Of a stretch of 37,487 bases of DNA, positions 1 through 37,487 are shown piece by piece. A program made the position numbers and the translations under genes. The notes below the pieces were generated by a model. The model saw nothing but the letters and a program-made list of their open reading frames with translations. It was not told where the DNA came from and made no database searches. The stretch lies in contig JAJDCD010000008.1 in NCBI GenBank assembly GCA_029261035.1, forward strand, positions 428,480-465,966, written 5' to 3'. Numbering within the stretch: the stretch's first letter is position 1; each line of letters opens with the position of its first letter. The DNA comes from Candidatus Omnitrophota bacterium. Lineage in GTDB: Bacteria; Omnitrophota; Omnitrophia; Omnitrophales; JACROU01.

Positions 1-2368
1 CATCCTCAGCTTCAGCTCTATTATCATCAACACCAAAATATTTTGGATTTAAAAATGAGAGGACAGCTCCAACATTTTCTACAGTTAATCCCCTAGACTT
101 AATGAATGCGAATCCATACATTAGCATATGACCAGTATCCCCAAAAGTTGCTTTGCTCTTCAACTCATATAGACTCGTGTCCATATTACCTAAACTCTGC
201 GCATCTACACTTGCTCGAAGCCACTCTTCTTCATTCTGCGTTGGAGGCTCATCTTGAGACTCTCTTTCCCACTCTTCTTGCAATTGCTCCAGTTGTTTCA
301 AAGCTTGATCCACACCTATATCGTCTGCTCTCCTTACTATTTCTAATACTTCCTCTTTTCTAAATTCCTTGTTTATTCCCGTAAAAAAGACTCCAACATC
401 TTCTTTCATAATCTCTACTAGCTCCTTTAAGAACTCCACATCTAATACTTCCTCTTTCACTTCTCCTTCTTTTACCCTCATTCCCAAACCTCTTAAAGAG
501 TGAAATACCAGTGGTGAAAACGGTCCAGTTTTTTCTGCTATTGCTATCAAAAGTTCAGCGTCCAGCACGTCTGACTTTGCTTCTCCTTCTCTCACTGCTT
601 CACTCAATCTTCTTAAAGCTGAAAAGGTAGTTTCCGGATAAACGTCTTCGTCAATCTCGGTAATCACACCTAAGAGCTTTTCAGCTTCCACTAACAAAAT
701 TTCTTTTTCACTATTGCCAATATATTTCATCAACGTTTCTGTTGCAGTTTCCTCTTCTTTCAAAATCTTTACTAATGTTGGATAATCTCTTTCCAACTCT
801 TCCCAACTTAGCTTTAATTGTTGAGGTAATTCTGATGCTTCATACTGTTCCTTTGCTCCCAAACTCTGAGCTTGTACTTCACCTTCTGTTTCCAACGATG
901 CTTCACTCACTCTCTCTGGAAATACGGTATTAGGAAAAAGACCTTCTTCAAACTCTTCAAATTCCGGCTTAATATTGGCATACCAAATATGAGCTGTGGT
1001 TTTCCAAATACGTTCGTTCGAAGGACGACCTGGTTCAGAAGTATTTATATAACTCGTTGCAACAGCAATTCTTCCATCTTGACTAACTTCTAAAGAAGAC
1101 TGATTATTTTCAATCTCCCAAATATGTCCTCTAATCATCCATTCAACACTTTCTCCTGTATTCAAAACAGCCTGTTCTTCTCCTGTTTCCACATCCCAAA
1201 TCTGCACAGAATCAATATCAGCCCCATCAGCCCCATCATCCCCCATCATCAACACTTCTCTGCTATTCAAACTAGTAAACACCATATAATAACGATGCTC
1301 TTGGTTTCCAAAAGATATCTTCTCCCCCGTTTTCAAATCCAAAATCCAATGAGGACCATCTTCACTTACTCCGATTAATTGTTTACTATCCGCTGTTATA
1401 GCTACTGCACGAAGATTATCAAATGGCCCTAACATTCTAGATTCAGCTTTTTTTTCAACATCCCATATTCGCACCAATATTGGGTACCCATACTCTTGAC
1501 CTTCTGGTCTATGGAGTGTCACAATCTTGCTTCCATCTGGACTAATTACAACTGTCGGATCAATAGTATTTTTAAGCCCTCTCACAACAACCTCTTCTTG
1601 CCCCGTGTTTATATTCCATACCCGCAGTGCATCATCTCCACTCAGAGTTACAAACTTGGTCCCATCTGGAGTAATGGCAACTGCCAATATGCCATTCTCA
1701 TTATCTTTCACCACCAATTTTTCTATTCCAGTTTTCACATCCCATACCCGTGCTGTTCCATCCGAACTTGCCGTAACAATATCATTTCCATCCGAACTAA
1801 TTGCGACCCCATTAACACGGCCTTCATGCCCTCTCAAAATCAGTTTCACATCTCCAGTTTCTATATCCCAAATATGCACATTATAATCACCTCCCGATGT
1901 TGCTACACGCATCCCATCTGGGGTTATTGCAAATCTATACAAAGAATCCGTTCTCGTTGGAATTGACAATTTTTTAGCTCTTAAATTCCCTCCAGACCAT
2001 GTATAAAGTTCACTCACCACCTTTCTTAATGCAGGTAAGTTCTCTCTTTCCATTACTGCCTCAACACCGCCCGCTCTTCCCACTGCTGCTAATAATGCTT
2101 TTAAATCTTCTATGTCTTCATGAGCTCCATATTGCTTCAGTGCCGCTTTAACTTTGTCTCTGTCTGTCCCTAAACTCTTCGCGTCTGCGTAGTCTGGCTG
2201 CTGAGCATCACTAGCTTTTAATACTGCTTCTTCGTAAATAGATTGCGGTCTTGCTGCATAAAGAGGTGTGGCATATTCAAAGATATTAAAAAGCATGAAG
2301 GAAATGAACACAAAAATAGCGATGGTTTTGTGCAATATAGGTAATCCTGGCTTAGACTGACATCTCAT
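1..2368 (-). CDS. Secreted WD40-repeat protein (partial, 3' end outside window)
   Basis: Translating the minus strand from the ATG at 2368 gives 789 codons with no stop to the window edge, so the C-terminus is missing. A signal peptide or membrane anchor is visible: a basic start, a hydrophobic stretch at about residues 13-30 and an A-x-A-type end (YATPLYAA). A helical stretch follows to about residue 95. Then come repeated blade ends, each with a WD or similar pair before an acidic residue and Thr-Gly (IWDIETG, VWDVKTG, VWNINTG, IWDVEKK, IWDVETG), preceded by TPDG-type turns. This is a WD40 beta-propeller of about six or seven blades. After about residue 440 the chain becomes acidic and helical, with repeated KEEVLD/KSDVLD-like segments. 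A purine-rich AAGGGGA lies about 10 bases before the ATG and supports this start. WD40 propellers are protein-binding scaffolds; no enzymatic domain or partner is visible, so the role is unknown. Sure of family, not of function. Confidence 0.85.
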   Translation of the reverse strand, partial: MRCQSKPGLPILHKTIAIFVFISFMLFNIFEYATPLYAARPQSIYEEAVLKASDAQQPDYADAKSLGTDRDKVKAALKQYGAHEDIEDLKALLAAVGRAGGVEAVMERENLPALRKVVSELYTWSGGNLRAKKLSIPTRTDSLYRFAITPDGMRVATSGGDYNVHIWDIETGDVKLILRGHEGRVNGVAISSDGNDIVTASSDGTARVWDVKTGIEKLVVKDNENGILAVAITPDGTKFVTLSGDDALRVWNINTGQEEVVVRGLKNTIDPTVVISPDGSKIVTLHRPEGQEYGYPILVRIWDVEKKAESRMLGPFDNLRAVAITADSKQLIGVSEDGPHWILDLKTGEKISFGNQEHRYYMVFTSLNSREVLMMGDDGADGADIDSVQIWDVETGEEQAVLNTGESVEWMIRGHIWEIENNQSSLEVSQDGRIAVATSYINTSEPGRPSNERIWKTTAHIWYANIKPEFEEFEEGLFPNTVFPERVSEASLETEGEVQAQSLGAKEQYEASELPQQLKLSWEELERDYPTLVKILKEEETATETLMKYIGNSEKEILLVEAEKLLGVITEIDEDVYPETTFSALRRLSEAVREGEAKSDVLDAELLIAIAEKTGPFSPLVFHSLRGLGMRVKEGEVKEEVLDVEFLKELVEIMKEDVGVFFTGINKEFRKEEVLEIVRRADDIGVDQALKQLEQLQEEWERESQDEPPTQNEEEWLRASVDAQSLGNMDTSLYELKSKATFGDTGHMLMYGFAFIKSRGLTVENVGAVLSFLNPKYFGVDDNRAEAED

Positions 2369-2591
2369 ATAGACAAAGTCCCCTTTGGGTAAAGGATACC
2401 ATATTGAATTATATTATAGAAATGCCCAAAAATTCCCCGACACGTGAGAGTCTGCCTAGTATACCCACTACCCCGGGGTACCCCCGAAAGTAAGTTTGAT
2501 AAGAATTGTAAGGTCTGAAATAAGAGTGCTTATTAGGCCTATTAGGAGGCTAAAACGGGTATGTTCAGAGGGATTTCTAAGGGATGTTATT

Positions 2592-2640
2592 TTAAGCTAC
2601 GTTGAGGAAATAGGTTCGAAGTTCATCTAGACAGCGACCT
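2592..2640. repeat. Direct repeat copy A, at the 3' end of the endonuclease V-like gene
   Basis: On the plus strand the stretch holds TTGAGGAAATAGGTTCG, then a short variable stretch, then ATCTAGACAGCGACC. The same two blocks in the same order recur at 4586-4633, about 1.99 kb away and just outside the other end of the two-gene operon. On the minus strand this copy encodes the last residues (V-A-V-stop) of the endonuclease V-like protein. Confidence 0.75.
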
Positions 2641-3061
2641 TTTCCCAAGAAGATATTTTTCCTGCGATGAGCTTAAAATAGGGATGAGCCTTTGTGGCTC
2701 GCTTTATATCGAGAGTTTTCAAATAAGCTGGGTCTCGCACTTTTAATTTGTTCTTTAACCACTCTAATTCGTATTTTAATTGTCCTCTTGTAACTGTAAT
2801 TTTTTGAGTCGTGCGTTTCTTACCCAATTTACCTTCATCAAAAGAATAGCCTCTTGATTTCGCTTCTAAATAAACACCGTACAAATAAGTCGCAATGGCT
2901 GCTTTGGGATTACAATGCTCCTTGAAACGTTCCAGCTGAGGATGGTTCTTATACCCTTTTGTTTTTCCTTGAAGTACCTTTTGAGCAAGCAATCCTTCTC
3001 GCCACAAAGCAACAAGCCCTTTTGCATCAAGGTAACTCGGGTGTAAGCTCCAAAGCCTCAT
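2627..3061 (-). CDS. Pyrimidine dimer DNA glycosylase / endonuclease V-like protein
   Basis: The 144-residue protein begins MRLWSLHP and has the Leu-Trp-Arg-Glu segment at residues 19-22, followed by a basic KGYKNHPQLERF stretch. This pattern is typical of bacterial proteins annotated as pyrimidine dimer glycosylase/endonuclease V. In T4 endonuclease V the equivalent Arg-Glu pair carries the catalytic Glu23, which fits Glu22 here. T4 also uses the alpha-amino group of Thr2 as nucleophile; here residue 2 is Arg and Met would probably stay, so the chemistry may differ. The expected role is excision of UV-damaged or otherwise modified bases. The gene overlaps the upstream SDR gene by 4 bp (ATGA), so the two are probably co-translated. 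Its last codons and stop lie inside a repeat that recurs at 4586-4633. Confidence 0.7.
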   Translation of the reverse strand: MRLWSLHPSYLDAKGLVALWREGLLAQKVLQGKTKGYKNHPQLERFKEHCNPKAAIATYLYGVYLEAKSRGYSFDEGKLGKKRTTQKITVTRGQLKYELEWLKNKLKVRDPAYLKTLDIKRATKAHPYFKLIAGKISSWEKVAV

Positions 3062-4545
3062 GTTTGATTCTGTCTTTCAGAACGCTCAGCAATTTTCTTT
3101 AACATTCCGTTAAAAACATAACCGTGAAATGGAAGGACAAGATACCAATACAGAATGCCAAACAAACCAAGGGGATTAAAGCGAGCTATTTGCTGAATAC
3201 GACATTCACCACCACTATTATCAACCCGAAACTCTAACATTGCTGTGCCAGGCAATTTCATTTCAGCAAACAGCAGTAACTTCTTATTCTTTTCTACCGC
3301 AACGACTCTCCAAAAATCCAATGCATCACCAGGAATTAAATTATCATCATCACGCCTACCTCGTCTTAAACCAACACCACCCACCATGCGGTCCAAGAAA
3401 CCTCGAATAATCCATAATCCATTAGCATGATACCAACCGTGCTTACCACCAATCCCCTCTATCACCTTCCACGCTTTTTCTACATCTGAATGAGGCACGA
3501 TTTCTCGCTTATCTTCAAAAACGGTTCCACCTGCCCAATCAGGGTCACCCTCATAAATTGATTCCATTGGTGGCATAGTCCCTGCATCTGTCCAATGACT
3601 TTTGATTTCATTGTCATCCAGCTTATTCAACGCACGGCGAATTGACTCACTCGGACTTAACACTTCTTGTTTAATTATTTTCTTAATATCATCATTTTGA
3701 CAGACAACAGGATTCTTCAAACCTTCTGCAAGGGGTCGAGCAATCGAAGCAGGAACGGGTGTCACTAAATGAATCCAATAAGAACTAAGTCTCGGAGTTA
3801 ATACAGGAACTGGGATAACTAAGCGTTTGGGAAGATTCGCTTCCACAGCGTAAAGTTCCATAAGACGTCGATAGGTTAAAACTTCTGAGCCGCCAATATC
3901 ATAAGTTTTTCCATCCGTCTCACTATGTTTAAGACAGCAAACGAGATACTCTATGACATTGCGTATCGCAATCGGCTGACTTGGAGTTTCAAGCCATTTA
4001 GGCGTCACCATCAGCGGCAATCTATCAACAAGGTATCTTAGAATTTCAAATGAGGCACTGCCTGACCCGATAATCATGGCTGCACGAAAAATGGTGACAG
4101 GAACTTCACCCGAAGAAAGTATCTTTGCAACCTCGGCTCGGGATTTAAGATGCTTACTCAAATCAGGATTATCCTCACCTAGCCCGCCAAGATATACCAT
4201 CCGCCCAACACCCTGCGACTGGGCAGCTTGCTTCATATTCTCAGCGGCATCTCTATCAGCTTGCTCAAAATCTTTCTGCCCAGGTAACATTGAGTGAACC
4301 AAATAATAAACGATTGAACACCCTACACAAGCTCGTTTCAAAGATTCAACATCAAAAACATCCCCCACATACAATTCCACATTCGGATGGTTAGCCCAGA
4401 CACGACTCCGAAGCTTTTTCTCTGAACGGGTAAAAGCACGAACTTTATAGCCCTCTTCAAGAAGTTTAGGCACAAGCCTGCCGCCAATATAACCTGTCGC
4501 ACCTGTAACCAAAATGAGCTTATCTGAATTGTTTTGTTGAGGCAT
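3058..4545 (-). CDS. SDR-family NAD(P)-binding protein with C-terminal DUF2867 domain
   Basis: The 495-residue protein has an N-terminal Rossmann fold with glycine motif GATGYIG (residues 15-21), the YYLVHSM stretch typical of YbjT-like/DUF2867 SDR proteins, and a C-terminal half (about residues 330-490) with WRVVAVEKNKKLLLFAEMK, matching DUF2867. The family is NAD(P)H-binding, but substrates are mostly unknown. Related genes are often found near photolyase or stress genes in other bacteria; here the partner is a UV-type glycosylase, overlapping by 4 bp, which suggests a light or UV-stress operon by inference. There is no Shine-Dalgarno sequence at the ATG. A perfect TATAAT lies at 4553-4558, only 7 bases upstream, so the message may be leaderless. 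Length is normal for the family. Confidence 0.8.
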   Translation of the reverse strand: MPQQNNSDKLILVTGATGYIGGRLVPKLLEEGYKVRAFTRSEKKLRSRVWANHPNVELYVGDVFDVESLKRACVGCSIVYYLVHSMLPGQKDFEQADRDAAENMKQAAQSQGVGRMVYLGGLGEDNPDLSKHLKSRAEVAKILSSGEVPVTIFRAAMIIGSGSASFEILRYLVDRLPLMVTPKWLETPSQPIAIRNVIEYLVCCLKHSETDGKTYDIGGSEVLTYRRLMELYAVEANLPKRLVIPVPVLTPRLSSYWIHLVTPVPASIARPLAEGLKNPVVCQNDDIKKIIKQEVLSPSESIRRALNKLDDNEIKSHWTDAGTMPPMESIYEGDPDWAGGTVFEDKREIVPHSDVEKAWKVIEGIGGKHGWYHANGLWIIRGFLDRMVGGVGLRRGRRDDDNLIPGDALDFWRVVAVEKNKKLLLFAEMKLPGTAMLEFRVDNSGGECRIQQIARFNPLGLFGILYWYLVLPFHGYVFNGMLKKIAERSERQNQT

Positions 4546-4552
4546 AGGTAGG

Positions 4553-4558
4553 ATTATA
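4553..4558 (-). promoter_or_regulatory. -10 element (TATAAT) of a possible leaderless promoter for the SDR operon
   Basis: The minus strand reads TATAAT here and the ATG of the SDR gene starts at 4545, so transcription would begin at or next to the start codon. No convincing -35 hexamer is seen at 16-18 bp, and there is no Shine-Dalgarno sequence, which fits leaderless initiation. Confidence 0.4.
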
Positions 4559-4585
4559 ACAGGGAAAGAAGAATCTAGTTAGTTC

Positions 4586-4633
4586 TACGCAACTTTGAGG
4601 AAATAGGTTCGGAGTCTATCTAGACAGCGACCC
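4586..4633. repeat. Direct repeat copy B, upstream of the SDR gene
   Basis: This stretch shares TTGAGGAAATAGGTTCG and ATCTAGACAGCGACC with copy A at 2592-2640. On the minus strand it also ends an open frame with V-A-V-stop. The frame runs in from about 4692 and reads as a hydrophobic tail (LLLWMYLMGWPIPRW), so this copy looks like the 3' end of another, otherwise missing gene. Confidence 0.75.
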
Positions 4634-4694
4634 AGCGAGGAATCGGCCACCCCATGAGATACATCCACAAAAGTAAAAACCCCGCCCCCCAACT
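4618..4694 (-). pseudogene. Hydrophobic C-terminal gene remnant
   Basis: After a TAA at about 4695, the minus strand is open for about 25 codons: a membrane-like stretch (GAGFLLLWMYLMGWPIPRW) ending V-A-V-stop inside repeat copy B. There is no plausible start codon with a ribosome-binding site, and the piece looks like the last transmembrane helix of a lost membrane protein. A second short open frame in another phase (SNQGLGALRSLLTSRKYSE, about 4690-4775) lies just upstream and may be another remnant. Neither parent gene was identified. Confidence 0.35.
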
Positions 4695-4816
4695 AACCAA
4701 GTTTTAATTTCACACACCCTTCAGAGTACTTACGACTAGTAAGTAACGAACGCAAGGCGCCAAGTCCCTGATTAGAGAAACCTTAGCAATTCCAAACCAA
4801 TTCAACAACTATCCCC

Positions 4817-4927
4817 TCACCCCTCCATAACCTCACAAACACAACAATCATGACAAGAATTACAAGTCACACACAAACTTTCTTCTTCAACTTTTTCCCC
4901 ACATTTAGGGCAAGTTCCGAGTAACAT
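4817..4927 (-). CDS. 36-residue cysteine-rich (zinc-ribbon-like) peptide
   Basis: The minus strand carries an ATG at 4927, preceded at 6 bases by a strong Shine-Dalgarno sequence (AAGGAGG), and a 36-codon frame ending TGA. The product has CPKCGEK at the N-terminus, then CVTC and CHDCCVC, making eight Cys in 36 residues. The first CxxC pair looks like half of a zinc ribbon; the later pairs could complete a metal site. A TTGACA hexamer at 4971-4976 (minus strand) lies upstream and overlaps the -35 of the divergent gene at 5026. The role is unknown; metal binding, possibly regulatory, is inferred. Support rests on the ribosome-binding site, the promoter and the non-random Cys spacing. Confidence 0.6.
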   Translation of the reverse strand: MLLGTCPKCGEKVEEESLCVTCNSCHDCCVCEVMEG

Positions 4928-4948
4928 AACCCACCTCCTTATTTAATT

Positions 4949-4976
4949 AAAGTATACCCCCTTCTTTAATTGTCAA
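4949..4976 (-). promoter_or_regulatory. Promoter for the Cys-rich peptide
   Basis: The -35 is a perfect TTGACA (4971-4976, minus strand). The -10 is either TATACT (4951-4956, good match but a short 14 bp spacer) or TACTTT (4949-4954, 16 bp spacer). The Shine-Dalgarno sequence follows directly. The -35 shares five bases with the -35 of the divergent promoter, so the two promoters probably compete for polymerase. Confidence 0.5.
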
Positions 4977-4999
4977 CAAATGACCCTAAATGCTAGAAT
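4970..4999 (+). promoter_or_regulatory. Extended -10 sigma70-type promoter for the membrane protein at 5026
   Basis: The -35 is TTGTCA (4970-4975), the spacer is 18 bp and the -10 is TAGAAT (4994-4999), preceded by TGC as in extended -10 promoters. AAGGAGG and an ATG follow within 30 bases, so the site fits the gene well. Confidence 0.65.
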
Positions 5000-5025
5000 A
5001 GTCTCCATAAACAAGGAGGCAGTAA

Positions 5026-5532
5026 ATGAATAAAATTATTACGGGTGTGGTCGCAGGAATTATTGTGTTTGCATGGGGAATGGTTTCCTGGATGGTTCTT
5101 CCGTTACATAAGGATTCTATCGAAAAATTGAACGTACCCATCGCTTTAGAAGCGGTGAAACAGGCAGCTCCTGAAAGCGGTATGTATGCGTATCCTCACA
5201 TGGATGCGTCCAAAGAAGAAATGAAAAACAAACCGCATGTCTTAGTCGTTACCAACTATGCGGAAAAGAGTTTACCGGTCTGTATGGGAATCGGCTTTTT
5301 GATTCAACTCTTAGGGGGGATCTTCTTAGCCTGCTTGGTCTCTAAATCGGGTCTCGAAAAATTTGGAGATCGAATGAAGTTGATATTGAAGGTCGTGATT
5401 TTTACAGGTATTGTGGGTTCACTGCCGAATTGGCATTATTGGGGATTTACGCCGATGTACACGGCACTGGAATTTGCTGATTTAATTATTGGCTGGGGTC
5501 TTGCTGGACTTTGGATTGCTAAGCGAGCTTAA
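5026..5532 (+). CDS. Four-helix membrane protein of unknown function
   Basis: The 168-residue protein starts at an ATG preceded by AAGGAGG at a 6-base distance. Four hydrophobic segments are visible at about residues 4-26, 84-105, 118-135 and 145-165. The roughly 55-residue loop between the first two (HKDSIEKLNVP...) would be extracytoplasmic if the N-terminus is inside, and it carries the AYPHMDASKEEM stretch. The later segments hold conserved-looking aromatic residues (PNWHYWGF). I do not recognise the family. It is one of only two plus-strand genes in the window, is transcribed alone from its own promoter, and is followed by the palindromic repeat at 5542-5610. Confidence 0.7.
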   Translation: MNKIITGVVAGIIVFAWGMVSWMVLPLHKDSIEKLNVPIALEAVKQAAPESGMYAYPHMDASKEEMKNKPHVLVVTNYAEKSLPVCMGIGFLIQLLGGIFLACLVSKSGLEKFGDRMKLILKVVIFTGIVGSLPNWHYWGFTPMYTALEFADLIIGWGLAGLWIAKRA

Positions 5533-5541
5533 GAGAAAGTA

Positions 5542-5610
5542 AAAGACACTGGATCCCCGCCTTCGCGGGGATGACAAACATTGGGACAGTCCCGTGGGAC
5601 TGTCCCAAAA
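5542..5610. repeat. Composite palindromic repeat, copy 1
   Basis: Two perfect inverted repeats lie in tandem: ATCCCCGC (5553-5560) with GCGGGGAT (5565-5572), and TTGGGACAGTCCC (5581-5593) with GGGACTGTCCCAA (5596-5608) around a 2-base loop. The same ACTGGATCCC...GGGGATGACAAACATTGGGACAGTCCC order recurs at 6389-6490. This copy sits between the convergent genes at 5026 and 5617 and may act as a bidirectional transcription stop, but no long T-run follows. Confidence 0.8.
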
Positions 5611-5616
5611 TACCAC

Positions 5617-5928
5617 CTAAGCGGCTTTCTTCTTTGGCTTATTCAACTCAATTCGAAAGTGAATACCTAAAGCTTTTAACAACATCATCACACTTCCCCA
5701 CTCAGGATTTCCTTTTTTTGACAACATCTTGTATAGACTGACTCTATTTAATTTTGTCTTTCGAGAGAACTTGCTTAAACCACCTTGCGCTTCGATCACA
5801 TTACGCAAAGCAAGAAGAAACAACTTTTCATCCCCTTCCTCTAAAGCTTCGTTTAAATAGGCTTTAGCCTCATGAAGGTCTTTCAGGTCTTGAATTAAAT
5901 CTTCATGATAATCTTTAAATGGTTTCAT
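5617..5928 (-). CDS. Antitoxin of a type II toxin-antitoxin pair (putative addiction module antidote family)
   Basis: The 103-residue protein has the hallmarks of the addiction-module antidote family that pairs with Gp49-like killer proteins: an N-terminal helical region with YLNEALEEGD, then LLALRNVIEAQGGLSKF leading into a helix-turn-helix (KTKLNRVSLYKMLSKKGNP, about residues 57-75) and a short GIHFRIEL tail. It would bind and neutralise the upstream toxin and repress the operon. The ATG follows the toxin stop after one base, with AGGAGAG inside the toxin's last codons as ribosome-binding site, so the two genes are co-translated. The reading frame looks intact. Confidence 0.85.
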   Translation of the reverse strand: MKPFKDYHEDLIQDLKDLHEAKAYLNEALEEGDEKLFLLALRNVIEAQGGLSKFSRKTKLNRVSLYKMLSKKGNPEWGSVMMLLKALGIHFRIELNKPKKKAA

Positions 5929-5929
5929 T

Positions 5930-6256
5930 TTATACTCTCCTCTTAAAATCTTTCCAATACTCTTTAGCCTTTTCTATGTCTTTATTTTGTTGCTTTTTAT
6001 CTCCTCCACATAAGAGGACAACAATCGTTTTTTTGTATTGAGCATAATAAATTCTATACCCTGCACCAAAAAACAACCTTAATTCACAAACCCCACTTCC
6101 AATAGATTTTACATCTCCAAAATGACCTAACTCTAAACGGTCAATTCGCGTTCGAATCCTGGACCTTATTCGAACGTCTTTAATGGATTTAAACCATTTT
6201 CTAAAAGGCACATCCCCATCTACTGCTTGGTATTGGAGTATTTGTACTTCATTCAT
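5930..6256 (-). CDS. RelE/ParE-superfamily toxin (addiction module killer protein, Gp49-like)
   Basis: The 108-residue basic protein has PFRKWFKSIKD near the start, IRTRIDRLELGHFGDVKSIGSGVCELR in the middle and a central GAGYRIYYAQ strand, followed by VVLLCGGDKKQQNKDIEKA. This is the typical layout of Gp49-like/RelE killer proteins, which inhibit growth, usually by mRNA cleavage at the ribosome. The conserved L-R...YR(I/V)YY strand and the GGDK-QxxDI-A tail are intact. It lies just before its antitoxin, the usual order for this subfamily. This is the only toxin-antitoxin pair in the island with both partners undamaged. The ATG at 6256 lacks a clear Shine-Dalgarno sequence. Confidence 0.85.
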   Translation of the reverse strand: MNEVQILQYQAVDGDVPFRKWFKSIKDVRIRSRIRTRIDRLELGHFGDVKSIGSGVCELRLFFGAGYRIYYAQYKKTIVVLLCGGDKKQQNKDIEKAKEYWKDFKRRV

Positions 6257-6388
6257 ATTGTAGCCTATAGTTTACAGTAGTGCAAATTCTTTAATATTAT
6301 ATTATTAATAATTTTTCAAATTAAATCTATAGACTGATGAATTAGAATTGAGGATTATTTGATGAATACAACAAATTGCTTCAAAACC

Positions 6389-6490
6389 AAAGACACTGGA
6401 TCCCTCCGCCCAACAAACTGACGGGCAGTCGCAAATGCGTTCCGCGGGGATGACAAACATTGGGACAGTCCCATGGAACTGTCCCTTTTT
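6389..6490. repeat. Composite palindromic repeat, copy 2 (with insertion)
   Basis: The order matches 5542-5610: AAAGACACTGGATCCC, then GCGGGGATGACAAACATTGGGACAGTCCC. The first palindrome is split by about 35 extra bases (around 6404-6440). The second palindrome (6460-6485) has one change in its right arm and is followed on the plus strand by seven T residues, giving an intrinsic-terminator shape on that strand. Like copy 1, it ends within about 10 bases of the stop codon of a minus-strand antitoxin-type gene (here the XRE pseudogene at 6495). Confidence 0.75.
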
Positions 6491-6494
6491 TTAC

Positions 6495-6755
6495 TTAAGC
6501 TGCTTTATTTTGGTTCAAAGACCATTCTGGAAATACAAGAACTGCTGGATGACATTGTAACGCACAAGCCAAAACCTTTGCTCTTTCTACACCCAGATTA
6601 ATCCTATCGGTCTCGATACCAGAAATCGTTGACTGAGGAATCCCTGTAAGATGCGCAAGCTCATTTTAACTTAATTCTTGAAGTTCACGAATAATTCTCA
6701 CAGATTCTCCAACAGATACTTTTACTCGTTTTTTAGCTAATTTGAAATCTTTCAT
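6495..6755 (-). pseudogene. XRE-family antitoxin/regulator with an in-frame stop codon
   Basis: The minus strand from the ATG at 6755 reads an 87-codon frame with ribosome-binding sequence GGAGAAAG just upstream. It encodes KLAKKRVKVSVGESVRIIREL, then a TAA at 6666-6668, then an in-phase helix-turn-helix (NELAHLTGIPQSTISGIE) and a tail ending NQNKAA. In intact relatives the position of the stop is normally Gln, as in LSQNELA, so one change from CAA to TAA explains it. The remaining frame is undamaged, suggesting a recent lesion. No toxin partner lies directly beside it; the next gene upstream is another XRE antitoxin at 6785. Confidence 0.85.
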
Positions 6756-6784
6756 TACTTTCTCCTATAGTCATGTAACTAAAC

Positions 6785-7066
6785 TTATGCAACCAGTTTA
6801 ATCTCCACTTCAACATTTAAAGCGGCTGCAATTTTATCTAACATAGCTACGGTAAAATTATAATTCCCTTCCTCAAGACGAGAAATATTTGATTGTTTAG
6901 TGCTAATTCTTTTAGCTAACTCTGATTGAGTTAAACCTGCTTTTTCACGGGCTCTAAAAATTTGGAAACCTAAATTAAGTTTCTGCTTTTCTTCTTCATA
7001 TCCTTTTTTAAATTGAGGGTCTTTGATTTCTTTACTTAGATATTTTTTAAGACTGTGTTTATTCAT
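6785..7066 (-). CDS. XRE-family antitoxin (HigA-like)
   Basis: The 93-residue protein has an N-terminal helix (SLKKYLSKEIKDPQFKKGYEE) that usually contacts the toxin, then a helix-turn-helix at about residues 38-66 (REKAGLTQSELAKRISTKQ, then SNISRLEEGN), and a VEIKLV end. It is typical of antitoxins paired with RelE/HigB toxins and would both neutralise the toxin and repress the operon. The frame is intact. It starts 15 bp after the end of the frameshifted toxin at 7082-7428, the toxin-first order of such operons. With the toxin broken, it may persist only as a repressor or an anti-addiction remnant (inference). Confidence 0.85.
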   Translation of the reverse strand: MNKHSLKKYLSKEIKDPQFKKGYEEEKQKLNLGFQIFRAREKAGLTQSELAKRISTKQSNISRLEEGNYNFTVAMLDKIAAALNVEVEIKLVA

Positions 7067-7081
7067 TATGTTTACCCTATT

Positions 7082-7428
7082 TTATTTTTTGAAACGCTTA
7101 ACAAAATCAGCCATTCGACTCAATGCTAAATTGATATCTGATTTCTTTAATTTCCAATCTTTTTTTCTAAAAGCATGAAGAAGTACTATTTTCTTTCAAA
7201 AGTAAAAAAATATAGGATTCTAATATTATTACTTGCCATACGAATCCTTAATTCATATAACTTACCTTCTACTTTATCAGCATAAGGTCTTTTAAAAGAA
7301 GCCCCTTTATCTTCTAATAACCCTACCCAAGCTAATACTTTTTGCCTAACTTTAATAGGTGTAGCCTCTATAAATTGTTCAACAGGAGCATTTCCCTTTT
7401 TATCATAATAAAATAAAACCTCATACAT
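7082..7428 (-). pseudogene. RelE/HigB-like toxin, frameshifted
   Basis: From the ATG at 7428 the frame reads VLFYYDKKGNAPVEQFIEA, LYELRIRMASNNIRILYFF and then TFERK-stop at 7186. In the next phase the sequence continues IVLLHAFRKKDWKLKKSDIN and LALSRMADFVKRFKK-stop at 7082, which is exactly the expected C-terminal half of this toxin family (about 115 residues). Restoring one A in the A-run at about 7186-7192 joins the two halves. The catalytic C-terminal part is therefore lost unless the lesion is an assembly error or frameshifting occurs. The intact antitoxin follows at 7066 and an operator-like palindrome precedes the gene. Confidence 0.85.
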
Positions 7429-7444
7429 TGACCTTTTCCCCTTA

Positions 7445-7467
7445 ATTATATATCATATATGATATAT
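7445..7467 (-). promoter_or_regulatory. Operator-like palindrome with -10 box upstream of the RelE-like toxin
   Basis: A perfect 20 bp palindrome (ATATATCATATATGATATAT, 7448-7467) ends 20 bases before the toxin start. A perfect TATAAT (minus strand, 7445-7450) overlaps its downstream edge, and TTGACC lies at 7473-7478. XRE-type antitoxins autoregulate by binding such palindromes across the promoter, so this is the likely target of the antitoxin at 6785. Confidence 0.6.
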
Positions 7468-7536
7468 TTGCAGGTCAACCTTAATATTTGGTCATATTAT
7501 ACTATGTTTTTTACTTATATTTTATATTTATATTTC

Positions 7537-8382
7537 TCAATCAAAATGCTTAGATATTGTCACCAAAGCCTCTACTTCATTATCCGAATGTCTCCCTACG
7601 GGGAATTTCACTCCACAACCAACAGATAAATCATATTGAAAGTTTACACGACCCCCTGGCATAAATGATAACTGGCTCTTTCCCTCTTCTTCTCCATTAA
7701 GAGGTACAGTCCCCAAAACTTCAAAAATTGGGATAAAACTATGAATCATTTTTATATTCTCTAGTTCAAATGGATAACTAAACGAATGATTGTATTTTAA
7801 AAATGCTGGGTCTTGCCCTGAACCTAATTCCAAAGAGAATACATACTGCCCCTGTATCACAAGACCACCCACCTTCTTAAAAAGTAAAAATGAAGGTTCA
7901 AGCTCAACCCTTCCCTCACCTAATCCATAGTCTTCATTTCCTGTAGGAATACCAACACCAAACGATAAAGCAGAAACGAACTTGTTCTCCAAGTCCATCC
8001 ATGGAATGTATTTTAACTCTACTTCGGTATCACCAAAACCAACCGTATTGGATTGGTCAAAAGCATCTACTTGAAGCAGAGAAGTTTCTATTCCAACACC
8101 CAATCTCTCAGAAAGCATCCACTCTAGTAATAAACTATAACTAGCTATATTTGCTACCCCTTCTTGCGTTGTCTCCCCCTCTTCATTAAGTGGTTGATCT
8201 TGCCTCTCAAAGTCACTGCGATTTTGATACCCAAAGTCAAAACGTAACTTGTTTTCTAAGAACGCGTGTTCAACCATTAAAGGATCGATATAAACCAACT
8301 CATGTTGTTCGTGTTCAATTTCCGCAAAACTATTTGGTAAAGAAAGTAATAAAAATAGACAAAATAATAATATGTTTTTCAT
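7537..8382 (-). CDS. Predicted outer-membrane beta-barrel protein
   Basis: The 281-residue protein has a signal peptide (residues 1-20, ending NSFA before EIEHE) and then many alternating amphipathic strands with aromatic girdles (LRFDFGYQNR, LGVGIETSLL, VGFGDTEVELKYIPW, FVSALSFGVGIPTGNE, VIQGQYVFSLELG). It ends in ...VTISKHF-D, close to the aromatic last residue favoured by the BAM complex. GIPTG and GFGDTEV motifs occur in the MetA-like/transporter-like OMP family. Substrate unknown. It has a good ribosome-binding site (CAGGAGA) and lies 41 bp downstream of the small His/Cys membrane gene, probably in one operon with it. The N-terminal EIEHEQHE stretch could bind metal (inference). Confidence 0.75.
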   Translation of the reverse strand: MKNILLFCLFLLLSLPNSFAEIEHEQHELVYIDPLMVEHAFLENKLRFDFGYQNRSDFERQDQPLNEEGETTQEGVANIASYSLLLEWMLSERLGVGIETSLLQVDAFDQSNTVGFGDTEVELKYIPWMDLENKFVSALSFGVGIPTGNEDYGLGEGRVELEPSFLLFKKVGGLVIQGQYVFSLELGSGQDPAFLKYNHSFSYPFELENIKMIHSFIPIFEVLGTVPLNGEEEGKSQLSFMPGGRVNFQYDLSVGCGVKFPVGRHSDNEVEALVTISKHFD

Positions 8383-8423
8383 ATGACAAGTTCTCCTGAG
8401 TTTAAAATTAAAAAGAATAACTA

Positions 8424-8717
8424 TCAGGAAAACAGAGGAGGAGCCCGACTGGAAAATAACTGGAAGCTAGGATTTTGGTAAAAAAAGAGGGTTGATTCAT
8501 GAAAAGAACGGCTTTCGATCCGTAGTGCCTTCAAACAAAACGCAAACACAATAAGTAATGAAAAAACTGCCCCTACCTGACAAGCAAAACATGGATTCAA
8601 TTCCTCATCAAAGGAATGCTCCAAATGAAATACAGCATGGAAAGCAAAGAAGGCAAAAGACAGAGCCAGAATAACTGCAAAAACTCTAAAATATGGGTTT
8701 TGTCTGAATTTGTTCAT
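8424..8717 (-). CDS. Small two-helix membrane protein with His/Cys-rich periplasmic loop
   Basis: The 97-residue protein has hydrophobic helices at about residues 12-30 and 47-66. Between them is a loop carrying His27, His31, His34, an acidic run (DEEL) and Cys43-x-x-Cys46. The arrangement resembles small DUF2946-like membrane proteins with metal-ligand loops found next to metal-related outer-membrane barrels, but I cannot assign the family firmly. Metal sensing or delivery together with the barrel at 7537 is an inference from ligands and position. The Shine-Dalgarno sequence before the ATG is weak. The C-terminal tail (SFQLFSSRAPPLFS) is short and polar. Confidence 0.6.
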   Translation of the reverse strand: MNKFRQNPYFRVFAVILALSFAFFAFHAVFHLEHSFDEELNPCFACQVGAVFSLLIVFAFCLKALRIESRSFHESTLFFYQNPSFQLFSSRAPPLFS

Positions 8718-8838
8718 GGAGATAGTCTAGCAAAGTCGTCAAGGTATTAAAACGCTAAAAAAGATAGGTTTTGAGTCTATGGAGAGATCCGGGACCTAGA
8801 GTGAGTATTGGTGACTAATTGAAGAGCTTCCTATCACT

Positions 8839-10593
8839 TTAAATTTTTGAGCCCATAGAATCTTTAGCAATTCCTTCAGCTTCCTCTTGAATTCTTTGGC
8901 CTTCTCCTTGAATTCGACGATTATGGCTTTCTTCATACTCTCCAGCATCCTTAGGGTCCGCATTTCTTTTATTTCCTTCTTCAACACCTTTCATTCCAAA
9001 ATTAAAAAGGTTTGTAATCGATTCTTTTATGGCCTCGTAATTCTTTTTAGCTTCAGCTGCTTTTGCTCGCGTCCAAGCAACTCCTGGAATACGATTAATC
9101 GTTTGTTCTTTCGAAGCTTCCTCCATCCAGGATTTAAAATCTTTTTGAGTTTGATCCCAACGTTCTTGCCAGTTCATTTCTTTTTTTGGCTTTTGATTTA
9201 CACCTTCTTCATTAGATTCAATCACAGATGAAGCTTTCGATGAATTTAAATTTGGAGATGGAACAGGATTAACAATTAGCGTTTCATTTCTTTGGGCCTG
9301 AGTTTCATAAACCTTTTTCTCTTCTTCTTTCTGCGGAACCACCAACATTTCATATTGGGGCTGTGTATCCTGAACTTGCTCTTCTAACATTTCTTCTGTA
9401 CTCTTCTCAGGTTCATTGTGTTGTTCCAGCTTTTCTTTAGACAACTCAAGCCAACTTTCGGCAAGCCAATTATCCGGATCAGCCTCTAGAGCTTCCTTAG
9501 CATAATAAATGGCTCGTTTGTAATCTTCTTTTTGATGTAAAGTAATCGCTAAATTTGTCAAATACTTTGAATTCTGGTTATCAAAAACCACTGCTTGGTT
9601 ATAGAACCGTTCTGCCTGTTCATAATCAGGCATAAGATAAGCAGCCTCTCCCGCCAAATTATGATAAGAAGCGTTGTATGGATCCATCTCTATAACCTGC
9701 TTAGCAATATTTATGGCTTCAGAGTAATTTTTATTTTGACGGTAAAGAGTTGAGAGGTTTTCAAAAACAATAGGATCCTTAGACTCATAATAAATAGCCT
9801 CTTTATAAGCTTCGATAGCTTCACTATCCCGATCTAATTTTGAAAGCACGAAACCCAGTCTTGCATGGGCCTCATGGTCATTGTAGTTCCATTTGATTGC
9901 TCTCCTAAAAGCTGCTACAGCTTCTTCATATTTCTCTTCTCGCATAAATTTACTACCCTGATTATATGCCTTATCTCCCTGAACGACAGGATCACTCTCT
10001 TCATATATTCTTTTATCTTCGGCCATGCTTTCATTAAGAGTTTTCAATGCCTGGATTGCTTCTTTGTGATTTGGATCTTGATGAATAACCATCTCATAAC
10101 GTTCCTTAACCTGTGACTTCCAAGACATTGTAAGGTACTCCACCCCTTGCCTATCCCACTCCAAGTGTTGGTTATCCATAGATCGAGCCCAAATATAGAC
10201 TGCTTTAGGGCCATAAAATTCGGAAGCTTTTAACGATTTGTAGGCTTCTGTCTGAGCATTTTCCCAATCGCCCGCATCAAAATAATTTTTAGCTAACTTA
10301 TAATGTTTTTTTGCTTCTTTTTTAGGGTTATAAACAGGCTGTGCAGGAGTTGACGAATTCCCATTCCCAAAACTGCCTCCCGAACCAGATGAAGAACTCG
10401 AACTGGCGCTACTCGAGTTAGGGTTCCATCCTTCCCAACCCCAAGTGCTTTGATAAGAAGAGGAACTAGATGAAGTGTCAAACTGAGATTTTTTTCCAAA
10501 ATTTTCACGTGTGATGTAATCAGCCGTCGCCACAGACTGCCATAAAAAGAAAAAAATATAAAAACAGATAGGAGTAAGTTGTTTCATGCTCAT
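8839..10593 (-). CDS. Secreted TPR-repeat protein with Ser-rich and coiled-coil regions
   Basis: The 584-residue protein begins with a signal peptide (hydrophobic residues 8-22, ending SVATA before DY). A low-complexity Ser/Gly/Asn stretch covers about residues 38-78. From about residue 92 to 385 there are seven or so 34-residue TPR units, for example FMREEKYEEAVAAFRRAIKW, EAIYYESKDPIVFENLSTLY and LAITLHQKEDYKRAIYYAKE. A charged region rich in Glu/Gln and a helical tail follow. TPRs mediate protein-protein contacts; the Ser-rich linker would let the TPR array project in the periplasm. Two in-frame ATGs (10593, 10587) are possible; the first is 6 bases from a GGAAA. The gene is separate from its neighbours by about 70-120 bp. 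Partner unknown. Confidence 0.8.
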   Translation of the reverse strand: MSMKQLTPICFYIFFFLWQSVATADYITRENFGKKSQFDTSSSSSSYQSTWGWEGWNPNSSSASSSSSSGSGGSFGNGNSSTPAQPVYNPKKEAKKHYKLAKNYFDAGDWENAQTEAYKSLKASEFYGPKAVYIWARSMDNQHLEWDRQGVEYLTMSWKSQVKERYEMVIHQDPNHKEAIQALKTLNESMAEDKRIYEESDPVVQGDKAYNQGSKFMREEKYEEAVAAFRRAIKWNYNDHEAHARLGFVLSKLDRDSEAIEAYKEAIYYESKDPIVFENLSTLYRQNKNYSEAINIAKQVIEMDPYNASYHNLAGEAAYLMPDYEQAERFYNQAVVFDNQNSKYLTNLAITLHQKEDYKRAIYYAKEALEADPDNWLAESWLELSKEKLEQHNEPEKSTEEMLEEQVQDTQPQYEMLVVPQKEEEKKVYETQAQRNETLIVNPVPSPNLNSSKASSVIESNEEGVNQKPKKEMNWQERWDQTQKDFKSWMEEASKEQTINRIPGVAWTRAKAAEAKKNYEAIKESITNLFNFGMKGVEEGNKRNADPKDAGEYEESHNRRIQGEGQRIQEEAEGIAKDSMGSKI

Positions 10594-10662
10594 ATTTTTC
10601 CAGAACCTTTTTTAGTGATTTTGAATGCTCCCATAGTAACAGCACCTGACATTATCTAACTT

Positions 10663-11514
10663 CTACCGTTTTAGAAACGTCTCGATATGTTGTCCATAAT
10701 GCTTAGCATAAAGAACTTTTGAATTGTAACCATTCCCTACAACGGCATTACCTTCAGCATCAAGAGAAATAAGTCCAAACTTTAGTTTCTTACTACGAGC
10801 AATTTTAAATAAACGTTCGACAGCAACATTTAGAGGGACTCCATCTTCTACACGAGCTACAATCTTTGCAGCTACAGCCTGATTGACAATGCTCTCACCT
10901 TTGCCTGTGCAAGATACGCCACAAACTTTCGAGGCGTATGTTCCAGCAACCGTAGCACTATCAGAAACTCGTCCTGGTGTTTCATAACCAACGCCACCTG
11001 TTGATGTGCCTGCACAGATACACCCTCTTGAATCAATGGCTACAACGCCCACGGTTCCTGTTTCTCCCTTAACTCTTTCTTCATGTTCCTTGATGCGATG
11101 AGGTGCTAGAGGACTGCAATATTCCATCTTCTGTCGTCTAGCATATTCTGTAGCGCCTCTCCCCCCCAGAACGGTGTGTCTTTTTCTCTGTAATGAATTC
11201 GCAACATCAATGGGATGACGAACATTACAAACATTAATCACCCCTGAAAATTTCTGAGAAACTGAATCCATAATAGCTGCAGACATTCGAACCCTTCCAT
11301 CTTTTTGGAGTCTAGAGCCATAACCTGCATTAAACAATGGGTTGTCCTCTAGTAAGCGAACACCGTAAAGAACCGCTTCTCTAGCTCCTTTTTTAAGCAA
11401 CTTAGAATAGGTCTCTTTGATTATTCCTTTAAGAGCTTTTTCATATTGTCTTTCGGTAAATTCAGGGCTTTCGACCAACCCTGCACCCCCGTGAATAATT
11501 AATTTTGGAATCAT
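10663..11514 (-). CDS. Isoaspartyl peptidase / L-asparaginase-type Ntn hydrolase
   Basis: The 283-residue protein starts IPKLIIHGGAG, has the NPLFNAGYGS motif (58-67) and the GTVG autocleavage site with nucleophile Thr154, then TSTGGVGYETPGRVSDSATV. These are the signatures of plant-type asparaginase/isoaspartyl dipeptidase (T2 family), which self-cleaves into two subunits and hydrolyses isoaspartyl dipeptides or asparagine. The usual GRVGDS is GRVSDS here, and the protein is somewhat shorter than the usual ~310-320 residues; both are modest deviations. A clear AAGGGA ribosome-binding site precedes the ATG. It is divergent from the P-loop gene at 11592 across only 77 bp, so the two may share control. 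Confidence 0.88.
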   Translation of the reverse strand: MIPKLIIHGGAGLVESPEFTERQYEKALKGIIKETYSKLLKKGAREAVLYGVRLLEDNPLFNAGYGSRLQKDGRVRMSAAIMDSVSQKFSGVINVCNVRHPIDVANSLQRKRHTVLGGRGATEYARRQKMEYCSPLAPHRIKEHEERVKGETGTVGVVAIDSRGCICAGTSTGGVGYETPGRVSDSATVAGTYASKVCGVSCTGKGESIVNQAVAAKIVARVEDGVPLNVAVERLFKIARSKKLKFGLISLDAEGNAVVGNGYNSKVLYAKHYGQHIETFLKR

Positions 11515-11591
11515 TATTATTTACTTCCCTTTAGTTATGTTGAAGAGTTATAATTCGCATCACTAAAATACTATATTTCAAAGGAATAATC

Positions 11592-12617
11592 ATGCAAAAA
11601 ATAAAAGCAGGTATTGCATTCCCCAGTGCGGCCTTCGGGCTCAGCCGCAAACAAGTTAAGTTTTTTAAGACCCTTCATAAAACTCCTGAGGTAGGCGATG
11701 TTGTTTATGGCGAAATAGTTCATATTGGTGAGCATTCGAACCTAGAAAACAAGTCTGCAAGAATCCACATGATTCATAACGGCTCAAAGGGAATCTTTGT
11801 ATTTGGGAATCGCTACGCTCCTGATTTTTATGAAGCTCGAATTCCTACAGAACCCGTAGTGGAAGTTGATCTACTCGCACGTTCAGGGATTATCGGCACG
11901 GTCCATTCAAAGAACACGCAAAGGAAAGATCCAACTCGAGTAAAAATTCTAGGGTATGTTCATGATGAACATGGGAATATCGTGAATACAAAAAATCACC
12001 CTGTCTTTACTCCAAAAAAAGAAGCTAAAAAATTTCCACGTGCCAAAATGATTCTCGTTTGCGGAACTGCAATGAACTCTGGAAAAAGTGTCGCTGCAGC
12101 TTCTTGCTGTTGGGCCCTTTCAAATTTGGGATACAGAGTTCGAGGAACAAAAGTTACGGGTACAGCAAGTCTCAAAGACATTCTCCATATGAACGACGCG
12201 GGAGCAGATCATTATGCGGATTTTACCTACTTAGGCTATCCTTCAACTTATTTGCTCGAAGAAGATGAAATGTTGAGCATTTATAATAAACTTGATTTGA
12301 AATATGCTAATAACCCAAAAAATTATTGGATTGTTGAATTTGCAGATGGGATTAACCAAAGAGAGACATCTATGTTGTTGAATCACCCAGAAGTAAGAAA
12401 AAGACTGCATAAGTTCATCTTTTGTTCTTATGACGCTTTTGGTGCTATTGGAGGACTTAGAATCCTAAAGGAAAAGTTCAATCTAACACCCGACGCAATC
12501 TCAGGAGTTTGCTCAAGCTCTCCCCTTCACTTAAAAGAACTTAATGAATTTACAGACATCCCTATTTTTAATAGCTTTGATGCAAATTTAAATCAAATGG
12601 AAAAGCTTCTAATTTAA
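11592..12617 (+). CDS. P-loop NTPase, DUF1611-like
   Basis: The 341-residue protein has a beta-rich N-terminal domain (about 1-145) and a C-terminal P-loop domain with GTAMNSGKS at 158-166, then DILHMNDAGADHYADFTYLG and WIVEFADGINQRET, which look like switch/Walker-B-type segments of DUF1611/DethioBiotin-like NTPases. Some DUF1611 members (DgcN) take part in N-acyl-D-glutamate metabolism; whether this one does is unknown, and the N-terminal domain does not look like the standard one. AAAGGA lies 6 bases before the ATG. It is convergent with the aminopeptidase-like gene, with a 4 bp overlap of the two 3' ends (12614-12617), and divergent from the isoaspartyl peptidase gene. Confidence 0.6.
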   Translation: MQKIKAGIAFPSAAFGLSRKQVKFFKTLHKTPEVGDVVYGEIVHIGEHSNLENKSARIHMIHNGSKGIFVFGNRYAPDFYEARIPTEPVVEVDLLARSGIIGTVHSKNTQRKDPTRVKILGYVHDEHGNIVNTKNHPVFTPKKEAKKFPRAKMILVCGTAMNSGKSVAAASCCWALSNLGYRVRGTKVTGTASLKDILHMNDAGADHYADFTYLGYPSTYLLEEDEMLSIYNKLDLKYANNPKNYWIVEFADGINQRETSMLLNHPEVRKRLHKFIFCSYDAFGAIGGLRILKEKFNLTPDAISGVCSSSPLHLKELNEFTDIPIFNSFDANLNQMEKLLI

Positions 12618-13642
12618 ACACACCATCTTTCATCTTGATAAATATTGTCTCCATCTAAAATCATCGCTTCTGTATCCACAAAAATATCGACATGAAACTT
12701 AGCTGTTTTATTGGTAAATTTAAAATTAGGCTTTTTGTAGACATTGTGCTTTGCACCTAGAGACAAATGAACTCCACACATGCGTTCATAGGTACCAATA
12801 TCCGTAACAATACATTTCTTTGTGAAAGCACGGTTAAGACCAAATCCCAGTTCCCGAACCCAAACTTCTCCATCCTCTCGTTCACGAATACTGACAAGAA
12901 CCTCGTCAAACTCCGGGGTTGAATCTATAGCTTCGGTGACCCTTCCCTCTTTAATTACAAGCGTAATAGGTTTCTTCGGGTTACTCACCTTAAAATGCAT
13001 ATCCCCAAAAGCAAAAATATTGACTCGTCCATTCACAGATTCTAACTCTTTAGACTCTGTAAAAACTTCACCTATAGGAAACTGACCTCCCACATTTCTC
13101 ATACCTGTATAATCTCCTATATTTAACTTGGCAGGTTCAAAACCATCGCTGAATATAAGTTCTTCCCCTCCACTCTTCAATACCCCTAAGCTAGCCCTAT
13201 CAATACGAGCTTGAAGGGCGTATCCAACACCTCGATAATACTTAGCGTCATACGCAAGAGCATCGATATAAACAAGCTGCTCATCTCCCTGAATTCTGAG
13301 AAGATGCGGATGCTCAATAACTTTAATCGATCGGTTAAATAGAGTTACACGAATACGAAATTTATCCAGTCTAAAACTGGTTGATTGGATCAGGACAACA
13401 AGGTCCGAGGGTTTAAGACTTTCAAAATCAGAAAGAATAGACTCTTGGGATACTTCATCAAAATTAACAAATTTTGCTTTAGGAAGACAGCGCTGGTATG
13501 CTTCTGTCAAGACTTGAGACAAAGCGCACTGCGTATCATAAATAACTAAAGCTTTTTGAGAATCTTCAGAATACTCAAAAGATACCGATAGAATATCGGA
13601 TACATGTTTTTCTGCTAAATCAACTTTATCACTGGGTATCAT
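12614..13642 (-). CDS. M29-like metallo-aminopeptidase
   Basis: The 342-residue protein carries PIGEVFTES (Glu192), a typical M29 aminopeptidase element, followed by an Asp/Glu-rich strand pair, RELGFGLNRAF (Glu264), DIGTYERMCGVHLSLGAKH (Glu286, His299) and FHVDIFVD (His317, Asp319). These match the positions of the two-metal ligands in the AmpS/PepS (thermophilic aminopeptidase) family, which removes N-terminal residues from peptides. It is shorter than the ~410 residues usual for M29; the N-terminal domain is reduced. It has a clear AAGGA ribosome-binding site and starts only 23 bp after the decayed RhuM-Fic gene. It may act on peptides released by, or related to, the isoaspartyl peptidase nearby (inference). 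Confidence 0.7.
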   Translation of the reverse strand: MIPSDKVDLAEKHVSDILSVSFEYSEDSQKALVIYDTQCALSQVLTEAYQRCLPKAKFVNFDEVSQESILSDFESLKPSDLVVLIQSTSFRLDKFRIRVTLFNRSIKVIEHPHLLRIQGDEQLVYIDALAYDAKYYRGVGYALQARIDRASLGVLKSGGEELIFSDGFEPAKLNIGDYTGMRNVGGQFPIGEVFTESKELESVNGRVNIFAFGDMHFKVSNPKKPITLVIKEGRVTEAIDSTPEFDEVLVSIREREDGEVWVRELGFGLNRAFTKKCIVTDIGTYERMCGVHLSLGAKHNVYKKPNFKFTNKTAKFHVDIFVDTEAMILDGDNIYQDERWCV

Positions 13643-13665
13643 ATCATCCTTAGCGGGGTCATAAG

Positions 13666-14640
13666 TTACGACATTAAATTCAAAAGCACCTTTATCATCG
13701 CTTCTTTTTCAGATGGTTTACTAGCTGCAATCATAAGCGTTAAAGCAACCAACACATTATCATCAAGTAGTTTTGTTCCATCACGACGTATCAACATTTT
13801 ATTTTTCTCTAAAAAGCAAATGAATAGGGCTGCGGCAATACGTTTTTTACCATCTATAAAGCTGTGCTTTTGGCAATAAAATAAAGAAGATGAGCAGCTT
13901 TATCTTGAATAGTAGGATAAAGATCTTTTTTTCCAAATGTTTGATAAATAGTTTGAAGGGAACTTTTAAAGCTTTTGTCTTTTTCCTGACCTACAAGATT
14001 AGAATCTTTAAACTTCTTCTTCATTGTTTCAATGATTTTCCGAGCCTTTTCATAAGTCAGCTCATAAATCGATCTTTTACTTCCCTTTGGTACACTTAAT
14101 CGCTCGTGATCAAAGTCATCAAGAATATCAAGAGCTCGTGTATATTCAGAAATTACTTGAGCTATACCACGCACTTCTTGAGACACTCCTTCAACCTTTG
14201 CTACATTCCCAATAAGAGAAACTGATTTTTGAAGTTCCCTATCTTTTGTTTGAATTTGTTTGAGCATTTTATTATTGAGAGTGTAACCATCTACTAAATG
14301 CTTTTTGAGAACGTTTGTTGCCCAAATTCGGAATTGGGTTGCTTGAGTAGAGTTCACACGATACCCGATCGAAATAATTGCGTCTAAATTGTAATACCAG
14401 GTTTTATAGGTTTTACCGTCCGAAGCAGTATGTTCCATTTTGGAACTAACTGATAATTTTGATAACTCTTTTGATCTAAATATATTAGATAAGTGCTTCG
14501 TAATAGCTGGTCTCTGAGTACCAAACAACTCGGCAATTTGTGATTGCGTGAGCCACACCATCTCCTTTTCGAACCGAACCTTGAAACTCTTTTTATATAA
14601 TACGACTTCCCCCTTAATTAACCCCTATTTTCTTATTCAT
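13666..14640 (-). pseudogene. RhuM-Fic family gene with N-terminal stop, two frameshifts
   Basis: The core at 14561-13854 encodes a RhuM-type domain (VWLTQSQIAELFGTQRPAIT, TWYYNLDAIISIGYRVNS). Upstream, the expected start MNKKIGVN lies at 14640 but is followed by TAA and a G-run with one extra base before GEVVLYKKSFKVRFEKE resumes in the core frame. Downstream, the core ends at 13854 after LLYFIAKSTAL; in the next phase HSFIDGKKRIAAALFICFLE and a further stretch run to a stop at 13666, the Fic/Doc C-terminal domain. One missing A near 13868-13872 explains the break. The Fic motif is HxFxDGKKR instead of HxFxDGNKR. RhuM-Fic proteins are typically associated with genomic islands. Clearly non-functional as written. 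Confidence 0.88.
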
Positions 14641-14733
14641 AATTGCTCCTCTTATTAATTTAAAGATAATAAATATTATTTATTTTAATATTTTATATTA
14701 AAAATTAATAATTATCAAGAATAAGAACAGAGC

Positions 14734-15678
14734 TTAATAATGAGAGCCTTCGTGCCCTTCTCCTGCTTCTGTGTCTGTAACCGAAACTTGCATAGAACGA
14801 GAATCATCTAAATCGCCTGCACCAAGAGCTATAGAATCAGCAGAATCAAAAGCTCCCGAGGTCTTTTGGTCTTTAGCCTTTTCGTCTTCTTTCATTTTCT
14901 TTTGTTCTTCCTTGTAAACTTCACGGCCTAAGCGAGCCGCTTCTCTTTCTAATTTTTTGAGCTTTTCCAAGGATCGAGTCACATCATTCTTAGCTTTTTC
15001 AGCTGCTCTTTTAGCATCATTTGCTTTTTTTCGTGCTTCCTTAGCTTTTTCTTTTTTGTAATCACTACTTGAATCTTTAATTCGACCTTCTTTTTTAGCT
15101 GCTTTTCCATCAAGTTCTTTAGCTGTCTTATCTAACTCATCTGCTTGTTTAACCGCATCATCATGAGATTTTGTATGTTCATTTAATCGATCCACACCAA
15201 CATCATAATCTGCTTCTTTTACAGTTCCCCCATCATCTACTTTCCCTTTAAATACTTTCGCGTCTCTCTTGCCTCTTAAATCTGTTTTCGCTTGCTTCGT
15301 TTTTGTATTTGCATCTTTCCTAGCTGCATTTGCTGTTTTCTTTAATCCATCTACATTGGTTTGTCTTTCGGTAATCTCCTTGGTGATTCTCCCTCTGGTT
15401 TTAGTCCCTTTAGCCCTATCTAATCTTCTTTTAGCAGAATTAAGGTTACTTTCAGCTCTCTTCAGTTTGCCTTCAGCTCTTTTAGCTGTTTTTTGAGCTT
15501 TATCAGCAGCCTTAGATGAAAGCCGACTCGTTTTAGAAGCTGCTTTATAAGCCGCATCGGCACTTGATTGAAGAGGTGTTAGTTCCGCCACAGCTGTATC
15601 ATCTGCTTGAGATAAACCTAAACTACCTAAAATAAAAATAGCACTCACAAATAAATTCAAAAGAATATATTTTTTCAT
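14734..15678 (-). CDS. Secreted Ala/Lys-rich coiled-coil protein
   Basis: The 314-residue protein has a signal peptide (hydrophobic residues 6-23, ending LSQA before DD) and then almost 200 residues of Ala/Lys/Arg/Glu-rich heptad-like helix (SAKRRLDRAKGTKTRGRI, KKLEREAARLGREVYKEEQK). It ends in an acidic, Ser-rich tail with GEGHEGSHY. No enzymatic motif is visible. Its ATG overlaps the ribE stop (ATGA, 15675-15678), so it should be translated with riboflavin synthase, yet it is exported; a link with flavin metabolism is not obvious. Lpp-like or periplasmic structural roles are possible. The AT-rich gap downstream (14641-14733) holds no clear terminator. Confidence 0.75.
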   Translation of the reverse strand: MKKYILLNLFVSAIFILGSLGLSQADDTAVAELTPLQSSADAAYKAASKTSRLSSKAADKAQKTAKRAEGKLKRAESNLNSAKRRLDRAKGTKTRGRITKEITERQTNVDGLKKTANAARKDANTKTKQAKTDLRGKRDAKVFKGKVDDGGTVKEADYDVGVDRLNEHTKSHDDAVKQADELDKTAKELDGKAAKKEGRIKDSSSDYKKEKAKEARKKANDAKRAAEKAKNDVTRSLEKLKKLEREAARLGREVYKEEQKKMKEDEKAKDQKTSGAFDSADSIALGAGDLDDSRSMQVSVTDTEAGEGHEGSHY

Positions 15679-16277
15679 GAACTAGATCTCCCTTGTTGAA
15701 TTACATTACGAACATATTTAGCTAAAATATCAATCTCTATATTTACTCTATTTCCATTTTTCAACCGCCCTAAATTAGTCATCTCTAAAGTATGAGGAAT
15801 AAGAGCAACACAAAAACTAGACTTAGACATGGATTGAACTGTAAGACTAATGCCATTAATGGTAATCGAAGCTCTAGGAATAAGATCTTTCAGAAGTTTT
15901 TTTGGTAACTCAAAATGAAATTCATAGTTTTTCCCTTTTTTAACTTTACGAACTAGCTTAGCAACCCCATCCACATGCCCTTGGACATAATGGCCACCCA
16001 TTCTTCCATTCAATTTCATTGCTCGTTCAAAATTAACAGCATCTCCCACCTTCAAAGATCCTAGAGAAGTAACTTTCATGGTTGCTTCAACAATATCTAC
16101 ATCAATAAACCCTTTACCAAAACCAACCACGGTAAGACAAACACCATTCGTAGAGATACTATCTCCAAGCTTAAGTCCTTTTTGAATAGAATTTACTGCA
16201 AAACGGCAGCACAAAATATCCCCAGACTTCTTTTTGGATTTTAGCTGCCCTGTCGTTTCAATAATTCCTGTGAACAT
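15675..16277 (-). CDS. ribE: Riboflavin synthase, alpha subunit
   Basis: The 200-residue protein starts MFTGIIETTG, the hallmark N-terminus of riboflavin synthase, and consists of two tandem lumazine-binding repeats (about 1-95 and 96-195). GVCLTV and GHYVQGHVDGVAKL are visible in the first and at the junction, and INGISLTV in the second. It dismutates two molecules of 6,7-dimethyl-8-ribityllumazine to riboflavin and is the last step of the pathway supplied by the ribH/ribD/ribBA genes upstream. The ATG follows a palindrome-containing spacer of 49 bp after ribD. The gene ends in an ATGA overlap with the secreted coiled-coil gene. Length and motifs are normal. Confidence 0.95.
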   Translation of the reverse strand: MFTGIIETTGQLKSKKKSGDILCCRFAVNSIQKGLKLGDSISTNGVCLTVVGFGKGFIDVDIVEATMKVTSLGSLKVGDAVNFERAMKLNGRMGGHYVQGHVDGVAKLVRKVKKGKNYEFHFELPKKLLKDLIPRASITINGISLTVQSMSKSSFCVALIPHTLEMTNLGRLKNGNRVNIEIDILAKYVRNVIQQGRSSS

Positions 16278-16291
16278 GGTTTTCCTTTGTT

Positions 16292-16325
16292 TACTGGATC
16301 CCCGATCTAGTCGGGGATGACAAAC
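16292..16325. repeat. Palindromic repeat between ribD and ribE
   Basis: ACTGGATCCCCGA and TCGGGGATGACAAAC form an inverted repeat (ATCCCCGA 16298-16305, TCGGGGAT 16311-16318, 5-base loop). The ACTGGATCCC...GGGGATGACAAAC flanks match the first half of the repeats at 5542 and 6389. It lies inside the rib operon and could attenuate ribE. Confidence 0.75.
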
Positions 16326-16326
16326 T

Positions 16327-17424
16327 TTACAAATAGGCTTCGATGAGGGTGTCTTGGCCGACTTTATAGTGTTTTATATTATTCAGTTTGATAGCTTGTT
16401 TGGATGATGAAAGCCCTAAGCCTTCTACAGATGTCTTGGTGTTTCTGCCTCCTAAAAAATAAGGGGCTATAAAAAAGTTAATTTTATCCACACACTTTTC
16501 ATTTAAAAGAGAGGCTGATAATTCCCCACCCCCTTCAACCAGTAGAGAAGCTATACCAAATTCATGCAAGGTTTTTAATACTTGTTTCAAGTTGAGGTGT
16601 CCTTGTTTTTCAGTTACGGTAAACACATCTACTTTTCTAAGTTTAGAATAACTCTCTATTTTTTTCTTAGAATGTTTGTTCGAAGTAAAAATAAAATTAA
16701 TAGAATTGGTATCAAATACCTTTAAATTCTTTTTCAGACTTAAAGTTCGATCTAATATAACTCGAGTTGGATTATGAATAAAATGAGACTCTATCAAATA
16801 AGGGGTTAACTTAGGGTTATCGATACGAACCGTATCTGAACCTACAAGCACAGCATCACAGTCTTTTCTTAATTGATGAGACCAAACTTTTGCTTCCTGA
16901 GACGAAATGTTTTCTCTATTATTTCTTGACCCTGTTATTTTACCATCCATACTTTGAGCCATCTTCAACAAGACAAAGGGGCGTTTCTTTAACTGCGATA
17001 TCACAAAAGATTCGTTTTGTTTTTCCACCATCTCACTCAGAACACCACTTTCAACTTTAATTTTTTTTCTAGAAAGAATTCTCCGAGCTTTGTTTTTATG
17101 TGCTGGGTTTGGATCCGTCATACCATAAATAACTTTTTTAATTCCTGATCTGATTATTTGTTCTGTGCATGGAGGAGTCTTACCTTCTGTAGAACAGGGC
17201 TCTAAGCTAATATAAAGAGTCGCTCCCTTAGCACGCTTACCTGCTTTTTTTAAAGCCATTGCCTCAGCATGGGCTCCGCCATAAAAAGCATGATAACCAC
17301 TAGCCACAAGCTTCTTGTTCTTCACAACGCAAGCCCCGACTAAAGGATTGGGAGAAACAAAACCTCTTCCTTTTTCAGCCAACTCAATACATTTAGACAT
17401 CCAATATAAATGTTCTTTATTCAT
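16327..17424 (-). CDS. ribD: Bifunctional diaminohydroxyphosphoribosylaminopyrimidine deaminase / 5-amino-6-(5-phosphoribosylamino)uracil reductase
   Basis: From the ATG at 17424 the product has 365 residues. The N-terminal deaminase domain shows HAEAMAL (His52, catalytic Glu54) and EPCSTEGKTPPC (Cys77, Cys86), the zinc ligands. The C-terminal reductase domain (from about residue 150) has KMAQSMDGKITGS and AVLVGSDTVRIDNPKLTPY. It catalyses the second and third steps of riboflavin synthesis. A longer frame from 17457 exists, but it overlaps nusB by 32 bp and adds 11 polar residues; the start at 17424, one base beyond the nusB stop, matches family N-termini and suggests coupling. No clear Shine-Dalgarno sequence is seen for either. 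Confidence 0.93.
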   Translation of the reverse strand: MNKEHLYWMSKCIELAEKGRGFVSPNPLVGACVVKNKKLVASGYHAFYGGAHAEAMALKKAGKRAKGATLYISLEPCSTEGKTPPCTEQIIRSGIKKVIYGMTDPNPAHKNKARRILSRKKIKVESGVLSEMVEKQNESFVISQLKKRPFVLLKMAQSMDGKITGSRNNRENISSQEAKVWSHQLRKDCDAVLVGSDTVRIDNPKLTPYLIESHFIHNPTRVILDRTLSLKKNLKVFDTNSINFIFTSNKHSKKKIESYSKLRKVDVFTVTEKQGHLNLKQVLKTLHEFGIASLLVEGGGELSASLLNEKCVDKINFFIAPYFLGGRNTKTSVEGLGLSSSKQAIKLNNIKHYKVGQDTLIEAYL

Positions 17425-17425
17425 G

Positions 17426-17851
17426 TTATTGTTTGTTTTTGGGTAGGGACTCCGCATGTGAAATTTTGTCTAAAATACCATTCACAAATTTACCAGAATC
17501 TTCTTGGGAGAATTTTTTAGCTAAATTAACAGCCTCATTAATTGTTACTTTGACAGGAATATCCTCGCAATAAATGAGTTCAAATGTAGCCATACGTAAA
17601 ATATTACGGTCAATAATTGCCATACGTGCAGGGTTCCAATTCTGAGCATAAGATTGAACCATTGCATCGATATCCGTTAAATGCTCTAACGTTCCAAGAA
17701 CTAATTGTGTTGCAAACTCTTTAGAATCATCTTCTGTATTATTCTGCTGCCAAAAGGATTCCAAGACTTCTTCTGCAACATCCTCTTTCAAAATGATTTG
17801 ATAAAGAACCTGAACTGCATACTCTCTGGATTGAGTTCGTTTTCGCTGCAT
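17426..17851 (-). CDS. nusB: Transcription antitermination factor NusB
   Basis: The 141-residue all-helical protein reads RTQSREYAVQVLYQIILKED at the start, then QLVLGTLEHLTDIDAMVQSY, NWNPARMAIIDRNILRMATFE, and PVKVTINEAVNLAKKFSQED, with SGKFVNGILDKI near the end: all classic NusB segments. NusB binds boxA RNA with S10 (NusE) and supports rRNA antitermination. Placement after ribH is very common in bacteria. The ATG lies 2 bases after the ribH stop, with AAGGT as a modest ribosome-binding site, so the gene is probably coupled to ribH. Confidence 0.95.
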   Translation of the reverse strand: MQRKRTQSREYAVQVLYQIILKEDVAEEVLESFWQQNNTEDDSKEFATQLVLGTLEHLTDIDAMVQSYAQNWNPARMAIIDRNILRMATFELIYCEDIPVKVTINEAVNLAKKFSQEDSGKFVNGILDKISHAESLPKNKQ

Positions 17852-17853
17852 AA

Positions 17854-18318
17854 TTAAACCTTGGATTTCTTTCTGTTTCGTGAAGTGCTTTTAATATTTT
17901 GCTGAATTTCAAACATTTTTAATAAAGTCTCTGCTGCTTCTTCCCCTTTATTACCCAACTTACCACCTGCTCGATTAAGAGCCTGCTTTTCTGTATCTGT
18001 TGTTAATACACCAAAAGCTATTGGAACCCCTGTGGCTAATTGTAAATCCATAATGCCGTTTGTAACTCCCTGACAAATAAAATCATAATGATCTGTCTCA
18101 CCCCGAATAACGGCACCTAAAGCAATAACTCCATCCGCTTTCTTGTTTTTGATAAGCTCACTTGCCGCAAATGGGATCTCAAAGGCTCCCGGCACCTTCA
18201 CAATACTTATATTCTTCTGGGGTGTACCTGAATACATCAAAAAACTAATCGCACCATCACAAAGTTTTGATGTGACTTCTTCATTAAATTCAGAAACTAC
18301 AATCCCAATTTTAGTCAT
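17854..18318 (-). CDS. ribH: 6,7-dimethyl-8-ribityllumazine synthase
   Basis: From the ATG at 18318 the product is 154 residues: MTKIGIVVSEFNEEVTSKL, VPGAFEIPFAA, GALAVIRGETDHYDF-like motif (ALGAVIRGETDHYDF) and PIAFGVLTTDTEKQAL, all diagnostic of lumazine synthase. It condenses the ribD product with the ribB product and forms large shells. The frame is open upstream to another ATG at 18357, adding 13 residues (MNVTVTDQLLILK). That extension is coded by the palindrome-containing spacer and has no counterpart in the family, so the shorter start is preferred, although neither has a good Shine-Dalgarno sequence. The tail (TSRNRKKSKV) is basic. Confidence 0.93.
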   Translation of the reverse strand: MTKIGIVVSEFNEEVTSKLCDGAISFLMYSGTPQKNISIVKVPGAFEIPFAASELIKNKKADGVIALGAVIRGETDHYDFICQGVTNGIMDLQLATGVPIAFGVLTTDTEKQALNRAGGKLGNKGEEAAETLLKMFEIQQNIKSTSRNRKKSKV

Positions 18319-18340
18319 TTTTAATATTAAAAGTTGGTCC

Positions 18341-18385
18341 GTGACAGTCACATTCATCGGTCTTTAAATTCCGGGTGACAGCCAC
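18341..18385. repeat. Direct repeat of an imperfect palindrome in the ribBA-ribH spacer
   Basis: The plus strand has GTGACAGTCAC (18341-18351, palindromic apart from its centre base) and GTGACAGCCAC (18375-18385), 34 bases apart. They lie across the first of the two possible ribH starts. They could be an operator, an RNA structure or part of a dispersed repeat. No FMN riboswitch consensus was recognised here. Confidence 0.4.
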
Positions 18386-18431
18386 CACTAGTTCAACCTT
18401 TACTCCTTTTAGAGGATTATCTTATTTACAA

Positions 18432-19595
18432 CTACAATAAATTCTCTGTTCTACTTTCTTGATCTAACAAAGATACTCTTTCAACAACTTCTAAGCCATG
18501 ACCTTCTAGCCCTATAATTTTTCTTGGGTTATTTGTAACCAATTTTATTTTTTTAACACCTAAATTTCTTAAAATTTCAGCACCCATTCCATATTCGCGT
18601 AAATCGCTGTTAATACCCAATTTTTGATTCGCTTCTTCAGCATCTAATCCTTGGTTTTGAAGATCGTAGGATTTTACTTTATTTGCCAAACTTAAGTCAC
18701 GTCCTTCTGGCCTAAGGTAAAGCAAAACACCTCTTTCTTCTTTTTCAATCATATGAACTGCTGGGTGCAACAAATCTTTGTGTCCAGGTTTTAAGGACCC
18801 AAGAACATCTTTAACAAAGCATTCTGCGTGGACACGAACCAAAATAGGATCATCCGTTACTTCTCCTTTAATCATAGCAACATGATCATTCCCGTCCACT
18901 AAGGAACGAAATACTTTCAGCTGCCACTTTCCATTCTGAGTCGAAAATTCCGATTCGGCTACTTGATTCACTAACCGATCAAACTTTCTACGGTACTCAA
19001 TTAAAGATTTAATCGTTCCAATTTTAAGTTGATGCTCTTTTGCAAAATTCATTAACTCAGGTGTGCGCATCATGGTTCCATCAGAATCCATGATTTCACA
19101 AATTACGGATGTTGGGGAAAAACCTGCCAATCGAGAAAGATCCACTCCTGCTTCAGTATGTCCTGCTCGAGTTAAAACACCCCCATTTTTTGCTTTTAAT
19201 GGAAATACATGTCCTGGAGAAACAATATCGCGGTAATCTCTTTTTAAGTCTGCCAAGACCTCTATGGTATGTGCGCGATCATAAGCAGAAATACCTGTAG
19301 TAACGCCAATTTTGGCATCTACAGACAAAGTAAATGCAGTTCGATAGACATCATCTGAATTACCGTCTACCATATCTCTAAGACCTAATGCCATAGATCT
19401 CTCTTCTGCCATAGGAACACAAATCAACCCTTTTCCATACTGAGCCATGAAGTTAACTTTTTCTGGGGTAACACACTCTGCTGCAAAAATGAGATCCCCT
19501 TCGTTTTCACGAGACTCATCATCCGTCATGATTACCATTTTACCTTGACGAACATCTTCAATAATATCTTCTATAGAATCAAACTTGATAGACAT
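18432..19595 (-). CDS. ribBA: RibBA-type fusion: DHBP synthase with a degenerate GTP cyclohydrolase II domain
   Basis: The 387-residue protein has an intact N-terminal 3,4-dihydroxy-2-butanone-4-phosphate synthase domain: [10 protein letters not shown] (25-34), [12 protein letters not shown] (84-95) and [16 protein letters not shown] (143-158). The C-terminal part (about 225-387) aligns with GTP cyclohydrolase II ([30 protein letters not shown]). However, the zinc motif normally SLRCDCG is SLKPGHK (267-273); only Cys259 of the three cysteines remains. RPEGRDLSL replaces RQEGRGIGL, and the usual C-terminal NxxYLxTKxxKxGH is absent. RibB activity is expected and RibA activity is doubtful. AGAGGA precedes the ATG at 19595. 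Confidence 0.9.
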
Positions 19596-19736
19596 AGCTA
19601 TTCCTCTGTTTATAAGTATTTAGCCAAGGATTGTAGCAGAAAAACACATCTCAGACGACAGAAATAAACCCAGATTTATCCCACAGAAACTAGTTAGATT
19701 CATATAGAAAGCTGCCTCTTGGCTCAAAGAAGGCTT

Positions 19737-19780
19737 GTACCTAGTGTGCCAGGTCTTTAGCCCTGACACACATTGACACA
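19737..19780. repeat. Dispersed hairpin element, copy 1 (downstream of rluD)
   Basis: GTACCTAGTGTGCCAGG, a 7-8 base loop and CCTGACACAC form a hairpin (arms 19744-19753 and 19762-19771). The same GTACC-AGTGTRCCAGGTCT core occurs at 22849-22884. It lies between the rluD stop and ribBA and could end rluD transcripts, although no T-run follows. The rest of the 19596-19827 gap has no recognisable riboswitch. Confidence 0.65.
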
Positions 19781-19827
19781 TGAGTACTCCTATACTCCTA
19801 CTAATTTAAGTCTAAAAAGGGGCTTAA

Positions 19828-20754
19828 TCAGTCTTTTTCCTCTTTTTCTAACTGCTCTATAAGGTATTTCATATCCTCTGGCACCTCGGAATCAAAGCTG
19901 AGACGTTCTTTAGTATGGGGATGTTTGAAGGTGAGAGACTTAGAGTGAAGCGCCTGTCTGCTAATATGTTTACTCTGTATTCCATACAAAGAATCCCCTA
20001 ATACAGGGTGCCCTAAATGCGCCATATGAACTCGAATTTGATGAGTTCTTCCTGTCTTAAGCTTAACTTCCAAGAGAGTTGATTTTTTATACCGACGTAT
20101 CACTTTAAAAAATGTATGTGCGGATTTTCCACCCGTAGGTTTAATGATTACTTTTTTGCGATTTAAAAACGCCCGCCCAATGGGCTCCTGACACTCCCCT
20201 TCATCTCGTTGTACGATACCTTTAACAACAACCCAATAAGTTCTTCCTACCGTTCTATTTTGAATCTGGAGAGAAAGTGCCGCATGTGTCGTTTCATTTT
20301 TAGCCACCATCATTAACCCAGAAGTATCTTTATCTAACCGATGCACAATTCCAGGACGAACCCCCTCATTCAACTCCGTCAACTGTTTCCCTACATGGTA
20401 AAGCAAAGCATTAACGAGCGTATGCTCCATATTCCCATTCGCAGGATGAACAACCATACCCTGAGGCTTATTCAGAACAATTAAATCTTTATCCTCAAAC
20501 ACAATATTCAGAGGAATCTCCTCTGGTTCTGCGAAAAAGTCTGATTCCGTCACCAAATCCACATGAATTTTATCACCTAATTTCACAACAGTATGAGGTT
20601 TACAAGATGCTCCATTTAATTTAATTTGTCCATTAAAAATATATTTCTTAAGCTGACTACGAGAAAGCTCATTCACCAACTGTAGAGCAAGATAAGTATC
20701 AATGCGTTTACCCGCATCTAAAGATTCAACTTCATAAAATTGATTTATTTTCAT
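19828..20754 (-). CDS. rluD: Ribosomal large subunit pseudouridine synthase, RluD/RluA family
   Basis: The 308-residue protein has an N-terminal S4 RNA-binding domain (about 12-75; RSQLKKYIFNGQIKLNG) and a catalytic pseudouridine synthase domain with VLNKPQGMVVHPANG (93-107) and GIVHRLDKDTSGLM (135-148), with catalytic Asp141, plus KTGRTHQIRVHMAHLGHPVL-type motif near the end. The S4 plus RluA architecture and length fit RluD, which isomerises uridines in helix 69 of 23S rRNA, although other RluA members cannot be excluded. It lies downstream of lgt, separated by a 106 bp repeat element. Confidence 0.93.
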   Translation of the reverse strand: MKINQFYEVESLDAGKRIDTYLALQLVNELSRSQLKKYIFNGQIKLNGASCKPHTVVKLGDKIHVDLVTESDFFAEPEEIPLNIVFEDKDLIVLNKPQGMVVHPANGNMEHTLVNALLYHVGKQLTELNEGVRPGIVHRLDKDTSGLMMVAKNETTHAALSLQIQNRTVGRTYWVVVKGIVQRDEGECQEPIGRAFLNRKKVIIKPTGGKSAHTFFKVIRRYKKSTLLEVKLKTGRTHQIRVHMAHLGHPVLGDSLYGIQSKHISRQALHSKSLTFKHPHTKERLSFDSEVPEDMKYLIEQLEKEEKD

Positions 20755-20774
20755 TTAATTTTAATCCCTACTTT

Positions 20775-20880
20775 GTCATTACGAGGTATTTGATATTTAG
20801 CCGAAGTAATCTCAGAAAAAGAGAATATTATCCCAAACCTTAGATTGACACGATTCCTTGGTAGACTATCTCGCAATGAC
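20775..20880. repeat. Inverted-end repeat element overlapping the 3' end of lgt
   Basis: The ends GTCATTACGAGG (20775-20786) and CTCGCAATGAC (20870-20880) are inverted copies with one mismatch, flanking about 85 bp that include GAAGTAATCTC. The layout matches the widespread GTCATTGCGAG...GAAGCAATC-type intergenic elements. The right end supplies the last codons (V-I-A-R-stop) of lgt. Confidence 0.65.
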
Positions 20881-21618
20881 TTCCTTTGTTTTTTTAAAAA
20901 ACGCAAAATACAAAACTGCTGTTCCTAAAATTAGGAAGCTACAAATAATCTGTGCAATAGTCATACCAAAAAATATTCGCATGTTATCCCCACGAAAAAT
21001 CTCCAAAACAAAACGTCCCAAAGGATAAAGTAAAAAATAAAGTAAAGTAACTTCTCCTTTAAAAGCGCTTCTTTTATAACGGCAAGCTAAAAGTAAAAAT
21101 AAACATAAATTGAATACAGACGAATAAATTTGAGTTGGGTGCACTAACTCTTTAAATAAAGGAAACTGAACAGCCCAACTTCCATAAAATGCAGTTCCCC
21201 AACAACAGCCATTCAAAAAGCATCCAATGCGACCAAAGCTTTGAGCTAACGCTAAAGCAGGGAAATAAAGGTCTGATAAATCAAGCAAAGAAACTTTTTT
21301 TACACGGCAAAAAATAAGGAGTCCCAAAAAACCCGATAGGATTCCACCATAAACAACTAAGCCACCCTCCCAGAAATAAAAAATCTCTTTAGGGTAACTT
21401 TGATAATAAGCCCAATTTTGTATTACAAAAAACATTCGGGCCCCAACGACCCCTAGCAAAGTTAATAAAAGAATCAAATCGATGATCTGGTTCTTTTTCA
21501 TACCTGCAACGGGTTCTTGACGACTTAAATAAAAAAGGGATGAGAGAATCCCTAAAGCAAATAAAAGACCATAAGAATAAATCGTTATTGGACCAAATGA
21601 AAATAATACAGGATGCAT
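20866..21618 (-). CDS. lgt: Phosphatidylglycerol-prolipoprotein diacylglyceryl transferase
   Basis: The 250-residue inner-membrane protein starts MHPVLFSFGPITIYSYGLLF, has GGLVVYGGILSG (85-96), the signature GRIGCFLNGCCWG (129-141) and HPTQIYSS (about 161-168), and PLGRFVLEIFRGD near the end. It transfers diacylglycerol to the lipobox cysteine of lipoproteins; lspA lies directly upstream, making a compact lipoprotein-processing pair. The GRxGCFxNGCCxG form is a known bacterial variant of the GRxGNFxN signature. AAAGGA precedes the ATG. The last residues come from a repeat element. Confidence 0.95.
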   Translation of the reverse strand: MHPVLFSFGPITIYSYGLLFALGILSSLFYLSRQEPVAGMKKNQIIDLILLLTLLGVVGARMFFVIQNWAYYQSYPKEIFYFWEGGLVVYGGILSGFLGLLIFCRVKKVSLLDLSDLYFPALALAQSFGRIGCFLNGCCWGTAFYGSWAVQFPLFKELVHPTQIYSSVFNLCLFLLLACRYKRSAFKGEVTLLYFLLYPLGRFVLEIFRGDNMRIFFGMTIAQIICSFLILGTAVLYFAFFKKTKEVIAR

Positions 21619-21637
21619 GAATTGTTCCTTTGTCTAT

Positions 21638-21776
21638 TAACGAAGAGCGGGTAGCGTTTAGGAAAAGATTCCTCTGTCATAGATCCTTCCCACCCAATCC
21701 TCCTAATAAGCTAGCGGACCCGCCGTTTTTCGTGGCGGGCAAGACGGCGGGCAGGCACTTCGTTCAGGATGACAAT
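21638..21776. repeat. Nested repeat element in the lspA-lgt gap
   Basis: On the minus strand the outer sequence reads TCATCCTGAACGAAGTG and later GGAAGGATCTATGACAGAGG, a layout familiar from dispersed bacterial repeats. In between lies a GC-rich insertion with CCCGCC...GGCGGG arms (21719-21756), different in composition from its surroundings. No gene is seen in this 191 bp gap. Confidence 0.5.
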
Positions 21777-21809
21777 GTATTTCTGTCTTCAGACCTCTGC
21801 CCTCCTACT

Positions 21810-22280
21810 TCATTTCTTTTGTTTCAGTAATGCAAAGCTGAGAATAATGACACCTACTGTAATAAAACTATCTGCTAAATTAAAAACAGGCCACACTCTA
21901 AAGTCTATAAAATCAACAACAGCACCTCTAAAAAAACGATCCGTTAAATTCCCGAAAGCTCCGCCAATAATAAAACTAATTCCAAGCTGAAAAATAAGCG
22001 GTTCGTTTCTAATTTTATAAGCTAGATAGATAAGCATTGAAATTCCAATCAGAATCACTCCAACCAAAATCCATGAGCCCCCTCTAAACAAACCAAAAGC
22101 AATGCCCGTGTTATATATAAAGGTGAAATTGAATAGATTCGGAATAATTTCGATGGATTGCAATTCGTCCATATGGAGAACGATAAAGTATTTAGATACT
22201 TGATCAACAATGTAGACAAAGGTGACTACAACAGGAAGAAACCAACTTAAAGAAGCTTGAGAAATAAGAGATGAATTCAT
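21810..22280 (-). CDS. lspA: Lipoprotein signal peptidase (signal peptidase II)
   Basis: The 156-residue protein has four membrane segments and the family motifs DQVSK (26-30), FIYNTGIAFG (54-63), GAFGNLTDR (107-115), VVDFIDF (121-127) and FNLAD (133-137). Asp123 and Asp137 correspond to the catalytic aspartate pair. It cleaves signal peptides from diacylglyceryl-modified prolipoproteins, the step after Lgt. It starts 3 bp after the stop of the DksA/TraR-like gene and is probably co-transcribed with it. Confidence 0.95.
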   Translation of the reverse strand: MNSSLISQASLSWFLPVVVTFVYIVDQVSKYFIVLHMDELQSIEIIPNLFNFTFIYNTGIAFGLFRGGSWILVGVILIGISMLIYLAYKIRNEPLIFQLGISFIIGGAFGNLTDRFFRGAVVDFIDFRVWPVFNLADSFITVGVIILSFALLKQKK

Positions 22281-22283
22281 GAA

Positions 22284-22673
22284 CTAATTACGCTCTTTTT
22301 TCTCCTCTTCCTCTTGGCAAGAGATGCAGTATGTGGCATAAGGTACTGCCATAAGACGTTTCATAGAAATTTCTTTACCACAAGGTTCACAGGTACCATA
22401 AGTACCTTCTTCTATGCTTTCAATAGCGTCTTGAATTTTATTAAGTAATTGCTGTTCCGTTGAGGCTAGATCTAGGCTGAATTCACGATCAAAATTATCT
22501 GTAGCAACATCAGCCATATGAAAGGTATATCCAGACAAATCTCCCGATGCGTCTTTTTGACTTAAATTTAGATGATCTTTAGCTATATGATCAATACCAT
22601 CAGAAATAACTTTTCTTTGAGCAATCAATAACTCTTTAATTTTATCGAAATTTCTCTCTTTTTTCTTGGCCAT
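22284..22673 (-). CDS. DksA/TraR-family zinc-finger protein
   Basis: From the ATG at 22673 the product is 129 residues. It has an N-terminal coiled coil (KIKELLIAQRKVISDGIDHI and the stretch to about residue 85), ADVATDNFDREFSLDLASTE, IEEGTYGTCEPCG and a four-Cys zinc finger (CEPCGKEI...YCISCQ), followed by an acidic/basic tail. This is the RNA polymerase-binding DksA/TraR/YocK layout; whether it has the DksA tip residues needed for ppGpp responses is uncertain. A TTG 6 bases upstream gives a slightly longer frame; ATG with GGGGA at 8 bases is preferred. Located just before lspA, an arrangement common in several phyla. Confidence 0.88.
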   Translation of the reverse strand: MAKKKERNFDKIKELLIAQRKVISDGIDHIAKDHLNLSQKDASGDLSGYTFHMADVATDNFDREFSLDLASTEQQLLNKIQDAIESIEEGTYGTCEPCGKEISMKRLMAVPYATYCISCQEEEEKKERN

Positions 22674-22848
22674 GATCAAGTCCCCACTTTCATTCCACTA
22701 AGGCTGCCCTGTTAATTAAGTATACCCCAAAACTCTAAAAAGCGCTAAATTATAGCGCCACACAGTATAAATGCAAGAACAAAAGCTTAATCTCACAGTA
22801 AAACGTGTGACTCAAACCTAATTACGTTATTTGGAACATAAAAGTTAT

Positions 22849-22884
22849 GTACCGAGTGTACCAGGTCTATAGACTTGGCACACA
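22849..22884. repeat. Dispersed hairpin element, copy 2 (downstream of pgi)
   Basis: GTGTACCAGGTCT (22856-22868) and AGACTTGGCACAC (22871-22883) form a 13 bp stem with two non-Watson-Crick positions and a 2-base gap. The sequence matches copy 1 at 19737 over GTACC-AGTGT-CCAGGTCT. Both copies lie shortly after the stop of a minus-strand gene. The remainder of the 22674-22904 gap shows nothing else. Confidence 0.7.
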
Positions 22885-22904
22885 CAAGATTTATAATTTA
22901 ACTC

Positions 22905-24527
22905 TTACTTTCTCTGTTTCATTTTGCTTAAAATTTCACGTGTCTGAACTTTGTATCCCTCAACTCCGTCTTGCAAATAAGTATAATCCTTATAACTTCC
23001 GTCTTCAGCCTTCTCCTTCTCTAAACCTCTCAACTTACCTTCGACGGCTACAATCGTCTGAAACAAATAAATAAACCGAGCTACTTGTCTCACATTTCTT
23101 TCTGGAAGCAACAGGGTGTAATTTAAAATGCCTCTTTCGGTAGCATCCGCTGCAACTCCTTGCAGTGAAGCCTGCTGAACTGTCGATAGATTCAAACCTT
23201 CCATCGAAACAATTTCTTTCCCTGAAATACCGCTCCCCTTTGGAATCACAGGATTGCGAGACTCTTCAGTTGTCTTAGTTCCAACAAACAAAACAAGATC
23301 ACGCTCAGCACCGGTTCCCTCTACAGCACCATTCCATATCGAATGCATTTTCTCCGATCCAACGATCGATAAAAAGTCGAGTCCTTGTCCAAATTTCTGC
23401 ACCGACTCCGAGTAAAGCTGTTGTGCTATATCACCCACTTGTTTCATAAGTGGATCATACACAATCATGATCAACAAAGACTTCCCTTTTTCTTTTTCTG
23501 CTATCACATGATTCATTGCCGCTTGAAATGCTATGTTGTTTTCATCTTCAATAGGCAATTCCAACGTATCTCGAATCACATCTTTAATACCATTCATAAC
23601 ATCGTCAATACGGCTTTTAGGGGATTCTCCTAAATTACTATTTGCTGTCACTGCTAAAGCTAAAAGACCCACTGGAGAAAAAGCAGAAAAACGTCCTCCC
23701 GTACCATCTGGAACAGGAAGCATCGCGTAAAATTCATCTGATTCTTTCTCTGAACCATATGTTTTTTGATTCAATTGAAACAAAACACTCTTTTCATTCA
23801 AACCCGTCGTAGCTACAAAAAATTGGCCCGTTTTATAATACTCCGAACCATCTTCAAGAAGGATTGGCTTTACTCCTGTTTTTTTAAGCTCCTCTGCTAA
23901 AACACTTCTCGTAATCAAAAATGCAGCCAAAGTTTCTTGTGTCGCTCCTGATTTCGAAACCACATTAAATTTAGTTTTTAAAAGAAGTCCACGATCACGA
24001 AGACTTGTTAAAAGATCGATCACTTTTTCAGGACTAAAATCATTTCCTATAAAATATATTTCAGGAGCCCCTCCTCTTTTTTCTTTAGAGAGGTTATTAT
24101 GCTGACTATTAATCGTACTAGAAACTAACGCTTGTGTTGGTAAATCAGAACCCCCAATGCCAATATTCACCCAAACTTCTACCCCATCTGCTCTAACTTT
24201 ATCTGCTGTTTCAATAATAGATTGGATGATAGGGTTATTGGAAACAATGCTTCCATCTGGATCTAAAGCGTTGTCATAAATAACACTTTCATCCAACTCC
24301 ACATCTACCCACGGAAGAGTCCAACCTCGTAACACTTTTTTTAAATGAATTCTACCTGCAGCATCCCCTGCACCTTGAAGCTCTTTCTTAAACTGTTCCT
24401 GGATTTGTTTTGCTTGGTCGATGAATTTTTGCTTGTCCTCTAAGACAAACTTAGAAGGAGTGCTTTCTGTATATAAATTGTCTTGTATTAAATCAATGGA
24501 CTGAGAATTAGAAGTAGAAAGTGCCAA
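22905..24527 (-). CDS. pgi: Glucose-6-phosphate isomerase
   Basis: The 540-residue protein shows WVNIGIGGSDLPTQALVSS (sugar-phosphate binding), FNVVSKSGATQETLAAF, PVPDGTGGRFSAFSPVGLLA and near the C-terminus EGLNLSTVQQASLQGVA, all matching SIS-fold phosphoglucose isomerase motifs; it interconverts glucose-6-phosphate and fructose-6-phosphate. The start is a TTG at 24527 with AGGAG 8 bases upstream; no ATG lies in frame close by, so this TTG is well supported. It is isolated between the hairpin region after the giant gene and the dksA-lspA group. The divergent Pgi sequence is nearer to the longer bacterial PgiA/transaldolase-linked forms than to E. coli Pgi, but I did not align it. Confidence 0.93.
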   Translation of the reverse strand: MALSTSNSQSIDLIQDNLYTESTPSKFVLEDKQKFIDQAKQIQEQFKKELQGAGDAAGRIHLKKVLRGWTLPWVDVELDESVIYDNALDPDGSIVSNNPIIQSIIETADKVRADGVEVWVNIGIGGSDLPTQALVSSTINSQHNNLSKEKRGGAPEIYFIGNDFSPEKVIDLLTSLRDRGLLLKTKFNVVSKSGATQETLAAFLITRSVLAEELKKTGVKPILLEDGSEYYKTGQFFVATTGLNEKSVLFQLNQKTYGSEKESDEFYAMLPVPDGTGGRFSAFSPVGLLALAVTANSNLGESPKSRIDDVMNGIKDVIRDTLELPIEDENNIAFQAAMNHVIAEKEKGKSLLIMIVYDPLMKQVGDIAQQLYSESVQKFGQGLDFLSIVGSEKMHSIWNGAVEGTGAERDLVLFVGTKTTEESRNPVIPKGSGISGKEIVSMEGLNLSTVQQASLQGVAADATERGILNYTLLLPERNVRQVARFIYLFQTIVAVEGKLRGLEKEKAEDGSYKDYTYLQDGVEGYKVQTREILSKMKQRK

Positions 24528-24607
24528 TGGATTATCTCCTATATATAATTGTGAAAATCATTTGAGGCAGGTATTTTACCCATTCTCAAGGTTCGGTCAA
24601 CCCTTTA

Positions 24608-24660
24608 GAACCCCTCTCAGGGGCCAGGCCCCAAAAGGGCCTGCCCCCTGAGAGGGTGGT
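24608..24660. repeat. Strong GC-rich hairpin downstream of the giant gene
   Basis: CCCTCTCAGGGGCCAGGCCC (24612-24631) pairs with its near-perfect complement at 24637-24656 (19 of 20 positions) around a CAAAA loop. There is no T-run on the minus side. It is one of four consecutive hairpins in the 294 bp between the giant gene and pgi. Confidence 0.85.
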
Positions 24661-24669
24661 GAGCCCTTT

Positions 24670-24712
24670 AAAAAAGGAAAATGCCAGGGTTTTGCCCCTG
24701 GCATTAAAAAAA
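24670..24712 (-). terminator. Intrinsic terminator of the giant repeat gene
   Basis: AATGCCAGGG (24680-24689) and CCCTGGCATT (24696-24705) form a perfect 10 bp stem. On the minus strand it is followed by TTCCTTTTTT; on the plus side it is flanked by an A-run, so it may also act for plus-strand transcripts. It lies about 110-150 bp after the stop of the giant gene. Confidence 0.8.
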
Positions 24713-24724
24713 ACAGTGATTACT

Positions 24725-24777
24725 GTGAGAGGAAGCCTATGTGGGCTGCCCGGCTCGCACGTAGGCAATCCTCTCAC
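24725..24777 (-). ncRNA. Possible structured 3' RNA element (long hairpin)
   Basis: GTGAGAGGA-A-GCCTATGTG (24725-24743) pairs with CGCACGTAGGC-AA-TCCTCTCAC (24756-24777), giving a stem of about 18 pairs with a small internal loop. A smaller hairpin with one mismatch (24784-24806) precedes it on the minus strand, right after the stop of the giant gene. It could be a 3' UTR structure or a processed small RNA; no known family was recognised. Confidence 0.4.
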
Positions 24778-24821
24778 TCATTTGAGTCCACCGCGAAGAT
24801 GGAGTCAACCACTGTTTTAAA

Positions 24822-27800
24822 TTATTCAAACGTCCAACCTGCATTACCTCCTAAATTAGATACATTACTACCTGCCGTAATAGCATTGCCTACATTCTGA
24901 CTTTCCGACACTTTCAGATTTGATGTTGTCGTTGCTCCCTGAACATCTAATTCCCAAGCAACTCCTCCAAAGTTAGAAATAAGTGACAACGTATTACCTA
25001 CTCCACCCTGAAAAGTAAGCGCTCCCAAAATCGTCTGCCTGGATCCTCCGCCAAACCTTAATGTATCCGCTGTTATAGTAGTTTTAGTAAAATTAAAGAA
25101 AGTTGTCGTTCCTAGAATTTTTTGACCTTGACCATCTAGAACAACGGTTCCAGAATTATGAGTAAAGGTTCCGCCCGTGCGAACAAAGTCTCCTGCTACA
25201 TTCAACTGGCCTGAAGGTGCTGTGAAAGTTCCTCCAGACTGCGTAAAACCTCCGTCTATATCAAGAGAACCAGCAGCTCCTGAAAATACCCCTGCAATCA
25301 ATTCAAAGTCAGAAGAGAATGTTGTGGTTCCAGAACTTGGGCCAACAAGGGTTACGTTAGCCGCATTAAGAACAACTTTTGGTAATGTTCCTCCAGATGC
25401 TAAATTTATCACTCTGGTTCCTGTACCAATAATATTAATTGTGACACTTCCACCATCAAAATTACTGTTATGTGTTAGCCCCCCAGACAATTCAATCACC
25501 GACCGTCCTACAAAACCATCCAACAAAGATAAGTTACCTAGAACAATCACTTTGTTAGAGCCCGACAATCCCAAATTAATTCCTACGCTCTGAGCAATAA
25601 TTAAGTTATTAAACGTAATATCATTATCTGCAACAATACTGGCTACCGCTCCATCAAAGTTAACAGTACCGTTATTAGCATCAAAGACCACACCTGTAAT
25701 AAAAGTGAGTTTACCTTCTAAAAATAAAGTTCCTGAAGGAGCTGTGAAGGTTCCTGAATTCAAACTCATGTCACCATCCACATCTAAATTACCATCTCCC
25801 CCTACAAATAAACCATCATCTAAATTAAAGTTTCCAACTACCGTAGTGGTTCCAGATGTTGGACCATTTACAGTAACATTAGCAGCATTTATTGTAATGT
25901 TTGGTAGTTTTCCTCCACCCGTTGTTAAATCAATGCTTCTTGTTGCCGTACCTGTAACTGTAATATTTCCAACATTTGTAGAATCAGCTCCATCAAAGCC
26001 TGTTCCCAAACTAATAGTATCTTTAACATCTACAATTCCATCCCCGCCCAATTCTCCATCTGTAAGAGTCAACGTTCCATCGACTTGCAACGTATCTCCA
26101 GAACTAATATCTAAAGTCTTTCCATCCGTTTTATTCAAAGTTAAATTGTTGAGCGTCAACAACGTTTGAACATCTACTGTTGAGTTTTCTCCATCAAAAG
26201 CAAGTGTTCCACTATTATGATTAAAGACCCCGCCAGAAACAGTAAATCCATTTTCAACAGACAGGGTACTTGAAGTAGATGTAAATGTTCCTCCACTTAA
26301 ACTAAAGAAAGAGTTCACATCTAGAGCTCCACTTCCACCATTAAACGTTCCCCCACTTTGAACAAAACCTTGATCATCAAACGTCAGGTTAACAGTTCCT
26401 TGGTCTACTTCACCAGCTTGTAAGTCAAAGAACTCTTCAAACGTAACCGTACCTGCTCCTGCAGTTGCTAAGGTTACATTGGCTGCATTTAATACAACGT
26501 GAGGTAAATTTCCTCCACCATTCAAAGTGATTGTTCTTGTAGCTGCTCCTGTAATTTCTATTAAACCGCTACCACCATCAGCTCCAGTATTTAAAGTCAT
26601 CCCATTAGTGACATTAATCGTTCCGCCACTGTCTGTAATTCGACCATTACTAAATACAAAGGTTCCATTAACGTTCAGAGTATCTCCGTTTGCTACCGTA
26701 AATGATTTTTGATCTACTTTATCAATTGTTAAATTATTAAATGTTTCTGAAGTAGGAACATCGGCTGTACTATTTCCTGGAGATCTAAATACAACAGTAC
26801 CTCCATTAGGGTCAAAGGTTCCACCTGTTCGCGTGTAATTGGTTCCAATGTATAAATTTCCTGTTGGCGCTGTTAAGGTTCCACTACTAACCAATATATC
26901 AAAACTGGTAGAAACATCGCCTCCTTGTCCGGTTAACGTTCCTCCGTTAATCGTCAATCCATTATTAAAAGTTTGAAGTTGAGTACTTGCTAAGTAGTTC
27001 CCTCCACTCAATGTACTTCTAAGCAGAACAAAGAACTGATTTCCATTTGCGTCAAACGTTCCATTGGTCAAATCAAACGTTCCAAGTAAATTCTTTTTAC
27101 CATCTAAGTTAAAAGTATCTAAAGCATCGATAGGGCTAATCAGTAAATGTTTAAAATCAATTGTTCCAAAATCATGAATCGTATAGTTGTCTGCTAAAGT
27201 GTCTCCATCACCTACATAAAGGAATGTTCCAGAGTTCCTATCTTGAGTTAATCCTGTAATAGTTTCATCTCCAACGAGACGAACTGTCCCGTCATTAGAG
27301 AATGTTGCTCCTGTCATCGTCCAATCTTGCCCATTAAGATCTAACACACCTGCATTGAGGTTGAAAGCGGTGGTAACTGTTAACGTATTACTGGTTAATT
27401 GCAAAGTCGCAGCACCTGAATGTGTAATAGTAGCAAAGCTACTGCTTCCACTATTGAATGTCTGAGTCCCTGTAGTTTGATTAAAAATCAAAGTAGAAGT
27501 TCCTGCATTAAACGTGCCTGAATTTGCAAAGTTACCTGCAACCGTCAGCGTATTGGAGATAGCATTAAAGACAGCTGAGGATTGAATAACTAAGTTACCA
27601 CCACTTCCTTGAGTCGTTACATCGCCTCCTGGTGCATAAGTCTTACCTGAACTTACAATAACTTGAATTCCTGTATTAACAGTTAAGTCGCCACCAGAAA
27701 CAGAATATGGAATATCTGTATCACTCAAAGCTCCCTTAGCTGTATTTAAACTTGCATTTGTAATTGGGCCAGCACTAGCATTATGCAAGGTTAATGTACT

Positions 27801-30800
27801 GCCTAAGATACTAAATCCCGTAATATCTGTATCTGCATCTAAACTAATGGTAGAAAAGGCTCCATCAACAGCATTATCATTAATATAAACTAGAACATCA
27901 TCATTTGCAGTTGCTGTTGTTGCTAAACTAAAAGCCCCTGTTACACCGTCTGTAGTCGTTGAACCTTCAACAACTCCATTAATAACAAAAGTGATTGTCG
28001 CACTCGTTAATGGAGTAACACCCGCATCACTATAAGCAATACCACTGATAGTAACGCCAAACCAAAGTATTGTATTTCCTGAATCCACACTATTAGCAGG
28101 TAGAATTGCAGGTCCTGTTAAATTAACACCATCTTTAACATCCACCAAACTAATCGTTCTTGTTCCCTGAGGATCAACATTCCATTGATTTCCATCTGAA
28201 GAGCTTCTCAACAATAAACGGTTAGAAGCATCAAAGCCTTGCAACGTAGTAGTCCCTATAATTGTTTGTGTTGTTCCAACCCCAATAGTAAGAGTTCTAT
28301 CTCCTTCAGCTTGAACTCCTGTAACAGTCTTAGTCAAATTATTAAATGTACTTGACCCAAGAATTTGTTGTCCCAAACCATCAAGAACAACCGTTCCGCT
28401 ATTATGGGTGAATGTTCCAGAATTTGAGTAGTCACCAGCAATAGTAAAGGAGCTTGTAGCTGGGGCCGTAAATGAAGCCCCTACATTAATTGTAAAGTTT
28501 CCATTAACATCAATTACTGTATCTGATGAATTCAGAACAACTGCACCTGAATTCAATGTGTAATTATTTAATGTAATTGTATTACTTGGAGAATATTGGC
28601 CTGTGCCAATTGTTAAGTTAAATGGATCAACACCACCAACGATTTGAGAAAGAGTTGTTGTTCCTGTTCCTGAAATTAATGTTAATGTTTCAGCAACTCC
28701 ACCAGCTGTTCCATTAACAATTCCAGAAATTGAAATATTTCCAGCTACACCAGAACCTGTATTGAGGGTAACACTCAAACCTTCTCCGATAACAACACTA
28801 TCGCTAATAGTAATATCTTCTCCACTAGTGACAATATCTGCATTTAAGGTTGTTGTGGCTCCAGGACCATCAAGAGTTACTGAACCATTACCTGTTATTT
28901 GTCCATTAACAGTAATGCTTCCAGCACCTGCGGGAGAACGAATTGTAACATCATCATCAAAAGTTACAGCGTTAACCGTAACAGCTGCTGTTCCATCACT
29001 TCTACCAATTGTAATAGAACTAAAACCATCCGCTATTGCAGCAATATCTGCTACAGAAACATCTAACGTTCCAGCACCACCAGCAACACCAATGGTTGTT
29101 GCTGCTGTAGAAGGTTGTAAGACAAGTGTTCCTGTTCCAGAAACAGAATCAGCACCACCCGTAAAATCAACTCCATCAGCTGTAAGGGTTAATCCATTAG
29201 CTCCTACCGCTACTGTACTACTAAAGGTAACCGCATTAACTCCTGAAGTTATAATAGCATCACTATTTAATGTCACACCTCCAGCAAATAAAAATTTTGT
29301 TAAGGCATTCAGTGTTCCAGAAGGTCCAATATTTAATATCACTGGATTAGTTAAACCTAACGCTACTGTATTATCGGTTATGTTATGTGTTGAAGAACCT
29401 GTAACCGTAATAGATGCTGTTCCTCCTTCATAAGCAGCCCCAACAATCATTGTTCCCTGCGCTTCAATCGTTCCTGGACCATTGGCTATTCCTGTATTTA
29501 ATAATAATTCATTGGTTACAATAATATTATCTCCTACAGAAATATCTATCATATCTCCAGCACCTTTATCAAACTCTAAGTCATACAAAGTTAGGGTTCC
29601 AGGGACATCAAAAATAGAATCTCCACCAATAAAATCATCAAAATCTACTTGCCCTAAGTTAGCTAAGAAAGTTCCTGCCGTCATTATAAAATCACCATTA
29701 AGCTGTAATTCTCCACCATTTAAATCAAAGCTTCCGCCATTTAAATTAAAATCATCTAAGACTTCTAACAAACTACCATTAGCATCTAAAGTTCCATCAT
29801 TCATAATAAGGTCACTTTGGAATAAGACCCAACCCCCATTAGAATCAAAAGAGCCGCCATTCTGTGTATAGTTATTATTTATTTCTATTCGAGTAGCCGT
29901 AGCTGCAGATTGGAAGAAGAAAGTTCCAGAGGTAAGTGTTAACGCTCCATTTAAATTAAAGTACTGTGATGCTCCAGTGGTAATTGCATTAACTGTCCCC
30001 GCACCTACATTGATAACCAAATCTCCATCAAAAGATTCTCCTTCATCAAAGGTGAAAGAATGTGTTGTTGCTCCGGTCACTGTTAAATCAGCACTTCCAC
30101 CATCAAAGCCAGAGGTAACCAAAACATCCCCTTGCGCTTCCATCGCTCCAGGACCATCAACAGCACCAGAACCTAATTCTAATAAATTTGCAGATATCAA
30201 TGTATCACCAGCTGAAATTGTTATTGTAAAACCATCGTTTGCGTCTAATTCTAAATTATAAAATGTTTCTGTTGTTGCTACATCAATAGCTAAATTAGAA
30301 GCTCCACCAATATCAACGTTACTGGTATCAGGATTAAAAGTAGCAAGCGGACCAATTGTAAAGCTATTACCTTCAATAAATATTTCATTCGTACCGGCAT
30401 TCAAAGTTCCTCCTGTTTGAGAAAAAGGACCTCTCACTTCTAGGTTAGAACTAAAACCATTATACGTACCACCTGTCATGCTAAATGTATCAATAATAAG
30501 TGTTTGCGTTCCATCACTATTAAACGTACCATTATTAATCGTTAAATCATCCGATTCAAATTCTCCGGCTCCTCCACCTAAATCTATCTGACCATTATTT
30601 AAAGTAACCAAACCAAAATTTAAATAGAACCCTGCATTAACATCAATAACACCACCACTCATAGTTAATCCTAATGACGTGTTAACTTCTCCTCCATTAA
30701 CATCAAGAGTTCCTCCTGTGATCACGGCAGCTCCTGTGTGAATAATATCACCACCATTAACATCAAAGGTTCCACCATTAATCGTCCACGTTCCAGCAAT

Positions 30801-33800
30801 ATCAAAATTATCTCCACTAGGTCCTGTTTGGAAGAAAACTGTTCCTGAATCTAATGTAAAATCACCACTAAAATCAAACCCTAGATCAGCGCCTGTTCCT
30901 ACCATATTGAGTGTTCCAGCACCAATATCAACAATGAAATCATTTGAAATAGCTCTAGAGTTACTAACCGTAAATGTATGAACACTTGCTCCTGAAATAG
31001 TTACTAGAGCATTTCCTCCATCATAAGAATCCGAAACAGAAAGGTCTCCCGTAACCGTTAAACCTCCTGGCCCATCGAACCCACCATCATCCAAGTTTAG
31101 AGTTCCATTCACTCTCATGGTGTTATTGAGTTCTATAGATGTTAATTCATCATCATCAACAGGATTTAACGTTACATCGTTAAAATCTTGCGTAACAACT
31201 ATGGAGCTATTTTCATCATTGAAGAAAATGTCAGGAGAGCTTGCAGACGAAGGAAAAAAGTTTACTAAACCAGTTAATGCATTAAAGGTTGCTGTAGAGT
31301 TCTTTCTAAAATGATAACGCGCAATAAGCGTTCCATCCGCATTAAATGTTCCGCCAAATAATTTAAAGTCATCCTTAACATCAATCGTTCCACCATTTAA
31401 GTTTGTAATACCACCATTACTGATATAGTCATCATCGGTTGTGATACTACCTCCAACACCTACAGTAACTGTTCCAGAATCAATGATAAAGTCCTCATCT
31501 CCTCCGGTTACTGTAACCGTTCCTCCATTAACATTAAAGGTAGCTCCATCCACTTGAATAAACCAATCACTATCTAGGGTAGTCCCCGCAAGATCCCAGG
31601 TTCCTCCATCAAGACGCATTTCATCATCAACATTAATAACTGTTCCTGTTCCTCCATTAATATTTCCTGATGTAGAATCAAAATCATCTCCTACAGTAAC
31701 AGTCGCATTGGTTCCTGTATTAAACGTTCCTCCACTAATCAAAATATCTTCTGTCGTGGTCAAATCTCCACCATTTAAATTAAAAATTCCACCGCTAATT
31801 TCAACAGAAATATCCGTCCCTGGAGCATTCTGAGCATCTAAAAGTCCTCCACCCCCAGAGTAGGTTCCTCCTGTTTGGTTATACACTTGAAGTTCAATGT
31901 TGTTAGCTCCTGGATTTAAGGTACCACTGATAAGATTTAATTGATCTAATGGAGTTGTTGCTCCTACATTGCCACTTAAATTAATATTTCCTGAAGTACC
32001 AGCTCGAAGCGATAAATCTTCTGTATAAGCTGTTGTTCCATCTATCGTTCCTTCAAATATAATATTTGCACCACTTGCAGAAGCTCCTCCATTTGTTGTG
32101 TCTAGAAGCACATCTGCTCCAAGGACTACTGCATCGCTAAAAGTAATTATGTTTCCAACGGTTACCACATCAGCGTTCAATGTTGTTGTTGCTCCTGGAC
32201 CATCTAAAGTAATAGATGCATTATCAGCACCTGTTATCTGACCATTAACCACAATAGATCCACCTGATTGTGGAGATTGGATTGTAACAGGATCATTAAA
32301 CGTAACCGCATTTACTGTAATCGCTCCTGTTCCATCACTACGACCCATTGTAATACCACTAAAGCCGTTAGCTAAAGCTGCAACATCTACAGTTGAAAGA
32401 GCCAAAGTTCCTGCTGCTCCAGCAATCCCAATCGATGTACCTGAAGCTGCTGGTTGTAAGAGTAAAGTTCCAGTACCAGAAACTGTTCCAGCTCCTCCAG
32501 TAAAATCAATGCCATTTGCCGTAATTGTTAACGCATTGGATCCAAGTGTAAGGTTATCAGCAAAGGTAAGAGAATTAGTTCCAGCATTAAATGCTGTTGG
32601 ATTACTATTCGTCACTGTTCCATCAAATTGAACATTATCATTAAATGTAATTGAACTAGCTACACCTGTGAAGTTAACATTATTAAAATTAGAACTATTT
32701 ACCGTAATATTAATTGGATCTGCGTCGCTAAACACAAATGTTCCTGAAGAACTAAAAGCTCCTCCAGTTGCATCAAAAATGTCTCCAGCAACAGTTAACT
32801 GATTTGCTGCCATATTCAATGTTCCATTAATATCAAGATCTTCTGTACTGACAGTTCCTCCTGGAGTAAAAGTCTTTCCTGAACTAATAATTAAGTTTAT
32901 TCCAGAATTTAGAGATAAATCCCCTCCACTCACAGAATAAATAATATCGGTGTCTACCTGAGCTCCTTTAGCGGTGTTTAACAATACATTAGTTACAGGC
33001 CCTGCATTTTCGTGTGTTAAGGTTAAGCTATTAGCTGTGATAGAAAGACCTGTAATACTCGTTGCTCCAGAAGCAATCGTAAGCACATTTCCTAATGTGG
33101 TTCCATTATCATCAATATAGATTAATATATTATTTCCGTTTGAAATAGAAACACCTGCAAATGTAAAGGCTCCTGAACCACCTGCCGTAGTAGTTGTTCC
33201 TTCATTTGAACCATCAATAATCAAAACTAACGTCGTGCCATCAACAACACCTGTGGCAACACCTGAAATATCAGCTCCAAACCAAAGCACATTATTTCCT
33301 GAATCAGTACTATTTGCTGGAGAAATAGAAGGGGATGATAAATTGACACTATCTTTAACATCCACAAAACTAACTGCTCTCGTTCCCTGAGGATCGATAC
33401 TCCATTGGTTTCCATCACTACTACTTCTTAATGACAATAATTGACCACTAGCTCCTTGAAACGTCAATGTTCCTGTTACCGTAACTGTTCTTCCAACTGT
33501 AAATGTTAAAGTATCTGCAGTTGCAACGGTTTTAGATAAATCATTAAACGTAGTTCCAGCCACTGCTACAGAAATTGTTTGTGATGTTCCTACTAAATTA
33601 ACTATTCCTGTTCCAGCATTAAACGTTCCTCCACTGTGTAAAAAGTCTCCAGACAAGTTCAATGTGGATGAATCCATATTAACCACACCACCTTGAATAT
33701 CCCAATCTCCGGCTTCTGTGATAGTTCCGCTTCCAGCATTAAACGTTCCACTAGTGAAAGTGGTTGTGTTGGCTGTCATGGCAAGATCACCACCCGCTGT

Positions 33801-36800
33801 AAACGTTCCTCCATTTTGAATGTAAGATGCTGTAGTTAGCGTATTTGCTGATGATGTTGCAACACCTGCTGCTATAGTTAGTGTTCCAGCTATGGTATGT
33901 TGATCAAAATCAAATTGGTCATTGCTGTCAGTTGGATTAATAGTGATATTAAAGTAATCCGTAGCTCCGATTTCATGTATTGAATACGTATCAGCTAAAG
34001 AATCTCCATCTCCAACATACTCCCATATACCAGAGTTAACATCATTTCCATTAGGTAACGCAATTGTTGTTTCAGACCCAATAAGTCTTAGTGTTCCACT
34101 ATTAGAGAAATCTCCAGCACCGGATAAAATTAGATTTTGGCCATTAAGAGCTAAGACTCCCAAAGTTATTGTTAAATCTCTTCCGCTTGCTAATGAAATA
34201 GCTCCCGTGGGTGTCAGTTGATTTCCTGATTTGTCTACTTCTAAGTTCGCTGAAAAAGTTCCAGAAGTAATTGTATAGGTTTGAGCTGCTGCACCAGAAA
34301 ACTCAAGTGTCAAATTAGCACTTCCTAAGGTGATAGCACCCGAACCTGTAGGTCCTAATTCAAAATCGCCATCCACTGTTATTTTTCTTGCAGATGCATC
34401 TGCGACAACAGAACCTGTAATAGCTCCACTAGCTGTTCTTACAATTAAGTTTCCAGCTACCGTCATATCACCTGTTAAAGTATGCGTTCCATTAGAACTG
34501 ATATTAAAGGTGACATCATTGAATGTTGCTCCATCAGCATCAATTGAATGAGTACCTCCGTTAAAGACCATTGTTCCACCATTATGATTAAACGTAGCGC
34601 CTGCTCCTATATTTGAGAACTGAACCAGCCCTGAAACAGTCGTTGTTCCAGTTGAAGCATTAAACACTCCCCCTGAGAATGCGAAAGTAGATGCTCCGAT
34701 ATTCATCGCACCACTTCCCCCATTAAAGGTTCCTCCGCTTTGGTTATAAAGCACGGGTGAAAAATCAAAGCCGTTCAAATTGAAAATTCCATTGGAAACA
34801 GCAAAAGTAAAACTAGTCGTTATAAAGTTCGATGCTAAATCAACCGTCTCGTTTGCATCATTTAAGCTCATTCGTGCTGCAAAAGTTCCACTGCCTTGCG
34901 TAATTGTATGCGTTGTGTCTCCAGTAAATTTAAGGTTAAAATTGGTACCACTTAAAGTAATCGCACCTGAACCTGCAGGTCCCATTTCAAAATTTCCTTG
35001 AATGCTGACTATACGAGTTGTTCCATCGGCAGTCACTGTTCCATTGACACCACCAGCAGATGTTCTAAAAAGTATATTCCCTCCAACCGTCATACTTCCT
35101 GCCAGTGTAATAACATGGCCGTTAACACTACCATTAAAGGTGACATCATTAAAGGTAGCGCCCCCTGGATTAACCGTACTTGTTCCTCCCGTAAATACAA
35201 AGGTTCCTCCATTATGATTAAACGTGGCTCCTGCTCCGATGTTAGAGAATGTAGTTGCTCCTACAACGCTGGTTGTTCCTGATGGGGCAGTAAACGTTCC
35301 TCCAGAAAGGGTCCATGATCCTGGAACTGTCATATTTCCACTACCCCCATTAAACACACCACCCGTTTGATTGTAAATTGCAGGATTAAAATCAAAACCA
35401 TTGGCATTAAAGGTTCCATTAGAAATCGTGACTGTAAAACTATTGGTGGTAAAATTAGTAGCAAGATTAATGACTTCGTTGGCATTATTAATACTTAATC
35501 GACCTAAGAAGGTTCCACTGGTTTGCGTGATGGTGTGAGTCGTATCTCCTTCAAAGTTCATTTGAAGGTTATTGTCTCCAATGGTGATTGGTCCTGAACC
35601 CACAGGTCCTAATTCAAAGTTTCCTTCCATTCTAAGGAAACGGTTCGTGCTATCCGCATTAACCGTTCCTGTAATTCCACCACTAGCGGTTCTAACAATT
35701 AAGTTACCACCAACTCTCATATCTCCTGTCAGTGTATGAACAGCACCGTTAGTCGTAATATTAAACGTTACATCATTAAACGTAGCTCCTCCTGGATTAA
35801 TGTTATGCGTCGTTCCATCAAAAATAAAGGTTCCTCCATTGGCATCAAATGTGGCACCCGCACCGATGTTGGACATGGCTACGGTGGAAGCAACATTTGT
35901 TGTTCCGCTTGTAGCCGTATAATCTCCTCCTGATAGAGTAAAGCTAAAATTAAAATCATGCGTTCCACTACCACCATTAAATGTTCCATTACTAAGAGTA
36001 ACAGCTCCTCCAACAGTCATGTTTGAAGCTCCAGCATTCAATGTTCCACCACTTTGATTGTAAATGGCTGGATTAAAATCGAAACCATTGGTATTTAAAA
36101 TTCCGTTTGAAACACTAAAGGTGAAGCTGATGCCTGTAAAGTTAGAAGCAAGATTAACGGTTTCGTTAGCATCATTAATGTTCATGCGGCCGCTAAATGT
36201 GCCGCTAGTTTGTGTGATCGTGTGGGTGGTATCTCCAATAAATTTAAAGTTTAAGTTGGTGTTACCAACGGTGATTGCTCCGCTTCCAACAGGACCCATC
36301 TCAAAATTTCCTTCAATAGAAATAATACGACTGGAACCATCGGCAATAACAGATCCGTTGACTCCACCTGAGGATGTTCTGAAGAGCAAATCACCTTCAA
36401 CCGTCATACTTCCAGCTACAGTAATGACATGACCATTAACACTACCATTAAAGGTTACATCATCAAACGTCGCTCCACCTGGATTAACTGTATGTGTTCC
36501 ACCATCGAAAACTACGGTTCCACTATTATGTGTAAAGGTAGCACTTCCACCAATATTTGAGAAAGTGGTTGTTCCGGCGATGCTCGTAGTACCGCTGGTT
36601 GCCGTATAGTTTCCTCCGGAGAATGTGAAGCTGTTATTGTAATCATGGGTACCACTTCCGCCGTTAAAGGTTCCACTAGCCTGACTGTAAACGCCATCTA
36701 AAATCAAATTATGGGTGCTCATATTTACGGTACCTCTAACATCTAAGTTGCCTCCAGTCACATTTCCACCCGGCGTAAAAATGTGACTGGTAGGAACCAA

Positions 36801-37487
36801 GAGTGTTTTACCACTCACAACTGTTAAATTAGTTGTCGTTGCTATAGCTGTTGAATAAATTGCTGCAATATCAGAATCTCCATTATTATCTGCTGTATCC
36901 AAATTAACATTGGTTATAGCAGCCCCCGCTTCTTCACGAATAGTTAAATGATTTTGGAATAAACTAATATCAGACAAAGCTCCCGAAGTAGAATCAATAT
37001 CTGCAATGGTAATAGTTACTGCTTTTTGTGTTTCTCCATCAATATAAAGGGAAATTACATCTCCACTTGAGAAAGTAGCTCCTGTAATGGTAAAAGCACC
37101 CGAAGCACTCGTTTCAGCTGTACCTGAAGCTGCTGCACCCTCTACAGATAAGGATACGGTCATGACATCAATTCCATTTAAAGCATCTGGATCATCATAG
37201 ACAAAACCTGAAATATCTCCTGAAAATATCCAATTCGTGTTATTCCCCCCAGTGACACTTCCAGTTCCAACAGCATTTATAGCTGTCGCATTCACATTAT
37301 TACTATCCGTTACATTCAAGTTAGAGATTGTTCTTGTTCCTTGTGGGTCAATTTCCCATTGGGTGGCTGGTGAGCTACTAACAAGAGACAATCGATCTCC
37401 TGTTCCAAATCCTTGTGCTGTCCATGTTCCGGCTACAATCACTCTTCTTCCAGCCGTAAACGTTAAGGTGTCTGTAGCAGATAATTC
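24822..37487 (-). CDS. Giant beta-strand repeat (adhesin-like) surface protein, partial
   Basis: The minus strand is open without interruption from the right edge to a TAA at 24822: at least 4,221 residues, with the start outside the window. The protein is rich in Thr, Gly, Asn, Ser and Asp, poor in Lys, and I saw no Cys. It is built of short beta-strand repeats of the kind G-T-F-N-G-G-S-G-T and SGGTFTAPSGTLNVAG, typical of beta-helix/haemagglutinin-like proteins. Four DPQGTRTIS-type modules (near 37340, 33390, 28175 and, degenerate, 24945) end in GNNxxWxF; the first three are followed by an Ig/carboxypeptidase-regulatory-like fold (SGIAYSDAGVTPLTSATITF) and a TFTPGG segment. Between them lie arrays: four ~630-684 bp units (about 36670-34080), a duplicated ~600 bp block (near 32000-32600 and 28660-29270), and three LNAANVTL units (26900-25200). 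No C-terminal barrel, LPXTG or PEP-CTERM signal is seen; it ends GGNAGWTFE. Secretion and adhesion or surface-layer roles are inferred. Confidence 0.85.
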   Translation of the reverse strand, partial: ELSATDTLTFTAGRRVIVAGTWTAQGFGTGDRLSLVSSSPATQWEIDPQGTRTISNLNVTDSNNVNATAINAVGTGSVTGGNNTNWIFSGDISGFVYDDPDALNGIDVMTVSLSVEGAAASGTAETSASGAFTITGATFSSGDVISLYIDGETQKAVTITIADIDSTSGALSDISLFQNHLTIREEAGAAITNVNLDTADNNGDSDIAAIYSTAIATTTNLTVVSGKTLLVPTSHIFTPGGNVTGGNLDVRGTVNMSTHNLILDGVYSQASGTFNGGSGTHDYNNSFTFSGGNYTATSGTTSIAGTTTFSNIGGSATFTHNSGTVVFDGGTHTVNPGGATFDDVTFNGSVNGHVITVAGSMTVEGDLLFRTSSGGVNGSVIADGSSRIISIEGNFEMGPVGSGAITVGNTNLNFKFIGDTTHTITQTSGTFSGRMNINDANETVNLASNFTGISFTFSVSNGILNTNGFDFNPAIYNQSGGTLNAGASNMTVGGAVTLSNGTFNGGSGTHDFNFSFTLSGGDYTATSGTTNVASTVAMSNIGAGATFDANGGTFIFDGTTHNINPGGATFNDVTFNITTNGAVHTLTGDMRVGGNLIVRTASGGITGTVNADSTNRFLRMEGNFELGPVGSGPITIGDNNLQMNFEGDTTHTITQTSGTFLGRLSINNANEVINLATNFTTNSFTVTISNGTFNANGFDFNPAIYNQTGGVFNGGSGNMTVPGSWTLSGGTFTAPSGTTSVVGATTFSNIGAGATFNHNGGTFVFTGGTSTVNPGGATFNDVTFNGSVNGHVITLAGSMTVGGNILFRTSAGGVNGTVTADGTTRIVSIQGNFEMGPAGSGAITLSGTNFNLKFTGDTTHTITQGSGTFAARMSLNDANETVDLASNFITTSFTFAVSNGIFNLNGFDFSPVLYNQSGGTFNGGSGAMNIGASTFAFSGGVFNASTGTTTVSGLVQFSNIGAGATFNHNGGTMVFNGGTHSIDADGATFNDVTFNISSNGTHTLTGDMTVAGNLIVRTASGAITGSVVADASARKITVDGDFELGPTGSGAITLGSANLTLEFSGAAAQTYTITSGTFSANLEVDKSGNQLTPTGAISLASGRDLTITLGVLALNGQNLILSGAGDFSNSGTLRLIGSETTIALPNGNDVNSGIWEYVGDGDSLADTYSIHEIGATDYFNITINPTDSNDQFDFDQHTIAGTLTIAAGVATSSANTLTTASYIQNGGTFTAGGDLAMTANTTTFTSGTFNAGSGTITEAGDWDIQGGVVNMDSSTLNLSGDFLHSGGTFNAGTGIVNLVGTSQTISVAVAGTTFNDLSKTVATADTLTFTVGRTVTVTGTLTFQGASGQLLSLRSSSDGNQWSIDPQGTRAVSFVDVKDSVNLSSPSISPANSTDSGNNVLWFGADISGVATGVVDGTTLVLIIDGSNEGTTTTAGGSGAFTFAGVSISNGNNILIYIDDNGTTLGNVLTIASGATSITGLSITANSLTLTHENAGPVTNVLLNTAKGAQVDTDIIYSVSGGDLSLNSGINLIISSGKTFTPGGTVSTEDLDINGTLNMAANQLTVAGDIFDATGGAFSSSGTFVFSDADPINITVNSSNFNNVNFTGVASSITFNDNVQFDGTVTNSNPTAFNAGTNSLTFADNLTLGSNALTITANGIDFTGGAGTVSGTGTLLLQPAASGTSIGIAGAAGTLALSTVDVAALANGFSGITMGRSDGTGAITVNAVTFNDPVTIQSPQSGGSIVVNGQITGADNASITLDGPGATTTLNADVVTVGNIITFSDAVVLGADVLLDTTNGGASASGANIIFEGTIDGTTAYTEDLSLRAGTSGNINLSGNVGATTPLDQLNLISGTLNPGANNIELQVYNQTGGTYSGGGGLLDAQNAPGTDISVEISGGIFNLNGGDLTTTEDILISGGTFNTGTNATVTVGDDFDSTSGNINGGTGTVINVDDEMRLDGGTWDLAGTTLDSDWFIQVDGATFNVNGGTVTVTGGDEDFIIDSGTVTVGVGGSITTDDDYISNGGITNLNGGTIDVKDDFKLFGGTFNADGTLIARYHFRKNSTATFNALTGLVNFFPSSASSPDIFFNDENSSIVVTQDFNDVTLNPVDDDELTSIELNNTMRVNGTLNLDDGGFDGPGGLTVTGDLSVSDSYDGGNALVTISGASVHTFTVSNSRAISNDFIVDIGAGTLNMVGTGADLGFDFSGDFTLDSGTVFFQTGPSGDNFDIAGTWTINGGTFDVNGGDIIHTGAAVITGGTLDVNGGEVNTSLGLTMSGGVIDVNAGFYLNFGLVTLNNGQIDLGGGAGEFESDDLTINNGTFNSDGTQTLIIDTFSMTGGTYNGFSSNLEVRGPFSQTGGTLNAGTNEIFIEGNSFTIGPLATFNPDTSNVDIGGASNLAIDVATTETFYNLELDANDGFTITISAGDTLISANLLELGSGAVDGPGAMEAQGDVLVTSGFDGGSADLTVTGATTHSFTFDEGESFDGDLVINVGAGTVNAITTGASQYFNLNGALTLTSGTFFFQSAATATRIEINNNYTQNGGSFDSNGGWVLFQSDLIMNDGTLDANGSLLEVLDDFNLNGGSFDLNGGELQLNGDFIMTAGTFLANLGQVDFDDFIGGDSIFDVPGTLTLYDLEFDKGAGDMIDISVGDNIIVTNELLLNTGIANGPGTIEAQGTMIVGAAYEGGTASITVTGSSTHNITDNTVALGLTNPVILNIGPSGTLNALTKFLFAGGVTLNSDAIITSGVNAVTFSSTVAVGANGLTLTADGVDFTGGADSVSGTGTLVLQPSTAATTIGVAGGAGTLDVSVADIAAIADGFSSITIGRSDGTAAVTVNAVTFDDDVTIRSPAGAGSITVNGQITGNGSVTLDGPGATTTLNADIVTSGEDITISDSVVIGEGLSVTLNTGSGVAGNISISGIVNGTAGGVAETLTLISGTGTTTLSQIVGGVDPFNLTIGTGQYSPSNTITLNNYTLNSGAVVLNSSDTVIDVNGNFTINVGASFTAPATSSFTIAGDYSNSGTFTHNSGTVVLDGLGQQILGSSTFNNLTKTVTGVQAEGDRTLTIGVGTTQTIIGTTTLQGFDASNRLLLRSSSDGNQWNVDPQGTRTISLVDVKDGVNLTGPAILPANSVDSGNTILWFGVTISGIAYSDAGVTPLTSATITFVINGVVEGSTTTDGVTGAFSLATTATANDDVLVYINDNAVDGAFSTISLDADTDITGFSILGSTLTLHNASAGPITNASLNTAKGALSDTDIPYSVSGGDLTVNTGIQVIVSSGKTYAPGGDVTTQGSGGNLVIQSSAVFNAISNTLTVAGNFANSGTFNAGTSTLIFNQTTGTQTFNSGSSSFATITHSGAATLQLTSNTLTVTTAFNLNAGVLDLNGQDWTMTGATFSNDGTVRLVGDETITGLTQDRNSGTFLYVGDGDTLADNYTIHDFGTIDFKHLLISPIDALDTFNLDGKKNLLGTFDLTNGTFDANGNQFFVLLRSTLSGGNYLASTQLQTFNNGLTINGGTLTGQGGDVSTSFDILVSSGTLTAPTGNLYIGTNYTRTGGTFDPNGGTVVFRSPGNSTADVPTSETFNNLTIDKVDQKSFTVANGDTLNVNGTFVFSNGRITDSGGTINVTNGMTLNTGADGGSGLIEITGAATRTITLNGGGNLPHVVLNAANVTLATAGAGTVTFEEFFDLQAGEVDQGTVNLTFDDQGFVQSGGTFNGGSGALDVNSFFSLSGGTFTSTSSTLSVENGFTVSGGVFNHNSGTLAFDGENSTVDVQTLLTLNNLTLNKTDGKTLDISSGDTLQVDGTLTLTDGELGGDGIVDVKDTISLGTGFDGADSTNVGNITVTGTATRSIDLTTGGGKLPNITINAANVTVNGPTSGTTTVVGNFNLDDGLFVGGDGNLDVDGDMSLNSGTFTAPSGTLFLEGKLTFITGVVFDANNGTVNFDGAVASIVADNDITFNNLIIAQSVGINLGLSGSNKVIVLGNLSLLDGFVGRSVIELSGGLTHNSNFDGGSVTINIIGTGTRVINLASGGTLPKVVLNAANVTLVGPSSGTTTFSSDFELIAGVFSGAAGSLDIDGGFTQSGGTFTAPSGQLNVAGDFVRTGGTFTHNSGTVVLDGQGQKILGTTTFFNFTKTTITADTLRFGGGSRQTILGALTFQGGVGNTLSLISNFGGVAWELDVQGATTTSNLKVSESQNVGNAITAGSNVSNLGGNAGWTFE
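25200..26900 (-). repeat. Array of three LNAANVTL-type units near the C-terminus of the giant protein
   Basis: The landmark LPxxxxNAANVT(L/V) recurs near 26490, 25890 and 25380, each preceded by a GDTLxVDGT-like strand and a TxTRxIxLxxGG strand and followed by a SGTTTF strand. Unit length shrinks from about 600 to about 510 bp toward the C-terminus. Confidence 0.7.
34080..36670 (-). repeat. Tandem array of four ~210-228-residue units in the giant gene
   Basis: Each unit carries FSNIGAGATFNHNGGT (landmarks near 36551, 35867, 35238 and 34608), then a FNDVTFN strand, GDMTV-type, FEMGPVGSGAITL-type, GDTTHTITQTSGTF and NGFDFNPAIYNQSGG. Spacing of the landmark is 684, 629 and 630 bp. The units differ by scattered substitutions, so the array is old enough to have diverged. 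Confidence 0.8.

Follow-up and report, generated by a model that had tools for sequence, protein, structure and literature searches.

The rib operon and its RibBA protein

The window, which is the whole stretch of 37,487 nucleotides analysed here, carries riboflavin genes in the order rluD, ribBA, ribH, nusB, ribD, ribE, and the same order is found in the nearest relative (genome G001). The features of the operon and of its ribBA gene are as follows.

18432-19595, minus strand: ribBA (start 19595, stop 18432), 387 amino acids, with an intact RibB half and a decayed GTP cyclohydrolase II (GCHII, RibA) half
18981-19595, minus strand: RibB (DHBP synthase) half, residues 1-205, conserved (PF00926, E 7.6e-83; TIGR00506 above cut-off)
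18435-18980, minus strand: RibA-like half, residues 206-387 (TIGR00505, ribA, below the curated cut-off)
18777-18797, minus strand: former zinc motif, residues 267-273, SLKPGHK in place of SLRCDCG (alignment)
18687-18713, minus strand: residues 295-303, RPEGRDLSL in place of RQEGRGIGL (alignment)
18471-18605, minus strand: residues 331-375 ([12 protein letters not shown]...[21 protein letters not shown]), still conserved throughout the set of seven decayed proteins (alignment; dN below that of the catalytic stretch)
17854-18357, minus strand: ribH, lumazine synthase, intact (profile matches)
17426-17851, minus strand: nusB, member of the rib operon (Pfam match, gene order)
16327-17457, minus strand: ribD, full length with deaminase and reductase, intact (profile matches)
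15675-16277, minus strand: ribE, riboflavin synthase, intact (profile matches)

Pfam places DHBP_synthase at residues 9-201 of RibBA and GTP_cyclohydro2 at residues 211-374. The two halves fare differently against the curated profiles: the RibB half scores 247.6 bits against TIGR00506 and passes the cut-off of 177.45, and the RibA half scores 160.5 bits against TIGR00505 and fails that of 205.85. An Rfam scan of the window at the gathering threshold yielded no FMN riboswitch and no match to any other family.

Several other constructs in the window deserve mention. Two convergent protein genes with overlapping ends (11592-12617, plus strand; 12614-13642, minus strand) match nothing in Pfam or NCBIfam at E 0.001, and the product of the first contains a P-loop-like stretch, GTAMNSGKS. 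An open frame of 4221 or more amino acids, repetitive and rich in G/T/N repeats (24822-37487, minus strand), exits the window and probably represents a surface or secreted protein. Two small gene pairs (5617-6256 and 6785-7428, minus strand) resemble, by their sequence, toxin-antitoxin modules, each with a putative helix-turn-helix antitoxin and a RelE/HigB-like partner.

Residue losses in the RibA half

The RibA half was aligned to E. coli GCHII. The zinc cysteines of the E. coli enzyme, at positions 54, 65 and 67, match the aligned sequence; Cys54 is kept, Cys65 is replaced by Pro and Cys67 by His, so that two of the three are lost. The remaining E. coli site residues, as given by the family annotation, are Gln70, the EGR triplet (92-94), Tyr105, Thr114, Asp126, Arg128, Thr149 and Lys154. 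Two of these are altered in the window protein, Gln70 to Leu and Thr114 to Ala, and the equivalents of the EGR triplet, Tyr105, Asp126, Arg128, Thr149 and Lys154 are retained. The NxxYLxTKxxKxGH tail, found in canonical relatives, is missing. The preliminary description, made from the letters of the window, had pointed to both motif replacements, to the lost tail and to a fully conserved RibB half, and the alignments and profile scores bear it out on each; it named no strand, and the gene proves to be on the minus strand. Among 64 canonical RibBAs compared (61 from Omnitrophota), all 64 keep the three zinc cysteines and the EGR triplet. A sequencing error in the zinc-motif codons was considered and ruled out, as there are many in-frame changes and a similar loss is present in six independent lineages. 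On this alignment the RibA half of the window protein would be catalytically inactive.

Parallel decay across Omnitrophota

Is the window protein a solitary case? Two sets of genomes were surveyed, 47 of the order and 384 Omnitrophota genomes of the phylum. Seven decayed RibBAs are present among the 384. Within the order, genomes G006 and G038, besides the source genome of the window (G000), have one low-scoring RibA half each, and sequences of quite another kind occupy the places of their zinc motifs and GTP loops. In the rest of the phylum, G195, G311 and G378 (family f38) and G358 (family f33) are decayed likewise. Low RibA scores in G125, G240, G260, G313, G328 and G372, and also in G041 and G045, were traced to truncation at contig edges and are not decay.

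In a tree of the RibB half only, built without rows for proteobacterial RibBX, the seven decayed proteins fall at six places. The window protein stands beside the canonical protein of G001 (support 100/97) and that of G195 beside G311. Six positions, and well-supported branches that demand at least five changes, indicate that the RibA catalytic site has decayed repeatedly in Omnitrophota. The same tree holds, inside Omnitrophota, three RibBAs (loci L053, L054 and L055) of metagenome-assembled genomes labelled Syntrophorhabdus and Verrucomicrobia; this placement represents either a transfer or a binning error.

Constraint on the decayed half was followed by comparing dN by region, the dN/dS ratios being mostly saturated. 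When a pair includes decayed proteins, dN of the former active-site stretch exceeds that of the RibB half by a factor of 1.7 to 7; among canonical pairs, most show a value for this stretch close to or below the RibB figure. Residues 331-375 remain constrained, while the catalytic stretch evolves fast. The RibA half is thus neither a working GCHII nor simple debris, and it probably has a role in folding, dimer formation or regulation, like that suggested for RibBX. An AlphaFold model from a five-sequence input (pLDDT 51) was set aside.

Could the RibA half still act as a GTP cyclohydrolase, either without zinc or with other ligands such as Cys259 and His272? The window protein offers the best case for this, as the mildest of the seven, with its EGR, Tyr105, Asp126 and Arg128 equivalents in place. 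The other six, however, have lost differing sets of residues, the EGR triplet and Tyr105 among them, and share no new ligand pattern; the C-terminal tail is missing, the pocket evolves rapidly, and GCHII activity is lacking in RibBX proteins with comparable losses (PMC10012899). Retained activity is therefore regarded as highly improbable.

GTP cyclohydrolases in the source genome

The genome that contains the window is 2.7 Mb in size and 94.8% complete. A six-frame search of it with PF00925 matches the window gene only, and no match was found in it to FolE (GTP cyclohydrolase I) or, in a search confined to this genome, to the archaeal GTP cyclohydrolase III family. The single other GTP cyclohydrolase found is of the FolE2 type (GCYH-IB; contig C4, 222597-223433), which scores 236.1 bits against NCBIfam NF010200 and passes the cut-off of 215. 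That its contig is a binning contaminant is ruled out by base and tetranucleotide composition like those of the window (GC 0.367 vs 0.374 in the gene-dense part of the window; tetranucleotide r 0.985). The preliminary description had reasoned that the organism would need another GTP cyclohydrolase for riboflavin; this need is supported by the lack of a second ribA, GTP cyclohydrolase III or FolE in the genome, and the one enzyme that the genome does offer tracks the decay phylum-wide, as set out below.

An intact ribA might sit in the unassembled part of each genome. All are drafts, 82-95% complete, and the proteobacterial RibBX species do have a separate ribA (PMC10012899). Such an explanation would require that all six genomes miss the gene, for which the product of the missing fractions is about 1e-7 if gaps are random, and no canonical relative carries a second ribA. 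An overlooked ribA is accordingly very unlikely. Nor does a broken pathway, with riboflavin or an intermediate taken up and the rib genes persisting as relics, carry much conviction. It would account for the lack of a recognisable GCHII, but RibB, RibH, RibD and RibE are full-length and high-scoring and lie in a conserved operon, also in the other decayed lineages, and we give this explanation hardly any credence.

Gain of FolE2 and loss of FolE

Within the order, GCHY-1/FolE2 (PF02649) is present in 3 of the 47 genomes, and these are exactly the decayed ones (G000, G006 and G038). Counted by genome, FolE2 occurs in 3/3 decayed and in 0/37 others with RibBA (p about 1e-4). In the phylum, full-length FolE2 was found in 6 of 384 genomes, all six with a decayed RibA. 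FolE shows the reverse distribution: it is missing in all seven genomes with decayed RibA, present in 14/15 other genomes of one test set, and at or above the family cut-off in 42/45 non-decayed genomes of a second set, the remainder being a few drafts. Almost all relatives have intact RibA and FolE and are without FolE2. The exception to the link with FolE2 is G358, 76% complete, where RibA is decayed and neither FolE nor FolE2 was found. When the count is reduced to independent contrasts, FolE2 and decay go together in four or five out of five and none runs the other way, a number of pairs too small for a sign test to reach 0.05. The association of RibA decay with FolE2 is strong; its biochemical meaning we infer.

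Short, distant GCHY-1 homologues in G161, G255, G305 and G373 (loci L109-L112) were set aside; they coexist with intact RibA and FolE. Those aligned (G161 and G305) are without the CPC and AHxQRS motifs, and the group probably does something else.

FolE2 proteins and their neighbourhood

Known FolE2 (GTP cyclohydrolase IB) serves folate under zinc shortage (PMC5007448). The Omnitrophota enzymes are like it in passing the NCBIfam FolE2 cut-off (both of the two proteins scanned) and in the CPC, AHxQRS and ESLHxH motifs, which all six retain; they differ in that the gene coincides with loss of RibA function and adjoins a NUDIX gene. Identity among the six is 52-82%, and to plasmid-borne proteobacterial FolE2 about 28-37%. 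HPPK, a folate enzyme, is kept in all, and FolE2 must therefore still feed folate.

The NUDIX gene adjoins folE2 in four of the six genomes (G000, G195, G311 and G378). In the source genome folE2 overlaps the preceding NUDIX gene by 4 bases, a case of translational coupling, and in the other three a homologous NUDIX gene lies directly before folE2. The genes dcd, sufE, lgt and hemB recur near folE2 in these same three, not every gene in each genome. The folE2 locus of G038 is without an adjoining NUDIX gene and that of G006 lies at a contig end. In relatives that bear FolE, the folE locus is elsewhere and no NUDIX gene adjoins it in the short stretches read. The NUDIX protein is nearest to MutT/MTH1-type purine triphosphatases, a likeness in keeping with an enzyme that would trim a ring-opened guanosine triphosphate.

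The ribD gene is also affected. In G006, G195, G311 and G358 the RibD of the rib operon is a reductase domain alone (loci L032:3099-3791, L105:3800-4486, L106:4263-4943 and L107:2465-3178), and a separate gene for a RibD-type deaminase shares a gene run with folE2 in G195 and G378 only. Full RibD is kept by G000, G038 and the canonical f38 and f33 relatives. The first riboflavin steps have thus been rearranged in several FolE2 genomes.

Two further genes were observed in these regions. In each of the three f38 genomes a gene of about 376-398 amino acids immediately precedes the NUDIX-folE2 pair (L101:177-1304, L102:8065-9258, L103:7954-9111), and its copy in G378 has no Pfam or NCBIfam match. 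A PHP-domain-like gene is situated between nusB and ribD in families f29, f31, f33, f38 and f40 (L113-L126); it was considered as a replacement enzyme in f38 and f33 and rejected, as relatives whose RibA is intact have it too.

A possible takeover by FolE2

How might riboflavin synthesis begin in these bacteria? Opening of the GTP imidazole ring is common to GCHI-type and GCHII-type enzymes. We favour, by a slim balance, a reading in which the RibA half is an inactive appendage, like RibX, to a working RibB, and in which an acquired FolE2 took over the opening of GTP for riboflavin and also replaced FolE. FolE2 would open and deformylate the GTP imidazole ring. One share of the ring-opened triphosphate would proceed to dihydroneopterin triphosphate for folate, and the neighbouring NUDIX hydrolase, or another pyrophosphatase, would cut the remainder back to the 5'-monophosphate, giving the substrate of RibD. 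Riboflavin would then be completed by RibD, RibB, RibH and RibE. The broader proposal, that FolE2 and NUDIX, with a detached RibD deaminase in some genomes, form an alternative riboflavin entry shared with folate that has repeatedly displaced GCHII in Omnitrophota, is put forward tentatively, at a little under even credence.

Several points count against a takeover. FolE2 enzymes make dihydroneopterin triphosphate, and the Omnitrophota ones keep the usual motifs. In species such as B. subtilis RibA is kept alongside FolE2. To these are added the continuing need of FolE2 for folate, the G038 locus with no NUDIX gene adjoining folE2, the position of G006 folE2 at a contig end, the decayed G358 in which no FolE2 was found, and the sign test, which with five contrasts cannot reach 0.05.

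A different explanation is that FolE2 replaced FolE for folate only, and that an unrecognised second cyclohydrolase, co-acquired perhaps as part of a zinc-saving set, performs the GTP step of riboflavin synthesis; an unseen enzyme travelling with FolE2 would yield an identical pattern. FolE2 is a known zinc-independent substitute for the zinc-dependent FolE (PMC2770081, PMC5007448), and RibA is a zinc enzyme as well. A Pantoea plasmid carries folE2 together with zinc-independent paralogues, and hemB, thrS and hisI are found in the vicinity of certain folE2 genes of Omnitrophota. In the source genome, however, the searches brought up no further known GTP cyclohydrolase family, neither a Zur nor a COG0523 gene was observed next to folE2, and zinc is not generally avoided: a DksA/TraR-type gene in the window keeps its C4 finger and RibD its deaminase zinc motif. 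We judge this explanation rather unlikely, though it is the foremost rival to a takeover.

Comparison with known systems

The window protein shares with bifunctional RibBA, such as that of M. tuberculosis (4i14), the two-domain layout, the operon place and the overall sequence, and differs in that the GCHII catalytic site is lost. The preliminary description had cited RibBX-type proteins as precedent, and RibBX is indeed the nearest known parallel in design and in its presumed evolutionary route. As to the state of the RibA half the comparison holds, since both have a working RibB and a RibA-like domain stripped of the residues for zinc binding and ring opening (PMC10012899). As to family membership it does not: the Omnitrophota proteins nest among ordinary local RibBAs, out of which they arose on their own, and decayed independently, and their score against RibBA 4i14 (142 bits) is far above that against 6mnz (50 bits), a solved protein of RibBX-like layout. 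These comparisons do not point to common descent with proteobacterial RibBX. RibBX of Shewanella, Aeromonas and Bradyrhizobium is thought to have arisen once another GTP cyclohydrolase relieved selection (PMC10012899). Another difference is that RibBX species carry a separate, intact ribA (PMC10012899), and the source genome of the window has one PF00925 match.

The takeover by FolE2 can be set beside a second known case. In Chlamydia, RibA (with TrpF) replaces FolE, so that one GTP cyclohydrolase supplies two pathways. The Omnitrophota case would be its mirror image: there RibA would cover folate, and here FolE2 would cover riboflavin.

Annotation pipelines still label decayed RibBAs as bifunctional. 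GTP cyclohydrolase II is held to be the step through which bacteria must enter vitamin B2 synthesis; that the RibA site was lost repeatedly where FolE2 was gained and FolE lost points to another route into the riboflavin pathway. If a takeover did occur, one GTP cyclohydrolase would serve two vitamins in these bacteria.
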